From positions 1 through 64,000 of the IMG/VR virus record IMGVR_UViG_3300005911_000002: a DNA stretch of 64,000 nt, one strand, 5' to 3'. Origin of the DNA: a virus. This document shows positions 1-64,000 of the stretch, piece after piece (the first letter of the stretch is position 1; each line of letters begins with the position of its first letter). The translations under genes and the position numbers were made by a program. The notes under the pieces were generated by a model that had not been told where the DNA came from, made no database searches, and worked only from the letters and a program-made list of their open reading frames with translations.

Positions 1-17
1 CCAAGCATAAAAATAAA

Positions 18-37
18 GGCCCCCGAGGGCCTTTTTT
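18..37 (-). terminator. Bidirectional intrinsic terminator
   Basis: A GGCCC/GGGCC hairpin with a four-base loop lies at 18-31. T6 follows on the plus strand and a T-rich run follows on the minus strand. It lies about 80 nt beyond the stop of the minus-strand spike-like gene and can end that transcript as well as one entering from the left edge. Confidence 0.75.
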
Positions 38-112
38 ATCTCCGAAAATACTCGTCCCATATCTTAATAAGTACCATTATAGAGACTATACATACCGCAA
101 AGAACAACTCCA

Positions 113-1666
113 TCAAGTACCCGAGGTGTCGACCTCTTCCTTATCCTTGTGGTAACTATCTTCTGGGACATGCTTCGCAGGAATACCTAGATCTGGTAAT
201 ACCTCTATGTTAGATAATGTCGCTAGGGCAGTATCGGGAGTTACTACTGGCGGAAGAGGCACACCGCCCCACGCAATATTTGAAACTCCGCTAGAAGGGC
301 AGATGATGACCGGGCCATTGTACGAGCTAGCGTGTAGCGCGTTCGTCTTGGTAGTTCCATCAACATCCAATGTGCTATGTAGCTGAACTCCTCCGATAGT
401 CTCCATGGTCCCTAGTAATTTCACACCCTCTCCCACCTCTAACTTCTTATTAAGCAGAACGTTATCCCTAACTTCGAGTTCTTTCCTAAGTAGGGCACTG
501 TCCATTACGTCTAGCTTGAGATGGAATAGTACGTCCTCATGGACCTCAAGTTTCTTATGTATCTCGACATTCTCGTCAACTTCCAAATTTTTTTCCATAT
601 GCACATTATGTGTGACGTATAACTCGCCATCCAGTGTTAGCTTGGGCGTGTGCATAAATACTTCCCCCGCTTTCCAACCATCTCCGTTTGGGTCGTCGTT
701 TCTTTCCACATGCACTTGGAACACACTGCCCCAACCGTCGGGAACGTTTCCGTCATCCATGCCATATAGTGGGTTCATAATTGGTTCTTCGGATCCGCGT
801 CTGTCTTCCATTTTACTGACGCCTTTTTTTAGAAGACGAATGTCAATGAAGTCACCATCCTCTCCCACACTAACCCATAGACGATCTGCTTTTTTGGGGT
901 CGGTTTTATCTCTTAAAGATATATCTATGTTAGTTTTATTATCATCGTAATATGTATGCAGATGGGCCCTACCCCCATTCCACACGTTGAGCTGATTCTC
1001 TAACACTTGATAACAGTAATTCTTTATATTGGTATATAACCTTTGACATAGGTGGGTTACAAAATTGTAATTGAATCCACCGCGCTCTACGATTATCTTA
1101 TTACCAAACCTGCTTTTTATAACTGTGCTCCCAGGGGCAACTTTTTCTGCGCCCTTCTTATACGACATGGCATCTTCCCGGAGAGCGTCCAGCGCCTCGG
1201 TTGCACCGGCGGACCCAACTGTTCCACCCACTAATGATGTTGCAGCTCTCATCGCATCGTCAGATCTATCATCTAATCTGATGGACTGCATTGTGCTGTC
1301 TACATCTGAAGATCCCTCCTGGGCACCAGTCCCAAACCCTATAATACACGCCCACCCAGATGCGTCAATAAGTGCCACACACTCACATAGCGGTTCTATA
1401 GTTGAGTATATGCCTTCTCCATTTGCCGGGTGGTAATACGGAGAATATATGGGGACATTGGAATACCTCTGCCCTGTCCTATCTATGGAAATATCCGCGG
1501 AGTGCCCGTAATTTCTAATAGAATCTACAACGCCCCGTTCAATCTGGCACCCTTCTGAAGGGCGCGAGTTGCCAGTAGCTCCACCGAGTGCCGCACCTAA
1601 TAGTATATCTTCTAACACTAATACCACCGTCCTTATTTTAAATTGTATGCCCAGTATACCACTCAT
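113..1666 (-). CDS. Putative tail spike / baseplate needle protein
   Basis: A 517-residue protein. Residues about 40-115 look like a small OB-fold-type domain as in gpV/gp5-type spike proteins (IYSTIEPLCECVALIDASG region). The C-terminal third has a regular short repeat of the form LEV-x-E-x-V (about residues 350-440: KLEVHEDV, ELEVRDNV, KLEVGEGV). That periodicity is typical of trimeric beta-helical spikes and fibres. The gene starts at ATG 1666 and points away from the next virion genes; a hairpin terminator lies downstream. The spike role is inferred from architecture only, and a tail-fibre or baseplate-hub protein is an alternative. No enzymatic motif was recognised. Confidence 0.5.
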   Translation of the reverse strand: MSGILGIQFKIRTVVLVLEDILLGAALGGATGNSRPSEGCQIERGVVDSIRNYGHSADISIDRTGQRYSNVPIYSPYYHPANGEGIYSTIEPLCECVALIDASGWACIIGFGTGAQEGSSDVDSTMQSIRLDDRSDDAMRAATSLVGGTVGSAGATEALDALREDAMSYKKGAEKVAPGSTVIKSRFGNKIIVERGGFNYNFVTHLCQRLYTNIKNYCYQVLENQLNVWNGGRAHLHTYYDDNKTNIDISLRDKTDPKKADRLWVSVGEDGDFIDIRLLKKGVSKMEDRRGSEEPIMNPLYGMDDGNVPDGWGSVFQVHVERNDDPNGDGWKAGEVFMHTPKLTLDGELYVTHNVHMEKNLEVDENVEIHKKLEVHEDVLFHLKLDVMDSALLRKELEVRDNVLLNKKLEVGEGVKLLGTMETIGGVQLHSTLDVDGTTKTNALHASSYNGPVIICPSSGVSNIAWGGVPLPPVVTPDTALATLSNIEVLPDLGIPAKHVPEDSYHKDKEEVDTSGT

Positions 1667-1693
1667 GGACAGATTTGTAAAGAAACAGGCTAG

Positions 1694-1722
1694 TTGACAA
1701 TATTTTTTAAGTGTGTTATTCT
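1694..1722 (+). promoter_or_regulatory. Host-type extended -10 promoter
   Basis: TTGACA (1694-1699), a 17-bp spacer and TATTCT (1717-1722), with a TGT extended -10 just before the hexamer. It sits 37 bp upstream of the start at 1759, which has its own GGAG ribosome site. Confidence 0.7.
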
Positions 1723-1758
1723 TAACTAAAGGATTGGACTAATTTAGGAGAAAAAACA

Positions 1759-3570
1759 ATGACATTTTTGCGCATCGAGCCCAGCATTAAGACTTCTGGG
1801 TACAAGCTCCCACAGCTAAAAGCTGACTGGGATAGAGCAATTGTAGAATATATATTTAACAACTTCCCATTTTTACAGGAAGCACAGCCACAGAATAGTG
1901 CGATAGTTACGGACGAGGATAACAAGAGGTTCGGGATTATTTATTTCAGTATGGGACAGGCGGTCTTTGGAGTACCTTATGTCGTAGATAGTGGCACATT
2001 AAACAAAGTAGTGTCATTTATATACGAGGATAATATGTATCCGCTAAATGAGAGTAACTTTGAAGATCTAGTAGGGGACACAGGTGCAGAGCCATCCCTA
2101 GCCGAGCCTGAGACTGGGATACTATCCCACTCACCGGATTATTCTAACTCAGAAGAGCAGATTGCTAATCAATCCCCTGATGAGTCATATCCGAAAACAG
2201 CGTCAATTATAGGGTACCCAGAGGATATTATAAAGTATAGGGGTAAGCTGGAAAGCGTACTCCAGCCAATGGGAAACCAGCTAGTTTCTCTAATAGACAA
2301 TGTTAATATAACTCCTCTTGACGTCGCTGTTAGTGACATCATTGTATACTATATTAATTCAGAAGATAGGAAAATGTATGTTTACAAAGGGACCAAGGAG
2401 TACCTGGATGTAGATATGAACGAAGTACCTATTGCAGCCGTACCTAATTATTTTAAAAGTCTTGGGTACAGTCCCGAGAAGATAGAAAAAATACTAACTG
2501 ATAAACTACATATTATTTCCCCAGAGCGGAATAAGAAGAAACAACTTATTATTGAGAATGGTTTCTACGCAGTAGATTGTGCAGATGGTACTACCAGAAA
2601 AGGCATGAAAATAGGAAAACTATTTTTATTCTCAGACGGTTCGTACGCCATAGCGAGGAGAGCAAGGGGTAGACAGATTGAGAGGATCAATCTCCCGTAC
2701 AGAAATGTCTCGTCTATTCGCACAGGGGATGAGTTTTCACTTATAATAAAAGGTCAGAATTCGGATGAGGTGAATGTTATCCCTCTGAAAGCAGAGTACG
2801 TGTATTCTAAATTTGATAAGCCCGACCTGATTGAGATATCTACCGAAGAGCTATTGCCAAACTTCCCATACCCAGATTTTAATAAACGTCTTGTAACATC
2901 GAAGAGAGTTCCACAGTTTATATTAGTGGATGGGAAAGAATCGAGCATAGTATCTCCGGGCACAAAGGTTTTGATGATGACGGAGGAAGTATCTGTTAAA
3001 AGGGAAGAAACATACGAGGAGACTACCGAGGTTGCTGCAAAACACTTCATGGGGGATATACATATTGACTCCTTGGAGACTGCGAAACTGTTTGGTACCT
3101 CCGCGTTAGATATTGGCAAATTTGCATTTTTGATGACTACGGTCGGTGCTGAGGAATACCAGGAAGCTTTTGACAACGTTAAAAGTACAGGTATGGGCCA
3201 TGTTAAATTGGGATCGTATGTTGATGGGTTTGATTTGAAACTTAAGGCCATGGAGAAATTAGCTGGGTGGGAACTTCCAGCAATAGACCTATATATCCTC
3301 TCCAAGTTCGCCGCGGAAGACCAAATACAAATGACCAATGCAGATATAGTTAAGATTATCGGAACAGGGACAGTTAACACAGATAATGTTTCCAGGTTTA
3401 TTGAGTATGTTCCGCAGTTAGACGAAGTTCTGGCTGTTCTTACTAAGATCATAATAAATGCGCAGCTATATGGTCCGACGGATGTTGCTAGTGCAGCAGA
3501 GTCTGTATATAACTCGCTTAGTTCTTTTGTCGAAAGATTGAGAGAAATTGATTCCTTATATGGAGAATAG
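1759..3570 (+). CDS. Large virion-like protein of unknown function
   Basis: A 603-residue protein preceded by a good promoter and a TTAGGAG ribosome site. No enzymatic motif was recognised. The N-terminal 110 residues look like a globular alpha/beta domain. A polar Ser/Glu/Pro-rich linker follows at about 110-150. The C-terminal third is helical and contains KTAS (about residue 150), KLAG and KFAA, tetrapeptides that recur in the head proteins of this phage. It is followed two nucleotides later by another virion-like gene. A structural role is inferred from the neighbours; it does not look like a portal protein. Confidence 0.5.
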   Translation: MTFLRIEPSIKTSGYKLPQLKADWDRAIVEYIFNNFPFLQEAQPQNSAIVTDEDNKRFGIIYFSMGQAVFGVPYVVDSGTLNKVVSFIYEDNMYPLNESNFEDLVGDTGAEPSLAEPETGILSHSPDYSNSEEQIANQSPDESYPKTASIIGYPEDIIKYRGKLESVLQPMGNQLVSLIDNVNITPLDVAVSDIIVYYINSEDRKMYVYKGTKEYLDVDMNEVPIAAVPNYFKSLGYSPEKIEKILTDKLHIISPERNKKKQLIIENGFYAVDCADGTTRKGMKIGKLFLFSDGSYAIARRARGRQIERINLPYRNVSSIRTGDEFSLIIKGQNSDEVNVIPLKAEYVYSKFDKPDLIEISTEELLPNFPYPDFNKRLVTSKRVPQFILVDGKESSIVSPGTKVLMMTEEVSVKREETYEETTEVAAKHFMGDIHIDSLETAKLFGTSALDIGKFAFLMTTVGAEEYQEAFDNVKSTGMGHVKLGSYVDGFDLKLKAMEKLAGWELPAIDLYILSKFAAEDQIQMTNADIVKIIGTGTVNTDNVSRFIEYVPQLDEVLAVLTKIIINAQLYGPTDVASAAESVYNSLSSFVERLREIDSLYGE

Positions 3571-3572
3571 GC

Positions 3573-4805
3573 ATGTTAATAATATTCGAGCCTTCGGGGC
3601 AAACGCTCACACATACATTCACATCTGATGCAATACTCGGACCTCTGTATGTTAGAAACTTAACTACAGACCAGGCTGAGATATTGCTTACGATTACCAT
3701 TCCTTCTCAGGCAGAGGCGTTTACGACTGTTCACTATAACGATGCAGACGTAAACGATACAATAGTTTCAGAAGATATACTTATTGATCGTATATCTGGG
3801 ACCCTGGTTCCGAGCGGGACTATTTTAACCGCTACGTCTGAAATGAACGCTGAGTTTTTACAGATATACACAGAGGTCGTCAGTGAGCCAACTCAGGCCC
3901 AGATGACCAGTGCTCTAACTCTTATTGACGATATAAAGACTATAAATACTGATATGCGTGCATCCCAGGCTGCTATATCCACGGAAGCAACCCTGGTTGG
4001 CATATCCGCTCTTATCGGATCACGCATTACAAAGTGTAATACTGATAGTGTAACAATAGCTGGAACCGTGCCAGTATCCCTGCCAGCAGCATCGATTAGT
4101 AATAATCTTATGAAAGTTAAGGTGGTTGAAGACGATGTAGCTAGCGTAACTCAGCAAACTATAAATGATTTATTATCCGGACTAACGTCCCTTCGATCTA
4201 TAGCAGCTACTGATGTTACTTTGACAGTAAACCACGTAGCTACCGCTTCCCTTTTGGGAACTATATCATCTAAAGTCGATGATGTGGTTGACGCGGTTAA
4301 CAGTATGGTCAGGGTTGTAAATGTGTCCGTACCACCTCTTTCAGTAGATATGACAGGTCTTCTTCCTTTTGAGGACACGGGTAGTACTGAGAGAAAAGCT
4401 TTGACAGATACGAATGGTCGAATTATACTTTCACCTGACACACTGATTGGGATTGACCCTATCGCTGTAGCTCCTGGGACTACGTCCGTATCACATACTG
4501 ACTCGGTCACACTTGGTGCCGGGGAATCCGGACTTGTGTTTGTGTCTGAAACTAAGATGTTCATATACAACATCACAGCTACGACCGGAAATAAACAGTG
4601 CAAATTGGAGATATTACAGAACATTAGTGGCTCAGACACTGTAAAATATACAGAGGACTACACCACACAACAATCAGTGGACGATTTTACATACGAACCT
4701 CCAAAGCCAGCTATATACCGTGATGTATTAAAGGTTAGAATTACAAATACTAGCAGCGGTACTATCCAGGTATACGTAGCAATAGAGTATGAGGGGATAT
4801 CTTAA
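3573..4805 (+). CDS. Putative virion/tail-fibre-like protein
   Basis: A 410-residue protein rich in Thr, Ser, Val and Ile with few charges. It starts with a short beta-rich domain, has a middle helical region with regular hydrophobic spacing (about 105-240, possible trimeric coiled coil), and ends in a beta-sandwich-like domain (about 290-410, ending VYVAIEYEG). This head-stalk-tip layout is common in fibre or appendage proteins. It lies 2 nt after the 603-residue gene and just before a papain-fold hydrolase gene, so the block is probably one transcript. No specific family was recognised. Confidence 0.45.
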   Translation: MLIIFEPSGQTLTHTFTSDAILGPLYVRNLTTDQAEILLTITIPSQAEAFTTVHYNDADVNDTIVSEDILIDRISGTLVPSGTILTATSEMNAEFLQIYTEVVSEPTQAQMTSALTLIDDIKTINTDMRASQAAISTEATLVGISALIGSRITKCNTDSVTIAGTVPVSLPAASISNNLMKVKVVEDDVASVTQQTINDLLSGLTSLRSIAATDVTLTVNHVATASLLGTISSKVDDVVDAVNSMVRVVNVSVPPLSVDMTGLLPFEDTGSTERKALTDTNGRIILSPDTLIGIDPIAVAPGTTSVSHTDSVTLGAGESGLVFVSETKMFIYNITATTGNKQCKLEILQNISGSDTVKYTEDYTTQQSVDDFTYEPPKPAIYRDVLKVRITNTSSGTIQVYVAIEYEGIS

Positions 4806-4815
4806 GGAATATATT

Positions 4816-5424
4816 ATGATTAGGACACCACTTACAAAACTTAATACAGGCGACGTACTTATAATGGGTCCATATAAACGACATATGAAACACATTCCTG
4901 ATACAATTGTGCAAAGCGCAACAGATTCTAAATTTTCACATGCGGGTTTTTATTTCCACGTGGACGACGTTCCTGCGGAGATACGGAAAGATTACGATTG
5001 CGGATGCGAGCACTGGATATTTGAAGCCAATAAGCACGAGAGCCCATTTATGCCGTTCATGAAAACTGAATATCTCGAAGACTATGAGTGGCAGGCGCTA
5101 AGGTTAAAGATGGAGTACAGAGAATATCTCCCAGATATAATAGCCACCATCGCAGGATACGATTGCGATATACATAATTTTTGGTCGACTTACTTTATGG
5201 GCACATTAATGTTTCTCCCTAAATGTCTACGGATGATAAAGTCATGGGTATTTAGCCAGCCGAATCCGTTTGCAATTGACCGAGCACACTACTGTTCTGA
5301 GATAGTTGTTGCTGCACATGAGTCCGTGGGACTTGACATTGCGTATAATATAGGGTTAAATAGAGATAGTATATGTGCAAAAGACTTTCAGAGGTGTACA
5401 TTTTTTAATAGGGTGAGATATTAG
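4816..5424 (+). CDS. YiiX/YebB-like permuted papain-fold hydrolase
   Basis: A 202-residue protein from the ATG at 4816, chosen because AAGGA lies just upstream; an in-frame ATG at 4789 overlaps the previous gene and lacks a ribosome site. The N-terminus shows GDVLIMGP followed by FSHAGFY (His42). The C-terminal half contains HYCSEIVVAA (Cys160). This order, His before Cys, is the signature of the circularly permuted NlpC/P60 superfamily (YiiX/YebB, DUF830). Members are cysteine hydrolases acting on amide or ester bonds. In a virion-gene cluster it could be a cell-wall or lipid-acting tail enzyme, but the substrate cannot be told. Confidence 0.6.
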   Translation: MIRTPLTKLNTGDVLIMGPYKRHMKHIPDTIVQSATDSKFSHAGFYFHVDDVPAEIRKDYDCGCEHWIFEANKHESPFMPFMKTEYLEDYEWQALRLKMEYREYLPDIIATIAGYDCDIHNFWSTYFMGTLMFLPKCLRMIKSWVFSQPNPFAIDRAHYCSEIVVAAHESVGLDIAYNIGLNRDSICAKDFQRCTFFNRVRY

Positions 5425-5425
5425 T

Positions 5426-6076
5426 ATGACTATTTATGATAACTACATTATAATCGATGGTAAAATGGTATCCCTGAGCACTACAGGGGAAACAACCACT
5501 TCTGAAGAGGTGACCACCACAACAACCCCTACAGACAAGTTTATCTGGGGAATATCATGGTCGACTGACGATGGTACTCGGGTAGAGTGGATGTTCGACG
5601 GTACAGCGGACAGCTTTAACGTATATCGCGTAGGGACAACAACCAATACACTCTTAGTTAATACTACCGAGTCTTACTACGAATACTCGTCCGGGGACGC
5701 TTCAGATCAATACTTAGTCGAAGCTATCCAGGATGGTTCCGCCGTAGATACAGTTACGGTAGATATTGATACATATCTACTAGATACTAACATGCGTATT
5801 TACGGAACCATAGTTACTATGGGCGGGCAACCCGCAGATGGAGCAGAGGTATTTATTTATACTGAATCGCAAATTAATGAATTTGCACATCGCACGTTAA
5901 TGTCAAAACTAAGGCTCATAGATATAACCGATGATGATGGGAATTTCCACTTTTACGTGAGACGTGGTCTTACAGTGTCCCTGTCTATACCGTTTGCATT
6001 TGTTAGGAAAACCCTCACACTCCCAACAAACATACCCTCATTGGATATAATAGAGTACGCCGATATAGGGATGTGA
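5426..6076 (+). CDS. Fibronectin III / carboxypeptidase-regulatory-like virion protein
   Basis: A 216-residue protein. After a short start and a Thr-rich linker (about 18-36) there is a fibronectin type III-like domain (about 40-120, with FNVYRVGTTT and a closing EAIQDGSAVDTVTV strand). A carboxypeptidase-regulatory-like beta-sandwich follows (about 124-210: RIYGTIVTMGGQPADGAEV, then DDDGNFHFYVRRG). Such domains decorate capsids and tails and can bind surface sugars. The start at 5426 nearly abuts the previous stop, so translation is probably coupled. Function as a decoration or adhesion protein is inferred. Confidence 0.5.
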   Translation: MTIYDNYIIIDGKMVSLSTTGETTTSEEVTTTTTPTDKFIWGISWSTDDGTRVEWMFDGTADSFNVYRVGTTTNTLLVNTTESYYEYSSGDASDQYLVEAIQDGSAVDTVTVDIDTYLLDTNMRIYGTIVTMGGQPADGAEVFIYTESQINEFAHRTLMSKLRLIDITDDDGNFHFYVRRGLTVSLSIPFAFVRKTLTLPTNIPSLDIIEYADIGM

Positions 6077-6082
6077 TTCCTT

Positions 6083-6880
6083 GTGCTCTGCGAAAACTTC
6101 ATAAAGATAGCAATCATAAATAACCGAACCCTCGCGGAAATTAACGATATGTTAGTGGGTTTTAGAATGTCTTCCGTGACAGAAGCCGACATTGTCGCGG
6201 TTGTAGCCCAGTTACCGAGCAAATACCACGCTTCATTTATGTCGTTAGATCTGTTTGCCAAACCTATAACCGTACCACCAATGATCACATACTCAGACTT
6301 GTCCTGGGAAGAAGTCATGCTCATAAAAGACATCTCAGACAAGATGGCCGAGGTTATTCAGCTTGGAATACTGTTAAAGGTCAACGGGTTCATCGATATA
6401 CTCAAGAAAAGATACATAGGCTGCTTTGAACCATACCTGTTAGATTTATATAAAAAATATGTATTTAACGTTGACAGGGTATCCGCAGTAGAATTCTACC
6501 AGTACGTACAGGACGGTAAAATTACAGGAGTCACGTCTCATTTAGTCCAGGCTCTATCAAACCCTTCTTTTGCAGAGTTCCTGGTGACTGGCCAGAGCTC
6601 CGATGATCTTAACATGCTAGTTAAGAACGCTGGACAGGTAGCCTACGCTAAATTTATGGAGTGCTTCCAAACAAATAATCCCGCAGAAGCTCAAAAGTGG
6701 GCACAAGTTCTCATTAAAGCAGCACAAGTTAAAACACCTACTAAGAAGAACGACCTACTTGATCAGCTGGAACAGCTCAGCGTTGAGTGGGATGAGAAGA
6801 CAAACGCGCATTCCGAAGTACCTCAGATGACCGAGGACATAGACGACCCAGACCCGTTGGATGACGAGCTCCCAGAATAA
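6083..6880 (+). CDS. Alpha-helical protein of unknown function
   Basis: A 265-residue protein starting at GTG 6083, directly after the previous gene; no strong ribosome site is visible, so coupled translation or a start at ATG 6150 is possible. The sequence is mostly helical and ends in a very acidic tail (EDIDDPDPLDDELPE). It ends shortly before the convergent terminase gene on the other strand. A small-terminase or packaging-accessory role would fit position and size, but no motif supports it. Confidence 0.45.
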   Translation: MLCENFIKIAIINNRTLAEINDMLVGFRMSSVTEADIVAVVAQLPSKYHASFMSLDLFAKPITVPPMITYSDLSWEEVMLIKDISDKMAEVIQLGILLKVNGFIDILKKRYIGCFEPYLLDLYKKYVFNVDRVSAVEFYQYVQDGKITGVTSHLVQALSNPSFAEFLVTGQSSDDLNMLVKNAGQVAYAKFMECFQTNNPAEAQKWAQVLIKAAQVKTPTKKNDLLDQLEQLSVEWDEKTNAHSEVPQMTEDIDDPDPLDDELPE

Positions 6881-6888
6881 GGTATAAA
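6881..6888 (+). promoter_or_regulatory. GGTATAAA element
   Basis: One of a set of GGTATAAA sequences. Here it directly follows a stop codon and lies 28 bp before the ATG at 6916, which has its own GGAGGG ribosome site. The set may be a phage-specific or extended -10 promoter class. Confidence 0.4.
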
Positions 6889-6915
6889 ATCACATACTAA
6901 TATTAGGAGGGTTCT

Positions 6916-7386
6916 ATGACTAAGATGATCAAAAAGGAAGTTACTATCATGATACAGAAAGCTAACTTTGAGAGGTGTGAATTAGATGGTGCAGGCTGTC
7001 AGATAATATTCTCATCCGGGATGTTAAAGATACGCGGAAACATATTCAAAAAAACAGCTCCTGGAACATCCACCTGCAGAGCATGCGGGAATAAGATAAA
7101 AAAAGGTGATGTGTGTATTTCTTTCCAGTACGACTTTGATAACAACCACACGGATATCGTTGGGAATAGCATATATTCTAGTCACGTTTACATACACGAC
7201 AAATGTGAAATTGATAACGAGATTCACCTGAGCGAAGGTGATATGGTATCCGAGAAAACTCTTAGAAGGTTCTACCCAGACATACCGGATACAGAATACA
7301 AAGAGATATGCATCGTAATAGGCAACGAAATATTCGGACGTGTGGACCTAGACGATGGCGAACATGTATTTAAGAAGTTGGGCTAG
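6916..7386 (+). CDS. Small zinc-ribbon-like protein
   Basis: A 156-residue protein with a strong GGAGGG ribosome site. CRAC at residues 54-57 and HDKC at 94-97 form a CxxC...HxxC set about 37 residues apart, as in treble-clef or PARP-type zinc-binding modules. The N-terminal 45 residues and the C-terminus (acidic) carry no recognised motif. A GGTATAAA element stands upstream. It may be a small regulatory or nucleic-acid-binding protein; function unknown. Confidence 0.5.
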   Translation: MTKMIKKEVTIMIQKANFERCELDGAGCQIIFSSGMLKIRGNIFKKTAPGTSTCRACGNKIKKGDVCISFQYDFDNNHTDIVGNSIYSSHVYIHDKCEIDNEIHLSEGDMVSEKTLRRFYPDIPDTEYKEICIVIGNEIFGRVDLDDGEHVFKKLG

Positions 7387-7439
7387 CCTGACGGAGAAAG
7401 GTCGCCCTCGGTAACAGCTCTACCAAGATATCTAATAAG

Positions 7440-7476
7440 TCTCTCAGGGATATGCGAATAAGCAGTCTCTGAGAGA
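7440..7476. other. Inverted repeat between convergent genes
   Basis: Eight-base arms TCTCTCAG (7440-7447) and CTGAGAGA (7469-7476) flank a 21-nt loop in the 113-nt gap between two convergent genes. There is no T-run on either side, so it is not a classical terminator. It could fold as an RNA hairpin on either transcript. Confidence 0.3.
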
Positions 7477-7499
7477 TACCATCCTGCGTTCTTCACTGG

Positions 7500-9083
7500 T
7501 CATGCTGAATACCCCCACTTCTTTTTAATAATAGCTGCTACCTTCATATAGTTTACAGCGTGTACAGTGTCGTCTGGATTAGTCTGCTCATGAGTGTAGT
7601 ATTCTTCCATGTCGCCATGTCGATCTTTTCTATATTCTATTCGTACATTAAGAAAATCCTGTATAAAATCTTTTCTAATCTGCAGTGCTCTTGGCCATAT
7701 TATCTCAGATTGTTTTATGCCTCTGAATAAATCCGTTATCTGTGCGTCTCTATTAATAGTATATGTTTTCTTTTTACCGTTGTACTTTAGGGGGCATATC
7801 TGTGTCCCACTATTGTACACTTCAAATACCCGGTTAGCCCCAAATACTTTTTTTAGTTTTGGGTTCTGATACCCAGCGCCCACACCCCAGTCTGTTCCAA
7901 GGGCGGTCCACGAGAACATGCCAAGCCTATAACAAATATCATCTAGCTGGGCGTTCTGGTCTATGTCCTTGCCTTTCATGTACTTTTTAAGATGTACAAT
8001 CTTCATCCTACCATCTACAATGGCCCCTATGACAAATACTGTAAATGACACCGTCCCCAGACCCCAGTCAATACCAGCAAACAGCGGGTACATGTGATAT
8101 TTTGCCTGGATCTGGTCAATCGGGCAATTGTCGTACTGCTCGCACTCGAAATCTCTTTCATTTAGAGGTACCTCAGAGGAGTCGAAGGGCAACCCTAATA
8201 TTTCGTTATAAAGTGTTACCCGATCGGTATTCTTCACCTTGATGTAAAATTTAAGATACCTATCTGCGTCCATGATTCCTGCAAGGAGAAGCTGCGGCAT
8301 TCTAAACCCACGCATGAATCTAGTCTCACCCAGTTGATATCTCCCCTGCCACGATCCGTTTAATACGTTTAAAATTGTTGTTCTTTTAGAAGTTTTGTAG
8401 CAGTTGCTACAGATTATGCCTGCCCGTCCGATGTTTCGTAACCCTAGTATATTATGTTTCCCACACACATGGCACGCAACTACCCATTCCTCAGCAGTGG
8501 ATTTATTCATAAAGGTGGTGGATAATATATTATCTATTGCTTTTGGGGTTCCTGTGTATATGGTTACCCCACCGTCTTTGGCATGAGACAGACATTCGTT
8601 TGCAACATATATAGCATCCGAAGTTATATCCTGCATTTCATCAATGTATAGCCTATCCCCAGGGATACCACGAGCAGTATCACCATTTCCCCTGAGTGTG
8701 ATTAAATCTATAGCCGACAGATTCGCAAATCGAATCATGGATTGGGAATTTACACAATGTGAGGCTCTTGTGAAATTTACGCGGATCAACTTGTTACCGT
8801 AAACTGTGTCAGTTAGCCTGTCTCGGTGGAACCTTTTTACGTGATTATTCGTAGCACTTGCATAGATATAGTTTAATCTTGTAAGGCACGCCTCCGCGGT
8901 CAGTCTGTTGCCGATGAACGTGGATTTTTCAATCTGCCGACCACCCATAACTATTATATCTGGGTGGTTTACGTTGTATATTCTCTGCCACCATGGGCGC
9001 TTAGCTAAGCTGAACGGCTCCCCTTTAGAAGTGAACGCTAATTCGGAAAATTTAGATATTGAGTAAGTGCCCATAATATACAT
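7500..9083 (-). CDS. terL: Terminase large subunit
   Basis: A 527-residue DNA packaging motor. A Walker A-type sequence MGGRQIEKST sits at residues 46-55, Walker B RLYIDE at 144-149, and a coupling motif TGTP at 177-180. The nuclease half begins with GIDWG (Asp339), followed by a second acidic motif TDWGVG near 402 and a C-terminal DDTVHAVNY near 508, as in RNase H-fold terminase nucleases. A four-cysteine zinc site (C204, C207, C225, C228) is inserted between the ATPase and nuclease parts. It is encoded far from the capsid genes and on the opposite strand. The start may be ATG 9083 or the in-frame ATG at 9074. Confidence 0.88.
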   Translation of the reverse strand: MYIMGTYSISKFSELAFTSKGEPFSLAKRPWWQRIYNVNHPDIIVMGGRQIEKSTFIGNRLTAEACLTRLNYIYASATNNHVKRFHRDRLTDTVYGNKLIRVNFTRASHCVNSQSMIRFANLSAIDLITLRGNGDTARGIPGDRLYIDEMQDITSDAIYVANECLSHAKDGGVTIYTGTPKAIDNILSTTFMNKSTAEEWVVACHVCGKHNILGLRNIGRAGIICSNCYKTSKRTTILNVLNGSWQGRYQLGETRFMRGFRMPQLLLAGIMDADRYLKFYIKVKNTDRVTLYNEILGLPFDSSEVPLNERDFECEQYDNCPIDQIQAKYHMYPLFAGIDWGLGTVSFTVFVIGAIVDGRMKIVHLKKYMKGKDIDQNAQLDDICYRLGMFSWTALGTDWGVGAGYQNPKLKKVFGANRVFEVYNSGTQICPLKYNGKKKTYTINRDAQITDLFRGIKQSEIIWPRALQIRKDFIQDFLNVRIEYRKDRHGDMEEYYTHEQTNPDDTVHAVNYMKVAAIIKKKWGYSA

Positions 9084-9111
9084 AGTACCCCGATTTTAGC
9101 TAATTTGTCAA
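9082..9111 (-). promoter_or_regulatory. Possible terminase promoter
   Basis: On the minus strand TTGACA (9111-9106) is followed after 18 bp by TACTAT (9087-9082). The -10 overlaps the first possible ATG, so the transcript would start around the second ATG (9074) with almost no leader. It is weak and may be fortuitous. Confidence 0.3.
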
Positions 9112-9118
9112 CTATAAT

Positions 9119-9148
9119 TTGACTTTGCCATATTGGTTATGCTACTAT
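9119..9148 (+). promoter_or_regulatory. Host-type promoter for thyX
   Basis: TTGACT (9119-9124), 18-bp spacer, TACTAT (9143-9148) with a TGC extended -10. It lies 40 bp upstream of the thyX start. Confidence 0.6.
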
Positions 9149-9187
9149 CTACTAAATGAAAAAGATTAATAACACAGGGGGACTAAC

Positions 9188-9997
9188 ATGCCGCAATTAG
9201 ATTATATAAAATACGTAGGTAGCAAGGGGTTTCTGGAAGACCAGTGCTCTGCTGAGCTGTTCGACTTCAGTGATGCCAACTTTAATGAGAACAGCAGAAT
9301 GGAGGCAGCCACACTTGTATCTACAGCATGCTTCGAGACAGACTCAGGATTTAATAAGGAAAAGTTGTATAACACCTTTGTCAAGAAATGCGAGACTCCA
9401 TTAGAGTTTATCCGTAGTAACTATGTTGGTACGGGTATCAAGCAATCATACAGGAATATAAAATTTGAAACATTTGGTGAAGGTATGGACGGGACTGGCA
9501 AAGCAGCAGTTAAAGAGTATAACTCTATCATACAGGCCCATAAAGATACAATAGCATGTTTCAAACTGAGAATACCACTAAAGGTAGTTGGGCACATAGT
9601 ACGGCATAGAAACTTCTCATTTATGCAAACTAGTCGGAGGTACACCAAAGTAGAACCGTACGATTTCTATATAAACGAGAAGGTCCCCCGGAACATGGCA
9701 AAGAGTCAGATAAGAAGTGGAATCGAGTCCTATCAGAGGTTACTTGAGTTGGGAATTAAACCGGAAGATGCAAGAGACGTACTACCATCGTATGCCCTAA
9801 TGACAACCTTATGGGTTATGGGTGATGTCAAAGCTTTCCAGAATTTCTTTAGACTACGATACTACGAAAACCTGATATCGGGAAAGGTAATGCATGAGAC
9901 CTTCGACACCGCCAAAGCTATGATTCTCCTCATAGAAGAGCATCAGCCCACCTTGTATAACCGGATGAAGCACATGAAATCTGGTATAAACAAGTAA
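9188..9997 (+). CDS. thyX: Flavin-dependent thymidylate synthase
   Basis: A 269-residue enzyme that makes dTMP from dUMP using methylene-tetrahydrofolate, FAD and NADPH. The ThyX signature RHRx7S is exact: R139-H140-R141 then S149, followed by RRYT. The C-terminal helical region (FQNFFRLR, about 221-228) matches the substrate-binding part of the family. The start has a host-type promoter upstream. It is the first gene of the nucleotide-metabolism and replication block. Its presence, together with NrdD/NrdG elsewhere, suggests the phage makes its own dNTP supply in an anaerobic host. Confidence 0.93.
   Translation: MPQLDYIKYVGSKGFLEDQCSAELFDFSDANFNENSRMEAATLVSTACFETDSGFNKEKLYNTFVKKCETPLEFIRSNYVGTGIKQSYRNIKFETFGEGMDGTGKAAVKEYNSIIQAHKDTIACFKLRIPLKVVGHIVRHRNFSFMQTSRRYTKVEPYDFYINEKVPRNMAKSQIRSGIESYQRLLELGIKPEDARDVLPSYALMTTLWVMGDVKAFQNFFRLRYYENLISGKVMHETFDTAKAMILLIEEHQPTLYNRMKHMKSGINK
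9983..9990 (+). promoter_or_regulatory. GGTATAAA element
   Basis: GGTATAAA overlapping the end of thyX, 23 bp before the ATG at 10013. The following bases closely match the copy at 42698 (both continue with A/T then AAGTAAC and an AAAAGGAGG ribosome site). Confidence 0.4.
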
Positions 9998-10012
9998 CAA
10001 AAGGAGGCTATT

Positions 10013-10594
10013 ATGGCAGAAAAGGTATGGTATTGGAAATTAATAAAGAAGCTCCAGGATGTGCACCCTGGCCCTGCATTAAAGAAATTAAGAGAGGGGC
10101 GGCAAAGAAAAGAGCAGGACGCAAAGATAGCAGACGTAGCTGCATTCGTAGGATTAAAGGTGTCCTCCCTGCAATCTTACGAGAAGGGTATTGAGGAACA
10201 TCTCATAGCCCCAAAGGAAGTTATGACCGCACTAGCTGCAAGGTTGTTCGTAGATCTGGACGATTTCCCAAAGATACGGGATTATTATTTGCCTAAGAAG
10301 GCTAATAGTAACGTTGAGATAATGAGGCCGACGATCCGAGCTCAAGAGGAATCTACGGTGGAAAACCAGGTGGATGATGGCAAAACCACAGACAAAATTG
10401 TAGTAGAGGTTCATAGCGATCTAGAAGAACCTATCCAGGTTGAAATGAACATTGACAACGCGGGGCATGTCCATGTTTTTCTGTACGGTACGGATACCGA
10501 AGTTAGGAAAGCAACATGGATGCCGGCCGCTACAAATAAATACGGGAGTAACGATAAGAGATACACCCCAACACTTAGAAAAACAATATATTAA
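10013..10594 (+). CDS. HTH (Cro/CI-like) DNA-binding regulator
   Basis: A 193-residue protein. Residues about 22-85 form a Cro/CI-type helix-turn-helix: LKKLREGRQ, then AKIADVAAFVGLKVSSLQSYEKG, with the turn at FVGLKVSS. The C-terminal 100 residues are acidic then beta-like and unrecognised. It has a strong AAAAGGAGG ribosome site and is followed by an intrinsic terminator. It could be a phage regulator for the palindromic or iteron sites near 30 kb, but no direct link is visible. Confidence 0.6.
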   Translation: MAEKVWYWKLIKKLQDVHPGPALKKLREGRQRKEQDAKIADVAAFVGLKVSSLQSYEKGIEEHLIAPKEVMTALAARLFVDLDDFPKIRDYYLPKKANSNVEIMRPTIRAQEESTVENQVDDGKTTDKIVVEVHSDLEEPIQVEMNIDNAGHVHVFLYGTDTEVRKATWMPAATNKYGSNDKRYTPTLRKTIY

Positions 10595-10598
10595 TAAG

Positions 10599-10622
10599 GA
10601 GGGGGGTTTCCCCTCTTTTTTT
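10599..10622 (+). terminator. Intrinsic terminator
   Basis: GAGGGG (10599-10604) pairs with CCCCTC (10610-10615), followed by a run of seven T. It closes the thyX-HTH unit. Confidence 0.8.
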
Positions 10623-10639
10623 ACTAGGGAGATACAACA

Positions 10640-11119
10640 ATGATTAAGATAGCATTATGTGGTCACAGATCAGTAGGTAAGACTACTGCTGCCGAATTCT
10701 TTTACAACAGGCTAACTGGGAAGGGGATGCGGATAGCGAAGTATGATCTACATTACCCTGTCGTGGCTTTACTGAAGCACCTGGGGGTAACTAAGCAGAA
10801 GAAGATAGATGGCATGATAAAGAGCGCCTACGAATATTTGGGTGAGGATATTTTTATAAAGGCCTTCGATGCCCGTACCACCAAATCTTCTACACAATCA
10901 TATATTATAGATAACGTGCACACTAAGCGCGAGTACGAATACCTAGTTAACAACGGATATCTATTTATATCGGTTCATATGGACGACTACCTGGAAAAAG
11001 TAGACGCGGTTGAGTATATGAAACCGTTCTTTTCCTTATACAACTTTGGAGCAAGGGAGGATTTCATGAACGATCTAGAAATACTAATACATAGGATATT
11101 AATACATTATGGCAGTTAG
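10640..11119 (+). CDS. Putative deoxynucleoside monophosphate kinase (P-loop)
   Basis: A 159-residue P-loop protein. GHRSVGKTT (residues 8-16) is a Walker A motif at the usual position for small nucleotide kinases. A later region (YIIDNVHTKREYEYL, about 88-102) resembles the segment in T4 gp1-like dNMP kinases where an acidic residue and an Arg follow a beta strand. The size is short for the family. It lies in a nucleotide-metabolism context next to thyX and overlaps the helicase gene by 11 nt, so the two are co-transcribed. The exact nucleotide substrate is not clear. Confidence 0.6.
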   Translation: MIKIALCGHRSVGKTTAAEFFYNRLTGKGMRIAKYDLHYPVVALLKHLGVTKQKKIDGMIKSAYEYLGEDIFIKAFDARTTKSSTQSYIIDNVHTKREYEYLVNNGYLFISVHMDDYLEKVDAVEYMKPFFSLYNFGAREDFMNDLEILIHRILIHYGS

Positions 11120-12722
11120 AGCACAACTGGTAAACGGAAAAACAAAGTGGATATTGTTAAGAGACAGTGTAGATATAGAGAACTTTTACGGATTGCCACA
11201 ACGTACTTTTAAGGGTAGATCATATGTAGAGCTAACATATCACTCTGGGAACAAGGTCATGGAACTTGGATGGGACATCTCTGATGAACTACTGGATGCT
11301 ATTATGTGTATTACAGAAAACATGCTCATGCCGTTGGTCCTTCCGCAGGACATAAAATATAGCACAACACTCACACCCTTCCCCGAGCAGAAGAAGAATA
11401 TTATGCTACTAGCCGCAAAAGAAATGAAGTGCCTTTTTTCAGATGTCGGCACCGGTAAAACAGCTATGTGTCTAACCCTAATGAACAGCAGACCTGACCT
11501 TAAGTTCTTGGTAATTACTCGTAACGCTATACGTTACAGCTGGCTATATGAGCGAGACAAGTTCTTCCCAGAGTTGGATTTGGGGACATACAAGGATAGA
11601 TCCAAACCTGGTAAAACCAGGATCAACCAAGTAAAGGAACACAGGAACATAGTAGTCAGTTATAATGCCCTTAGTCAGAAGTTCTTTGGTGAGTGGATAA
11701 ATGATTACTCCCCGGATGTTGTTATATGTGACGAGTCTCACAACATAAAGAATAGACTTGCCCAAACAAGGTATATTCGAATGAAAGAGATGTTTTATCC
11801 CCGCGCTGTTTTCTACATGGCAACCGCAACCCCGATGCCAAGAGAGTATTTGGACGTGTATACCCAGTATTTTTTAGCTTACTATGGATACCCGATAAAA
11901 TACTTGGATCAAATATATCAGAGGTACTATTTCAAAATAAATGTAGAAGATCGGGAAGTGCACCTACCTAAGCTAGAACTAAGTAACGACTTCCGGACCA
12001 GATTTATAGCCCCTTTTGCAGCAGTTGGAGAAAAACCAGCTAACTTGCCAGCGCTACACTACCACGATATACCAGTTGAAATGAGTGCTGCTCAGGAGAG
12101 AGCATATAATCAGGCAAAGGAAGAGATGATAGCTGAACTCCCATCAAGAAATGCTCTTTTGGTCAATTCCCTACAGCAGACATCTTATTTATTCAGGATA
12201 GCTACTGGGTTTTTATCTGACGGGGTAACCGGCGAGATAACTAGATACCCTACCCCATTTAGGTTTGAGGCTCTGCAGTATATTCTTGACAGGCATCCTG
12301 ACAGCAAGGTTATAATATGGTGTCACTTCAAGGAGAACGTCAGAATGGTGTGCGAATACTTGGCGTCCAAGGGTGAGAAATATACATTTACACACGGTGG
12401 TATGGATCATTCAGCGGCCATTGCAGAATTCAGAGACGGAGATGCTCGGATAATAGTCGCAACTTATGGAACAATATCCTCCGGGTTAAACTTGCAGTTC
12501 GCCAATATTAGTATAAAGTTTACTATACCCATAGAAGCTAAAAATAGTTACCAAAGTGATGGTAGAATACATCGTACTGGCCAGACAAAAGAATGTCACA
12601 TATATACATTATTTAGTCGTGGAACTTTTGAAGAGAAGTTTTCCAAGGTTTGTCTGCAGAGAGTTAATATGAACAAAGATGTCCACTCAATAGGCCGTGT
12701 TAAACTCATAAACATGGTATAA
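11109..12722 (+). CDS. SNF2-type DNA helicase
   Basis: A 537-residue superfamily 2 helicase/translocase. Motif I is SDVGTGKTA (111-119), motif II DESH (208-211), motif III ATATPMP (about 239-245). The C-terminal RecA domain ends with SDGRIHRTGQ (about 490-499), the motif VI form of SNF2/Rad54-like proteins. The N-terminal 95 residues carry no recognised domain. It acts on dsDNA, probably in replication, recombination or removal of bound proteins. No replicative hexameric helicase is seen in this window. Confidence 0.85.
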   Translation: MAVRAQLVNGKTKWILLRDSVDIENFYGLPQRTFKGRSYVELTYHSGNKVMELGWDISDELLDAIMCITENMLMPLVLPQDIKYSTTLTPFPEQKKNIMLLAAKEMKCLFSDVGTGKTAMCLTLMNSRPDLKFLVITRNAIRYSWLYERDKFFPELDLGTYKDRSKPGKTRINQVKEHRNIVVSYNALSQKFFGEWINDYSPDVVICDESHNIKNRLAQTRYIRMKEMFYPRAVFYMATATPMPREYLDVYTQYFLAYYGYPIKYLDQIYQRYYFKINVEDREVHLPKLELSNDFRTRFIAPFAAVGEKPANLPALHYHDIPVEMSAAQERAYNQAKEEMIAELPSRNALLVNSLQQTSYLFRIATGFLSDGVTGEITRYPTPFRFEALQYILDRHPDSKVIIWCHFKENVRMVCEYLASKGEKYTFTHGGMDHSAAIAEFRDGDARIIVATYGTISSGLNLQFANISIKFTIPIEAKNSYQSDGRIHRTGQTKECHIYTLFSRGTFEEKFSKVCLQRVNMNKDVHSIGRVKLINMV

Positions 12723-12772
12723 AAAAATATTAAATACCTTGATTATCATCGTAGAATAAGCTAGGATATAAT
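12716..12772 (+). promoter_or_regulatory. GGTATAAA element and a second possible -10 site
   Basis: GGTATAAA at 12716-12723 spans the helicase stop codon. Further down, a perfect TATAAT (12767-12772) has a weak TTATCA 18 bp upstream. Either could drive the Gp3-like gene at 12795. Confidence 0.4.
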
Positions 12773-12794
12773 CATCAAATTAGGAGGATTGCGA

Positions 12795-14606
12795 ATGAAA
12801 AATTTGGAAGTGAACACAACTGGACTTAAGATGCTCGGGAAGATACGAATGGGTGAAAAGAGGGGTAATAGACCGGTGGCCCTCGATTATTTCGTACTGA
12901 ATGGGTGTCCGGAATTAGAGAAACTTTTCTCTATGAAAGGTATCGATAGTGAAGGCCCGGTGAATGTAAAAGAGATTCCAATCATGTTCCCGAATGTACC
13001 ATTGGAAGATCTTCTTTCACTGCACCTTAAATTCTACAAGGGCAACGGGGAGAAGAGATGCTGGGGAAACGGGGTGGACGCTCGTTGGAAATTGGAGGAT
13101 GGTACTTGGAAAGAAATTGACTGCCAGTACTACGACTGTAAGTATTATAAGCAGCAGAATGGTGGATGCGCTAAGAAAGCCATCATACGGGTGTTAGTGC
13201 CCGCCTCTGACAGAATTGGATACTACCAGATTGATACTGGTGTGATGAGCTACACAGCTCTTCTCGACCAGCTGCATATGGTACAGAGCCAATTGGGCAG
13301 GTATTGGGGGATCCCCCTCGTAATGTACATGGGCAAAGAGCATCCCATAATGCCCGACCCAAAGACAGGTCGCGTATGCAGATCAAAAATGGCTGTGAAC
13401 GTAATGCGCATCAAGTATCCAGAAAGCATGGATAATATGATTGCAAAATATTCGCTCGATAGTTCTCAGGAAGCTCATATTAACATTGTTAATGAGGCAG
13501 ATGAGGATGATTATATCCTCGAAGATACTGACGAAGCGGCAAGCACTCCCATGGAAGGTCCAATAGATAATGCACCTGAGGTTGAAGTCGAAACTATAGA
13601 CTCTGAAATAGTAGACCCCACTAAGAAGAAAGGTCTTGATAACCTTGCTGCACTTAAGGGAGAGAATACCCCACCCGTTGAAAAAGAAAGCGCTATACCA
13701 CCGATCCCAACGTCGCTCGCCGAACTAGGGGGGATGCCTGTAAAAGCGTTGCGTAAGCTAGCTACACGCGAAGGATTCCGTAATACATCTAAGATGGATA
13801 AGCCCATGGCTATAAAAGCTTTGGGAGACAAACTATTTCCAGAGAAAGAAGGGGCGGTAGATGCTGACGAGAAGAAGGGAGAACCTGAGGCTAAAAAGGA
13901 AGTTGCAGCGACAACTAGCGAACCCGTTATCGACCCAGCAACTACGGGCGATAAAGTTGAGACTGGTAATGAAGAGGCTCCAAAAGAACCCGTCGCAGAA
14001 GGTCCGAGTGTTGCCCTTGTCGACACACTATGTGCAAAAGTTCAAGCTTGGGGAGCCAAGAACATCGAAATAGCTAAGCAGATAAAAGCTCAGTACGGCC
14101 TCGAAGGCACGGCGGTGGATTGGACTGTGGACGAACTGCAGACTGTTATCGGTGAGATAAGAAAACGAACAGCAAAACCTGCTGACAAACCCGTCGATAA
14201 ACCTGTCGATAAACCTGTCGATAAACCTGTCGATAAACCTGTCGATAAACCTGTCGAAACACCCCCTGTTAAGGAAGAAGTAACTCCTCCTGTTAAGGAA
14301 GAAGTAATTCCTCCTGTTAAGGAAGAAGTAACTCATCCTGTTAAGGAAGAAGTAACTCCTCCTGTTAAGGAAGAAGTAACTCCTCCGACCGGTGCAGCAG
14401 GAGCCCCCGCAGGCGGTGACGCAGAACTTGAGACTAGACGGGCAGCCCTGTTAGCACTTGTAGCTAAATACGAGGATCAACCTAAGCTCAAAACAATAGT
14501 ATCATTTGTCAAGGGAGTTGCGGAAAAAGCAGTTACCATTTCCAAGATAGAAGGCGCGGAGAACGCACTTAAGAATGGTTTGAAGGTGGCTAAGGTAACC
14601 ATATGA
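12795..14606 (+). CDS. Gp3-like (recombination-directionality-factor-like) protein with repeat linker
   Basis: A 603-residue protein; the ATG at 12795 follows TTAGGAGG, so the upstream in-frame TTG is not used. Residues 1 to about 215 resemble the phage Gp3-like/recombination-directionality-factor-like family: an early KIRMGEKRGNRPVALDYFVLN segment, a cysteine set (CQYYDC...GGC, about 115-128), then GYYQIDTG and a GIPLVMY segment. Then come an acidic linker, a SAP/HeH-like helical motif (about 305-345), seven DKPV-type units and five PVKEEV-type units, and a helical C-terminal 60 residues. Family members that I know are linked to DNA binding; here the context is replication and recombination. 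No integrase is visible. Confidence 0.55.
   Translation: MKNLEVNTTGLKMLGKIRMGEKRGNRPVALDYFVLNGCPELEKLFSMKGIDSEGPVNVKEIPIMFPNVPLEDLLSLHLKFYKGNGEKRCWGNGVDARWKLEDGTWKEIDCQYYDCKYYKQQNGGCAKKAIIRVLVPASDRIGYYQIDTGVMSYTALLDQLHMVQSQLGRYWGIPLVMYMGKEHPIMPDPKTGRVCRSKMAVNVMRIKYPESMDNMIAKYSLDSSQEAHINIVNEADEDDYILEDTDEAASTPMEGPIDNAPEVEVETIDSEIVDPTKKKGLDNLAALKGENTPPVEKESAIPPIPTSLAELGGMPVKALRKLATREGFRNTSKMDKPMAIKALGDKLFPEKEGAVDADEKKGEPEAKKEVAATTSEPVIDPATTGDKVETGNEEAPKEPVAEGPSVALVDTLCAKVQAWGAKNIEIAKQIKAQYGLEGTAVDWTVDELQTVIGEIRKRTAKPADKPVDKPVDKPVDKPVDKPVDKPVETPPVKEEVTPPVKEEVIPPVKEEVTHPVKEEVTPPVKEEVTPPTGAAGAPAGGDAELETRRAALLALVAKYEDQPKLKTIVSFVKGVAEKAVTISKIEGAENALKNGLKVAKVTI
14182..14388 (+). repeat. Two adjacent in-frame tandem repeat arrays
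   Basis: About six copies of a 12-bp unit (GTCGATAAACCT, protein DKPV) at 14182-14258 are followed by five copies of a 24-bp unit (CCTCCTGTTAAGGAAGAAGT core, protein PPVKEEVT) to 14388. Copies are nearly identical in DNA, so they probably change number by slippage or recombination. They form a long charged linker in the Gp3-like protein. Confidence 0.9.
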
Positions 14607-15685
14607 TAGCATACCCGCTATCTCCTTCGGCACTGAATACATTCCTTTGGTGCCCCTATGCGTGGTTTGTTAAGAAGGTCCTGGGTTTAGACTCAGGATC
14701 TTCTATGTTTGCTGCGGTAGGTAGAATGTGGCATAAGGTTCTTGAACTATACGTAGCCTATCTGCTTGCTGAAGGTATCGGATCGGATATGTTAATGCTT
14801 CGAAAGATATATAATGAGGTAATAACACAGTATGGGCCAATGGACTTTGAATACGCCGAGGACTTCTACGATACTATTGCTTCGAAGTGCTATTTAGAAC
14901 CTGGTTCTCTTGTAGGACAGGAACTTCGGATAGCGCTTAATCACAGGCTAGAGGTTGTCCCGTACTTCCTTGAGAACGGGAAGGCTGATAACACCGTTAT
15001 GTGTAGGGGGATTATCGATATCGTTACCAAAGTTGATGATGAAAGAATTAAAATACGTGATTATAAGGTCACGTGGAAACTCGGTTACGACTCTGGTATC
15101 CAACTTGAGATGTATGCTATGATGGCACTCGCAAAATACCCATGGGCTCAGTATGTAGATGTAGAGCTATGGTTGATTGGGCGAAACATTGTAACTCCAA
15201 GCAAGGCGTATTCGAGAGAGCAGCTTCCCGACTTTCATCGCAAATATCTGAATTACTATAAAATAATAGAAAATGCGATAGATTTCCCGAAGACTCCTAA
15301 TCCTAATACGTGTGTGTACTGCCCAGTTCTTGAGGATTGCGCAGAGGCTTGTGGTTTAATGGAAGATATAGCAGATTACGAATCACTATGCCGTGCCTAC
15401 ACAGTTCATAAGGCCGCGGCTGACAGATTAAAGTCACGATTAGCAGTTGCATTGAATGCAAGAGCTGACGCCGGGGATCTCACATATGTAACATCTCAGA
15501 AGAGAGTTATTACGGATAAACCCGCCGCTATAGCAGCTGTACTGAAGTACGCCGACAAAGATGAAATAGCAAATATACTCAGCATTAGTGTTGGGGACGC
15601 AGCTAAGCTGGCGTACACAAAAGAATTTATCGGTGCATCAGAAACAAAAGAGTTTGAAAAGACAATCAGAGAAATACTTAAGTAG
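14603..15685 (+). CDS. PD-(D/E)XK nuclease, Cas4/RecB-like with iron-sulphur cysteines
   Basis: A 360-residue protein whose start overlaps the previous stop by 4 nt (ATGA). The order matches Cas4/AddB-type nucleases: Cys17 (FLWCPY), His44 (MWHKVLELY), GIIDIV (about 133-138), RDYK (about 149-152), QLEMYAMM helix (about 166), then CVYC...C...C (about 235-249) for a possible [4Fe-4S] cluster. Such enzymes are ssDNA exonucleases in replication and recombination. Placed between the Gp3-like protein and DNA polymerase, it probably works in the same pathway. The last 100 residues are an extra helical domain. Confidence 0.8.
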   Translation: MIAYPLSPSALNTFLWCPYAWFVKKVLGLDSGSSMFAAVGRMWHKVLELYVAYLLAEGIGSDMLMLRKIYNEVITQYGPMDFEYAEDFYDTIASKCYLEPGSLVGQELRIALNHRLEVVPYFLENGKADNTVMCRGIIDIVTKVDDERIKIRDYKVTWKLGYDSGIQLEMYAMMALAKYPWAQYVDVELWLIGRNIVTPSKAYSREQLPDFHRKYLNYYKIIENAIDFPKTPNPNTCVYCPVLEDCAEACGLMEDIADYESLCRAYTVHKAAADRLKSRLAVALNARADAGDLTYVTSQKRVITDKPAAIAAVLKYADKDEIANILSISVGDAAKLAYTKEFIGASETKEFEKTIREILK

Positions 15686-15693
15686 GAGAAACC

Positions 15694-16119
15694 ATGCGGT
15701 ACATAAAATACGCAAGACACCATGGTGAAGTTGTCAGGATTATCAGTGCTCCGGAGTACGTGAAATATATTTCCATGTACGTCGAAGTGCACGATAATGC
15801 GAAAGATGCTGGGGCCACCGTGCCCCGGCATACCCTGGCAACCATCGATGGAATACATTTTTTTAATTTCCACTATCGTGAAAGCATCCTTCCACGGGTT
15901 ATACGTGCTGTAAAAGGAAAGAAGTTCTATAGTTCGGCTGAGGCAGAGCGCACCTTGTGGGATGAATTTTTTAGGCTTGGGGAAGATGATATATTCGTTG
16001 GAGAGTTTAAAAGAATGGCGGTAACGTTAGCTGATGCGATGGTACGGAAGTCCCGTGAGCAGCTTTTATCCGAGAACACTCTTTCTTCCAGTACACCTCC
16101 TAAACCGCCTAGTGGCTAA
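15694..16119 (+). CDS. Conserved-looking small protein, unknown
   Basis: A 141-residue protein with a GTAGGAG ribosome site, 8 nt after the nuclease gene. It has an alpha/beta start, a basic central region and a Ser/Pro-rich tail. No motif was recognised. Location between a nuclease and the DNA polymerase gene suggests an accessory replication role. Confidence 0.45.
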   Translation: MRYIKYARHHGEVVRIISAPEYVKYISMYVEVHDNAKDAGATVPRHTLATIDGIHFFNFHYRESILPRVIRAVKGKKFYSSAEAERTLWDEFFRLGEDDIFVGEFKRMAVTLADAMVRKSREQLLSENTLSSSTPPKPPSG

Positions 16120-16122
16120 GGT

Positions 16123-16130
16123 GGTATAAA
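16123..16130 (+). promoter_or_regulatory. GGTATAAA element before the DNA polymerase gene
   Basis: GGTATAAA preceded by TG (TGGTATAAA), 28 bp before the polymerase start. A further TATACT-like sequence occurs about 15 bp downstream. Confidence 0.45.
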
Positions 16131-16158
16131 AGCATAACATTATACTTAGGAGCCATAA

Positions 16159-18759
16159 ATGGAGATACAACGAAGTTTATTTGAGAGTATTGAGGAATCT
16201 TCTCCTGTAGCCTGCAACGGTTGCCCGTACAACAAGCACCATAGGGTGCGGTTTTACGAAGAGCGGGAGATTAAATGCTCAGATACTCTGGTAATCGTAG
16301 ACGCTAGGACGGACCACGAAATGGGTGGTTTCAAATATGACAGATACATTAAAAAATTCTACCCCGGGGCTATGGTAATTCCACATATTATGTGCGGTCT
16401 CAAATATCCAGGGGAGATACCAAAACAAGGTGCCATGTCTCACTGCAAGAGACTAATAAACAAGTACATAGAAAAGTTTAATTACAAGAAAATAATCGTT
16501 AGCGGCTCAAAAGCTGTTAGCCAATTCATAGGTACTATCGGAGGCGACCTTAAGAATCATGGTATAATATACGATTATAACGGAACACCCGCAATTGTGG
16601 AGCTTGGTCTTGCTATGCTGATGAGCTCCCCCGAGATATCCGATATGGTAGTTAAAAAAGACCCTAGTAAGATGAAGCCCATAGAACTAAAATATACTGT
16701 GATATCATCCGATTCGGAGCTGGAGCCAATAATCCTTGATGTAATGAATGACATTCTTACATCAGAGATAGTGGCGCTCGATATTGAAACTAACGGTCTA
16801 AAGGACGTCCTGTACGGAATAACAGATAAAGAAGTATACCTCGAACAGGAGATGTTCAAAGCTGACATAAAGAAACCTATAATAACAGCCATAGGGATAG
16901 GGACAGATGATAACATATACATCTTCCCTGTCAAGCATTTCCAGAGAGAATACGTAGGGACAATGCTGTATGACGTGATTCTGCCAACAGTACTAAGTAG
17001 GGAGGTAGTGGGGGCAAACATAGGGTTTGATCTGCAATGGTTAAATAGAGCACTCAACATGCCTTTCCCGGAAAAAGCCAGGGATATTTTGTTAGAGGAT
17101 TTTCTTGAAAGACAACTCCCCGGACATGGTGGTTTGAAAGAGAACACTAGAAGAAATTTCTATTACCCTGACTGGGAATCAGATATACATCTTTACCCAA
17201 GCTATGAATTAATACCATGGCCTAGACTCGAGGAGTACCTCGCACATGACATAAATGCAACACGGATGAACGCTAGGTACTACCCACCAAGAATACAACA
17301 TGCGTGGGAGTTCTACAACGATGTTCTTACAACAGCGGTGGTTTCATACGCCAAGATGCAAAACAGAGGTATGAAGCTTATACCAGCATCTGGTAGCGGC
17401 ATAGACAAGAAAATACAAAGTAGTTACATGCGTATTCAGAAAGAAGCGAAGCTGGTTGGCAGCAAGAAACCAAGGATCAACCCAGGGTCAAACAAAGACC
17501 TAGCGCATGTGTTGTTTGAATTGTCTGGCTTCTCCCCCGTAGAGGAAACGGATTCGGGAATGCCATCTCTCAATAAAGAGTCATTGCATATCTTCTCAAC
17601 AAAGCTCGGTAGTGATTTTGCAGAGGCGGTACTTGAATGGCGAGCTCTCACGAAGATAAAAAGCACCTACCTATCCATCCCAACAAAAAAGTCCACTAAG
17701 GACTATATTGTACACACAAATTACTCCTTGTACCGAACAGCGTCTGGAAGAACAGCGTCAAGTAACCCAAACTTTCAGAACCTCCCGCGTGGAGATTCTC
17801 CGGTTGCTGCCCTGGTAAAAAAGATGGTGGTGTCGAGATACAGAGGCGGTCTCATAATAGAGAGCGACTTTAGCCAGGCCGAGCTTAGATGTCTTGCATC
17901 TGTGTCGAGTGATAGAAACATGATTCGCGAGTACTTGCAGCAGATGGCAGATGCTGGCTATTCCCCCGACCTACATAAACTTGCTGCATCTTATATGCTG
18001 GACTTGCCCGTGTCGGAGATAACCAAGGCACTACGCCAGTTCGGTAAAGTCATCAACTTCGGTTTGTTCTATGGTATGACAGAGTATGGCCTACATTACA
18101 ATCTACGGAAAGTATGTGCTGAAAAAGGGATAGATGTACCGCATGAAGTTGAGGACTGCATAGTTCTCCTCACTAAGTATTTCAAAGGATTCCCCGGAGT
18201 AGATAGGTACATGAAAAAATACCGTGCGTTTGCGAAAAACAACGGTTACGTTCTATCACCAATGGGTAGGAAGAGAGTTCTTATGGGGGCTACTGACAAG
18301 AATTCTCCAAAGCATAAAGGTGCCATGAACAAAGCTATCAACACACCCATACAAGTTCTAGCAAGCGACCTTAAGATAATGACCGTAAACAAAATTACGA
18401 AGTTGATCGAAGATCAGGATCTACCATGCTCCCTTATTAATGAGGTACATGACTCCTGCATAATAGATCTACACGACGCAAAATATGCGGAGGAAGTTAT
18501 TGGGCTGATGGAGATGTGTTTCGGTGCCAGTTCCTTTCCAGGAATGGTTGTGCCTATGATAGCTGATAGTAAGATTGGTCCGTCCTGGGGAGAAACTAAG
18601 ACGGTTATGCCTAAGAGATGTTGGAAATGTGCCAACATGCAGAGTGGAATATGCTTGATAGGTATGACCAACATAAGTAAAGGGTTTCTCGAAGATACCC
18701 TACAAGCTGAGAATAGATATATACCTTGTTTGGGGTATAAAAAGATAGATAAAAAATAA
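16159..18759 (+). CDS. polA: Family A DNA polymerase with N-terminal UDG-like domain
   Basis: An 866-residue polymerase. Residues 1-150 have a CNGCPY start (C19, C22), a second Cys near 38 and VSGSKAVSQFIG, like uracil-DNA-glycosylase-fold domains fused to some phage polymerases (SPO1 type). The 3'-5' exonuclease follows: LDIETNG (about 207), GANIGFDLQW (about 285), YLAHDINATR (about 361). Polymerase motifs: RTASGRTASSNPNFQNLPRG (about 529), motif A ESDFSQAELR (about 570), motif B RQFGKVINFGLFYG (about 630), motif C NEVHDS (about 761). The C-terminus adds CWKC plus two more cysteines. A TTAGGAG ribosome site precedes the ATG. Confidence 0.92.
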   Translation: MEIQRSLFESIEESSPVACNGCPYNKHHRVRFYEEREIKCSDTLVIVDARTDHEMGGFKYDRYIKKFYPGAMVIPHIMCGLKYPGEIPKQGAMSHCKRLINKYIEKFNYKKIIVSGSKAVSQFIGTIGGDLKNHGIIYDYNGTPAIVELGLAMLMSSPEISDMVVKKDPSKMKPIELKYTVISSDSELEPIILDVMNDILTSEIVALDIETNGLKDVLYGITDKEVYLEQEMFKADIKKPIITAIGIGTDDNIYIFPVKHFQREYVGTMLYDVILPTVLSREVVGANIGFDLQWLNRALNMPFPEKARDILLEDFLERQLPGHGGLKENTRRNFYYPDWESDIHLYPSYELIPWPRLEEYLAHDINATRMNARYYPPRIQHAWEFYNDVLTTAVVSYAKMQNRGMKLIPASGSGIDKKIQSSYMRIQKEAKLVGSKKPRINPGSNKDLAHVLFELSGFSPVEETDSGMPSLNKESLHIFSTKLGSDFAEAVLEWRALTKIKSTYLSIPTKKSTKDYIVHTNYSLYRTASGRTASSNPNFQNLPRGDSPVAALVKKMVVSRYRGGLIIESDFSQAELRCLASVSSDRNMIREYLQQMADAGYSPDLHKLAASYMLDLPVSEITKALRQFGKVINFGLFYGMTEYGLHYNLRKVCAEKGIDVPHEVEDCIVLLTKYFKGFPGVDRYMKKYRAFAKNNGYVLSPMGRKRVLMGATDKNSPKHKGAMNKAINTPIQVLASDLKIMTVNKITKLIEDQDLPCSLINEVHDSCIIDLHDAKYAEEVIGLMEMCFGASSFPGMVVPMIADSKIGPSWGETKTVMPKRCWKCANMQSGICLIGMTNISKGFLEDTLQAENRYIPCLGYKKIDKK
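18734..18741 (+). promoter_or_regulatory. GGTATAAA element inside the polymerase 3' end
   Basis: GGTATAAA within the last codons of the polymerase gene, 30 bp before a 32-codon membrane-peptide gene. Codons at this place also explain the bases, so it may be coincidence. Confidence 0.3.
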
Positions 18760-18771
18760 GGAAGGTGAATC

Positions 18772-18870
18772 ATGAGATATCTTTTGTGTGGTGCTATGCT
18801 ATCTTTGTTTATTGTTGCTGGTTGGACTTTTTTCAGAGATAACACCGAGAAAACAATACGATTAAACTAA
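18772..18870 (+). CDS. 32-residue single-pass membrane peptide
   Basis: A short reading frame of 32 codons with an AAGGAAGG ribosome site, starting 12 nt after the polymerase stop and ending 4 nt before a strong terminator. The peptide starts MRYLLCGAMLSLFIVAG, a hydrophobic segment of about 17 residues, and ends with a polar basic/acidic tail. It could be a small membrane protein or a lipoprotein-like signal peptide (Leu-Leu-Cys at 4-6 is too early for a lipobox). The tight fit between gene and terminator argues that it is real. Confidence 0.5.
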   Translation: MRYLLCGAMLSLFIVAGWTFFRDNTEKTIRLN

Positions 18871-18874
18871 GAAA

Positions 18875-18896
18875 GAGGCCCGGGGGCCTCTTTTTT
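18875..18896 (+). terminator. Intrinsic terminator of the replication block
   Basis: GAGGCCC (18875-18881) pairs with GGGCCTC (18884-18890), then T6. It ends the plus-strand replication unit and, read from the other side, may also stop the convergent RNA polymerase operon. Confidence 0.9.
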
Positions 18897-19000
18897 ATTA
18901 CGTAGACATGTCTGTATGTCTAACTTCGTAAACTCTCCTTATTACATTAACCGTACAACTTTTGACAATCGACTCGCGGCTATTTTGGTTGTATTGGGTA

Positions 19001-20815
19001 TCATGACTGTCTACCACACATACTCAACAACTTATACACCGAAGCCATCTTATTCTTAGCGTTCCAAGTATCCTTAGTTACGGAGGTAGGTCCTGGAGCA
19101 AACGGTTTCAATGCCTTAGCCTGTGTTATCGGTTCCGGCACCTTCTCCAGTGGAACCTTGGTATCGGTGTTTGGTTTTACTACACCTTTTATCTTCTTTG
19201 TACTACTACTTGTTCCTGATGGAGTTGAAACCATCGACATCTTATGAAGATTAGCACCTATGCCATGCACGCCCTGGGCGATATTGTTATTCATGGTAGA
19301 GGGTGCTCCAGGCGTTGTTATTGTCGCAGGTGTGATTGGTACTTTGGCCATATCACTCATAGACGTAGCCCCTTCCTTTGGTGCAGTCACGAGCTTAGAT
19401 ATGTTTCTGAAAGTGTTCCCGGTGCTGTTTCCAATATTACCAATGCCGGCATTGCCGATAGGGGTAATTGGGAGTGTCATATTTCCAGCAGCTTTTATCT
19501 CAGCAGCAACCTTGTTGTGTGAGAGTACGTCGTTTAGACCTTCGATAACAGTGCTATCCTTCGAAGACTGTTTCGTTAACTTTCTTAACGTAGATATATT
19601 AGAGTCTATTTGATCACTATCGAAATGAAACCTGTCATATTCTGGAGACCATGACTCCCAGTCGATTACGGTGGGTTTTGCCTTGTCGGATATAAATATG
19701 TTCCCGCCGTGAATATCATTGTGACTTATTTGTTTCTTTTTTAAGAACCCTCGCAAATCCTCAAGACCTTTTATCGCAGGCTCGTACATCTTTTCCTCCT
19801 TCCCCTGAATTATGTCCGCAACACTCATCCCGGGAGCCCTGGTCATTTTAAACCAATCTTTTCCCTTAGAGTGTATCTCTGGCGTAAGTGTGTCCCCCTT
19901 TGACATTGCATAAAATTTCAACTCGTTAGCCATCCGTTCTTGCCAATTAGACGGCTCGATAGTACCACCGTCAAATATCGCCTTTCTTGAGAACTGTTTT
20001 TTTACCAGTTTTTTGTACATGGTAATTAGTGCTGTTGGGGATTCAATTGTTAGCGCTGCAATCTTCTCAATTGCCGTTGTCTCTAACCCCTCCCGAGATA
20101 CACTCGAAACCTTATGTATATGTGAATGTGGGTTTGCATGTCCTGGTAATTTATGTGTAGTATTTTCCGTTCGTTTTATTAATCTTCCTAGTATATCATA
20201 TATGTTCTGGCGTGTATATGCGTCACCCCTAGAGCTTGCAACTGTCTCGTCTACTGTCTTAGTTATTCCTGGCATTACTTGTTTTGCGTAAGAGTTCGAG
20301 TACTTAGTATAACGCCCGGCATCGTCTACCGACATCTTATCTATGAATGTCTGGATGCTGGCTACCTTCTCTTCCACGGGAAGGGCCTCCGCAACCTTCT
20401 CACCCTTAAGCGATCCGAATAACTTCTTCTTGAAATCTTCGATAGACATGATAGTCATCGACCCAAAGAATTTAGGTGAATCATAATGCTTAAGGTACGC
20501 ATTCTTGGCGGAGATAGGTGTGCTGAACCCAAGCATCACCTTATCCTCATCGTACTTACCAGTCTTTGGAAAGTTCTGATGAACCACGTAGACTTCCTTA
20601 GGCTCTTCAACAGGTCCGACGTATACGTCAAGCTTGTCGCCATCGGTACCCCTGCTTCCGAGAATCTCACCATAATGATTACGCATCATGGTGAAGCCCC
20701 CTTTCCAATGTCTTTTCGAACCGGGCTTATTTTCTACGTGGATAGTAATGCCATGTCGTTTTACCGTACCGATAAATGGGTACTCCTTCCGATTTCTTTT
20801 CGGAGGAGGACCCAT
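19001..20815 (-). CDS. Polyvalent protein: inorganic-pyrophosphatase-like domain plus kinase-like domain
   Basis: A 604-residue protein, last of the RNA polymerase operon. Residues about 20-130 match the InPase-like domain of phage polyvalent proteins: GTDGDKLDVYVGP (57-69), VYVVHQ, then YDEDKVMLGF (88-97) and a closing FGSMT (117-121). Residues about 265-395 look like a small protein/aminoglycoside kinase: a catalytic loop HNDIHGGN (365-372) and an IDWE (384-387) in the place of the metal-binding Asp. The rest is linker with several K-x-A-[SAE] tetrapeptides. Polyvalent proteins are typically delivered with the DNA; injection is an inference here. GAGGTAACA precedes the ATG at 20815. Confidence 0.6.
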   Translation of the reverse strand: MGPPPKRNRKEYPFIGTVKRHGITIHVENKPGSKRHWKGGFTMMRNHYGEILGSRGTDGDKLDVYVGPVEEPKEVYVVHQNFPKTGKYDEDKVMLGFSTPISAKNAYLKHYDSPKFFGSMTIMSIEDFKKKLFGSLKGEKVAEALPVEEKVASIQTFIDKMSVDDAGRYTKYSNSYAKQVMPGITKTVDETVASSRGDAYTRQNIYDILGRLIKRTENTTHKLPGHANPHSHIHKVSSVSREGLETTAIEKIAALTIESPTALITMYKKLVKKQFSRKAIFDGGTIEPSNWQERMANELKFYAMSKGDTLTPEIHSKGKDWFKMTRAPGMSVADIIQGKEEKMYEPAIKGLEDLRGFLKKKQISHNDIHGGNIFISDKAKPTVIDWESWSPEYDRFHFDSDQIDSNISTLRKLTKQSSKDSTVIEGLNDVLSHNKVAAEIKAAGNMTLPITPIGNAGIGNIGNSTGNTFRNISKLVTAPKEGATSMSDMAKVPITPATITTPGAPSTMNNNIAQGVHGIGANLHKMSMVSTPSGTSSSTKKIKGVVKPNTDTKVPLEKVPEPITQAKALKPFAPGPTSVTKDTWNAKNKMASVYKLLSMCGRQS

Positions 20816-20904
20816 TGTTACCTCGGTAGTATTTTTGGTAAGTATCTCTGCTATCTTAATTCCCGTGCTTGTCTCCTGTGCTTATCTGCTATTAACCATC
20901 AGTA

Positions 20905-22023
20905 TTACCTACGATCCGTAAGTGCACCATATCCAGAAGAAGCGGCCATTATCCCGCCGAATGTTCCGGGTGCGTAACTAGCTACGTCGGTTATTTTGTT
21001 CGTAATCGCCTGGGTACCGAGATTTTTTTTGGCAGTTGTGAATTTAGATCCTAGCGCTTCGTTTTTTGATATCTGGGAGTCTATTCGGGACTCATTAGCT
21101 TTTAGCGCATCGGTATATACGCCTCTATTAAGTGTCAGATTCTCAGGATCCAATTTTTTAGTTATGCTAGCTCTTGTTTTTGAGAAACCATCCAATTTTC
21201 CTGTACCTTTCCTAAAGTTTCTATCAGCGGTACCCACATCTTCAGCAAGACCCATTAACTTCTGAAGCCTAGCAGGTTCTTGCTTAGCATACCACTTTCT
21301 AAACGCAACTCCACCCACAAGAGCACCTATTGGGATAATCATAGAAAGAGCTCTATCAGTGAATGTTCTATCATCACGATATCTATCGTTATCTCCCTGA
21401 GATCTTTCAGCTGTTTTCTTTTCATCGGAACTGCCGAACAGAATATTAGTAAGTGCAGCTGCACCTGTAAGTCCTCCGGTTGTTTTAATCAGGTCCATCT
21501 CTAACGAAGCATCTGAATCATCAAGTCGCTTAGTAGACTTACCTATTAAACTCGTGGCGTCGTCCTGCCTTATTTGATTAACGTCTAGACGTCCCTGGAG
21601 ATAATTTCCAACCTCGCCAGCGTTCCGACTTTCTGGATTGTTATCCAAGATACCTTTGGTTTTATCATACAGCTTTCGCTCTCTTTCACGTCCCAACCCG
21701 TGGTGTACAAGCCTGCTATTCGGATCGATTATAGTCTTTGTGGTTGGGCTCAAACCCATACTTTTCATAGCTGCGCCTTCCGCCGCTGTGTGCATAGTTG
21801 CTCGTCGATTCTCTACGCCACTTATCATTTTCTTAAGACTGTTGCCCTCATCTCCTAACCCGCTTAAATTATGAGACGTCATTCGGATGGTTTTCTTTAA
21901 ATACTTCTGCAATGCGCTGTACCTGCCAGCAACCAATAGCGGTGATGCCATAGCCGCTACGCCAAGTCCCGCTGCTGCATAATCCCCAACAACCCATTCT
22001 GCCTTCTTAATCTTACTAGTCAT
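20905..22023 (-). CDS. Coiled-coil membrane protein of the RNA polymerase operon
   Basis: A 372-residue protein with an AAGGAAGG ribosome site. Hydrophobic segments at about 14-34, 170-190 and 222-240 could span a membrane. Between them lie long charged helices with coiled-coil spacing. No enzymatic motif. It follows the 478-residue membrane protein by 21 nt and precedes the polyvalent protein, so the four genes are probably one transcript. A virion-internal or ejected membrane-channel role would fit, but only by analogy. Confidence 0.5.
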   Translation of the reverse strand: MTSKIKKAEWVVGDYAAAGLGVAAMASPLLVAGRYSALQKYLKKTIRMTSHNLSGLGDEGNSLKKMISGVENRRATMHTAAEGAAMKSMGLSPTTKTIIDPNSRLVHHGLGRERERKLYDKTKGILDNNPESRNAGEVGNYLQGRLDVNQIRQDDATSLIGKSTKRLDDSDASLEMDLIKTTGGLTGAAALTNILFGSSDEKKTAERSQGDNDRYRDDRTFTDRALSMIIPIGALVGGVAFRKWYAKQEPARLQKLMGLAEDVGTADRNFRKGTGKLDGFSKTRASITKKLDPENLTLNRGVYTDALKANESRIDSQISKNEALGSKFTTAKKNLGTQAITNKITDVASYAPGTFGGIMAASSGYGALTDRR

Positions 22024-22044
22024 AATACATACCTTCCTTTTTTT

Positions 22045-23481
22045 TTAAAATCTAACTCGGCGCCGGACCATCGGTCTTACGCTAGCGTTAGTTAAGTTTA
22101 ATGGTTGTGAGAATAGCTGATCTACTCTCATTTTGTTTTTCTTCTTTTCTATCTCTTCGTAAGTATCCGGGAAGAAACCTCCCGAGCCAGCTATCCCCGC
22201 ACCGCCTACTATTGCAGCGGCTGGGTACCCCATGCCACCCCGAGCTTTCTCCAGCAACTCCTCAGTGCGGTCACGGTCAGTAAATGCCGGCAAGTGTTCG
22301 TCGGTTGCGTCGATATAGTTCTTCCGGGAACTCGAAAGATCACCGTCAGCGTGGCTTTTAATCGCCTTTCGCGCGGCAACTGCATTATCACTGGCAGTCC
22401 CAAGGTTCTTGTGGGCAACACCTTGTTCCATCGAAGGTGTTGTGTCGGAAAGGTTGCGCATGGTATTTTTAGCACTATCAAAAGCGTCGTTGGCCTTAAC
22501 CCTACTATTATTAAGCTTTTCCGCCTTCCATTGTTCTGATTTCCACATATTCCTAGTTTTAACTACCTGGTCATCGAGGCCTTTGTACCTAGCAGCGCCA
22601 TCCTTAAGAACTTTCTCTAACCCCTTGATCTTCCTACCTTTTAAATAAGCATAGATAGCCCCCCCAGCAGCAATGGTTGTCCCTACTCCTGCAAGTATAA
22701 TCCTCATGGCTTGGTTGATTGTTGTGTCCTCAGCTAATTTGTAGTTCTTGTTATTCTGCTCTTCTGAGTACATTCTAGACCCAAGAATAGTCCCAGAGGC
22801 CAGCATACCGCCCCCAACTAATCCGCTAAATCTTGCTCTATCGTATGTGTATTCTCCGACGTCACTTAGCTCCTGTAGCTCGGAACCCTTACGTTTAAAT
22901 TCATTCAGTGTATTGATCATATCTGTTTTAGTTTTATTAACATGCCCCATATAATCGGGCTTTCTGGCCATCGTGCCCTGTAAATCGTCGAGGTGTCCCC
23001 TAGCTGCTTTCAGGTTTATGGCCGAATCTGCCATATCATTCTGTTTAGCATGAACTTGGTCAGAAAGATCTTTTATCATACTCCGTGCTCGTGAATAGGA
23101 CTCTGTTGGAAGGCGCTCGGCGTCCTGCTTAAGTGCCATTATTTTACTTTTCAGATCCTCTATGTCAGCCACATTCTGCTTAAATATACCCTCCGCTCTG
23201 AGTGCCTTATCTGTCCTGCTAGCAAGATCGGCCATAACCTCAGGACCATTTTGAAATATCTTCTGAGCATCTGCATTACGTGATGTTGCCTCAAGGAACT
23301 CAGCCCCTATGTCTGCAAGGTCTTCTCTTCGTTTCTTAAGCTCTGGCATAAGTTTTTTTAACTTGTGCCTTGCGCCTGCACCCATCAAAGCTATAGCAGA
23401 ACCTACAGCAATAAGTACCGCCGGTACCTTATAGTTCATAGCTGGTGCTGGCTTTCTATCTTCTGAATAATATAGTCCCAT
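22045..23481 (-). CDS. Coiled-coil membrane protein of the RNA polymerase operon
   Basis: A 478-residue protein with a TTTGGAGG ribosome site. It begins with a transmembrane segment (about 19-36, VPAVLIAVGSAIALMGAG), then a long helical region rich in Lys, Asp and Glu (40-205), Gly-rich hydrophobic segments near 214-231 and 255-276, another helical stretch, a Gly-rich segment near 425-445 and a basic tail. The layout resembles the 372-residue neighbour, although I see no clear sequence repeat between them. It is 13 nt downstream of the RNA polymerase gene. Function unknown. Confidence 0.5.
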   Translation of the reverse strand: MGLYYSEDRKPAPAMNYKVPAVLIAVGSAIALMGAGARHKLKKLMPELKKRREDLADIGAEFLEATSRNADAQKIFQNGPEVMADLASRTDKALRAEGIFKQNVADIEDLKSKIMALKQDAERLPTESYSRARSMIKDLSDQVHAKQNDMADSAINLKAARGHLDDLQGTMARKPDYMGHVNKTKTDMINTLNEFKRKGSELQELSDVGEYTYDRARFSGLVGGGMLASGTILGSRMYSEEQNNKNYKLAEDTTINQAMRIILAGVGTTIAAGGAIYAYLKGRKIKGLEKVLKDGAARYKGLDDQVVKTRNMWKSEQWKAEKLNNSRVKANDAFDSAKNTMRNLSDTTPSMEQGVAHKNLGTASDNAVAARKAIKSHADGDLSSSRKNYIDATDEHLPAFTDRDRTEELLEKARGGMGYPAAAIVGGAGIAGSGGFFPDTYEEIEKKKNKMRVDQLFSQPLNLTNASVRPMVRRRVRF

Positions 23482-23494
23482 GATTCCTCCAAAT

Positions 23495-26400
23495 TTATTC
23501 TATAACGGACGGGCCGTAAACATATCTAGTAAACATAGATGATTCTGGTCCAGCTATGTGAGTACTATCTCCAAACGCTACTCCCTTCTGTAACGATCCT
23601 TTGAGCTCTCTGTACCCAAGACGCTGTAACCAGTCCTGGTTCATAAGTGGAGACCTGTTAGTTCCAATTATAACCTTGTCGGCCTTTATCGGAGTTGTAA
23701 ACACTCTAACTGTTTCCACACCCTCGTTTAGAAGAGCTTCCATCATCTTATCATCTATCATTGACCTGATAGGAAATCCTGACACACTTTCAGCCAGACG
23801 TTTCCCAACAGAAAATTCTACATCCATTTCTTTAACTGAGTTCTCATTATAATGGTTTACAAACGATGTGTCAACTATGTCTCCAGGAACTACTGATGAT
23901 GATGTTCCTGCATCTGTCACCCTGGAAAATTTACCCATTGACCTCGTAACTACTTCTGCAGTAGATCTCTTAATCCCAACTCCTGCAGATTGGTACAGAC
24001 TTGTTAACTCATCAGCTATAAAATCTAGCGCCGCGTCTGCACCTTTAATGTCCTTAATATCCATTGGATGTATATTTCCATAGCTAACAGAATCCCCAGC
24101 ATGTATCATGTCCCCCTTTTTTACTTTAAGACCTACGGCCGCTGGCACATATAATTTTTTAGTTCCTATATTGACGTCCCAGCCGCCTATAGATGATTCA
24201 TTAATATCCGTAACAAACCCATCCTTAGGGGCTAGGATAGCTCTATCTTTAATCTTCTTAGGTAGTTGGGTTATCTGCCTTATTCTGTCTAAAGACCCGA
24301 TAGCCCCAACACTTGATCCTACTGTAGAACCAGTATGGAACACCCTCATAGCCATTTGAACAAGAGGCTCTCCTAATGTCTGGGCTGCCAACGTTCCTAC
24401 GTTATCACCTTTTCCAGGAAGAATCCCGTTTGCCAGATAGCCATGGCATCTTCTGCAGATACCCTTTATAGCTTTGCACTTAAGAGGAGATCGTGCGTAT
24501 ACTTCCCTAATACCATGATTCTTTAAGTTTTTAATTGCGTTAGCGTCAAGGTGCTGATCTTTTGGGTGAATAACCTTACCACCCACCCGGATGTTACGTA
24601 CTGCAAATCTATTAAGCACCTCTGGTGATGATACAGGGAACATTTTACCTTCTGATGTTTTACAGTCCTCGGTTGTAATAGTTATTCCAGACGAAGCAGC
24701 GAGTATCTCTTTACTGAATGCACCCGGCTCTACAACCGACTTAGCTTTGGACACACCACCCATCCTGGCAGCATAACCCATACCCCAAAAGGCAGATGGG
24801 CTGAGTCCCGATGCGTATGAATCCTTTGATATTATCGGAGGAACGGATCCACCAGGACCCTGGAACATAATAGGTGAACCGATTATCTGTGTAACCGGTG
24901 CCCACTGTCCTTTTGCCCCCGACGCGTCTACATAGTCGTAATATGTGTCTTTCATTCTATCTTTGATAACGTCTTGTATCTTACCTTGGATCTCAGCAGC
25001 GTTCTCTACGCCAGTAACCGTCTTTATAAGGTCGTCGACTTCTTTTATTGGTGCTAAATCATCGTAATTCAAAGACATGCCACGTCTTGTTGCATACGTA
25101 TCTCCAATTAGTTTGACGTCTTTTAGAACCTTCCCTATTTGGTCGGGAGTATTCTTCACCACGCTCTTTACAGCAGCGGACAATGATCCGTCAGTAACTG
25201 CTTCGTTAATATCAACACCATCTGGGAGCGCGTTATTCACCATGATACGTCCTATATTAGTCATTTTGCGTTTAACTTTTATCATATCATTTTCGGAAAT
25301 ATCGCCGGCAAGGTATGCTTCGAGAGCATCCGTAGTCGTTTTATATTTCTTGTCAGTACTCTTACCATCCTTAGTCATAGCATACAGCCCTGTTAGGTCG
25401 TCCCAGCTAGGCATGTTCATAACCTCCCCCTTAGTTGGGTGAATTACGTTATTACTTGGAAGCATGAGGTGCGCCTCGGCCTCAGCCTTAGCAGTTACGG
25501 GAGTATGTACCAGTACCTTGTCACCGTCGAAGTCCATGTTAAACCCTTTAACAACCATCAAAGGTACACGTATAGATTTTCCCTGTACCAGCTTAGGCTT
25601 AAATGCCATAACCCCATACTTGTGTAACGTCGGGGCTCTATTAACTATAACATGTTTTTCGTCCATAACCTTTCCCAGAATCCTGGCTGCTACCGGGGTC
25701 TTGTTATCCACTTCAGCCATAGCCTCGAACGGAGTCATACCTGCAGATAGCATCTTTCTTTTGATCATTGGTTCGAACATCTTATATGCCATCTCTTCCG
25801 GAATACCTATCTCATCTATATCCATCTTAGTGTCAATCGATACCACGCCAGCACCAGTTAGGTTCTGTCTTTTCTTGACCATCTTCTTTTGGAAGTATCC
25901 CTCTTTTGGGCTGTCCCCTGCGATTAGTTCTACAAGTCCTTTCTGGTTAGCTTTCTTTGGGTTGAGTCTAGCTTTATCTGAGGCAGTCGCGTATCCCATA
26001 AGCCTCTTAGTTTGATCGTAGATATCCTTAGCTATATTTTCCTGCTCACGCTGAGGAACAAACTTACTTTTCGATGCATTATTTAATAGTATTAAATCTT
26101 TATATAGATCATTTAAAGGTGAGTTAATTAAATTCCCAGTATCATCTGGATACACGGGCCTAATCTTAGGTGGTACAACCGGCACATTGTGTAAAAAGAA
26201 TGATCTAGCTGTGAGTTTCCCGTCTATCATGTTCTTGAGAAACCTCATCTTCTTGTTCAATTTATTCAGCGCACTACCTTCTGCAGTAGCCGCTTCTTTT
26301 TTTAGGTTAGCAAGCTCCTCCTCCGGAGATATTTTGGATAGCATGGCCTGCATAGCGTCCCCAAATTTTTTACCATCAACCTCAGTTCTGCCCGCTACTA

Positions 26401-29400
26401 AGTCGTCGTACTGCGTTTGGGTTATATCCAATATATTCTTAATAGCTGGCTCAAATACTGGGTTAGGTATCTTACGTGTAAGTGCTATGTGTGACCAATT
26501 CTCTCCGTCGGTGCCGCCAGTTATCTTAATATCAAATAACCCGTTTTTTTCCGGTAGCAATGTTTTTGCAATTACCACTTTTGCCTCAGTAACCTCTCCC
26601 TTAGACTGCCCTAAAATATCCCTGTCGGTAAGTGGTACAAGTTTTATCTGATCGCCACTCTTCTTAGGCTTTATCCCGGCGCCCTTTAAATAGTCCATAA
26701 ACATATGGTATGAAAAAGTTGGGCTCGGTGTAGGTAGTTGTGATCCTGTGATATACGATCTCCAAAATTCAGGGTTGTCCTGTGATTTATATATGGCTAT
26801 GTCTCGGAGGTTGGCCTTAGCACCGTGTGCCATTAGAGAATACATCGGCAACATCCCTACGGTCTTCCCCCCAGACTTACCACCAGCAGTAGGAGTCTTA
26901 TCGAATCCTGTCGGCCCATAATAACTTCTAGCAGAGAACCCCTTATCCTCTTTGTATTTTAGTTTATAAATATATTGCTTTCCCCAAAGAACCTTGTCGG
27001 TAGTCTCTTCCCCCTCTACCATGAGTTTCTCATTGGGCTTTATTCCTAGTTCATCAGCTTTTTTTTTAACCGAAGTATAATAACTTTCATCGCTAAACCC
27101 TGGAACCATTATAGGCGCACCTTGCGCATCCGCAACCCTGCCGAGAACAACTTCGTGCTCCTGTCCAACGTTCAATCTCTTCTGTACTGGTAGAGGTGAC
27201 ATGATCAACCCTATCTTCTCACCATTAGGAGCCGTCGGGGCTTTCTCATCTGGGAATACTGCAGAAATTATACCCTTGTTACCGTATCGTCCGGAAACCT
27301 TATCACCCTTCTTTGCTTGCTCGGATGTTTTTACCTCTATGAAAATAGCCTTACCAGTATCGCGTACTGATATAACTTCACCGGAAGCTCCATGCTCCCA
27401 TCTAACTATCTTTTCCCTGAAAGGACTAGACAATGTAGAATGCACTTTTGCCAAAAGCTTGTCTTCCTCGGACAACGACTTTTCTACAAGGTATGCGGCG
27501 ATCACACTTCCGTCGTGAACCTTCGACCCTTTCTTAACAATACCATCCTGATCCAAGTTACTTGTCTCCAGGGAGGATAACTTACCCATCGCAACGTTCT
27601 TAAAACGTGTGAAATCGAAGTGAGCTCCCTTTTTTGAAATCTCCATCTTGTACATATGCTCTGACGTCATCTTCTTGGCACCAGATTCAAACAGCACGAT
27701 AGCATCCTCTGAATTCATAGAATGATACGGCATATAAGCCACATTAAGATTAACGCCAAGAGCCAGTGTATCGTCTTTTTCATAGTTTGACCTCATAAGT
27801 TTATCGCCTTTCTTAACGGTGCTACCTTCTGATACAGATGCTTCTGTAGTAACGTAAGAACTATCCCCTATCTTGTAATTCTGGTAGAAGGGTAGTTTCT
27901 CCGTTTCACCATTCTCATACTCGACGGTCATGCTCTTCTTTCCAACCGAAGTAACCTTCCCAGCTCCTTGTGCGGTAGGGACAGAATCCCGTGCCATAAT
28001 CTTCTCGAAGGAGGTTCCTGTTCTGTCATCAAGTGTCTGTATAAGGGGGGCTTCTGGGTTCTTTAGTAGTAATGTCTGCCCTGCCATCTTGGCGGACATA
28101 TTAACCCTGTTACCCATATTACTGCTTAAAAACGGAGTTAGGTTTGTTGATGGTGAGTATAGCTCAGTAGCATACCTGAATATATAATCCACCTCGCTAG
28201 AAGGAACTTTATCCTCACTCCCCTTACTAACGGCATATACCTCGTCATCACGCCATTGTTTCTTATTGTAGTCATATTGGCCTGCAAATGCGATCGTGTA
28301 CTTGTACATGTCATCATTAGATACACTCTCTTCCTGGCCTGTTTTTGGATTATATAATTTCTTAGAAAACGCATCGCCCTTCTGCATAGTTCCAACAGGA
28401 AGTTTGACAGAAATACCAGCAGCGTCATCCGGTGTATGGAGTGGATCCAGTACCCCTGCAGAAGAGCCGTAAACCATCATGGCTTTTTCGGTTATAGCAT
28501 GGTCTGACTCAATACCACCCTCACCTTTCCTGGTGTAGTGTATATCCTCATCTATAAAATTTAGCGGATTTACAAAATCTATAGGGGCTGCAAGCGACGA
28601 CTGGTTAAATAGCGGTGTTATATTCCCATTAAGGTAGTTAGTTGGGACAATCTCTTTAATAGTTTTACGAGTTCTCATACGAACTTTTAACGCACCCTGG
28701 CTACTCTTGACCTTGCGTGGATTTAGTATATAATCGTCCGATAACATGGCTACCTCATCAACTGCCTTTGCAAAATACGAGTCATCCTTGTTATCCTGTT
28801 TCCCGTTGTCCTTGAAAACCTCGAGTATCCTTGATGACGTAGCTAACAGGGTTTTGGCATCCATCTTTTCGAAGGATGTTCCGAGAGTTTTCTCAGTTGT
28901 TTTTTTGTCGAGGACTGTGTCGTTAAACCTGTCCTCCACAGCTCCCTCGGCGGCGTCTATATCTTTGTATGCTTTGTATGTATAGTTTGTTGCAAAGTTT
29001 AAAAAGTCAGACTCATGCTTGCTACCCCTAGAAGAGTTCGCTTCAAAAAGTTCTGGCCCCCATGCTTCTCGCATATCAGAATCAGGTATATCCAGGTGTG
29101 TAAGTATCGAGTACACCGGATATTTTCTGCCTTTAAGTACAACAGTGAATATCTTCTTTACAGGGTCAAGAGACATTGTTAGGTTGTGTCCTTTTTGGAG
29201 GTTCAACTTGGCCTCGATCTCCCCGTTTTTCTTCACTTCGGTGTATACTCCAGACCGCAGCCTGAGCATTTTGGTTACCTTGAATTCGGTACCACCCACG
29301 ATATATGTGCCAGCAGCTGTTCTAACGGGCATATCCCCAATCTTGACCTTAGCCTTATCAATTAGCTCAGTACCAACCCTAAAGGAAAAGGTTCCGTAAA

Positions 29401-29605
29401 TAGGTACAGTCAGGGACTTATCGCTTTCCAGGAGTTTCCTGAATTTTTCAGGGTTTATTACATCCGCGTTGTTTGTATTAATACTTAGCTTGTCTAGTGA
29501 GAGTGATCTGCTACCGTCCGTTATTGGGAACGCTGCTTCCTTGTATTTCTCAAATACCTCAGCGAGTCTATCGTTAAATTCCTTGGCACTTTTTATATTA
29601 TACAT
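23495..29605 (-). CDS. Single-chain multisubunit-type RNA polymerase (fused beta and beta-prime)
   Basis: A 2036-residue fusion of the two catalytic subunits of a multisubunit RNA polymerase. Beta-type landmarks come first: GDKVSGRYGNKG (about 765) and MYSLMAHGAKANLRD. The beta-prime part begins near residue 1147 (VPPKIRPVYPDD). It has NRAPTLHKYGVM, then the catalytic triad NMDFDGD (about 1360), a zinc site (TEDC near 1648 with LKCKAIKGICRRC near 1720), and the trigger-loop/bridge region TLGEPLVQMAMRVFHTG. The usual N-terminal beta-prime zinc module was not seen. I chose ATG 29605 because AAGGGG lies 11 nt upstream and a host-type promoter sits 35 bp above; an in-frame ATG at 29725 would lie upstream of that promoter. 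Confidence 0.92.
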   Translation of the reverse strand: MYNIKSAKEFNDRLAEVFEKYKEAAFPITDGSRSLSLDKLSINTNNADVINPEKFRKLLESDKSLTVPIYGTFSFRVGTELIDKAKVKIGDMPVRTAAGTYIVGGTEFKVTKMLRLRSGVYTEVKKNGEIEAKLNLQKGHNLTMSLDPVKKIFTVVLKGRKYPVYSILTHLDIPDSDMREAWGPELFEANSSRGSKHESDFLNFATNYTYKAYKDIDAAEGAVEDRFNDTVLDKKTTEKTLGTSFEKMDAKTLLATSSRILEVFKDNGKQDNKDDSYFAKAVDEVAMLSDDYILNPRKVKSSQGALKVRMRTRKTIKEIVPTNYLNGNITPLFNQSSLAAPIDFVNPLNFIDEDIHYTRKGEGGIESDHAITEKAMMVYGSSAGVLDPLHTPDDAAGISVKLPVGTMQKGDAFSKKLYNPKTGQEESVSNDDMYKYTIAFAGQYDYNKKQWRDDEVYAVSKGSEDKVPSSEVDYIFRYATELYSPSTNLTPFLSSNMGNRVNMSAKMAGQTLLLKNPEAPLIQTLDDRTGTSFEKIMARDSVPTAQGAGKVTSVGKKSMTVEYENGETEKLPFYQNYKIGDSSYVTTEASVSEGSTVKKGDKLMRSNYEKDDTLALGVNLNVAYMPYHSMNSEDAIVLFESGAKKMTSEHMYKMEISKKGAHFDFTRFKNVAMGKLSSLETSNLDQDGIVKKGSKVHDGSVIAAYLVEKSLSEEDKLLAKVHSTLSSPFREKIVRWEHGASGEVISVRDTGKAIFIEVKTSEQAKKGDKVSGRYGNKGIISAVFPDEKAPTAPNGEKIGLIMSPLPVQKRLNVGQEHEVVLGRVADAQGAPIMVPGFSDESYYTSVKKKADELGIKPNEKLMVEGEETTDKVLWGKQYIYKLKYKEDKGFSARSYYGPTGFDKTPTAGGKSGGKTVGMLPMYSLMAHGAKANLRDIAIYKSQDNPEFWRSYITGSQLPTPSPTFSYHMFMDYLKGAGIKPKKSGDQIKLVPLTDRDILGQSKGEVTEAKVVIAKTLLPEKNGLFDIKITGGTDGENWSHIALTRKIPNPVFEPAIKNILDITQTQYDDLVAGRTEVDGKKFGDAMQAMLSKISPEEELANLKKEAATAEGSALNKLNKKMRFLKNMIDGKLTARSFFLHNVPVVPPKIRPVYPDDTGNLINSPLNDLYKDLILLNNASKSKFVPQREQENIAKDIYDQTKRLMGYATASDKARLNPKKANQKGLVELIAGDSPKEGYFQKKMVKKRQNLTGAGVVSIDTKMDIDEIGIPEEMAYKMFEPMIKRKMLSAGMTPFEAMAEVDNKTPVAARILGKVMDEKHVIVNRAPTLHKYGVMAFKPKLVQGKSIRVPLMVVKGFNMDFDGDKVLVHTPVTAKAEAEAHLMLPSNNVIHPTKGEVMNMPSWDDLTGLYAMTKDGKSTDKKYKTTTDALEAYLAGDISENDMIKVKRKMTNIGRIMVNNALPDGVDINEAVTDGSLSAAVKSVVKNTPDQIGKVLKDVKLIGDTYATRRGMSLNYDDLAPIKEVDDLIKTVTGVENAAEIQGKIQDVIKDRMKDTYYDYVDASGAKGQWAPVTQIIGSPIMFQGPGGSVPPIISKDSYASGLSPSAFWGMGYAARMGGVSKAKSVVEPGAFSKEILAASSGITITTEDCKTSEGKMFPVSSPEVLNRFAVRNIRVGGKVIHPKDQHLDANAIKNLKNHGIREVYARSPLKCKAIKGICRRCHGYLANGILPGKGDNVGTLAAQTLGEPLVQMAMRVFHTGSTVGSSVGAIGSLDRIRQITQLPKKIKDRAILAPKDGFVTDINESSIGGWDVNIGTKKLYVPAAVGLKVKKGDMIHAGDSVSYGNIHPMDIKDIKGADAALDFIADELTSLYQSAGVGIKRSTAEVVTRSMGKFSRVTDAGTSSSVVPGDIVDTSFVNHYNENSVKEMDVEFSVGKRLAESVSGFPIRSMIDDKMMEALLNEGVETVRVFTTPIKADKVIIGTNRSPLMNQDWLQRLGYRELKGSLQKGVAFGDSTHIAGPESSMFTRYVYGPSVIE

Positions 29606-29639
29606 GAACGTTGTGTCCCCTTCATAACCGATTTCTCTA

Positions 29640-29668
29640 ATTCTATCACGTTCAAGATTTGTTGTCAA
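29640..29668 (-). promoter_or_regulatory. Host-type promoter for the fused RNA polymerase operon
   Basis: On the minus strand: TTGACA (29668-29663), 17-bp spacer, TAGAAT (29645-29640) with a TGA extended -10. The expected leader is about 28 nt before the ATG at 29605. The iteron array starts 60 bp upstream. Confidence 0.75.
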
Positions 29669-29727
29669 TTTGCATAATATATTATATATTAACCCAGTAA
29701 TAGGAAGGTGACTAGGAAATATCATTC

Positions 29728-29798
29728 TGTCATGTTTTGACCCATAAATGTCATGTTTCGGGTCAAAAATGTCATGTTTCGGGTCAAAAATGTCATGT
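29728..29798 (+). repeat. Four 21-bp-spaced TGTCATGT iterons
   Basis: TGTCATGT occurs at 29728, 29749, 29770 and 29791, exactly 21 bp (two helical turns) apart. Copies two and three share the same 21-bp unit. TTTTGACCC (29735-29743) and GGGTCAAAA (29760-29768) also form a 9-bp inverted repeat inside the array. Confidence 0.85.
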
Positions 29799-30201
29799 CT
29801 AAAAATCAGTGCTCACCTACTACTATACTATACTATAACTATTATATTTATATATATATAATAATAGAATACATGACAAAATACCAGAATTATTAATGGT
29901 AACTACTCATGTACGGATTGAAAAAAATTATTAATTAGTGTTTCATTTTTTTTTATGGTTTCCCTAAGGGGGTACATTTTTTTTTCTACATTTTTGTCAT
30001 GTCTGAGAGTAAATGCCTTGGTACGACTGGTCGGAAGCGCGAGACATTTTGTTTTCAAAATGTCATGTCTAGTTTTGATAGAAGTCTGATATCCCCGTCT
30101 ATGACTAGTCTAGACCCCTGTCAAAAACGTCATATTTTTGTCATGTCATTTTGTCCTGTTTGGGTATTTTTGTCCTGTTTTGTTTATGATCGCACATAGT
30201 T

Positions 30202-30219
30202 TTGTAACAATTGTTACAA
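30202..30219. promoter_or_regulatory. Perfect 18-bp palindrome upstream of GGTATAAA
   Basis: TTGTAACAATTGTTACAA is a perfect palindrome ending 4 bp before the GGTATAAA at 30224. That places it in the -35/spacer region of the gene starting at 30249, a standard operator position for a dimeric HTH protein. Confidence 0.6.
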
Positions 30220-30223
30220 TTTT

Positions 30224-30231
30224 GGTATAAA
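30224..30231 (+). promoter_or_regulatory. GGTATAAA element
   Basis: TTGGTATAAA, with a TG one base before the TATAAA hexamer, 17 bp before the ATG at 30249 and just after the palindrome. If it is a -10 element the leader is very short. Confidence 0.45.
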
Positions 30232-30248
30232 TGACCAAGGAGGGATTT

Positions 30249-30635
30249 ATGAACCGAGAAAAAAATTGGGAGAATCCGGCTGTGGGATATTTGTATGCTA
30301 GCGGACGGATACATGATTCAAGTCTTGTTTGTAGTGGTATTCCGTGTGGGAGAAAAAACCAGAGTGCGGTAGTAAGCCTGGACTATCTTGGCTGCATAAT
30401 GCGTAAGCACCACCCCGATGGAATACAAAACATACTAAACCTGCTTTCTGATAGTGGGACGGGTTATGTAGTAGTTTCGTCGGCTAACTATCTTAAGAAG
30501 CTATCTACTAGTGCCAGACTTCTGAGTCAGTGCCATGGGTACTTTGTTCTAACCAAACTAGAGTACCCTGTACTACGGAGAGCTAGGATGTATAATATAT
30601 ACATTCTAAAAAAGAGGTGGGGCGTTATAATATAG
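30249..30635 (+). CDS. Small protein of unknown function beside the control region
   Basis: A 128-residue protein. The ATG at 30249 follows AAGGAGGG by 5 nt; the upstream in-frame ATG at 30231 overlaps the GGTATAAA element. The C-terminal half (YVVVSSANYLKKLSTSARLL, then a basic tail) may be an alpha/beta fold. No motif is recognised. It stands alone between the candidate origin and a terminator, under an operator-like palindrome, so an early or regulatory role is possible. Confidence 0.55.
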   Translation: MNREKNWENPAVGYLYASGRIHDSSLVCSGIPCGRKNQSAVVSLDYLGCIMRKHHPDGIQNILNLLSDSGTGYVVVSSANYLKKLSTSARLLSQCHGYFVLTKLEYPVLRRARMYNIYILKKRWGVII

Positions 30636-30661
30636 AGAGAGGGGCCCACCCCTTTCTTTTA
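30636..30661 (+). terminator. Intrinsic terminator
   Basis: AGAGAGGGG (30636-30644) pairs with CCCCTTTCT (30649-30657, one G-T pair), then TTTTA. It follows the stop at 30635 at once. Confidence 0.75.
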
Positions 30662-30671
30662 CCTGATAGAA

Positions 30672-30700
30672 TTGACAACAGAATTGTAATATGTTATGAT
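30672..30700 (+). promoter_or_regulatory. Host-type promoter of the head operon
   Basis: TTGACA (30672-30677), 17-bp spacer, TATGAT (30695-30700) with a TGT extended -10, 27 bp before the first head-operon gene. Confidence 0.8.
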
Positions 30701-30727
30701 ATGAAAAAGTAGTCCAGGAGTAAAAAT

Positions 30728-31420
30728 ATGAAAGTACCTACAGATATAATGAAGCACGCGGAGCATGCGGCGTCTAAATATCTCAACGATGGTGTTGAGA
30801 TGAACTACACCATAACTAAGATAGCTAAGGATTCCTGCATGAACTCCGACAAGATTGATAGGGTATGTGAGGTTGCTAATCATTTGGTAAATAAGGTTGC
30901 GGTTAAAGTTCAGGATCGGTACACAGCATTTCCCGTAGCGGACCCAACCAAAGTAAAAGTGGCAGTGGATTCTCTTGAAGGAAACCTTTCTCCTTTGAGC
31001 CGACGGGTATCCGACACTACAAAAGATAGTGATAAGGTAGAGAAGAAGACCGCATCGATTAAAAATACCCGGGAGGATATACCAACGTATGATCAGTTAT
31101 CGGTTAAGATAGCTAAAGTACGAATGGATCTCGGAGATAAGACTGCATCGGTTATTGATATTATATCAAATATCGCCAAGGAAGTTGGGATTGATAACGC
31201 CGAGGAGTATCTTACAAAGGTAGGTAGTGCTCTGCCGGAAATGATTAAAGATCACATATTAATAGAAGCGTTGGATAAGAGCGCCAGTACTATAACTACT
31301 AAAGTGGCTAACATAGTGTTTATCGAGGATGACTCGGATGCAGAGTGCATACAAGGTCTCGCCGACTCACTCAAATTATCTCACGAGTTATCTATTTTGA
31401 GGGACCATTTTTATGGCTAA
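30728..31420 (+). CDS. First gene of the head operon, unknown virion-like protein
   Basis: A 230-residue, helical, lysine-rich protein with a CAGGAG ribosome site and a strong promoter. It contains KTAS twice, KIAK, KSAS and KVAN, part of a recurring K-x-A-x pattern in head-region proteins. It overlaps the next gene by 8 nt. A capsid-interior or scaffold-like role is plausible from position only. Confidence 0.5.
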   Translation: MKVPTDIMKHAEHAASKYLNDGVEMNYTITKIAKDSCMNSDKIDRVCEVANHLVNKVAVKVQDRYTAFPVADPTKVKVAVDSLEGNLSPLSRRVSDTTKDSDKVEKKTASIKNTREDIPTYDQLSVKIAKVRMDLGDKTASVIDIISNIAKEVGIDNAEEYLTKVGSALPEMIKDHILIEALDKSASTITTKVANIVFIEDDSDAECIQGLADSLKLSHELSILRDHFYG

Positions 31421-32891
31421 CATCACAAAGTCAGCTATCTACGATTTTGGAATCAGTAAAACCCTACCCATGTCTGCCGCGTACCTTGACAGCATTAAGG
31501 ATAGCTTCAGAACTAAGGGCATGGGGGAGAAGGTTCTGAATTGGTTAAAAAAACCAAGTACTTTCAAACTCCGGAATTCACTCGGGGTTTTTGATTTTGC
31601 AGCTGATGGACTATTCAGCTTAGTGAATGTGGGTTTGAGTGCGGGCGTTAAGCCGTCCCTGTTCTCTTCTAGAACCCCCAGTAGATTAACCCCGACTATA
31701 TCAAAGTTAACAAATAATTTTAAAATAAAAAAGAGCAGTGCCGGAGGAAACATGGTTAAGAAGACAGCAGCAGAAATGGAAGACGGGATACGTTCGCAGG
31801 TAAGCCAATACCAGCGCATGTTTCCAGATTTATCGGTTAGCCAAATAGTACAAGAGATGCAAACTAGCCGCGCAGTAGAGGAAGATGACTTTATACGGGG
31901 GATGGCCCGATTGTCTAATGCAGAGGTTTCTCCAGAAGTGGTCCCAAACTTGAAGCGTGTATACCCGACCCTGGATGCCGGGGAGCTCTACGGAGCTTCT
32001 AAGTATAACATTAACCATGAGGGTGGAGACCAGAAGGCGCTATACAAATATCTTGATAGAGTTCTAAATGCGCAACCCATCGACCCTAGCGTCGTAGCTA
32101 GAGATGCGGCTAATATTACTAAGGTTATGCCAGAAGGAACCCATGTGGGTGACATTGGTAAAATGATATATAAGTCTAATGGCAATAACGAAAAGTTATT
32201 CACAGACCTCAAGATGCATACCAAAGAGTTGGCAGATACAGAATTGTCTAAAAATAAAAAGTTACTTGTTGGGAGCGGGATTGCACTGGGTACCATGTAC
32301 CTCGGTAAAAAATTGTATGATTACGTTTCCAATAGTTCTAGACGAAACTTTGCAGAAGAGAAATATCCCGAATTATATAGCAGATATCAAACACACGAGG
32401 ACGGAAATAGCTACAGGTCAGAGCCAAAGTACGAGAAAATGGGGCATATCCTAAGTGAGGAAGATTTCATTAAGAAGACTGCCGGACTCAAGAGTATACT
32501 TACTAATCTTGGCGTTGGTCTCGGGTTAACGATGGCACCATCAGTAATAGGGTCTATCACGGGTGGTTCGTCTGCAGGTGCTTCGAACGATGACGTTCTG
32601 GAACTGTCTATGAACCTACTAAACTTTGATCCTAGTTTGAATGACATACCACGGCAGATTCTTTTTGATTTAGTTAAGAGCGTTGTGATACACTCGCCGT
32701 CTTTGGCACAGGATCTATCTGCATTGTCGCAGGCAGTAAAGTCTGCACATTACTACGGTGGAATGGGACCTCAGATGGTACAGAGCCTGACTAAGATTGA
32801 GTCCGATAAGGGCAAGATGAACCAGACGGCAAACAAACCGATATTGGATGCTCTTGGAATGATGACTAGCATTAACGTACTATCGAGGTAA
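31413..32891 (+). CDS. Putative head-interior protein with membrane-like segments
   Basis: A 492-residue protein. Helical N-terminus, KKTAAEMEDG near residue 112, a hydrophobic segment LLVGSGIALGTMYLGKKLY near 287, IKKTAG near 352 and a Gly/Ser-rich hydrophobic stretch near 365-390. The size is near that of a portal protein, but the membrane-like segments and absence of portal-like features argue against it. It lies upstream of the prohead protease, where internal head proteins are commonly encoded. Function unknown. Confidence 0.45.
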   Translation: MANITKSAIYDFGISKTLPMSAAYLDSIKDSFRTKGMGEKVLNWLKKPSTFKLRNSLGVFDFAADGLFSLVNVGLSAGVKPSLFSSRTPSRLTPTISKLTNNFKIKKSSAGGNMVKKTAAEMEDGIRSQVSQYQRMFPDLSVSQIVQEMQTSRAVEEDDFIRGMARLSNAEVSPEVVPNLKRVYPTLDAGELYGASKYNINHEGGDQKALYKYLDRVLNAQPIDPSVVARDAANITKVMPEGTHVGDIGKMIYKSNGNNEKLFTDLKMHTKELADTELSKNKKLLVGSGIALGTMYLGKKLYDYVSNSSRRNFAEEKYPELYSRYQTHEDGNSYRSEPKYEKMGHILSEEDFIKKTAGLKSILTNLGVGLGLTMAPSVIGSITGGSSAGASNDDVLELSMNLLNFDPSLNDIPRQILFDLVKSVVIHSPSLAQDLSALSQAVKSAHYYGGMGPQMVQSLTKIESDKGKMNQTANKPILDALGMMTSINVLSR

Positions 32892-32902
32892 GGAGACATA
32901 CT

Positions 32903-33196
32903 ATGTTTACAATATACAAAAAAACAAAACCGGTAGCTATGGTAGGGGTAGTTCAGGGAGTTGTCCTGGTATCCTCAAATACGCTACTTATCCACAACAT
33001 TCTAAAGAATGTCCTTTCAAGACCTCATTTTGTCAGGGATAAGAAGGGGCATAAAGTCCAGACTAACGACAAGAATGTAATCATAGAGGATATCCTAAGA
33101 ACTAAGGTATATTCTCCATACCGGGTAGTAAAAGAGAATGCGTTGCTAGGTGCGACTAAATATGTACATAAGGTAGTGTTATACGATGTTAACTAA
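32903..33196 (+). CDS. Small head-operon protein, unknown
   Basis: A 97-residue basic protein with a TAAGGAG ribosome site. It has an N-terminal hydrophobic strand-rich part (PVAMVGVVQGVVLVSSN) and a Lys-rich remainder. Its end overlaps the protease start by 11 nt. No motif recognised. Confidence 0.5.
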   Translation: MFTIYKKTKPVAMVGVVQGVVLVSSNTLLIHNILKNVLSRPHFVRDKKGHKVQTNDKNVIIEDILRTKVYSPYRVVKENALLGATKYVHKVVLYDVN

Positions 33197-35213
33197 ATAT
33201 GTTCAATGGGCGAGTGTGCTTCCTGACGGCCGACCCGCTAATTACCTGATCGACCCGAATGTTAAAGTAGCTGCGGCTGTTTTATCTGAGAGTGCCGAGA
33301 TACATCCTGAAATTGTGGAGTTCATCGAGAACCTACAGCCCGAGGATACCAAGAGCTATGTCCTAGCAATAGCTATGGGTTGTGGGGAGTTCTGGGGTTC
33401 CAACCTCAATGCGGATTACTTCGGGTGGGATGAACTATACCCGGCAGACCCCAAGGCCAAGTATGGCTTTAAAACTTTTATGGGTAACAAAATGTTCCGC
33501 AGGCATAAGCATACCGACACTAGCCCTTACTTTGGGAGAGTTGTTATGGTGGCGTACAATGAGCAGATGGGTCGGGTCGAGGTAATATACACACTTGATC
33601 ACGACAAACCAGAGAATGACAAAACGCTTAGAAACATGGACAAGGGAATATTCCCACAAGTGTCTATGGGGTGTAAGATAGCGTATGATGTATGCACAGT
33701 TTGCGGGCATAGATCGGACAACGGAAAAAGACGATGTGACCATATAAGACTTAGGAGAAATCATATTTATCCTGATGGAACTAAAGCTATGATGGATAAT
33801 ATACGACCTATATTCTTTGATCTTTCCATAGTAGATGTTCCAGCGGATTGCACGGCCTGGAGTGTTAAGAAGGTAGCTTCTATGGCGTATATTCCTGATA
33901 TGAAGATGTCGTCTATTAGCAAGAGAGTGCCATCCCAGACAATCGTAACAAACGACGTCAAAGAGTGGCTACCAGGAGCATTACTAGTAAACAGCGCTAT
34001 GGATAATAGTGTGGATATTCCAGTAGAATCGTTAATGGAAAGAGTGTCTCCGGAGTCGTTACTTCATGGTATGATGCTTATGGGTATGAAGCCTAAGCCA
34101 AATGAGTTTTGCCGTATGATAAGTAAGATGTTTGGCATAGATACTCCTGAAACATTCTCGCCACACATCGTGGACAGTGTTCCAACGGATGAGTTTGCAG
34201 CGTTTAAAGATATGATCTCTAAGGTAGTGAAGTCCGTTCCGGAGTTAGACGGCATAAAAGACTTTGTGAAAGATAGGACGTCAGCATCTCCGAGAGTACT
34301 AAGGATTGTCGTGGTTAAGAAATCACCTAAAGAAGTAATGGTTAAGAATGCTATGGAACATACTCCTATACAGGACACACTGAATAACTTGTACTTTATG
34401 CTGGGAGGCCAGATGTCAGATATCGCTGTTAAAAGTGCATCAGTTATAGGGCTCCCAATATTACGTAGAGTTCTGGACTATTTTGACATTGCTAAAATGA
34501 GGCGGGTACTGGCATTTCTTGTCGGGGCACGCGTTATTAATCAGGGTACGAATATAGCAACAACGCCATATACTGGAGTATATGACAACTCAGCTGAGTT
34601 GGCTACATATACGGATATTATGACAGGCATGCCCGCTGCTGTAAGTCTTCAAATGTTTAACAACATGACAGGTAAAACAGCTGGTATTGCATCTAAAGTA
34701 TTGATACCACCAGCGGTAGCGTACGCTACAAAGGCGTATCTGGACTACAAAGTTAATCGGGATGGTGTTTCCACACCTACCCAGGAATTAGTTCGGAATA
34801 ACCCAAAGATGATGACGCTCTTACTTGCTATATCACCATGGTTAGCAAAGAAGACCGGTCTTAATGAAGCGTCCCTTCTACTGGGAGCGGGTGTAGCGGG
34901 TTACGGCGCTGGCCAAGTAGCCGCAAAGATGGCTTCGTATGATGAAATAATTCTTACAGATGACAACAGGGATGACATATTCACAAAGTTAGCGATGGAA
35001 AATATAACCCCGCAGAGAGCGGAGTTACTAAAGAATATAGCAGCGGTGTTTCTCGCTGGGGCAGGGATAGGTGCTGTTGTAGGTGTTTCACCTGCATCAG
35101 ATGAGATTAAGGTAGAACCCCAACCTAGACCACAGCAGCAGAACCAACAGGAATTGCGGGAACAGTACGCTAAGAGATATTATAGCATGTTAAAAAGGAG
35201 GGGAGAGTTATGA
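33186..35213 (+). CDS. Prohead maturation protease with long C-terminal extension
   Basis: A 675-residue protein. The N-terminal 230 residues look like a herpesvirus/T4 gp21-type serine protease of phage heads: FRRHKHTDTSPYFGRV (His near 105), FPQVSMGCKI (Ser near 160), and FFDLSIVDVPAD (about 211-222). A zinc-like set VCTVCG...RRCDH (about 168-184) is inserted between the second and third motifs. The remaining 440 residues are an extension with hydrophobic segments near 590-610 and 620-640 and several K-x-A-[SG] tetrapeptides, perhaps a scaffold part cut by the protease. Overlaps with both neighbours support coupled translation. Confidence 0.7.
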   Translation: MLTKYVQWASVLPDGRPANYLIDPNVKVAAAVLSESAEIHPEIVEFIENLQPEDTKSYVLAIAMGCGEFWGSNLNADYFGWDELYPADPKAKYGFKTFMGNKMFRRHKHTDTSPYFGRVVMVAYNEQMGRVEVIYTLDHDKPENDKTLRNMDKGIFPQVSMGCKIAYDVCTVCGHRSDNGKRRCDHIRLRRNHIYPDGTKAMMDNIRPIFFDLSIVDVPADCTAWSVKKVASMAYIPDMKMSSISKRVPSQTIVTNDVKEWLPGALLVNSAMDNSVDIPVESLMERVSPESLLHGMMLMGMKPKPNEFCRMISKMFGIDTPETFSPHIVDSVPTDEFAAFKDMISKVVKSVPELDGIKDFVKDRTSASPRVLRIVVVKKSPKEVMVKNAMEHTPIQDTLNNLYFMLGGQMSDIAVKSASVIGLPILRRVLDYFDIAKMRRVLAFLVGARVINQGTNIATTPYTGVYDNSAELATYTDIMTGMPAAVSLQMFNNMTGKTAGIASKVLIPPAVAYATKAYLDYKVNRDGVSTPTQELVRNNPKMMTLLLAISPWLAKKTGLNEASLLLGAGVAGYGAGQVAAKMASYDEIILTDDNRDDIFTKLAMENITPQRAELLKNIAAVFLAGAGIGAVVGVSPASDEIKVEPQPRPQQQNQQELREQYAKRYYSMLKRRGEL

Positions 35214-35638
35214 TAAGCAGGCTACCAACAGACGGGAAAGCAGCATACGAAGCGACCTATAAAACGGCGTTGAGTTATTATGGGGGTGACAAAGAGGCCG
35301 CCTCGAAGGTTGCTTGGAGCACTGTGAAGAAACGTTACAAAAGAGACCCAACTTCCAAACAGTGGGAAAAACGGGCCAGTGCGGAGAGCTGGAAGTATAG
35401 TAATGTCAACATAGAGGACGAGCTTAAGAGTGCTAGTGTTACAAAGGATATGCTTATAGGCACTACCGGGGATAGCACAGACCTCAGTAAGGCGGCTATG
35501 TGGGACGACGATATAAAGATGGGGATATGTATAGCGATACGATCCCAGAACAAGGAACTGCTCAGAAAGGTAGCTCAATCAGATATTACCTATAATAAAA
35601 TACTGCTTGACAATTACTTGAACTGCGTGGTACAATAA
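35210..35638 (+). CDS. ChaB-domain-like protein
   Basis: A 142-residue protein, start overlapping the previous stop by 4 nt with GGGGAG upstream. The first 60 residues match the ChaB pattern: LPTDGKAAYEATYKTALSYYGGDKEAA, then SKVAWSTVKKRYKRD and QWEKR. ChaB-like domains are frequent in large phages and are often beside head genes; their role is unknown. The C-terminal 80 residues are unrecognised. Confidence 0.6.
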   Translation: MISRLPTDGKAAYEATYKTALSYYGGDKEAASKVAWSTVKKRYKRDPTSKQWEKRASAESWKYSNVNIEDELKSASVTKDMLIGTTGDSTDLSKAAMWDDDIKMGICIAIRSQNKELLRKVAQSDITYNKILLDNYLNCVVQ

Positions 35639-35669
35639 TTAGGAAATTTACGGTAGGAGGAATACTACA

Positions 35670-36275
35670 ATGGGTGTTAATGTACATGATATCCTTCGTA
35701 CGAAAACTGCAGAAGTTAAACCAACTTTCGCACAGGTACGGGAGAATTTAGTAAAAATGGCGGCAGTTAAAGTTGCTACTGAAGTTGTTACTGAACCAGC
35801 TACTAAACCAGCGCAGGAGACTGACCAGTCTAAATACGCTGCATACGGTGGAGAAGATAATGCAAAGGCTATCGTCCAATCAGCAGAATTGTTTGCAGAT
35901 GTGGCCGGAGATTTACTCATCACAAAGCTTGCAGAAGCAGTTATGGGAATGGGAGCACCAGCTCCAGCAGTTCCAGCAGCTCCAGCAGCTCCAGCAGCGC
36001 CAGTAGACCCAGCAGCTCAGGGAGCTCCAGGCGGTGGTGAAGAAGAAGCTATAATGGATGCTCTTCATCAGTTGCTCAGTGATCCAAATTCTCTGAATGA
36101 CCCAGAAGCTAAAGCGGCAATCGCTGAACTTCTCGCGGGTCTTGACGAACAGAAAATAGCAGAATTAGCGCAGGCTTATCCGGTAGTACAAGCTGTACTC
36201 CAGGAAGCTTCAGGAATGGGCGGACAGGCTCCAGCGCCAGCAATGGCACAGGCACCTGCTCCAGCAGCGATGTAA
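35670..36275 (+). CDS. Putative scaffold protein, Ala/Pro-rich
   Basis: A 201-residue protein with a GTAGGAGG ribosome site. Helical N-terminus (KTAE, KMAA, KVAT, KLAE tetrapeptides), a Pro/Ala linker made of APA and PAA units (about residues 92-123, DNA repeat CCAGCAGCT), then an acidic helical part (about 125-175) and a second Ala/Pro tail. This low-complexity helical design, in front of the major capsid gene and after the protease, suits a scaffold or capsid-interior protein. Confidence 0.5.
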   Translation: MGVNVHDILRTKTAEVKPTFAQVRENLVKMAAVKVATEVVTEPATKPAQETDQSKYAAYGGEDNAKAIVQSAELFADVAGDLLITKLAEAVMGMGAPAPAVPAAPAAPAAPVDPAAQGAPGGGEEEAIMDALHQLLSDPNSLNDPEAKAAIAELLAGLDEQKIAELAQAYPVVQAVLQEASGMGGQAPAPAMAQAPAPAAM

Positions 36276-36300
36276 TTCTTTTTTAAATCTAACTTAGATA

Positions 36301-36331
36301 GACAGGGGAGAGGGTGTACTTCTCCCCTGTC
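36301..36331 (+). other. Strong hairpin without T-run in the head operon
   Basis: GACAGGGGAGA (36301-36311) pairs perfectly with TCTCCCCTGTC (36321-36331) around a 9-nt loop. The next bases are TTAGGTTATC, so classical termination is unlikely. An RNA-processing or stability element between the scaffold-like and downstream genes is possible. Confidence 0.6.
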
Positions 36332-36352
36332 TTAGGTTATCGGAGGTTGTGA

Positions 36353-36868
36353 ATGGACATGAATGCTTTGGCCGAAGCATTAGAAAGTATCGCGTACCAG
36401 TATGAGGATGAGCAGCTACGTAGAGTTGGTGAATCAATAGAGCTCGGAGTAGCACGAAGTCTTGTAAAGCTTGCACGAAAACAAATAAAAGTCGGGTATG
36501 GCTCCTCTATGTTTGGAGATGATATGGACTTTTGGGAAGGGTATGAGAACGTTAAGCCAGAACCAAAGAAGTGGTTCAGAGAACGCAAGCCATTTGTAGC
36601 GGATAAGACTGTCACAAGGATGGACCCGAATCCGGCTAGAAATTTCCAAGCGGACCCGCCGAAAGCACCCGGATGGACCAAGCGATTTTTCACAGCTCTT
36701 TCGAAGAAACTAAAGAACATACCATGGAAGTATAAAGGACCTGGCGGGGCACTGCTTGCGGCCGGAACTAGCTATAAACTTCTAGATTGGATTACCAAGC
36801 GCAAACCGATGCGGGGATATGCTGGAGATCTACAAAAAGTTGTAAAGTTACCTTACTACGGGAGGTAG
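36353..36868 (+). CDS. Small basic head-operon protein, unknown
   Basis: A 171-residue protein, ribosome site CGGAGG. It has a helical start (LAEALESIAYQYEDEQLRRVGESIE), KLARK near 42, and a basic, Trp/Pro-rich C-terminal half (KAPGWTKRFFTALSKKLKN). The charge suggests contact with DNA or the acidic inner capsid, but nothing is recognised. Confidence 0.5.
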   Translation: MDMNALAEALESIAYQYEDEQLRRVGESIELGVARSLVKLARKQIKVGYGSSMFGDDMDFWEGYENVKPEPKKWFRERKPFVADKTVTRMDPNPARNFQADPPKAPGWTKRFFTALSKKLKNIPWKYKGPGGALLAAGTSYKLLDWITKRKPMRGYAGDLQKVVKLPYYGR

Positions 36869-36870
36869 TT

Positions 36871-37263
36871 ATGAATATACGAGAAGAACTTCTAAAAGTA
36901 GCCGGACTCATGAAGCAAGAGGCCGCTAAATCAGAGATTAGGAGTATTATAAAAACGTCTTCCAAGGCAGATAGTATTTCACTGGACATTCCCCCGGTGC
37001 AAGACACCACTAAGATCGCTCTCGAAGTTGCTAATGAGATGATCAATAAGGGCCTTGCACCAGAGCACCAGTACAGGAACCTTGTGAGTAACCTAATAGA
37101 AATGCCAATGGAAAAACTGGCCTCTTTTAGGGATGGTATTGGCAATGGGATTTTCGATTTAATGGACGTGGACAAGGAAAACACTAGACTTGTAGACGCC
37201 AGCTCACTAGGAAACACTAGTAGTCCAGCGTTTGCGGACTGGCTGGACAAGTATAGTGGTTAA
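36871..37263 (+). CDS. Small helical head-operon protein, unknown
   Basis: A 130-residue protein from the ATG at 36871, chosen because GGGAGG lies 7 nt upstream; a longer in-frame start overlaps the previous gene. Helical; starts MNIREELLKVAGLMKQEAAK and carries KVAG and KLAS, as the major capsid protein does at its own N-terminus (KVKVAG). It could be a scaffold or internal head protein. Confidence 0.5.
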   Translation: MNIREELLKVAGLMKQEAAKSEIRSIIKTSSKADSISLDIPPVQDTTKIALEVANEMINKGLAPEHQYRNLVSNLIEMPMEKLASFRDGIGNGIFDLMDVDKENTRLVDASSLGNTSSPAFADWLDKYSG

Positions 37264-37269
37264 TTTGAA

Positions 37270-37298
37270 TTGACAAGTAGTGGCAGATATGTTATACT
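37270..37298 (+). promoter_or_regulatory. Host-type promoter of the capsid genes
   Basis: TTGACA (37270-37275), 17-bp spacer, TATACT (37293-37298) with a TGT extended -10, 32 bp before the decoration-like gene. It is close to consensus, as expected for a highly expressed capsid unit. Confidence 0.85.
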
Positions 37299-37330
37299 GT
37301 ATTTGATAAGTTTAATGAGGAGGAAGATTA

Positions 37331-37777
37331 ATGGAACCTAGAATGGAAATTTTAAACAGCTGCGAAAGATACAGAGTTAGAAATGTACTTCTTGCAACTG
37401 GCGTTACAGGCCTTCTGGAAGGCGAGCCAATTCAGTTGGATTCCGCTGGAAAAGGCATTAAAATTGGATCGACCGCGGCATCGAGCCCGTTTACGTATTT
37501 GGTATATGAGGAAGATTCAAACTCACCAGGTACTTGGCCTAATGCAGGTGTTGCCGTTATTGAAATATTTGGACACCTTAATATTCGTACTACTGTGTAT
37601 AACGCAGCAAAAACGTACGCAATAGGAAGTGCTCTCACATTAGTAAGTGGTAAATGGGACCTCGCTACTTTCGAACAGAAGATATTTGGGTATGCACAGG
37701 TACTCCCAGCATCGCAGGATGCACCGATGGAAATCCAATGTATTGAGAACGGCATTACATTGCCAGCGGAGGCATAA
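37331..37777 (+). CDS. Putative capsid decoration / head stabilisation protein
   Basis: A 148-residue, mainly beta protein with a GAGGAGG ribosome site and its own near-consensus promoter. It has features of small head-stabilising proteins: a hydrophobic beta start, a Gly/Ala/Thr-rich core with YNAAKTYAIGSALTLVSG (about 96-113), and an FGYAQVL strand. It directly precedes the major capsid protein, the common place for a decoration protein. Role inferred from size, fold type and position. Confidence 0.55.
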   Translation: MEPRMEILNSCERYRVRNVLLATGVTGLLEGEPIQLDSAGKGIKIGSTAASSPFTYLVYEEDSNSPGTWPNAGVAVIEIFGHLNIRTTVYNAAKTYAIGSALTLVSGKWDLATFEQKIFGYAQVLPASQDAPMEIQCIENGITLPAEA

Positions 37778-37780
37778 TCG

Positions 37781-38740
37781 ATGAATATAACACGAGAAGA
37801 AAAAGTTAAAGTTGCTGGTGTTTTTCGCGAAACACTTATTGATGGAAATATCAAAGAAGCCGAAGCTCAGATTTCTGATTACGTAAAACTACGTATTAGA
37901 GAAGAATCTGTTGCCAAACAGCTTTTTAGGGTCCGGGACGATATTACTCTTAAGAGTAGAGAAGTCAGAGAACAAGATGAACTTGTTGATGATGCTAATC
38001 AGCTCTTTAAAGGGATGCTCGAAAACAACATAGAATTGTTCGTAAGAACAAAACTAGCAAAATACGCCACCGCAGAACAAGGCTCTTTCACTAGAAATAG
38101 TAGAGTCCGCAGAGAAAGAAGAGAATATGCTTACTTTCCAATCATGAGAATCTGGACTGACGTCTATGAATTCGACTTGGACAAGTTAGATATCCATTCT
38201 GACACAGAGCTTATTACGGAGCTTGAGAATGACTTCGTATATGCTTTCAACGACAGACTCGATGCAATTGTTCTTCAGTTATTCTTGGATGCTATTGGTA
38301 AAGTTACTGCAAACAACGTAGTTTCTGCAAATGCTAATGCTACAAGAGCGGACTGGAAAGCTTTGATTGACGCTATGGAAGCCAACAAACTGTTGGCCAG
38401 TGTACTCGCTACATCAACCACAAGAGCAAGGGATACATTCCTTCTCACTGGTACAGATATAGGTGATCACGCTGGAGAAACTTTTAGACAGGGTGACAAG
38501 TACTTTGAAACTATCGCTGGTCTTAAGAAAGTAACATCTGTTGCTTCTCCACTTACCGTCGATAATGTTGTATGGTGTATGGCTTCATCTGATTATGTTG
38601 GTGATATGTTTAATGTAACTCCAATGACAATCAGAACGAAAGAAATACCTTTCGAAAACAAAATGCAAATGAAGGGTTTTTGTGATGTAGCTGTTGGACT
38701 TGCTAACATTAAAGGTGTTGCAAGACTTAGCTTCACATAG
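37781..38740 (+). CDS. Major capsid protein (HK97-like fold)
   Basis: A 319-residue protein, start 4 nt after the previous stop with GGAGG upstream. It is of the right size and place for a major head protein: promoter before it, terminator after it, decoration-like gene before. A helical N-terminus contains KVAG near residue 11. The Asp/Leu-rich central part (FDLDKLDIHSDTELITELEN) is followed by long helices and a DTFLLTGTDIG segment near 224, consistent with an HK97-type layout, though the fold is not proved by motif. A possible N-terminal delta-domain cut by the protease is not evident. Confidence 0.7.
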   Translation: MNITREEKVKVAGVFRETLIDGNIKEAEAQISDYVKLRIREESVAKQLFRVRDDITLKSREVREQDELVDDANQLFKGMLENNIELFVRTKLAKYATAEQGSFTRNSRVRRERREYAYFPIMRIWTDVYEFDLDKLDIHSDTELITELENDFVYAFNDRLDAIVLQLFLDAIGKVTANNVVSANANATRADWKALIDAMEANKLLASVLATSTTRARDTFLLTGTDIGDHAGETFRQGDKYFETIAGLKKVTSVASPLTVDNVVWCMASSDYVGDMFNVTPMTIRTKEIPFENKMQMKGFCDVAVGLANIKGVARLSFT

Positions 38741-38770
38741 AAACTGTTCGCGCAACGCGATATATAAAAA

Positions 38771-38799
38771 GCACGAGGGTTTGGCTCTCGTGCTTTTTT
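38771..38799 (+). terminator. Intrinsic terminator after the major capsid gene
   Basis: GCACGAG (38771-38777) pairs with CTCGTGC (38787-38793), then T6. Confidence 0.85.
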
Positions 38800-38800
38800 C

Positions 38801-38829
38801 TTGTATTTTTGTCGTATATGTGATATAAT
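38801..38829 (+). promoter_or_regulatory. Host-type promoter of the connector genes
   Basis: TTGTAT (38801-38806), 17-bp spacer, TATAAT (38824-38829) with a TGA extended -10. It lies just after the capsid terminator. Confidence 0.7.
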
Positions 38830-38859
38830 CATATTATTAAAATTCCATGGAGGATTAGT

Positions 38860-39243
38860 ATGAAAAAAGTTATAGTAAAGAATAAGTCAGAGGCGACCCT
38901 AGTATTAGATGGTGGCCCGGTAGTTAAGGGTCTAGAGGAGAAGTTAGTCGACGCTGATATTATGTTACGACCCTCAAACAAACGGCTATTAGGCAAATAC
39001 ATCCAGATTCTTGAAGCTACAATGCCTGTTGCTACCGTCCCAGAACCATTGAAAGAAGCACCTAAAGTAGCTGCGCCCGTAGTACCTGCGGTACCTGATG
39101 TAGAGGCGGTCGTAGAACCAGACCCACTCGAAGCAGACATACTCGCGGCTATGGAAGCAAGCATTAAAGAAGAGCCTGCAGTTAAAGAAGATGTTAAGGA
39201 AGACGTGCCTGAAGTTAAGAAAAAAAGAAACAGAAAAAAATAG
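38860..39243 (+). CDS. Small Pro/Ala/Lys-rich protein, unknown
   Basis: A 127-residue protein with a TGGAGG ribosome site. N-terminal 50 residues may be a small beta domain; the rest is a Pro/Ala/Val/Glu linker ending in a very basic tail (VKKKRNRKK). The basic tail could bind DNA or RNA. It sits at the start of the head-tail connector unit. Confidence 0.5.
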   Translation: MKKVIVKNKSEATLVLDGGPVVKGLEEKLVDADIMLRPSNKRLLGKYIQILEATMPVATVPEPLKEAPKVAAPVVPAVPDVEAVVEPDPLEADILAAMEASIKEEPAVKEDVKEDVPEVKKKRNRKK

Positions 39244-39387
39244 ATGAAGAAAATCGTCTCATCTAATTTTCAGACGTCAGACGAAATAACAAAAGTAGCG
39301 GAGAAGCTAAAAGATGAGTATATTAGAAAAAATAAGAAAAAGGATGAAGGACACAGAGGAAGCAAACGCGATCCTAAACGCAGTTGA
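39244..39387 (+). CDS. Possible 47-residue basic protein overlapping the next gene
   Basis: A 47-codon frame whose ATG directly follows the stop of the previous gene (TAGATG) and which overlaps the next gene by 74 nt. It encodes a Lys-rich peptide (start MKKIVSSNFQTSDEITKVAE, end KRDPKRS). No ribosome site is visible, so it would need coupled translation. It may be spurious. Confidence 0.25.
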   Translation: MKKIVSSNFQTSDEITKVAEKLKDEYIRKNKKKDEGHRGSKRDPKRS

Positions 39388-39718
39388 GTTTTCAGAAGTA
39401 ACTATGCAGGATGCGATTGATGAAGCAGTTGACGAGTTCAACACATTATATGCCCCCCAGAGTTCTGATACGGAAGAAACCATTCCGTTTTTTGCTTTAT
39501 TTTTCGGAGTATGTACAAAGCTTCATGAAACCGCTAAGCTAGTAGCCAAGAGGAACTCGATTGCGTATAACGACGCAGGTGAGTCTCTTGACTACGATGG
39601 GAATAAAGACAGGGCCTATTCAGAATCTCTGCAGTACTTTTCTACTTTGTGGGAAAGGAGACAGAGGAATCTTAAGGCCAAAAAGAATGCACTGGGGTTT
39701 ATGGGGTCACTAGTATGA
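39314..39718 (+). CDS. Putative head-tail connector protein
   Basis: A 134-residue helical protein. GGAG lies 10 nt before the start. It sits between the capsid and the tail-completion genes and its 3' end overlaps the next start. Size, helical character and place fit a head-tail connector or adaptor (inference). Confidence 0.5.
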   Translation: MSILEKIRKRMKDTEEANAILNAVEFSEVTMQDAIDEAVDEFNTLYAPQSSDTEETIPFFALFFGVCTKLHETAKLVAKRNSIAYNDAGESLDYDGNKDRAYSESLQYFSTLWERRQRNLKAKKNALGFMGSLV

Positions 39719-40512
39719 TCATAGGGAGAATGCTTCCAACTGGGCCGTACTCGATTTATTTAGAATGGAGTATCCGAGATATTGAGCTCTTAACCATGGA
39801 CACTGTTGAAATATACAGGAGTAGTGGTGAAGCAGGTCCCTACGATTTGAAAGTTAGCCTTGATACTGGGCCCGCAGCTTACCTAGACGAGGGTATGAAC
39901 AATGTTTCATATCAAAGAGTATTTTACTACATCATCAAACTGGTTAGGGATGATGAGGTAATCGACCAGTCCCCCAAGCTGTGCATAGAACATACGGACG
40001 GACAGCAAGACCTTCTATATGGTATGATACAACGCGCGTCGTCTATCGGCTATCGAAGGTTGTTTGGTTCCAAATTATATGTTCTCCAGAAAAGGGACTG
40101 GGGTGTCCCTTGCGAGTGTCGCGACATGATACGAGGGCACTCTAGCGAGGATGACTGTAGAGCCTGTTATGGGACTAGCTTCCATGGCGGGTTTTACACC
40201 CCAGTTATAACAAGAGGTAAAAGGTCCCCGTTTGTTAAGAAATCTATAATGCAGTATTTTGTGACAGAACCGGGTGACGAGATGATAAAGCTAATGAACT
40301 ATCCTGTAGTTAAGGTGGGGGACACGTTAGTGGATTCTATGAATCATAGATATGAAATTATAAACATCCGAGTGAATAGGCGGCTGGACTTAATGGTCTC
40401 CCAACTATTGCAGGTTCGGAGATACCCGTCAATTAGCGACTTGATTTATATGTATGATTTAGATATCCCAGCCCTTAAACCTGAAATCTACAGGACGCAT
40501 GTTCCACTATAA
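39715..40512 (+). CDS. Head-tail region structural protein with zinc-like motif
   Basis: A 265-residue protein with overlapping start. The first 90 residues look like a fibronectin-type beta domain (PYSIYLEWS, VEIYRSSG, YIIKLVRDD). Then C133, C135, C148 and C151 (CECRDMIRGHSSEDDCRACYG) form a compact four-cysteine site followed by GTSFHGGFY, similar to zinc motifs of large-phage structural proteins near the neck. The C-terminus is beta-rich. A neck or tail-completion role is inferred. Confidence 0.5.
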   Translation: MIIGRMLPTGPYSIYLEWSIRDIELLTMDTVEIYRSSGEAGPYDLKVSLDTGPAAYLDEGMNNVSYQRVFYYIIKLVRDDEVIDQSPKLCIEHTDGQQDLLYGMIQRASSIGYRRLFGSKLYVLQKRDWGVPCECRDMIRGHSSEDDCRACYGTSFHGGFYTPVITRGKRSPFVKKSIMQYFVTEPGDEMIKLMNYPVVKVGDTLVDSMNHRYEIINIRVNRRLDLMVSQLLQVRRYPSISDLIYMYDLDIPALKPEIYRTHVPL

Positions 40513-40524
40513 ACTGGGGGAGCA

Positions 40525-41004
40525 ATGCGAGTAGTAATAGAACCTAAAACACAACTACCATATCAGAATAAAGAGTTATCAGATGATAGATATAAGCAGC
40601 TACTGCTGTTTAAGTGTATCGAAGAGATAAAAAAAGTAATGGCTTCGGGGATATTTAAACACCCTACGGGAGCACTTATGAACTCTATAAACGGGTATGT
40701 TGTTGGCGAATATATCATTATCTATTCAGATAAACAATACGCGACAGCGCAGGAGTTCGGGGTTAAGCCCCATGCTATGTGGTATCTACTTGGGAAGACC
40801 GTCCCGATTAAAATATTCAACACATTTGGCGGTCCTCCTAAAACGATCTATAGGAAGGTTACCTTCGAAGCGTTGTCCAGGGGTAAGTGGCATCATCCGG
40901 GTTCTCCGGGGAAATACTTTATGAAAACAGGTATTGACAAAGCAATGTCCCAGGCAACGGAGTTAAGGATGAAGATGATAAGTGGGGGGAATGTATTCAT
41001 ATGA
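40525..41004 (+). CDS. HK97 gp10-like tail-completion / neck protein
   Basis: A 159-residue protein with a GGGGGAG ribosome site. The segment SDKQYATAQEFGVKPHAMWY (about 70-90) corresponds to the YA-x-x-x-EFG-x-x-P hallmark of HK97 gp10-like proteins, which complete the head-tail joint. Position after connector-like genes agrees. The 3' end overlaps the radical SAM gene by 4 nt. Confidence 0.65.
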   Translation: MRVVIEPKTQLPYQNKELSDDRYKQLLLFKCIEEIKKVMASGIFKHPTGALMNSINGYVVGEYIIIYSDKQYATAQEFGVKPHAMWYLLGKTVPIKIFNTFGGPPKTIYRKVTFEALSRGKWHHPGSPGKYFMKTGIDKAMSQATELRMKMISGGNVFI

Positions 41005-41714
41005 TTAAAATAGCAGGATATCAGGGAGTTTCTACTGTAGACTACCCTGGAAAACTTTCGTTTGTGATGTATACTTATGGGTGCCCCATGAGGTGCCCTT
41101 ACTGTTTCAATAGTGCTCTCGTAGATCCATGTATGGAAAAAGATATGACATTCCTAACAAAAGATGATATCTACTCTGTGCTGGATTCTAGAAAAGATTT
41201 TGTAGAGGCTATCGTTATATCTGGTGGAGAGCCTACCCTACATTCAGGGTTAATACCGTTTATTAGGGAGCTCAGGGATAGGTATCCGTTAGCTATCAAA
41301 GTAGATACTTCCGGGATAAACCCAGGAGTCCTGCTAAAACTTATGGATGGGGTGGACTATATCGCCATGGATGTGAAAACATCTTTTGATAAGTATAGTA
41401 TGTTCTCCCCGGATGTAACTGCTTGGAGGAGAATACTCGAGAGTATGGTATTTTTAAATAATAACGGTAGGTGTGACTATGAGTTTAGAACTACCGTGTG
41501 GAAGGGCGGATTCAATCTAGAGGATGCAGTTTTAGTAGCTAGATTTATGTCAGGCGGTGCTACATATTATCTACAGAACTTGGTGGATAACGCTAGCCCG
41601 ATGCTTCTCCCAGACAAAGTCGGGGATGAGAGATATACGAAGAAAGAAGTGCTTGCGATAGCAAAAGAACTCGGGGATTCCGGAGTAACTGTAAAACTTA
41701 GGGGGTTTGATTAA
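41001..41714 (+). CDS. nrdG: Anaerobic ribonucleotide reductase activating enzyme (radical SAM)
   Basis: A 237-residue radical SAM enzyme. The cluster motif CPMRCPYC places Cys at 28, 32 and 35 (CxxxCxxC), preceded by the typical GVSTVDYPGKLS start of NrdG2-type activases. SAM-binding GGEP occurs near 75 (ISGGEPTLH). It would make the glycyl radical in NrdD, whose gene lies 8 kb downstream. A QueE-like or other radical SAM role is less likely given NrdD. It is unusually nested between a neck gene and another virion-like gene, overlapping both (4 nt before; 1 nt after). Confidence 0.82.
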   Translation: MIKIAGYQGVSTVDYPGKLSFVMYTYGCPMRCPYCFNSALVDPCMEKDMTFLTKDDIYSVLDSRKDFVEAIVISGGEPTLHSGLIPFIRELRDRYPLAIKVDTSGINPGVLLKLMDGVDYIAMDVKTSFDKYSMFSPDVTAWRRILESMVFLNNNGRCDYEFRTTVWKGGFNLEDAVLVARFMSGGATYYLQNLVDNASPMLLPDKVGDERYTKKEVLAIAKELGDSGVTVKLRGFD

Positions 41715-42361
41715 TGCGACAAGAGAGTATAGAGTATGTAAAACAAACACACCGGAATATGGTATCTTTTCCGAAAATGGTGGGGATATCGTGCTTGCAG
41801 TGGATGTTCCAAAATAACCCTGAATATCCCTGGAGCCCAAGCCCAACCGAATCAAAAATACTTATACAGGAAGATGGGATATTCCCAGAGGAAGTCGGTA
41901 CCAGGCCTATCGTAGTTATGTCTAGAGCCCCTATATCGTTCTTGAGTACATCCATGGACCAACGGAAATCAGGAACTTTCCAGTTTATGGGGGGTGCGAG
42001 GAATTACAAGGAGTCATTTCTAGACTTAGTCCAGTGTTCTTTGACGTTCAACTGTATTGGAAAAACTAGAATTGTAGCTGAATATATAGCCATGGCCGTA
42101 GTAGCTGTATTTCATTTCTTTCATACTGACGTTCAGGCGGTATTTAACATACATGACCTGGAGCTACGATCTATCGGCAGCGACCAAGCTTTAATGGGGG
42201 CTGATGGCAGGCAATTCCTAGCTCATTTTATCCCTGTGAACGTTCATATGATATGGCCTTATGAGTGGACTAAATATCAATTGGACCCGGAGGTATTAAG
42301 GCAATTGTTCATAGAGCAGGTAGATGAGAATGGTCTGACTTTTCAAACAACAGACCCATAG
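41714..42361 (+). CDS. Putative neck / tail terminator protein
   Basis: A 215-residue protein whose start overlaps the NrdG stop (TAATG). Mixed alpha/beta, with RPIVVMSRAP, FQFMGGARNYKES and a long segment EYIAMAVVAVFHFF (about 121-134). Size and place, after gp10-like and before the tail genes, fit a tail-terminator or neck protein. It also shows no catalytic motif. The role is inferred. Confidence 0.4.
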   Translation: MRQESIEYVKQTHRNMVSFPKMVGISCLQWMFQNNPEYPWSPSPTESKILIQEDGIFPEEVGTRPIVVMSRAPISFLSTSMDQRKSGTFQFMGGARNYKESFLDLVQCSLTFNCIGKTRIVAEYIAMAVVAVFHFFHTDVQAVFNIHDLELRSIGSDQALMGADGRQFLAHFIPVNVHMIWPYEWTKYQLDPEVLRQLFIEQVDENGLTFQTTDP

Positions 42362-42369
42362 TAAAAAAA

Positions 42370-42383
42370 GGGGCGTGAGCCCC
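42370..42383 (-). terminator. Intrinsic terminator on the minus strand
   Basis: GGGGC (42370-42374) and GCCCC (42379-42383) form a hairpin. On the minus strand it is followed by seven T, so it ends the 80-residue minus gene; it may also slow plus-strand readthrough. Confidence 0.75.
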
Positions 42384-42394
42384 TGTACTGCATA

Positions 42395-42637
42395 CTACTC
42401 TACCGGAGCTTCTCCGACTTTCGAAGGGGTCTCCTTATGATTCGCGGCTGCCCAGCAATTAGTCAAAGTATGCAGGGCGTCCAACATAATATGATCACTC
42501 CGAACATTAATTCTAGACGATATTAGCTGACTCTTATTATCAGCATCCTCTTCAATAATGCACAGCACAAACTGAGTTCCATGTGTTCGACAAAGCTCGT
42601 CTACTACCGATATAGCCTTGCTTAATGATTCGTTCAT
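42395..42637 (-). CDS. Small minus-strand protein, unknown
   Basis: An 80-residue protein, start ATG 42637 with TTGGAGG just upstream; it is followed at once by a minus-strand terminator, so it is probably expressed. It has an alpha/beta start (SLSKAISVVDELCRTHG, FVLCIIEED) and a polar tail. It is the only minus-strand gene between 30 and 52 kb. No motif recognised; a small anti-host or regulatory protein is possible. Confidence 0.6.
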   Translation of the reverse strand: MNESLSKAISVVDELCRTHGTQFVLCIIEEDADNKSQLISSRINVRSDHIMLDALHTLTNCWAAANHKETPSKVGEAPVE

Positions 42638-42697
42638 AATAACCTCCAAGTTAAGTAATATTGCTTTATGCCACGTTTATAGTATATTAGAAAAACA

Positions 42698-42705
42698 GGT
42701 ATAAA
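42698..42705 (+). promoter_or_regulatory. GGTATAAA element
   Basis: GGTATAAA, 26 bp before the ATG at 42732. The next bases are nearly the same as those after the copy at 9983. Confidence 0.45.
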
Positions 42706-42731
42706 TAAGTAACAATCAAAAGGAGGGGTAT

Positions 42732-43679
42732 ATGACCAAAAAGATATCACCGTTGGTAGCCCTCCCTAGTGGGTGGGTACTTCCGAACACACACCAGAAA
42801 TATGCTAGTGATAGGAGGAATATCATGGACACACTATATTTCGCAAAACTAGTCGGTACAATAGATAAGTTGACAGACTCTGAGAAGATCACAACCTCCG
42901 CGTGGGGTTTGTTAGATGAACTCGAGGTAGCCGCACGAGGAACATTTTTGGGAAAGATTTGCATCAGCCATGGGAGTTCCGTCGGGTGCTACTTTACAAC
43001 AGCCCCTCCGTGGGTTATGGCTAGTGAAAAAACACCCTATGGGTTATTTATGCAGCATGACGGCAGGGTAGCTCGGAAGTATTTCCTGCAAGGTAAGGTA
43101 GATAGCATCCTTAAAGTATTGGATACCTGGGCTAACCAAGTAAAAAACGGAACCCCTCTGTTAGCTATTGACGTCAAGAGAAAGCATGATTTCGAGGACA
43201 CCCTGGCGGAATACGAAAAGTTCGTAGAACTCACTGACTTAGAGTACGACGTCGGGGTGTTCCTGCTCAAGAGCACACCTGATAAAGAAGCTGCCTCAAA
43301 GAGTCTACTGGAAATTGTCAAGGTAGGCGAGCATGGTCCCAACCTGCTAGTACCACTAGACAAAATGGCGTGGACTCCGGTAGAGGGGAACAGGTACGTG
43401 ATAGAAGCGGGTAAAACTAATATATGGAATCGCACATACAGTGAGAGGCAGCGAGAATTTAAGTGCAGACTCTTGGCATACCACGCGTTAGCAAACGATG
43501 ATCTACCCGACTTCCTTGTACACTTGCTGGGTGTAGCTGATAGGGGTATCCTGGAATCCCATCTCGGCAAAAGACTAAGAGATAAAGTATATAGGCAGCT
43601 AGGAATATGGGCTCTCATGGGCAAGTCGAAAGCTGAGAATAACATCAGAGAACTGGCAGATCAGGATTTCCAAGATTAA
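42732..43679 (+). CDS. Protein of unknown function before the structured RNA
   Basis: A 315-residue protein with an AAAAGGAGGGG ribosome site and an upstream GGTATAAA. It is mostly globular and charged. The N-terminus holds LPSGWVLPNTHQKYASDRRN, the middle has long helices (ILKVLDTWANQVKNG), and the C-terminus is helical. No motif is recognised. The structured RNA begins about 25 nt after its stop. Confidence 0.5.
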   Translation: MTKKISPLVALPSGWVLPNTHQKYASDRRNIMDTLYFAKLVGTIDKLTDSEKITTSAWGLLDELEVAARGTFLGKICISHGSSVGCYFTTAPPWVMASEKTPYGLFMQHDGRVARKYFLQGKVDSILKVLDTWANQVKNGTPLLAIDVKRKHDFEDTLAEYEKFVELTDLEYDVGVFLLKSTPDKEAASKSLLEIVKVGEHGPNLLVPLDKMAWTPVEGNRYVIEAGKTNIWNRTYSERQREFKCRLLAYHALANDDLPDFLVHLLGVADRGILESHLGKRLRDKVYRQLGIWALMGKSKAENNIRELADQDFQD

Positions 43680-43688
43680 GTATTATAT

Positions 43689-43696
43689 GGTATAAA
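43689..43696 (+). promoter_or_regulatory. GGTATAAA element before the structured RNA
   Basis: TGGTATAAA. A start about 7 nt downstream would open the RNA just before its first 11-bp hairpin (43711-43736), so the element fits a -10 site here. Confidence 0.5.
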
Positions 43697-43703
43697 GAAA
43701 AGA

Positions 43704-44080
43704 ATAAGAAACAGTTACTACGACGGTAGTAACTGTAGGTACTACGTCTTTCCGTGCTGCGGGGGAGCGTATGTTTAGTGATAGGCAGCTGTCCTACGTG
43801 GGGACAATGGAAGTAGGGTAATTGGTACCCAACCACGAGCGGATCCTTTGTACCATCCGCTAGTAGCTACATAGCTACGCACCTCGAAGCTACGATGCTT
43901 CAAGTACCTAAGCGCATGAACGGCGCAATGTCCAACCGAGGACACTAAACTCGGCAATAATATCTTGGGGAAGATCCAAGACGCTGGTAAGGCTCAGGCG
44001 GACATAAGAGCTAAGGACTTAGATCCGAATTGAATAGGCGCAAGCCGAATTATATAAATTTAGCCTTCGGGCTTTTTTTA
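43704..44080 (+). ncRNA. Structured noncoding RNA of unknown family
   Basis: This 540-nt gene-free gap contains an RNA-like locus of about 375 nt. Helices visible by eye: ACAGTTACTAC/GTAGTAACTGT (43711-43721 with 43726-43736, GACG loop); GGGTA/TACCC (43816-43820, 43826-43830); AGCGGAT/ATCCGCT (43838-43844, 43855-43861); TCTTGG/CCAAGA (43963-43968, 43976-43981); and a GGC-GCAA-GCC hairpin near 44037-44046. GTCC/GGAC (43930-43933, 43940-43943) interleaves with CCGA/TCGG (43936-43939, 43951-43954), a pseudoknot-like set. It starts after a GGTATAAA and ends with a terminator. It does not match tmRNA, RNase P RNA or group I/II intron signatures that I know. Confidence 0.6.
44062..44080 (+). terminator. 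Intrinsic terminator of the structured RNA
   Basis: AGCC-TTCG-GGCT (44062-44073) with a stable UUCG-type loop, then seven T. Confidence 0.8.
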
Positions 44081-44100
44081 TCCCTAAAGAAAGATTTATA

Positions 44101-44109
44101 TGATATAAT
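44101..44109 (+). promoter_or_regulatory. Extended -10 promoter stranded upstream of the IS607 insertion
   Basis: TGATATAAT (44101-44109) is a perfect extended -10, the same as in the promoter at 38801-38829; no -35 hexamer is evident. It directs transcription toward the IS607 genes and may originally have served the membrane-protein gene now beyond the insertion. Confidence 0.45.
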
Positions 44110-44168
44110 AAGGTGTTCTGATAGATAAAGCAAAATCATAAAAAATACACAAATATAATAAAAATTGC

Positions 44169-44197
44169 TTGACGAATAAACTGTATTGATGTAAACT
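44169..44197 (+). promoter_or_regulatory. IS607 tnpA promoter
   Basis: TTGACG (44169-44174), 17-bp spacer, TAAACT (44192-44197), 19 bp before the tnpA ATG. Confidence 0.55.
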
Positions 44198-44215
44198 AAT
44201 TGTAGAGGTTGAGAG

Positions 44216-44806
44216 ATGAAAAAATATATTAAACTATCAGAATATGCAAAAAATCATAATCTAAGTTATGTTACTGCCTATAACCACTTTAAAAAAGGTT
44301 TTGTTCCCAACACAAAACAATTGATAACCGGAACAATCTTGGTTGAGGAAGAGCAAGAAAAAACTGTTGGTGTGATTAAAAAAGCGTGTGTATACGCAAG
44401 AGTACCCAGTAATGAAATGAAAGACAACCTGATAAGACAACAAGAAAGACTAGAAAACTTTGCGATTTCTAATGGGTTTGAGGTTATAAAATCAGTTAAA
44501 GAAATAGGTTCTGGGTTAAATGATAAGCGGAAGAAACTTGAGAAAGTGTTAAAGGACGATAGTTGGAATGTTCTTATTGTCGAACACAAAGATAGACTAA
44601 CTAGATTTGGTTTTAATTATATAGAAACACTTCTAAATAACATTGGGAAAGAAGTAATTACGGTAAATAAACAGGATGATAAACAAAATGATTTAATGGA
44701 AGATTTAGTTTCTATAATCTACTCATTTTCTGCCAGAATGTACGGGCTGAGAAGAAGTAAGAGAAAGGCTGAAAAGATTATTAAAGAAATACAAGAGGAA
44801 GATTAG
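44216..44806 (+). CDS. tnpA: IS607 TnpA serine recombinase
   Basis: A 196-residue protein. Residues about 1-55 form a MerR-like helix-turn-helix (LSEYAKNHNLSYVTAYNHFKKG). Residues about 58-180 are a serine-recombinase catalytic domain: VYARVPSNEMKDNLIRQQ, EIGSGLNDKR, and IVEHKDRLTRFGF. In most family members V-S-S or V-S-T stands where this protein has V-P-S, so the usual catalytic Ser position seems to be Pro with a Ser beside it. The Arg residues of the active site are kept. It may be inactive or use the neighbouring Ser. Confidence 0.8.
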   Translation: MKKYIKLSEYAKNHNLSYVTAYNHFKKGFVPNTKQLITGTILVEEEQEKTVGVIKKACVYARVPSNEMKDNLIRQQERLENFAISNGFEVIKSVKEIGSGLNDKRKKLEKVLKDDSWNVLIVEHKDRLTRFGFNYIETLLNNIGKEVITVNKQDDKQNDLMEDLVSIIYSFSARMYGLRRSKRKAEKIIKEIQEED

Positions 44807-46017
44807 TGAATTTAGTTGAACAACATATTATAAAAAAGAAACATAGGTTATATGACGAGCTGGATAGCCTGTCATTCCTCTCCAAAAATTTGTATAATGC
44901 TGCCAACTATATTATCAGACAGGGATTTATTAATAATAAGCAGTATTTAAATTACACTAAAGTCTTTCATCTAATAAAAAAGACGGTCGATTATAAACAG
45001 CTACCGGCCAAGGTGAGTAATCAAACATTAAGGTCTCTGGATGGTAACTGGGTTAGTTTTTTCAGGGCAATAAAAGATTGGGGAAAGCATCCAGAAAAGT
45101 ATAACAGCAAACCCGGACTCCCTAAGTATAAGAAAAAGTCGTCTGGCAGGAACATCATTATCTACGAAAAACAGGCGGTGGGAAAACGCCATCTTCTTAA
45201 ATATAATGAGATTAAATTGTCTAAGTCTAATATTAGTATAAGAACAAAAATCAGCTATACTGAGTTAAGGCAGGTTAGGGTTATTCCAAGGTATGACCAC
45301 TATATAGTGGAAGTAGTACATGTCAAAAAGGAGGTAGATAATGACCTGAATGAAAATAATTTTCTTGGAGTTGATATGGGCATGAATAATTTGTGTGCTG
45401 CAAGCACTTTGGATGGGGACTTTTTCCTGATAAATGGAAGACCCCTAAAGGCTATAAACCATTATTACAATAAAAAACTAAGTAGACTAAAATCTGAGCT
45501 GGAGAAATCTAACAGTAAAAGAAAATCGTTAAGAACCCGAAAATTAACTAATAAAAGAAACAGGAAGATAAAACATTACTTACACAAAGTTAGTAAGTTT
45601 ATTATCAACTTCTGCTTAACTAACAATATTGGTAAAATAATCGTGGGGAAAAATGATAATTGGAAGTCTGAAATATCCTTGGGCAAGAAAACTAACCAGA
45701 ACTTTGTTCAAATACCACATTCACTTCTTGTAAATCAGATTAAATATAAGGCGAAGTTACAGGGGGTGTCCGTAATTCTTCAGGAAGAGAGCTACACCTC
45801 CAAGTGTAGTTTTATAGACAACGAACAGGTTGGGAGACATGAACGGTATGCTGGAAAGAGAATAAAAAGAGGATTATTTAAGTCTAAAGAAGGAATTCTG
45901 ATAAATTCAGATATTAACGGTAGCCTGAACATTATTAAAAAAGTAGTCTCAAACTTCACTATTCGTGAAAATGAGATAAAGGGCTTTGCAGTAAGCCCAA
46001 GATTGGTAGCTTTATGA
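44806..46017 (+). CDS. tnpB: TnpB RNA-guided nuclease of the IS607 element
   Basis: A 403-residue protein starting at GTG 44806, overlapping the tnpA stop. The RuvC-like Asp motif FLGVDMGMNNL is near residue 186 and the last Asp motif ILINSDINGSLNI near 364. At the middle motif, where many TnpB have IVIEDL, this reads IIVGKNDNWKSEIS near 284, with a displaced Glu; this form is typical of one clostridial TnpB subgroup. The zinc-finger part is reduced (YTSKCSFIDNE). It is RNA-guided and biases element maintenance in characterised members; activity here is not proved. Confidence 0.82.
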   Translation: MNLVEQHIIKKKHRLYDELDSLSFLSKNLYNAANYIIRQGFINNKQYLNYTKVFHLIKKTVDYKQLPAKVSNQTLRSLDGNWVSFFRAIKDWGKHPEKYNSKPGLPKYKKKSSGRNIIIYEKQAVGKRHLLKYNEIKLSKSNISIRTKISYTELRQVRVIPRYDHYIVEVVHVKKEVDNDLNENNFLGVDMGMNNLCAASTLDGDFFLINGRPLKAINHYYNKKLSRLKSELEKSNSKRKSLRTRKLTNKRNRKIKHYLHKVSKFIINFCLTNNIGKIIVGKNDNWKSEISLGKKTNQNFVQIPHSLLVNQIKYKAKLQGVSVILQEESYTSKCSFIDNEQVGRHERYAGKRIKRGLFKSKEGILINSDINGSLNIIKKVVSNFTIRENEIKGFAVSPRLVAL

Positions 46018-46280
46018 GTTATGATTCTAAAGGAAAAAGATTTTTTAATATTTTTCCATACTGTAATCTGATGAAGATAAAGAATAATAGAGGTGGTGGA
46101 CCAGGTATACCTATATGGTTACTAGGTGTTTTTCTACTATGCGCATATGGTATTCCCGCGGCTAACGTAGTACTGCTAATGGTGGCTGTTTATAAAAAGA
46201 GTAAGAAGCTCGCTATAATATCAGGAGTCCTGTGGATACTAATGATAAGCTTTTACGTATGGCTAACATGCCTACGGTAA
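46014..46280 (+). CDS. Small membrane protein next to the IS607 insertion
   Basis: An 88-codon frame whose first ATG overlaps the tnpB stop; a natural start could be the ATG at 46071 (MKIKNNRGGG). From there it has two hydrophobic segments, GIPIWLLGVFLLCAYGIPAANVVLLMVAVY and KLAIISGVLWILMISFYVWL, joined by a KKSKK turn: a two-pass membrane protein such as a holin or small phage membrane protein. The codon use is phage-like, unlike tnpB. No ribosome site is seen before 46071, consistent with separation from its leader by the insertion. Confidence 0.5.
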   Translation: MSYDSKGKRFFNIFPYCNLMKIKNNRGGGPGIPIWLLGVFLLCAYGIPAANVVLLMVAVYKKSKKLAIISGVLWILMISFYVWLTCLR

Positions 46281-46299
46281 ATTTGGTGATCGTATTACT

Positions 46300-46350
46300 G
46301 GCCACCGGGGGCTCTGAGTGGTAAAAACCATACTCAGCTAGTGGTGGGCA
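46300..46350 (+). other. Two-tier RNA hairpin before the tail sheath promoter
   Basis: CCACC (46302-46306) pairs with GGTGG (46343-46347); inside, CTGAGT (46314-46319) pairs with ACTCAG (46332-46337) and GGT (46320-46322) with ACC (46327-46329). A T7 run follows 20 nt later, so termination is possible but not classical. Confidence 0.5.
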
Positions 46351-46372
46351 TTTTCGCGTTATCTTTTTTTAA

Positions 46373-46401
46373 GTGACAAACCTATAATATCATGCTATAC
46401 T
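46373..46401 (+). promoter_or_regulatory. Host-type promoter of the tail sheath gene
   Basis: GTGACA (46373-46378), 17-bp spacer, TATACT (46396-46401) with a TGC extended -10, 36 bp before the sheath start. Confidence 0.75.
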
Positions 46402-46437
46402 ATAATAGAAAACGTATATAAAAAGGAGGATACGAGC

Positions 46438-48276
46438 ATGACAACTACAGGAAGATCAACTGGTGTAAATGTATACCAGATTATAGAAACTGTTGCTCAA
46501 TCGTTGGGGCTTCCAGAATTAGTCCCAGTCATAATCGGTCCGTGCTACCAAATACGCGACTATACCGACGGAACTGCCGGTGCCTACGCTGCTGCGGAAA
46601 CTACATACAGTTACCCAGACCTTATTAGCGGAGCTATCCCAGATCCAGAAAGCGTTGTAGTGTATGGAAGATATCGAGACAAACCACTGGAAGTTATTGC
46701 CGCGGCAAGTTTTAGTGCTGACGCATCAGGAATCACTGTTGTAGCTAGCCTAGTCGACGCATTAAGCCGACCTTTTACAGCAATGTACATTGGATATAAG
46801 GCTTTTAGAACTGACTTATCTGATGAGGTTGTAGAGGTTCAGCACGTTGACGAAATCGAAAGTTTACTGGGAGTTATTTCTTTAGATAACCCTCTTGCAT
46901 ACGCAGCTAGTAAGTGCGCTCTTGGAACATCATATTCATTTTACGCAATAGGGATTGATGCAGATAGTGAAGTTGGCTACCAAAAAGCAGCGAACAACCT
47001 GGAAACTGAAGAATGTTACTTTATGGTACCATTGTCATCAGATGCGGCGGTCATTCAGATATTTAATGATCACGTGAATCAAATGTCAGACCCGCTGGAA
47101 AGAAAAGAGCGTATAGTTCTATCAACAGTAGACCTGATACTTAATGAAACTTATATTGAGGAAGGTGTTGCAGGGTCTATAGCAGACACGACTTCAACGT
47201 TCATCGATGCAGCGCAAGATTTCTTCTTGTCTGACGTAAGTGCGGGAATGACTGTTACAATAGACCCAAATCTCAGAGGTACTGGGACAGCGGGATCAGT
47301 TACAATTAGCACCGATGTGTTTACTGACTTGGACGCAGATTTTACTACAGATGGAGTATCCATTGGTGATTTTGTACAGATTCCTCTCGGACTGAATGCT
47401 GGATATCGCCAGGTTCTGGCCGTTACTTCTGCTACAGTGCTACAGCTAGACACAGTATTTTCAGCAACAGAAGCTAGTATCGGATATTCTATATCTGAAC
47501 TTGGCCCAAATGGCGGTGCTAAAACAATTGCAAGCGTTACTAGCGCTACCACACTTGTAATGAGCGCGGCGTTCACAACCACTGCTACTGCAATCAGCTA
47601 TACTATTATAGATGATTACTCTGACAGTAAGTATGAACAGGCTACTGCTTTGAAAAGTTATGCGGCAGCTATAGCAGACAAACGTGTTATGGTAATATTC
47701 CCAGATGTAGTCGTTGTATCAGTTAGCGGATCGGATGTTGATGTTCCGTCATACTATTTTGCAGCATACCTTGCGGGAAAGGCTTCTTTTGAGAAGGCTG
47801 ATAAGCCGTTTGCGAACCTTGCAATGGGTGGTGGTTTTGTAGGACTTAAGCACTCGAACAAATATTTTAATGAATCTCAGTTGAGAACTATCGCCGAAGG
47901 CGGTATTTATCTAGTTCAACAGGACTCCGTACAGGCTCCAGTTTATGCCAGACGGCAGTACATGACCGACACAAGTGACCTTAAAACTCAGGAATTTTCT
48001 ATTGTGAAAGCTGTGGATTGGGGAGCTAAGTATTACAGAGCTAACCTCAAACATCTTGTTGGTATCTATAATATATCGGACAGGTTTTTACAGAGGCTGG
48101 GTATCATCGTTGAGGGCATTAACGACTTCGTATCTGATGATGTGCATGGCGTATTCAGGTATGCATCGGTCAGAGAACTCGTACAAGACCCTATAGAACT
48201 CGACCACGTCGCACTCAGACTCAACATTGGTATTAAATACCCAATGAGTGAGATTGATGTGTACATGTACTTGTAA
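46438..48276 (+). CDS. Contractile tail sheath protein
   Basis: A 612-residue protein with an AAAAGGAGG ribosome site. Start TGVNVYQIIETVAQSLGLPE and VPVIIGPCYQI resemble the N-terminal domain of phage tail sheaths (the opening VPVIIGP strand is common). The C-terminus (YYRANLKHLVGIYNISDRF, then LNIGIKYPMSEIDVYMYL) matches the conserved sheath end. Residues about 240-395 carry a Thr/Ser-rich beta insertion with two similar units (about 280-315 and 325-375), probably surface domains. With the tube gene next, it defines a contractile (myovirus) tail. Confidence 0.8.
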   Translation: MTTTGRSTGVNVYQIIETVAQSLGLPELVPVIIGPCYQIRDYTDGTAGAYAAAETTYSYPDLISGAIPDPESVVVYGRYRDKPLEVIAAASFSADASGITVVASLVDALSRPFTAMYIGYKAFRTDLSDEVVEVQHVDEIESLLGVISLDNPLAYAASKCALGTSYSFYAIGIDADSEVGYQKAANNLETEECYFMVPLSSDAAVIQIFNDHVNQMSDPLERKERIVLSTVDLILNETYIEEGVAGSIADTTSTFIDAAQDFFLSDVSAGMTVTIDPNLRGTGTAGSVTISTDVFTDLDADFTTDGVSIGDFVQIPLGLNAGYRQVLAVTSATVLQLDTVFSATEASIGYSISELGPNGGAKTIASVTSATTLVMSAAFTTTATAISYTIIDDYSDSKYEQATALKSYAAAIADKRVMVIFPDVVVVSVSGSDVDVPSYYFAAYLAGKASFEKADKPFANLAMGGGFVGLKHSNKYFNESQLRTIAEGGIYLVQQDSVQAPVYARRQYMTDTSDLKTQEFSIVKAVDWGAKYYRANLKHLVGIYNISDRFLQRLGIIVEGINDFVSDDVHGVFRYASVRELVQDPIELDHVALRLNIGIKYPMSEIDVYMYL

Positions 48277-48287
48277 GGAGGTATATT

Positions 48288-49064
48288 ATGACTAACCCTA
48301 GATTAACCACACTCGGTGACGGGTGGGATTATCAAAATGATCATGTGCAGAATGAGATACAAGCGGGTTCGTTTGTGTCTGGGAAAAGCACATTATTGAT
48401 GGCTGGTCCTGCTAAATTAGGAGAGCTTTCTGGTAGTGCACTGGGATCTGACGTGAAACTTGCAGGCACTGCACTTGACAAGCTGTATCCAATTGGACTA
48501 GCACAGCAGTTTGGATTTAACCAAGCTCTGCCTTCTCAGGAGGTTCACGAAATCGGTTCGGAACGTTCATACTTTATGAAAGCTAGAACATCATACTCCG
48601 CTACAATCGGAACAGTTTTCTACAACGGGCCAAATATACTGCGGTCGTTGTACGCCTATTCACCGTTTGCTCTTAGAAACGGGGGCGGTAACCCAAATGA
48701 TTTTCAACCAATACTGAAGGACTTCGCCGTCGGTTACCAAAACTTCCCAACGCTGGCTAATAAAGATTTTGGAGAACTTCCAGGATACGGAAACATATGG
48801 CTGAATGGTAAATCAGATCTATTCTCTTATCCATTTGGACTAGCTGTTTTGTTTGCAGATACATCTGGCAAACTCGTTACTGCTATTTATATTGAGGATG
48901 CATACATCCAAGGACATAATATGTCTATTGGCGCAACATCTACCATTATAATGGAATCGTGCACTATACGGTTCGACAGAATTAAACCAATCAAGATGGA
49001 AATCAAGTTTGGGACAGATACTGCCGGTAGCTCAACGGGATCAATAGGATATACAACTAAGTAG
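48288..49064 (+). CDS. Tail tube protein
   Basis: A 258-residue protein, start 11 nt after the sheath stop with TAAGGAGG upstream. Directly following a sheath gene, it has the right size and beta-rich composition for a tail tube: FGFNQALPSQEVHEIGSERS (about 75-94), a central AYSPFALRNGGGN loop and an ending like RFDRIKPIKMEIKFG. A terminator follows about 40 nt later. Identification rests mainly on position. Confidence 0.7.
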   Translation: MTNPRLTTLGDGWDYQNDHVQNEIQAGSFVSGKSTLLMAGPAKLGELSGSALGSDVKLAGTALDKLYPIGLAQQFGFNQALPSQEVHEIGSERSYFMKARTSYSATIGTVFYNGPNILRSLYAYSPFALRNGGGNPNDFQPILKDFAVGYQNFPTLANKDFGELPGYGNIWLNGKSDLFSYPFGLAVLFADTSGKLVTAIYIEDAYIQGHNMSIGATSTIIMESCTIRFDRIKPIKMEIKFGTDTAGSSTGSIGYTTK

Positions 49065-49101
49065 CAACAGAAGTAAGTTAAAAAATACGTTAAATATACA
49101 A

Positions 49102-49129
49102 AGTGCTCCTCCGGGAGTACTTTTTTTTT
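49102..49129 (+). terminator. Intrinsic terminator after the tail tube gene
   Basis: AGTGCTCC (49102-49109) pairs with GGAGTACT (49114-49121, one G-T pair), then a long T-run to 49129. Confidence 0.8.
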
Positions 49130-49132
49130 GCC

Positions 49133-49161
49133 TTGTTTTTCCTGCTCCTATGTGATAGTAT
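49133..49161 (+). promoter_or_regulatory. Possible host-type promoter
   Basis: TTGTTT (49133-49138), 17-bp spacer, TAGTAT (49156-49161) with a TGA extended -10, just after the tube terminator and before the 49228 gene. Confidence 0.5.
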
Positions 49162-49227
49162 ATTTAGACAATATTGCTGAGATGCGTCAAATGCGGAAAG
49201 CAATTATAAATACTTGGAGGTATTACA

Positions 49228-49617
49228 ATGAGTGATTTTCTTAAGAATCTTTTTGACAACAGTGTGAGTGATGACTCAATAGGCAACCCCGGAGAAGCTT
49301 CCGGAATACAGGAGGACGCGGATAATACTTTTATTGGGAAGCATTTTGTAGGCTCTTTGGTAGGACACTCTGATGGGACCACGGTGCTATATTTTTATAG
49401 AATATACAAAGGGAAGTATATTAATCTAGATAGGAACGCGGCTTCGTACCTGTTGGACAAAGCAACTGAGTACTTTCAACAGTTCCCAGCATCTATGGAT
49501 AATGCATATATTAAAAGGACAGAAACAGGTTGTGGGGCATACGTTCTGTTCAAGAGTGCCAAAGAGTACGGCTATGTGTTTAAGCAGATAGTAAAAGATT
49601 TCTTCAAAACAGTATGA
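49228..49617 (+). CDS. Small protein of unknown function
   Basis: A 129-residue protein with a TTGGAGG ribosome site. Acidic N-terminus (FDNSVSDDSIGNPGEAS), then an alpha/beta part with a Tyr-rich strand (TVLYFYRIYKGKYINLDRN) and a basic helical end. It overlaps the VRR-NUC gene by 4 nt. It stands where tail-assembly chaperones can lie, but no slippery site was found. Confidence 0.5.
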   Translation: MSDFLKNLFDNSVSDDSIGNPGEASGIQEDADNTFIGKHFVGSLVGHSDGTTVLYFYRIYKGKYINLDRNAASYLLDKATEYFQQFPASMDNAYIKRTETGCGAYVLFKSAKEYGYVFKQIVKDFFKTV

Positions 49618-49988
49618 CCGAATCTAAAGTAAAGAGAATGCTGGATGCCAGGATATACAGGATAGCAATGTTATTAGGTGTCCCGGTCCATATTCTTCCG
49701 ATATCCGATAAGTTTAATACAGGGCTTCCTGATAGATTAATACTAACGTCAGGGGCCCCGTTTATGTATGAGGCTAAACTTGATGGTAAAAAATACGGGT
49801 TCACTAAAGTTCAGAAAGGGAAAGCTAGGCTGTTATACAGCGATTTGGGTATAAAAACATACGGCATTGAATCCAAGGATATGAAAACAATAAAAATATA
49901 TGATAGTCTTGATTCGGAAGCCATGGTGGTGCACGTAGACCATCTGGATATGATGCTAGAGCACATGCTAACGGAGGCAATAGGATGA
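49614..49988 (+). CDS. VRR-NUC-type nuclease
   Basis: A 124-residue small nuclease. GLPDRLIL (37-44, Asp40), MYEAKL (51-56, Glu53 and Lys55) and a Gln at 67 (KVQKGK) make the PD-(D/E)XK order of VRR-NUC enzymes, which act as structure-specific or Holliday-junction-type nucleases in phages. It overlaps its neighbours by 4 nt at both ends and lies directly before NrdD. A GGTATAAA occurs inside this gene (49848-49855). The target structure is unknown. Confidence 0.7.
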   Translation: MTESKVKRMLDARIYRIAMLLGVPVHILPISDKFNTGLPDRLILTSGAPFMYEAKLDGKKYGFTKVQKGKARLLYSDLGIKTYGIESKDMKTIKIYDSLDSEAMVVHVDHLDMMLEHMLTEAIG

Positions 49989-52393
49989 TAAAATTTATTA
50001 AAGATTCAAGTGGGAATAGGAGGAAGTTTGACCCGGAGATGATAGTAAAAGCTATTAAGCGGGCATCCGACTCCCCTATTAACTATGAGGCAGTAGTTTC
50101 TAAGGTGATTGACTTTATAATGATTTCGTATAAAGCATACTCACGATACCCTACAACAGGAATGGTCGATGACCTTGTAGAAAAAGTCCTGATTGAGATG
50201 GACTACTCGAATGTGGCAAAGGCGTATATCCTGCAGAGGGAAAATGAGGATAGGGCTAAGGACGCTAAGAAGATGTTCAAGGACTCTATCACGATGATAA
50301 ACGAGTACATTGGGGAGGATATTTGGGAAGTAAATGAGAACTCCAACATGGCGTATTCTGTACAAGGACTTAACCACCACGTTGTGGGAAAGGTGGTATC
50401 AAACTACTGGTTAAACACTGTCTATTCGAGAGAAATTAGACAAGCGCACCTGTCGGGAGACCTGCATATCCATGATTTATCAGAACTTTGTGGATATTGT
50501 AATGGGTGGGATTTGGCGGATCTGCTTGCAACAGGGTTTAGAGGGGCGCCCGGTAAGGTAGAGAGCGGTCCTGCTAAGCATTTCAACACTGCCGTTCTGC
50601 AGATGGCAAACTTTATTTTCGTTTTGGCTGGCGAGGGGGCGGGAGCACAAGCTTTTAGTAACTTTGATACGCTTCTCGCCCCGTATGTGCGCAACGATAG
50701 CTTAACTCAAAAAGAAGTTGACCAGATAATACAAGAGCTGCTATTTCACCTAAACACCAGTACTAGAACGGGATTTCAAAGTCCATTTTCTAACATTACG
50801 GTAGATATCCACCCGTCTCAAAATTACAGAGACCAGGAAGTGTATATAGCCGGAGAAAGTACGGGGACTACTTACGGCGACTATCAAAAAGAAATGGATA
50901 TGATAAACAAAGCGCTCGTATCTAATATGCTCCACGGGGATGTTAATGGCGCGATATTTAGCTTTCCTATCATAACTGTAAACATCGGAAAAGACTTTGA
51001 GTGGGATAGACCTGGTATGGAAGACATGTGGGAACTTACAGCTAAGTACGGGCCGTTCTATTTCGCAAATTACGTTAACTCCGATCTTAAACCGGAGGAC
51101 GCTGTTAGTATGTGTTGCTTACGCGGAGACACGGCGGTATCCTTTGGTATGCCAAGTATCGATGACGGGACGTACACTGGTAGGTTAAGCTACTCTTTGG
51201 CAGAGGCCTTCAAAGTGTGCGGTGGGGATATCGTGGATGTGTCACGCGGTGGCGAGTCCGTCAAGGCTAGATTTGTGAAAGTTCCTTATGGGAGACAGAT
51301 GTATCGGTTGGATGTGCTTGTGGATGGAGAAAAAGACGCCCTCGTTACCACCGACGATCATCTAAACCCTACATTACATCATGGGGATGTTAGATCAGAC
51401 GAAGTTACTACATCGCATACACTAATAGGATCTTCGAATCGCACCCCCGTAAAGATTTTAAAGATTACCAAACTTGAAGAAGTAGAGGATTTCGCATACT
51501 GCGCGGAAGTTCTAGAAGGTGAGCCATACTTCGATGTAGGGGCTTCCGGAATACTAACGCACAATTGCAGATTACGCTTAGACACCAAGGAGATAAACAA
51601 GCGCGGCGGGGGTCTGTTCGGATCTAACCCGCTAACGGGATCCGTTGGTGTAGTAACTTTGAATTTACCTCGCCTGGGGTTCCTATCGAGCACAGACGAC
51701 GACTTCTTTGAAAGGTTGGATATCTTAATCGATAACGCGAAGAAGTCTCTTGTAATAAAGAGAAAGTTTATCGAGAAGTTCACCGAGCAGGGGTTATATC
51801 CATATAGTAAGTTCTATCTACGTGCGATCAAAAAACGAACCGGCAGTTACTGGACTAACCACTACAACACGATAGGTATAGTAGGGATGCACGAATGTTG
51901 CCTGAACTACTTAGGAGTTGGGATAGAAACAGACCCAGGGTTGGAATTTGCAGTGAAGGTTATGAACTACATGAGAAAACGTATCCTTGAATTACAAGAG
52001 AGCACAGGACTACTATTCAACCTTGAGGCTACTCCAGCAGAATCTACCGCGTATAGGTTGGCATTAAAAGATAGAGAGCTGTATCCTAAAATAATAAGTT
52101 CGGGTGAGGACGAACCCTACTACACAAATTCAACAAACCTACCGGTGGATTTCACCGACGACTTGTTCATGGCAATGAGACATCAAGAGCAACTACAACC
52201 CCTGTATACGGGTGGGTGCGTTTTTCACGCATTCCTAGGAGAGAGATTGGAGGACGGTGACATAACTAAAACTCTGGTTAGGAAGATGTGCGAGCAATCA
52301 GAGATACCATACATATCGATCACACCTACATTTTCAATATGCCCCGACCACGGGTATATTGCTGGGGCCCATCCGGTATGTCCTAAATGCTAG
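49985..52393 (+). CDS. nrdD: Anaerobic ribonucleotide reductase large subunit with intein
   Basis: An 802-residue precursor for the class III ribonucleoside-triphosphate reductase, which turns NTPs into dNTPs without oxygen. Family features: an ATP-cone start (IKFIKDSSGNRRKFDPEMI, 2-20), HIHDLSELCGYCNGWD (about 163-178), SMC (375-377) continuing after the intein as CRLRLD, and HECCLNY (about 638). A 150-residue mini-intein splits the active-site SMC/CRLRLD sequence; spliced length is 652. The protein stops at HPVCPKC, where family members normally continue with the second Cys pair and the glycyl-radical segment (form R-V-x-G-Y-Y-R-P). The radical Gly is thus missing; see the next gene. Its activator, nrdG, is present. 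Confidence 0.85.
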   Translation: MIKFIKDSSGNRRKFDPEMIVKAIKRASDSPINYEAVVSKVIDFIMISYKAYSRYPTTGMVDDLVEKVLIEMDYSNVAKAYILQRENEDRAKDAKKMFKDSITMINEYIGEDIWEVNENSNMAYSVQGLNHHVVGKVVSNYWLNTVYSREIRQAHLSGDLHIHDLSELCGYCNGWDLADLLATGFRGAPGKVESGPAKHFNTAVLQMANFIFVLAGEGAGAQAFSNFDTLLAPYVRNDSLTQKEVDQIIQELLFHLNTSTRTGFQSPFSNITVDIHPSQNYRDQEVYIAGESTGTTYGDYQKEMDMINKALVSNMLHGDVNGAIFSFPIITVNIGKDFEWDRPGMEDMWELTAKYGPFYFANYVNSDLKPEDAVSMCCLRGDTAVSFGMPSIDDGTYTGRLSYSLAEAFKVCGGDIVDVSRGGESVKARFVKVPYGRQMYRLDVLVDGEKDALVTTDDHLNPTLHHGDVRSDEVTTSHTLIGSSNRTPVKILKITKLEEVEDFAYCAEVLEGEPYFDVGASGILTHNCRLRLDTKEINKRGGGLFGSNPLTGSVGVVTLNLPRLGFLSSTDDDFFERLDILIDNAKKSLVIKRKFIEKFTEQGLYPYSKFYLRAIKKRTGSYWTNHYNTIGIVGMHECCLNYLGVGIETDPGLEFAVKVMNYMRKRILELQESTGLLFNLEATPAESTAYRLALKDRELYPKIISSGEDEPYYTNSTNLPVDFTDDLFMAMRHQEQLQPLYTGGCVFHAFLGERLEDGDITKTLVRKMCEQSEIPYISITPTFSICPDHGYIAGAHPVCPKC
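51116..51565 (+). other. Mini-intein in NrdD
   Basis: A 150-residue intein, residues 378-527. It begins with Cys1 (CLRGDTAVSF), has TTDDH (78-82) as block B, FAYCAEVLEGE near 126 as block F, and ends GILTHN followed by Cys+1 (CRLRLD). Removing it joins SMC to CRLRLD, the conserved NrdD active-site sequence. It is too short for a homing-endonuclease domain and appears endonuclease-free. The splice-critical Cys1, His-Asn and Cys+1 are all present, so splicing is expected. Confidence 0.85.
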
Positions 52394-52409
52394 AATACAA
52401 GGAGAGTAA

Positions 52410-52691
52410 ATGTTACAAAGATTACTAACTAAGGAATATGAGCTCGGGGTTGAAATAAGAGAAAACTTCGGGATATGTAGAACTGACCTGCAGTTCAGGT
52501 CGTATGGTATAACAATGCCAGAAGAATTTATTATAATGGTACTGCCCGGGAATAACAGAACTAAATTGATTCTTGAGTTGTTCTATAATAAGGAAGTTAC
52601 CTTTGAGACACATGCAGAGGTTATCAAAGATATACTGATTTCAAATGAAAATAATGCGGGAGTTTACAGACCCGCAGATAACATGATGTAA
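52410..52691 (+). CDS. Small protein ending in a glycyl-radical-like motif
   Basis: A 93-residue protein with AAGGAGAG upstream, 16 nt after the nrdD stop. No match for residues 1-80 was recognised. The C-terminus, NAGVYRPADN, resembles the glycyl-radical segment of class III reductases (G-Y-Y-R-P-V-x-N), which the neighbouring NrdD lacks. The preceding R-V is absent, so the match is partial. It might be a separated radical domain working in trans, like the glycyl-radical cofactor proteins GrcA/YfiD, or unrelated. It is followed by a terminator. Confidence 0.4.
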   Translation: MLQRLLTKEYELGVEIRENFGICRTDLQFRSYGITMPEEFIIMVLPGNNRTKLILELFYNKEVTFETHAEVIKDILISNENNAGVYRPADNMM

Positions 52692-52696
52692 AATAG

Positions 52697-52717
52697 GGGG
52701 CACCAGCCCCTTATTTT
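52697..52717. terminator. Convergent bidirectional terminator
   Basis: GGGGC (52697-52701), ACCA loop, GCCCC (52706-52710). T-rich sequence follows on the plus strand (TTATTTTT) and TTTTA after the CCCTA on the minus strand. It separates the nrdD unit from the baseplate operon. Confidence 0.75.
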
Positions 52718-53136
52718 TAAATAAAAGGGCTCGGTGTAATTTTGCCCAGTGCTTTACCAGATAAGTACTCTGCACCACCTTTTGCAGCGTATATCCCACC
52801 AACTATACCAGAACCCAAAGCAAAATTCTTTAGGGCTCTTCTTAGATGTGTTGATCCATTTTTACGTTTAACCATGGCTACAAGGCCTGATATAGCGGAT
52901 ATGAGAATAGCATTTGCATAAATCCCATCCTCCGCCTCACCAAACATTATCCCACCAACTCCTCCTGGTTCCCCTGTATGCTTTGCCCGCATACCTGCAG
53001 AAAATGGTCTACCCAGGTAATGGTCGACTATTGGATACGCATCTCTGAGCTCAGCCTCAGATCCTATATTCATAACCTTTCTTGTTACATGGTATGCTGG
53101 ACTACTGTAATCTATCTCACGTGCTTTTTTAATCAT
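52717..53136 (-). CDS. Last gene of the baseplate operon, hydrophobic protein
   Basis: A 139-residue protein with AGGAGG upstream on the minus strand. Two hydrophobic segments (about 74-90, ANAILISAISGLVAMV; about 108-127, FALGSGIVGGIYAAKGG) separated by a very basic stretch. A holin-like or membrane-anchored protein is possible, but the N-terminal 70 residues look globular. Its start overlaps the gp25-like stop by 1 nt. Confidence 0.45.
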   Translation of the reverse strand: MIKKAREIDYSSPAYHVTRKVMNIGSEAELRDAYPIVDHYLGRPFSAGMRAKHTGEPGGVGGIMFGEAEDGIYANAILISAISGLVAMVKRKNGSTHLRRALKNFALGSGIVGGIYAAKGGAEYLSGKALGKITPSPFI

Positions 53137-53777
53137 TATAAACCTCCTTGAGTAAGGCTAAGAACTGCTACAGCCCCTGACTCTGCTGTTATACCGTATG
53201 CAATAACTGCCACGTTGTTATCATAGTCTAGATATGCGTCTCTTACCGTAAGCAGTGCCAACCGCTCGTCGGAATTAACAATATCTTCCTGGTAATATTT
53301 TATTATTCCGGAAACCCTGTTCCCCGCTTCCGTAGCTAACGCAACAATACCTGTTTCGGACTGCAGGTACTCTGGATTCTCTGCGGCCATCCGTCTAAGG
53401 TTGCCGCCGATAGCAGGATCCACAATGTCCTCGCCTGTATTTGTTAATAGAAGCTTTATGACCATCTGCTCTAGTTTTTTTATTCCTGAAACTCCCAGAG
53501 GACTTTTACCGGATGTGAAACTAATCTGACTAGCCTGGTTTATCCCAATACCCGACGGTAGAAACTCGGTTATCTCGGTATAAGTTACGGGGGCTGTATT
53601 GAATTGTATTTTGTTACTATCAACACTAAAGTCATCTGTAGGACTACCATCTGAAGTTATTACGACTTCATTAGCACTAAAATCCGGAACAAAACCTAAT
53701 TCCCATAGAGTACAAGTACCGTCCCAATTGGACTTCGCCTCGGTAATTACCCCAACCATGTTTATTGCATAATCCAT
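53136..53777 (-). CDS. gp25-like baseplate wedge protein
   Basis: A 213-residue protein. Residues about 90-200 match the gp25/lysozyme-like baseplate family: GIKKLEQMVIKLLLTNTGED and IVDPAIGGNLRRM (about 97-130), the hallmark LT-x-x-G-E segment, and later strands RLALLTVRDAYLDYD. The N-terminal 85 residues are beta-rich and extra. In the contractile-tail context it is a wedge component. Single-base overlaps with both neighbours support a compact operon. Confidence 0.7.
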   Translation of the reverse strand: MDYAINMVGVITEAKSNWDGTCTLWELGFVPDFSANEVVITSDGSPTDDFSVDSNKIQFNTAPVTYTEITEFLPSGIGINQASQISFTSGKSPLGVSGIKKLEQMVIKLLLTNTGEDIVDPAIGGNLRRMAAENPEYLQSETGIVALATEAGNRVSGIIKYYQEDIVNSDERLALLTVRDAYLDYDNNVAVIAYGITAESGAVAVLSLTQGGL

Positions 53778-55705
53778 TATGCCCTCCCCGTAGCAGTTAG
53801 TACTTGTTGCATCAGCCCTTCAATTTTAGACATATATTCCCTGGATTCATCTATATTTACTTTTGATAATTCAGCATAGGATGCCATTATATTACCCGAC
53901 AGCCTATTAGCATAATCGACTGAAGTAAACTCAGTTATAAGTATATCTAATACCGCAAGCATATCTACACTAGTGGTTTCGAGCTTTAGTTTCCTCAGCT
54001 CCTGACACAAGCTACCTTCGTATGTAGATGTTGTAGGCGTTGCCTTAAATACATCTTTAGTTGCACCCTTGCCAATGTCATCCCCGAGTTTTTTAAGACC
54101 CGCGGTATCGGCTGTGCTCTTTATATCCTCTAAAAAATTATCTTTAAAATCTTTAACGGGGGTAGAGTCTAACTTGTTATACGCAGATATTACACTGACT
54201 ACTTCAGTATTAAACGAAGTTAGCATGGTCTCGGTAGTTGACCGTAGTTCCGGTGTCATGACTTGCGCTCCAGTTATAAGGTCCTCTACAATCCTAAGGG
54301 CAGCACTAGCTTTATATACAACCTCGGTAGTATCCGGCTCCTCCCACGCAGACACTGCAGTTGCTGCCGATGTATACGCTGACTTTGCCACGAGAGGCAT
54401 ACTGGCTACAGCTGCACGCCCAACACTTGACGTTGCAATAGAGTCCAGATATGAAAGCATATCAGTAAACGAATCGTAAACGTCACGATAATACGGTAAC
54501 CCCTTCGACCTAGATGTCGATTGCGTATACGCCGCGGTCTTCTGCTCCAGGTCTTCGATTTTACCTTTTATAGCTCCCGGCATTACTTTTTGTAAAAAAT
54601 TAGATCGAGCATATTTCTCGGTATCGCTGAACAACGACATAGCCATATTAAGTTGATATCGTATGCCACTGGTATTCTCCGAGTTATATAGCGTGTAAGA
54701 TACTATATTTGAGAGAATATCACTGAACGATACCCCATATAAAATACCCTGCACTAAAATCCCTTCCAAGGTTGTTGTATCGTACTGACGACTAAAGCTT
54801 ATAAGATTTGCCGATGGCATGCTTCTCCCCATTAGTTGGGCAACTTGCTCTGGTGTGAATGACCCGGACATCTCTTGTAGTGCTATGGATGTAATAATAC
54901 TTTCTGGAGTAGCTCCCGACGTCATACCTACTATAACCTGCGTGGCAACCCCGTTAGGAAAGTATTTTCCGAATATACTCGATATCATAGTGTTCTGGGC
55001 TGTACCTTGCATAACTGCGGAGAGTATTTCTGGAGGAAGTAGTGCCCTAAGCTCATTATAGGCAGCGTCTTTTACAATATCACTCGTAAGGTTACGTCCC
55101 ACAAGACCATTTAGCAGGGCCGCGGATATCTTAGAGTCTATTGTTGTAGGGAGTATTTCCTGTGGGAGTGTTTTATTAGATACCATTTGTATCAGACCCC
55201 AAGCATCACTTATGGTACTTGACATCCCAGATAGTACAGTTCTTAATACCTGGGCCCCAAGGTCATATCTGTACGGCTCAGTGCTAACTATATTCTTTAC
55301 AGTTGAGATTGTGCCAGATACGTCCGGTATGTCGTAGTTACCGCTCAATGCCTCACCCAGAAGAGAGCTTATTGGGCTAGCCATATTCTCCAGGGCGCTA
55401 ACAGCCTCGTCTCTAAGGGTAGTGGCATGGGATATCGCATTAAAACCCATCCCTAGTATAGTTGTTGGAGAAGTTGTCATCCTTTGCAGCATAGACGCTT
55501 GTATTCGGTCCGTAGTACTCGTGTCTTTTAGATTATCAATGGGTGTCATATTATACTGGTCCATTGTTTTTTTCATCTGACCTGCCAATGCTAGTGCAGT
55601 TCCTTCTTCTTTATCAAGGGTCTGGTTCTTCTGCTTTTTCCACTCCTTGTACTCTTTCAGAGAATTACGCACCTCACTGTCAGTATACCATGTGTATGTA
55701 GTCAT
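53777..55705 (-). CDS. Large tail/baseplate-region protein, unknown
   Basis: A 642-residue, largely helical protein. It starts with a Trp/Lys-rich helix (VRNSLKEYKEWKKQKNQTL), then a long Ser/Thr/Ala-rich helical body with many amphipathic repeats. No family recognised. Its position between the sigma factor and gp25-like genes suggests a baseplate or tail-inner role. The start overlaps the sigma-factor stop by 4 nt. Confidence 0.45.
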   Translation of the reverse strand: MTTYTWYTDSEVRNSLKEYKEWKKQKNQTLDKEEGTALALAGQMKKTMDQYNMTPIDNLKDTSTTDRIQASMLQRMTTSPTTILGMGFNAISHATTLRDEAVSALENMASPISSLLGEALSGNYDIPDVSGTISTVKNIVSTEPYRYDLGAQVLRTVLSGMSSTISDAWGLIQMVSNKTLPQEILPTTIDSKISAALLNGLVGRNLTSDIVKDAAYNELRALLPPEILSAVMQGTAQNTMISSIFGKYFPNGVATQVIVGMTSGATPESIITSIALQEMSGSFTPEQVAQLMGRSMPSANLISFSRQYDTTTLEGILVQGILYGVSFSDILSNIVSYTLYNSENTSGIRYQLNMAMSLFSDTEKYARSNFLQKVMPGAIKGKIEDLEQKTAAYTQSTSRSKGLPYYRDVYDSFTDMLSYLDSIATSSVGRAAVASMPLVAKSAYTSAATAVSAWEEPDTTEVVYKASAALRIVEDLITGAQVMTPELRSTTETMLTSFNTEVVSVISAYNKLDSTPVKDFKDNFLEDIKSTADTAGLKKLGDDIGKGATKDVFKATPTTSTYEGSLCQELRKLKLETTSVDMLAVLDILITEFTSVDYANRLSGNIMASYAELSKVNIDESREYMSKIEGLMQQVLTATGRA

Positions 55706-56418
55706 AATTTGCTTACTTTCTCTTTTAGTATATTTGAAATTCGCAGTCTAACTGAGCTAACCCACCTGGGTGACTTATTTTCCTGTATTGCAATATCTTG
55801 TGTAGATTTTCCGCTAAGTAGACTATCCATTATGCGATTTTCGGTCTCATCAAGTTCATACCTAGTCATCTCAAGTAAATCTTTTGGTGTGTAGTTCCGC
55901 ACAACGGAATCATCTCCACGTCCAACGTCAGCTTCTGGTTCGAGAGTATAATCTTTCCGAACCATTCTTCGTAGATCCCTTACTTGAGTTTGTGGTATAT
56001 TCATGTGGGTAGCTATCTCAAGCTCGTCAGGATCTCTCCCAAGGGATTCAGTGAGCTCCGTTACAGCCGTGTTATATGGTGAGATAAGTTGTATTTTACT
56101 TTCCGGGATTCTCCCCGTGTTTTGATGATTTCCAACATACCTATATAATTTTCTCAGATAGTAATCAACATGAGTTCCTATGGCAGCTTTCCCAGGTTTG
56201 TACGTTTCCAGAGCTTTGCCGGCTAGCCTATACCCCTCAGCCTTTATAGCTTGGAACGGTATCGGGGCGTTTCTATACTTACTTGCATGGTGAACTATAG
56301 CAGGTGTGAGGGACTCCATTAAATCATCAAGGGACTCTGTACTCCCCGTATCTTTCCAATCAGTCCATAACGCAAGCTGCCTATCAAATCTTGTTGTGGT
56401 ATTCGGCTGAGATTCCAT
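55702..56418 (-). CDS. Phage RNA polymerase sigma factor
   Basis: A 238-residue sigma-70-family protein. Region 2 covers about 30-105: FQAIKAEGYRLAGKALETYK, then IGTHVDYYLRKLYRYV and GRIPES. Region 3 is clear at about 115-150: TAVTELTESLGRDPDELEIA, the typical sigma region 3 opening. Region 4 (about 187-236) has a helix-turn-helix with STQDIAIQENKSPRWVSSVR. It would direct an RNA polymerase, host or the phage single-chain enzyme, to a phage promoter class. AGGGGGAG lies 8 nt before the ATG at 56418, so the 35-nt overlap with the hub gene is real. A sigma factor inside a baseplate operon is unusual. Confidence 0.78.
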   Translation of the reverse strand: MESQPNTTTRFDRQLALWTDWKDTGSTESLDDLMESLTPAIVHHASKYRNAPIPFQAIKAEGYRLAGKALETYKPGKAAIGTHVDYYLRKLYRYVGNHQNTGRIPESKIQLISPYNTAVTELTESLGRDPDELEIATHMNIPQTQVRDLRRMVRKDYTLEPEADVGRGDDSVVRNYTPKDLLEMTRYELDETENRIMDSLLSGKSTQDIAIQENKSPRWVSSVRLRISNILKEKVSKL

Positions 56419-58069
56419 AATATTTACTCCCCCTAATGGCTATTTCGTCAAACTCTTTCTTGAATAAAGTTACAAATTCTTTCCGGGCGGTTTGATTGAA
56501 AGTTACTTCAGACCGGTATTTATCTCCGGTAATGACACCTTTCTTTCTTTTACTCTTATACAAATCCAGGTCTGTATGCCCTTTCTTTACCATTTCTAGA
56601 ATGGTGTGGCTAAGCTGATCTCTAACACTATCAAAACTTGATGTGTTAACTAGTATCTCCGAGCCCAGTTTTGCGTACTCTTCTCCCAGAGTTGCAGGAT
56701 TTGCTATATCTGCCTTGATCCACGGATGATTAACTGTATTCACTTGTGATTCTACCATAAAACAGTATTCAAGTCCAACAGAAGTTGTAGCTACTCCTCC
56801 TACGGAGTACGAATGTGTTATTGATTGCACAGTTCCTACAATGTGGTCCTTGTCCACCGGGTCAAATATTATAGCAGGAACGCCTGCTAATATCATGGGA
56901 TCGAACATCGGAAGATTTACACTTGGGACTGCGTTGGCCCCTATACCACTGAGCTCGTGGAAATATTCCGTAGTCAACTGGTATACGTCCTTTTCCGGAT
57001 CCTGGGATTTAAGTATACCTGATACTGGTACCATCATCTCTATTCTAGGATTAGCTACGGCGCCTTTGTATATTTCATCTGACTCCAGCAATACCTTTCC
57101 CTCAAGTGTATACTGGTCGGTAAGGATGTCCTTGGGGTACCCTCGGTACTCCCACGAAATACCCGGCTTGCTAGGGATACCCTTGGTTTTTTGCATGTTA
57201 CCGAGCGACATTATTGTCCTTGTGGGAGCTGCCATAATATTCTCCACCATAGTAAATGATGTAGGTGTTAATATGTTGCACTTGGGTGGAATCGCTGTAA
57301 TAAGTTGGGGTAAAATATCAATGTTACCAAGTAGCCCACCGGTTGGGGAGAACTGCTCATACTGGTTATAACTTATAAGGCGCATAAAGGAGCGAATAGT
57401 ATAGTTTATTGAGTTGTTAGATGACTGCTGCCCCTGGTTTTTTGCGAGAATATTATCGTAAACTAACTTAGCGTTCCCTACGTCTGAGAGAAAACTATCA
57501 TCGAAAGAAACTCGGTATCTGCTTGCCAATTTGGTAGTTACCAGATAGTCTACCGTAACGCTGTCCAGCTTAGCAAGGTGTGATGTTCTTGTATCTGTTC
57601 CCCCTGAGGATACTATTGATTTTACAAATTCCCTAATTCCGTTAGTAACCGACGGGTCACCGCCAGCAGCAGTTCTCTCCGTCATCCTTGTCACTAGTTC
57701 AGAAAAAGTAGATCGTGGCAGTTTGGCTGACATCTGGTGTAGTGCTGCATACCGCACGTCTACCTGGTCATATGGTATATACTTTGTCCGACTACCGACG
57801 CCCTCAAAGGAGTATGCTACTGATTGATTTGGTCGCACACCTTGTCTAGTTGTCAGATACCCGTCACAAAGAAGAAGGTACTCTGCATCAAAACTAAACT
57901 TGTAAAAGATAGCTACGTGAGTATTGGCTTTGAGATTATATGCTGATGTTATCGGTGGTAATGATATCACCCCACTCATACCTCCCCCAGCAGAGGTTGT
58001 ATGAAAACTTAGAAATGGTACTTCGACACCTTCCATGAACACTTGGAACTTTGCACCTGCGGTATCCAT
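56384..58069 (-). CDS. Baseplate hub-like protein
   Basis: A 561-residue protein, ribosome site GAGGGGA, start overlapping the previous stop (TAATG). The first 110 residues, with VPFLSFHTTSAGGGMSGVI, ITSAYNLKANTHVAIFYK, LLLCDGYLTTRQ and AYSFEG, have the order of the first beta barrel of gp27/gp44-like hub proteins. Later parts include a long insertion and a beta-rich domain near 345-440, then a helical charged tail. A hub role fits its place between the 526-residue and gp25-like baseplate genes. Confidence 0.6.
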   Translation of the reverse strand: MDTAGAKFQVFMEGVEVPFLSFHTTSAGGGMSGVISLPPITSAYNLKANTHVAIFYKFSFDAEYLLLCDGYLTTRQGVRPNQSVAYSFEGVGSRTKYIPYDQVDVRYAALHQMSAKLPRSTFSELVTRMTERTAAGGDPSVTNGIREFVKSIVSSGGTDTRTSHLAKLDSVTVDYLVTTKLASRYRVSFDDSFLSDVGNAKLVYDNILAKNQGQQSSNNSINYTIRSFMRLISYNQYEQFSPTGGLLGNIDILPQLITAIPPKCNILTPTSFTMVENIMAAPTRTIMSLGNMQKTKGIPSKPGISWEYRGYPKDILTDQYTLEGKVLLESDEIYKGAVANPRIEMMVPVSGILKSQDPEKDVYQLTTEYFHELSGIGANAVPSVNLPMFDPMILAGVPAIIFDPVDKDHIVGTVQSITHSYSVGGVATTSVGLEYCFMVESQVNTVNHPWIKADIANPATLGEEYAKLGSEILVNTSSFDSVRDQLSHTILEMVKKGHTDLDLYKSKRKKGVITGDKYRSEVTFNQTARKEFVTLFKKEFDEIAIRGSKYYGISAEYHNKI

Positions 58070-59649
58070 TAATTTCCCCTCGTTGCTTTATGAGAAGATT
58101 CTCCGAGTGAAACTGAGTTAGGTACTATCTTCAACGAACTTTTAGAAGGAGTCATTGGAATGCCGCCCGTGTATCCCATACTCCTGACAGCACTATATGC
58201 GGCGGATCCAACTCTACTTAAAGCATTATTTTTTGGGGTATCATAATTCCTCGTGGTAGAAAGCTGTTCAATATCTGTAGTATATACAGTGCCTGCCGAC
58301 GTGTATCCACCACCAGACACTTTTTTTAGCAAGGTGAATTTTTCTACACCAGGCAATGACTTTATAGATGATTGCCCGGCCAATAGCGTGTTATCGGCAA
58401 CCATGCTCTCTAAACTATCTAGTAGTGATATACGTATAGTTCGCTGTGTATTTGTTACAGAGTTTAACACGGGACTATGTGCTACACCAATATTCTCATT
58501 CGAATAAAGGGTTATAGCGTTAGTACTGTCAAGTGTTTCCCCCGATACTGCAGGAACTCCTGGGTAGAGTGGGCTAACCGGGGTCGTCACCCCTCCCACA
58601 ACAGCGCTCCCAGATACGGATGTTTCCCTTGCAGAAGGTGTGGTGGTAACCTTATCTTCGTGGGATATTTCAAAGAAAGATATGTTAAAAGGAACTCCCC
58701 GCGGCGTCTCCGAATTTCTGTTGAATGACGCGCTTAGTATAACCCCTTTTTTTATAACGGTTTCGTACTCTATGACTACAACTTCGTTCTTGCTCGCTAT
58801 CACAGATCCTCGTAATCTTGTTCGCATATAGTGTTCAATCTCTCGTGCCCATCGCGGACCGTTACCCACTCCGTTAGGTAATATAAACGACATATTAATT
58901 ACTGGCTTGTTAGTTCCGTAAAACAGTACAAAGTCCTTCAAGTTGGATCGCACTATTTGGTTACGCTCTGGTAAACTAACACTAACCGCCTGTAAAAAAA
59001 ACTTGTCTGTCTCGAATACTATTTTCGAAGACCCTGCGGTAGGACCATCTGAATCCCCAGTAGTCCGTTCGATCTTTATCATCGAAGGCACTCTTTCCTG
59101 ATAGTAGTTGCACCAGAATGAACCATCCTCCCTAAGGTCAGATTTTTCAGCGTAGTTATCTACATCCGTGACGTTAACACCTGCAGAAAGCGTGCTACCG
59201 AGTTCCGCGTTTCCGTTGGTTGGACGTTTCCCAGTGGTACTTTCCAGTATCATCTTCTGGCTACCGTTCATATATTTAACTAATCTATCAGCCTTGCCGA
59301 GTGGATTACCCGAGATACCGCTAGCAACGTCAATTATGTTCCCCATCACTGCGGCAATATCGTCTAGGGAGTACTCCGGGAGTACAGAGTTTACCGCCGG
59401 AGCATAGGAAGTAAGTGTGGCTGACCCGGATGACGGGATAGTTCGGGCGACCGGGAATGGCATAATTTTACTCCCTAAAGTACAGTCGAACCTGCGCGTG
59501 GCATTGTAGAGTGGTATCTTTTTTATTAATTCGGAAATCCTACCAGTGCTAATCAGGTTGCTGACTGATCTCTCTACTACGGAAGTCCCATCCAAAAATG
59601 GAGAGCCCGGTTGAAAGGAAATCTCGTTAAGTGTTACCGTATCTGACAT
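58069..59649 (-). CDS. Baseplate/tail protein with tube-like beta domain
   Basis: A 526-residue protein. The N-terminal 170 residues are Ser/Thr/Gly-rich. A compact domain at about 220-335 reads VSVSLPERNQIVRSNLK, KPVINMSFILP, a helix with REIEHYMRTRL, then VVVIEYETVIKKGVILSASF; this beta-helix-beta order recalls tail-tube and tube-initiator folds. The last 170 residues are Ser/Thr-rich and probably flexible. Likely a tube-baseplate linker. Overlaps its neighbours by 1 nt. Confidence 0.45.
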   Translation of the reverse strand: MSDTVTLNEISFQPGSPFLDGTSVVERSVSNLISTGRISELIKKIPLYNATRRFDCTLGSKIMPFPVARTIPSSGSATLTSYAPAVNSVLPEYSLDDIAAVMGNIIDVASGISGNPLGKADRLVKYMNGSQKMILESTTGKRPTNGNAELGSTLSAGVNVTDVDNYAEKSDLREDGSFWCNYYQERVPSMIKIERTTGDSDGPTAGSSKIVFETDKFFLQAVSVSLPERNQIVRSNLKDFVLFYGTNKPVINMSFILPNGVGNGPRWAREIEHYMRTRLRGSVIASKNEVVVIEYETVIKKGVILSASFNRNSETPRGVPFNISFFEISHEDKVTTTPSARETSVSGSAVVGGVTTPVSPLYPGVPAVSGETLDSTNAITLYSNENIGVAHSPVLNSVTNTQRTIRISLLDSLESMVADNTLLAGQSSIKSLPGVEKFTLLKKVSGGGYTSAGTVYTTDIEQLSTTRNYDTPKNNALSRVGSAAYSAVRSMGYTGGIPMTPSKSSLKIVPNSVSLGESSHKATRGN

Positions 59650-60374
59650 TAGGTTGCTCCTTTATAAAGTAGTTTACTGGTATCATATGAACCGGCCGAG
59701 GGTATTCGGTATTTTAACCACTCGATGTATATCCGAATGCTACTTGCATTCACATTGGTATTGTAACAGTATGCAAGAAGAGTGTCGTCGTCGAAAACAT
59801 CGTATAACATCCCAAGCATATCAAATGCCACTACCACCATTTCATATTTATTATCATATTCCGTAACACCCGCCGCTATGAGGTCATCCTCCCGCAGTGA
59901 AAATGGGTGTATTCTGTACTCCGTAGCTATAGACATTCCTTGTAACACAGAAAGTACGTCTGCTGTTACAGAATCAACCGCAGACAAAACCTGACTGTAT
60001 ATAACACTGGCAGGCCAATATACGGATATAGACGGTATAACTAGATTGCTTACGACGGCTTTCTCCGTATATTCCCCGCGCACCAGAAACTCAATAACTG
60101 AAAATTCAGTAACGTCGAGTATAATGGATTCTTCATAGTCGTCGTCTGGAAATGACAGCGTTATAGATGAAGGTAATAGTGCTATTATTTGCGCGGTAGC
60201 CTCTATAAGTGCTGAGTCTTCCGGGGGTGCTTGTATCCACGGGAACCTCGTGACTGTCTCGTTCGCTGCTGTAAATAGATCATCGAATTGTTTAAAAAAA
60301 CAAGCAATTCGATCGTTCATTAGTCCTGTTGTATTGTACTTCTTAGTTATTATATCTAAATTCTCTATTCTCAT
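59649..60374 (-). CDS. Tail/baseplate-region protein, unknown
   Basis: A 241-residue, acidic alpha/beta protein with AGGGGA upstream, 12 nt after the largest tail gene. It opens MRIENLDIITKKYNTTGLMN, and has acidic clusters FPDDDYEES (about 92-100) and VFDDDTLLA (about 199-207). No motif was recognised. The operon context suggests a virion-tail protein or assembly factor. Confidence 0.45.
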   Translation of the reverse strand: MRIENLDIITKKYNTTGLMNDRIACFFKQFDDLFTAANETVTRFPWIQAPPEDSALIEATAQIIALLPSSITLSFPDDDYEESIILDVTEFSVIEFLVRGEYTEKAVVSNLVIPSISVYWPASVIYSQVLSAVDSVTADVLSVLQGMSIATEYRIHPFSLREDDLIAAGVTEYDNKYEMVVVAFDMLGMLYDVFDDDTLLAYCYNTNVNASSIRIYIEWLKYRIPSAGSYDTSKLLYKGAT

Positions 60375-60386
60375 TGTTATCCCCTG

Positions 60387-63300
60387 CTAAATATTTCTTC
60401 TCTGCTTATTGCCACCTAGTGTAACTGAACCAGTCCTTATTTCATCACGTATCTTTTTTTTCTCATCCTCTTTGGTTTTCCCTGACAAATATACAGCCAT
60501 TAGTTCTGTAGCCGCAGCTGTTCTAGCTATGTTAGTCTTATTTACTTCCCCGGTGCTATTTAGCTTATCATCTATTTTCTGTTTAATATATTTCTGTGAT
60601 TTGAACGTGTTCATAATAACATCATCGTATCCGAGTTTGTTAATAAATTCATCCCTTGGCAACGTGCCATCACTCTTAGCTAGTATCTTATTCCCAGCGA
60701 TTCTTACAGAGTTAGATAACTTCAAGCCTCCCCAGGTTTTCTGTGTTATAGAAGCTTTGTCCCCGACAGAGCCTTTTATAGCCACAAGGTCCCTGACTAG
60801 TAACGCGGCTTCTGAAAACTGGTAGGCCTTCTTGTCTTTTATAAGCGTGAGTAGTTCTTGGTAATCGTCCTCAAGAGCTGCCTTACTCATACCACCAAGG
60901 TTGTTTATTGTCCCAACCTTATCGGCCACACCTTTTCCGTCCCATGGAGAAATACCTAAGATATCATTAAGAAGACCTATATTACCCGCATTGCCATAGG
61001 CTGCTTTATGGGCTAGGGCTAGGGTTTTTGCCGCATCAACTTCTTTTCTATGGGATGCCTGTATTGCACCCTTCTTTCCTAATGTTCTAATATTGGGATC
61101 ATCAATTAGTGTGACAAGTTTATTATACCACGCGGCCATACCTTTTAGTTCGTGGGGTACGACGGTGTTACTTATCATGAATTTCTTTGTGGCGGTCATC
61201 CCCATATCCGACCTAGAGTAGTCTACAACGTTTCCCCGCAGTCTGGAAACCTTGTTAAAGTCCTCAGATAACCCATATGCGTTCAGGACGGTAGAAATAG
61301 ATTTTCCTTGAGCAGCCGATTTAGTTAGTCTGTCCCCTATTGTTCTGACGTCATCCCGGTCCATGGAACGGAGCTTACTTATTACCGATAGCGTTGGGGC
61401 TAACATAGGATCCATGCCAGGCGTAGCCCCTTTCTCTGCTAGTGAAAGTTCTCCATAATAGTCATAATTATCATAAAGAGGTGTATTTTCTTTTCCAGAG
61501 CTCTCCCCGCCCTTTAAGGTATACCCAAACACTTTTTTATTCATATCATAGATTCTCTGTTCTTGTTTTGCAAAGAATTTTGTAAACCTGGATACCTCAA
61601 TGTTGCGTGTCATGTTAAGGTTAGACCCTATTTCTGGATTCCTGTTTGCGTAGATGTTCTGTTGGTGAGTCGACTCCCACTTATCTGGGATTACTCCATG
61701 GTAGGCGTTATCAATAGCAGCATGTTCATCTAGTGTGCCGGGGTTAGAATGGGATAACATAGTTCCCATAACTTGATTTTTATACGCGCTTTCAAGAGCG
61801 TCGTATTTCTTTATAAACAGTGAACCTGCTTTTTTACCAAGTTTTTTCATTACCTCTGGTGCCCAGATATCACGATATTTCCTTCTTGTAGCATCATCCC
61901 TAGCCATTGAACCTAATAACAAAGCATTCGATGTCCCTTTGGACAGTTCCCCGTGTTTCCCTCGGAGTTTTACATAGTTCCACTTATTAACGTTTTTGAG
62001 TTTGCCTCCGAAAATAGCCCCCATGCGAGATGCCGCTTGGGAAGGTGTTAATTTCCCCGTATTAGTCAGCGTATCTATTTGATCAAGAGTACTCGTGATA
62101 GTATCCATGTCTCCAGAGTACCCTATATCAGCAAATTCTACTAACGCATGTCCGCCATCCTCCTCTGAGTTCATTATGGACGCGTACTTATACGCGTTGT
62201 CTACTCCGCCCATCATCTCAAAGTATGAGTTCTCAGATCCAAGTGTTCTCATTATCGCATCGTGTTCCTTCGCATCTTCTACGGAGGTTATTACGTCATT
62301 CATATTAATATGTGTAGCCATTGCTAAATTAGTGGACGTTTTCAGTTTATCTCTATAATATTTCTTGGTGTCATCTAGGGTATTTCCGCCCATAAACCCC
62401 CAGAAGCCTCCGGATTTCCTAAGTTGTTCCTTACGGGTTTCATCATCCTCCATGAAATAACTCCAAGTATTTGCTACCTTTCTAAAAAAACCTGTATTCG
62501 ATTGGTTTTTGGCATCTCTGTAGTATGTAGATTTAGCATTAATAGCTATACTTTTTTTCTTAAGATCTGCAGACAAGGCCTCAGACATTCTAGTTATTGG
62601 GTCCGTGGCGCTCACCATGGCGTCCCCATCCCATTTGTTACTGGTATAACCAAGACTGGTGAATGCAGCCCCCAAACTAAGCCTGGTTACAGGTATCCCC
62701 CTTGAATCCAGAAACTCTACTGCGGATCTTCTCGTCATAGCTAGGTTCGCATCTTGACCCATCTCAGATATCTCCCCACCCGATGTATACTGGTATCCAA
62801 GAATATCCTCTACAGATTTAAGATTTCTACCCGCTGATGTTTGCGTGGAACCGATCGATGTTTTCCCAGTTAGATAGTCTACGTATACTCCAGAATCGTA
62901 CTCCCCTGTTTTTGGGTCGAATGCAGAAGCAACTACGCTGCCCATATACGGGCTCTGCGCCCCCGCAACCATAGACTTTTCCAGAATAGCTCTAAACCCT
63001 GGGACGCCGCCGATCTGTTGGTATGTTCGTGGATTCATATCGGTCACAAAACCTCCATATGCAAGTCGTGCCGCCATATTTGTTATATCCATCCCCATAG
63101 TTGCATTAAATCCGCTTCCTTGGAACCCCACGCCCATCTGAGATCCCCGCTGCATAAGGCTGCCACTCGAAAAACCCGTCATCCTGGAGGTTATTCCAAC
63201 AGCTGTCATCATCTGATCGACATCCGCCCCAGTCCCACGCGCTATTTGTGAGAACATGCCCATAGAAGCTATAGCCTCCTTCGGACCTTGCTCCAAAGCT

Positions 63301-64000
63301 ACCATCCACTGATGGAGCCCGCCTTTTATTATATTCTTAAGTTTCTTTTTAAATTCACCTGCTGGGCTAAACGGGTCGAGAATTCCCTGGTTTATCATCC
63401 CTTGGGATAACTCCATAAGTGACTGTCGTCCAACGGTGCTTCCCTTAGTGTCCATGAGGATGTCCATTACTATATCCTCGATATCCATCGCTTTGACAAC
63501 AGCTTCCGCCCCAGACATACCTGCCCCAGAAGAACTACTGCCTATGCCCCTAGCTTTTGATACCGTCTTGATAGAAGACGCCAAATCGTAATAATCCGCT
63601 AATTGCACATGCGACCTAAGACTTTCATCTACAAGCATGGAAGGCCGTGATAGGTATTCACCCACTTTTGCAAACGGGGTGAGTATTGTAGAAGCAATAT
63701 TGCCCTCACCAAACATCACATCGGTACCAAGCTTAGCGATACCTGCCAAAGCACCTACCCCCATGGGGCCGGCTAGACCAGGTATAGCGGATGTTGCCAG
63801 CCAAGCAGTCCCACCCAGAACTCCAGCCCCAGCATCCTGGAAGAACTGCCCAGTTCTATCGCGAAGCTCTACCCTGGATAGCTGAGCATTTTCTTGATAG
63901 GTCTGTGCAGCTTGTGCAGATGTTATCCAAGGAGCGTAATCGGATGTCATTTTGTCCATTCTTGACTCAAGGCGATACATACCTCCCCCATCACTGAATG
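60387..64000 (-). CDS. Large tail protein, possibly tape-measure-like, truncated by the window edge
   Basis: At least 1197 residues. The frame remains open from the ATG at 63980 to position 64000 without a stop, and that ATG has only one base between it and GGGGGAGG, so the true N-terminus is probably outside the window. The protein is large, helical and Ala/Gly/Ser-rich with a hydrophobic Gly-rich segment near residues 47-80 (GVLGGTAWLATSAIPGLAGP and on) and Met-rich stretches near 250-310. It heads the baseplate operon. A tape measure or another internal tail or ejected protein is likely by size and place. Confidence 0.5.
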   Translation of the reverse strand, partial: FSDGGGMYRLESRMDKMTSDYAPWITSAQAAQTYQENAQLSRVELRDRTGQFFQDAGAGVLGGTAWLATSAIPGLAGPMGVGALAGIAKLGTDVMFGEGNIASTILTPFAKVGEYLSRPSMLVDESLRSHVQLADYYDLASSIKTVSKARGIGSSSSGAGMSGAEAVVKAMDIEDIVMDILMDTKGSTVGRQSLMELSQGMINQGILDPFSPAGEFKKKLKNIIKGGLHQWMVALEQGPKEAIASMGMFSQIARGTGADVDQMMTAVGITSRMTGFSSGSLMQRGSQMGVGFQGSGFNATMGMDITNMAARLAYGGFVTDMNPRTYQQIGGVPGFRAILEKSMVAGAQSPYMGSVVASAFDPKTGEYDSGVYVDYLTGKTSIGSTQTSAGRNLKSVEDILGYQYTSGGEISEMGQDANLAMTRRSAVEFLDSRGIPVTRLSLGAAFTSLGYTSNKWDGDAMVSATDPITRMSEALSADLKKKSIAINAKSTYYRDAKNQSNTGFFRKVANTWSYFMEDDETRKEQLRKSGGFWGFMGGNTLDDTKKYYRDKLKTSTNLAMATHINMNDVITSVEDAKEHDAIMRTLGSENSYFEMMGGVDNAYKYASIMNSEEDGGHALVEFADIGYSGDMDTITSTLDQIDTLTNTGKLTPSQAASRMGAIFGGKLKNVNKWNYVKLRGKHGELSKGTSNALLLGSMARDDATRRKYRDIWAPEVMKKLGKKAGSLFIKKYDALESAYKNQVMGTMLSHSNPGTLDEHAAIDNAYHGVIPDKWESTHQQNIYANRNPEIGSNLNMTRNIEVSRFTKFFAKQEQRIYDMNKKVFGYTLKGGESSGKENTPLYDNYDYYGELSLAEKGATPGMDPMLAPTLSVISKLRSMDRDDVRTIGDRLTKSAAQGKSISTVLNAYGLSEDFNKVSRLRGNVVDYSRSDMGMTATKKFMISNTVVPHELKGMAAWYNKLVTLIDDPNIRTLGKKGAIQASHRKEVDAAKTLALAHKAAYGNAGNIGLLNDILGISPWDGKGVADKVGTINNLGGMSKAALEDDYQELLTLIKDKKAYQFSEAALLVRDLVAIKGSVGDKASITQKTWGGLKLSNSVRIAGNKILAKSDGTLPRDEFINKLGYDDVIMNTFKSQKYIKQKIDDKLNSTGEVNKTNIARTAAATELMAVYLSGKTKEDEKKKIRDEIRTGSVTLGGNKQRRNI

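Follow-up and report, generated by a model that had tools for sequence, protein, structure and literature searches.

Natural rpoB-rpoC fusions, with beta followed in frame by beta', are found in Helicobacter, Wolbachia and some other bacteria. Those enzymes are in other respects typical of bacteria: alpha and omega are present, and so is the N-terminal zinc module. Among phages, polymerases with two barrels in one polypeptide are already known, namely gp66 of the crAss-like phage phi14:2, YonO, and gp64/gp96 of P23-45 (PMC10770324, PMC5467207). Multimeric-RNAP-encoding Caudovirales (mReC), a set with 97 sequences, were described by Weinheimer and Aylward in 2020 (PMC7481178). In Salmonella phage Arash the fused protein Gp206 is labelled 'beta' in both annotation and paper, and the available part of the paper leaves the fusion unremarked (PMC10585845). 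No paper naming a phage rpoB-rpoC fusion was found in the open literature searched, and a cellular-type single-chain enzyme running through a whole phage lineage appears to be unreported there.

The fused gene and its catalytic core

We analysed 64,000 nucleotides of the IMG/VR virus record IMGVR_UViG_3300005911_000002 (positions 1 to 64,000), hereafter called the window. The initial annotation had placed both polymerase halves in one 2036-residue frame, and this is borne out: beta and beta' are joined head to tail in one unbroken minus-strand frame, 23495-29605 (2036 aa), and Pfam domains of both subunits lie in the one protein. Their order is Rpb2_6 (4e-39; aa 557-895 of the 2036-aa form), Rpb1_1, Rpb1_2 (3e-25), Rpb1_3 and Rpb1_5, and the top PDB sequence match is beta' (E = 1e-91). 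A short linker at the junction leads from the last beta helix to a SPExI-like beta' start; the first ~20 residues of RpoC are absent there in the alignment.

23495..29605, minus strand: single-chain beta-beta' RNA polymerase, 2036 aa (open frame, Pfam, PDB matches, AF2 models)
26651..29605, minus strand: beta-like part, aa 1-985 (alignment to E. coli RpoB, whose last residue falls at aa 985)
26606..26671, minus strand: beta/beta' junction, aa 979-1000 (alignment block)
23498..26650, minus strand: beta'-like part, aa 986-2036 (alignment to E. coli RpoC)
29640..29668, minus strand: promoter-like TTGACA-N17-TAGAAT, 5' of the 29605 start (consensus match only)
29728..29798, minus strand: 21-bp direct repeat, 3.4 copies, directly upstream of the polymerase gene

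The longest in-frame start, at 29725, would give a protein of 2076 aa ending at the same stop at 23495. Judged from the local sequence, the start at 29605 is the better choice, because the promoter-like site lies inside the longer N-terminus and because GAAGGGG stands 11 bases before the 29605 ATG. The core of the upstream repeat, ACATGACA, occurs 8 times within 29728-30146.

Alignment to the E. coli subunits located the following elements.

27272..27307, minus strand: GDKVSGRYGNKG motif of beta, aa 767-778 (alignment)
26510..26515, minus strand: site where the N-terminal beta' zinc module is lacking, aa 1031/1032 (alignment)
25520..25540, minus strand: NMDFDGD, aa 1356-1362, Mg-binding Asp triad (alignment)
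24692..24799, minus strand: bridge helix, about aa 1603-1638 (helix 164-199 of the beta'C model; alignment)
24446..24664, minus strand: second beta' zinc site, span of C1648/C1710/C1717/C1720 (alignment)
24335..24358, minus strand: trigger-loop core QMAMRVFH, aa 1750-1757 (alignment)

Both motifs claimed at the outset, GDKVSGRYGNKG in beta and NMDFDGD in beta', thus have aligned E. coli counterparts. Lysines K769 and K777 correspond to beta K1065 and K1073; D1358, D1360 and D1362 correspond to beta' D460, D462 and D464, and the three Asp are invariant across 61-63 aligned phage sequences. Trigger-loop residues Q1750, M1753, R1754 and H1757 match Q929, M932, R933 and H936. The predicted protein accordingly carries sequence hallmarks of a two-barrel polymerase (Asp triad, two beta lysines, bridge helix and trigger loop). 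The beta' zinc site described as complete has all four of its cysteines, C1648, C1710, C1717 and C1720, aligned with E. coli C814, C888, C895 and C898. The N-terminal zinc module, described as missing, is cleanly lost: E. coli beta' residues 65-96 have no counterpart in the phage chain in the alignment. In the rifampicin pocket, E. coli Q513, H526 and S531 are replaced by A340, E353 and T358, and these changes predict an insensitive phage enzyme.

Structure prediction had been proposed as a check, and two AlphaFold (AF2) models were built without sequence rows from the phage collection. The core model (aa 480-1660, both barrels and the junction) reached pLDDT 88 and pTM 0.81 and the beta'C model pLDDT 88.8 (means of 88 and 89); the top Foldseek matches of the models were solved bacterial beta' chains. 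Loss of a catalytic domain, a concern raised at the start, was not seen: the domains are complete, their landmarks align, and the core model spans both barrels. Pfam, alignment and AF2 agree on a phage-encoded single-chain beta-beta' RNA polymerase.

Relatives, phylogeny and split forms

IMG/VR was scanned for relatives. Scans with the window protein as a single query and with NMDFDGDK found nothing; relatives were recovered by an alignment-based scan and by the motif GFNxDFDGD. In all, 31 ORFs on other contigs span the same beta-beta' fusion, and 22 of these lie entirely within their locus. This recurrence excludes the assembly or read-through error that the initial annotation had named as a risk. 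An artefactual join, a read-through or an inactive relic is extremely improbable. A single-residue deviation, NMDFDGD for the usual NADFDGD found in most fused relatives, would fit a relic, but the M variant recurs in six relatives (L041, L048, L064, L067, L074 and L112), the frame has no internal stop, and the invariant triad is accompanied by conserved catalytic Lys and trigger-loop His.

Phylogeny, also proposed at the outset, was run against bacterial and archaeal references. In the beta' tree the phage family forms one clade (100/99 support) that is separate from bacteria and archaea, and all bacteria fall on one side of a branch (100/98) with the phage enzymes outside their clade. The beta tree likewise separates phage from bacteria. 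The window sequence sits on a long branch in both trees. Isolated members of the family are Salmonella phage Arash and Vibrio phages D69, D148 and D181. On this comparison of sequences, the window enzyme is one member of a widespread, barely described phage family rather than a singleton.

Several members depart from the single uninterrupted frame. In Arash and in D69/D148/D181 the beta' C-terminus is a separate gene. For some of the relatives that look split, a genuine split was rejected: a group I intron lies at aa 495/496 in both Vibrio phage D181 and relative L015, and L049 has a TGA at the position of a conserved Trp, which suggests that TGA probably encodes Trp there. New domains were likewise rejected as the reason for the size of large fused ORFs (up to 2773 aa), whose inserts look like inteins. 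These inserts, of 330-500 aa at active-site positions, begin with Cys and end in ...GN|S, and one carries a LAGLIDADG domain. Tentatively, and with the balance of probability somewhat against it, we suggest that a large and for the most part uncultivated tailed-phage lineage could have had an ancestral one-chain enzyme of full cellular-type beta and beta', packaged with a dedicated sigma and without alpha or omega, and that the split forms could derive from it by intron, intein or gene break.

Accessory subunits, sigma and the virion

The initial annotation recognised no alpha or omega gene, and none was detected here: alpha (PF01193) and omega (PF01192) matched in 0 of 30 large relatives and not at all in the window's record, with positive controls at 13/14 and 14/14. 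The record is a 73-kb fragment, so absence from it proves little, and a strongly diverged alpha could evade Pfam. A sigma region 3 match was present in 22 of the 30 large relatives, and the sigma family is homologous throughout. The window's own factor matches Arash sigma (phmmer E=4e-20), and its profile matches SigA structures (E=1e-22).

55702..56418, minus strand: phage sigma factor, 238 aa, regions 2-4, Arash Gp10 ortholog (phrog_351; Sigma70_r3)
7500..9083, minus strand: terminase large subunit, related to Arash Gp1
16159..18759, plus strand: family A DNA polymerase (split between two genes in Arash)
33186..35213, plus strand: head-region protein, related to Arash Gp222

We hypothesize that, in assembly, the one-chain beta-beta' would stand in for the alpha dimer and omega, and that the phage's own sigma (55702-56418) would provide promoter recognition. 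Core and sigma would be packaged in the virion, as orthology with Arash suggests, and delivered with the DNA, where the enzyme could start transcription independently of the host polymerase. Taken together, a single-chain core lacking alpha and omega, with its own sigma and most likely virion-packaged by Arash orthology, is the reading we consider probable. For the window enzyme we infer activity, self-assembly free of alpha and omega, use of this sigma, and packaging.

Alternatively, the chain might borrow host alpha (and omega or sigma) for assembly or initiation. The close resemblance of its catalytic core to the bacterial one would allow this, but most relatives have a phage-specific sigma, the AR9 non-virion core is catalytically active without alpha or omega (PMC7598289), and in a fused chain beta and beta' need not be brought together; we regard such borrowing as quite unlikely.

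Packaging in the virion is suggested by data on Arash. Mass spectrometry of purified Arash particles detected the fused Gp206 most (3516 spectra, 128 unique peptides), together with the beta'-C protein Gp216 (1210) and the sigma Gp10 (467), and its authors note that abundant enzymes may be carry-over (PMC10585845). The presence of core and sigma in these particles points to a packaged single-chain holoenzyme. A portal gene lies directly upstream of the polymerase gene, co-directionally, in Arash-type loci and in 19 single-chain-type loci, and the sigma gene lies within a tail/hydrolase gene cluster in both the window and Arash.

The Arash particle data, the portal synteny in relatives and the position of the sigma gene speak against a non-virion enzyme, made by host RNAP from a host-type promoter and acting with the phage sigma on middle and late genes. 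Some features of the window favour it. The promoter-like site lies just 5' of the polymerase gene; the regions 5' of this phage's genes are enriched in AGGAGG and in TTGACA/TATAAT-like words, and a search there for a phage-specific late promoter motif returned only Shine-Dalgarno and sigma70-like words. Unlike in the relatives, no portal gene adjoins the polymerase gene, and none was found in the window by jackhmmer or hhalign. Jumbo phages, too, have non-virion RNAPs (PMC7598289). With the prominence of the orthologous core and sigma in the Arash virion data, we judge a non-virion role unlikely, at perhaps one chance in a few. The PF07068 (Gp23-type) major capsid protein matched in 0 of 32 records and equally in none of the positive controls, so this capsid family says nothing about a link to mReC.

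Comparison with known polymerases

By its domains, the window encodes a beta/beta' core enzyme with full bacterial-type architecture in a virus of bacteria. From a natural one-chain core it would follow that the alpha/omega scaffold is dispensable even though the catalytic machinery remains bacterial. For structural and synthetic work, such a core would offer a polymerase encoded by one gene and programmable by sigma. The family forms a natural series (one chain, two or three pieces, group I introns, intein-like active-site inserts) usable to test the origin of split viral RNAPs, an open question in jumbo phages, and its culturable members (Arash, the Vibrio phages) make it testable now. The suggestion of a 'minimal' enzyme holds for subunit number but not for the catalytic core, bacterial in all essentials.

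The enzymes of Arash and Vibrio D69/D148/D181 are the nearest: identity along the chain is ~30%, the N-terminal half of beta' is fused to beta, the N-terminal zinc module is absent, the phages encode their own sigma, and TerL and tail proteins are shared. They differ in having the C-terminal 600 residues of beta' in an own gene, the motif ADYDGD and a less canonical trigger loop, QMILGTKHD. With mReC the window shares a cellular-type tailed-phage RNAP that branches deeply, away from bacteria and archaea, as placed against our own references, not theirs. In contrast, mReC enzymes are described as beta and beta' subunits, with 'fused' or 'fusion' said only of crAssphage, and the mReC filter required NADxDGD (PMC7481178); neither NMDFDGD in the window nor ADYDGD in Arash passes it.

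The initial annotation had noted split subunits in phages of the phiKZ and PBS1/AR9 types. This is true of phiKZ/AR9, whose enzymes consist of 4-5 polypeptides; single-chain phage polymerases of other kinds were already known (PMC10770324, PMC5467207). The phiKZ/AR9 enzymes resemble the window's in lacking alpha and omega, and exist in virion and non-virion forms; they have no sigma, whereas the window has one chain and a sigma70-type factor (PMC7598289). Their beta' split after the barrel is also seen in the Arash branch. Like the window enzyme, those of phi14:2, P23-45 and YonO hold both barrels in one polypeptide, and some are virion-packaged, but they form a different, highly divergent clade with little cellular similarity, whereas the window has full bacterial beta/beta' domains. 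From the bacterial alpha2-beta-beta'-omega enzyme the phage family is set apart by the lack of alpha and omega matches, of the N-terminal beta' zinc module and of branching within bacteria. The Helicobacter and Wolbachia fusions have the same beta-then-beta' order; in the beta' tree, the phage enzymes branch outside the bacteria.

The RNA polymerase gene and its relatives

The RNA polymerase (RNAP) frame of the window, which covers bases 1-64000 of an IMG/VR virus record with 73,212 bases in all, has a longest form that encloses a promoter-like site:

29725 to stop 23495, minus strand: RNAP frame, longest form, 2076 aa
29668-29640, minus strand: promoter-like TTGACA-N17-TAGAAT, inside the N-terminus of the 2076-aa form

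On sequence context we prefer a start at 29605 (2036 aa) over 29725, because the promoter-like site falls within the N-terminus of the longer form, and the 29605 ATG follows a GAAGGGG; residues are numbered on the 2036-aa form. The initial annotation placed both catalytic halves in one 2036-residue frame, and this stands: the frame is open to 23495, and beta and beta' Pfam domains follow one another in a single protein (Rpb2_6, Rpb1_1, Rpb1_2, Rpb1_3, Rpb1_5). Among solved structures, the nearest in sequence are beta' chains of bacteria (E about 1e-91). A perfect TTGACA-N17-TATAAT lies at 23846-23874, within the 3' end of the RNAP gene and upstream of the 22045-23481 gene.

A tblastn search of 50,697 phage records matched Vibrio phages D69, D148 and D181 and the Salmonella phage Arash; the matches cover 70-92% of the window protein and are 29% identical to it. 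Arash and D69 carry a gene of about 1525 aa, holding beta and beta' to just beyond the Asp triad, and a separate beta'C gene of about 607 aa; an alignment-based IMG/VR scan gave 20 loci of this split type. Scanning IMG/VR with the motif GFNxDFDGD returned at least 120 stretches, and at least 31 ORFs among the loci span the beta N-terminus through beta'C as a single frame, 22 of these lying entirely within the locus; proportions among the matches listed, a sample drawn by motif and cut short, are not frequency estimates. The assembly or read-through error initially considered as a source of the fusion is excluded, as these ORFs from other loci span the same joint. A second phage RNAP type, about 25% identical to the window's, occurs in L042, L055, L091, L096, L103, L105, L141 and phages Carin-5 and GN1; where both of its genes are in view, they are separate and mostly ordered beta' then beta.

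The RNAP gene is interrupted at aa 495/496 by group I introns (RF00028) in two relatives, and the D181 intron ORF is annotated as a homing endonuclease:

L006 (Vibrio phage D181) 2440-2720: group I intron with homing-endonuclease-like ORF
L015 9104-9385: group I intron with homing-endonuclease-like ORF

The apparent break in L049 (1028-1030) is an in-frame TGA at the position of the conserved window Trp W948, which suggests that TGA is read as Trp there; the L047 gene also holds an in-frame TGA (809-811). Other relatives carry inserts of 330-500 aa, placed beside the K769 position and around aa 391, 577 and 1365, whose ends resemble those of inteins. Pfam searches of two inserts found a LAGLIDADG domain in one, the sole intein support from Pfam.

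L115 (two inserts), L117, L048, L067, L040, L107, L114, L124, L132, L149: intein-like inserts at conserved active-site positions

Active-site residues, predicted structure and phylogeny

We aligned the window protein and ten fused relatives with E. coli RpoB and RpoC. The catalytic beta lysines K1065/K1073 correspond to window K769/K777, and beta R678 and R1106 to R500 and R810. In beta', the triad D460/D462/D464 aligns with D1358/D1360/D1362 and R425 with R1323. The trigger loop is retained (E. coli Q929, M932, R933, H936; window Q1750, M1753, R1754, H1757). All four cysteines of the second beta' zinc site (C814/C888/C895/C898) are present as C1648/C1710/C1717/C1720, bearing out the complete site first noticed, and the N-terminal zinc module (E. 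coli beta' 65-96), not found then either, has no counterpart in the alignment. Most E. coli large-insert stretches and the final 45 RpoC residues are likewise absent, and the RpoB end is joined to the beta' start by a short linker at aa 985/986. The Asp triad, R1323 and some glycines and prolines do not vary among 61-63 aligned phage relatives. Within beta'C, H1757 and Q1750 show no variation, and the zinc cysteines are close to invariant.

AlphaFold2 models were built from phage-only alignments. Residues 480-1660, with both barrels and the junction, gave a mean pLDDT of 88.0 (pTM 0.81), and residues 1440-2036 gave 88.8 (pTM 0.79). The top Foldseek PDB matches of both were bacterial beta' chains (E 1e-39 and 1e-29, respectively); the match of the core model covers its beta' part, because Foldseek compares single chains.

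In trees of the N-terminal half of beta' up to the barrel, the family formed one phage clade with 83 rows (FastTree support 100), 40 rows (99) and, in a careful tree, 17 rows (100/99). Bacteria (100/98) and archaea (100/100) formed their own clades. A tree grouping the family with bacteria to the exclusion of other phage RNAPs was rejected (p-AU 0.0025). The beta tree again separated phages from bacteria (95), so that both halves, whose phylogeny had been suggested initially as a check, tell the same story. The window pairs with L144 (96/94), though on a long branch, and the sister pair L104/L134 is likewise fused. State changes numbered two at the beta'N/beta'C joint and four at the beta/beta' joint, at least two of the latter being no true break; these counts do not give direction of change.

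Sigma factor, virion and proposed mechanism

Neither alpha (PF01193) nor omega (PF01192) was matched in the window's record, as the initial annotation had noticed for the window, or in any of 30 large relatives of 101-211 kb; among 14 control genomes, 13 gave a match for alpha and all 14 for omega. Sigma region 3 was matched in 22 of the 30 (14 above the curated cut-off). The window has a sigma gene within a tail/hydrolase cluster, as does Arash:

55702-56418: sigma gene

Its product is homologous to the relatives' sigma and to Arash Gp10 (E 4e-20), and its profile matches SigA/RpoD/RpoS over regions 2-4 (E 1e-22).

In the mass-spectrometry data available from the Arash report, Gp206 (fused beta-beta'N) is the protein most detected in purified particles (3516 spectra, 128 unique peptides), alongside beta'C Gp216 (1210), sigma Gp10 (467), helicase Gp217 (1148), capsid Gp226 (1333) and portal Gp204 (877); there, early transcription or carry-over is proposed (PMC10585845). 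A portal gene stands immediately upstream of the RNAP gene, on the same strand, in Arash-type loci and in at least 19 single-chain-type loci. TerL, sigma, one head-region protein and several tail proteins of the window have counterparts in Arash. By orthology with Arash we infer that the RNAP is probably packaged in the window's phage; the argument runs through orthology because a portal gene was looked for in the window and not found, and the RNAP gene is divergent from the adjoining head cluster. The chief alternative is that the enzyme is of the non-virion kind and expressed from a host-type promoter, and a promoter-like site of that type does lie upstream of the window RNAP gene.

The chain most likely folds to a crab claw without the alpha platform, which we propose is dispensable for folding because the two halves are tethered. 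The folded chain would then most likely bind the phage sigma, be packaged with it in the virion and, on entry, begin phage transcription.

Neighbouring features and known systems

Between the RNAP gene and a divergent gene at 30231, an array at 29728-30146 holds 8 of the 11 window copies of ACATGACA, of which 2.1 would be expected over all the window. Four copies in the array keep a 21-bp phase (3.4 copies of a 21-bp unit by TRF). GC skew turns here, and the array is possibly an operator or a set of replication-origin-like iterons. The third gene downstream of the RNAP (19001-20815) encodes a 604-aa protein with an N-terminal Pfam InPase match (5e-32), a domain that recurs in many large phage proteins whose annotations name a head, antirestriction or lysis role. 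Two transposase genes (phrog_6620 and phrog_506) at 44216-46017, within the phage structural region, lie in a patch of GC 0.33 against about 0.43. Family A DNA polymerase has one gene in the window (16159-18759) and two in Arash (87636-89463). Three metabolic genes were listed, the first two of which hint at an anaerobic host:

49985-52393: anaerobic ribonucleotide reductase
41001-41714: radical-SAM protein
9188-9997: ThyX-type thymidylate synthase

A deep-branching phage clade whose RNAPs have beta and beta' subunits was reported by Weinheimer and Aylward, who used NADxDGD as inclusion filter and the words fused or fusion for crAssphage only (PMC7481178); the window family may overlap that clade. 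In the papers covered by the search, mainly open-access ones, we found no description of the single-chain form. Single-polypeptide two-barrel RNAPs are already known from crAss-like phages, YonO and P23-45, but these form a separate, divergent clade (PMC10770324). Jumbo-phage RNAPs likewise do without alpha and omega; however, they consist of several pieces and have no sigma (PMC7598289, PMC7824862), whereas the window encodes one chain and a sigma.
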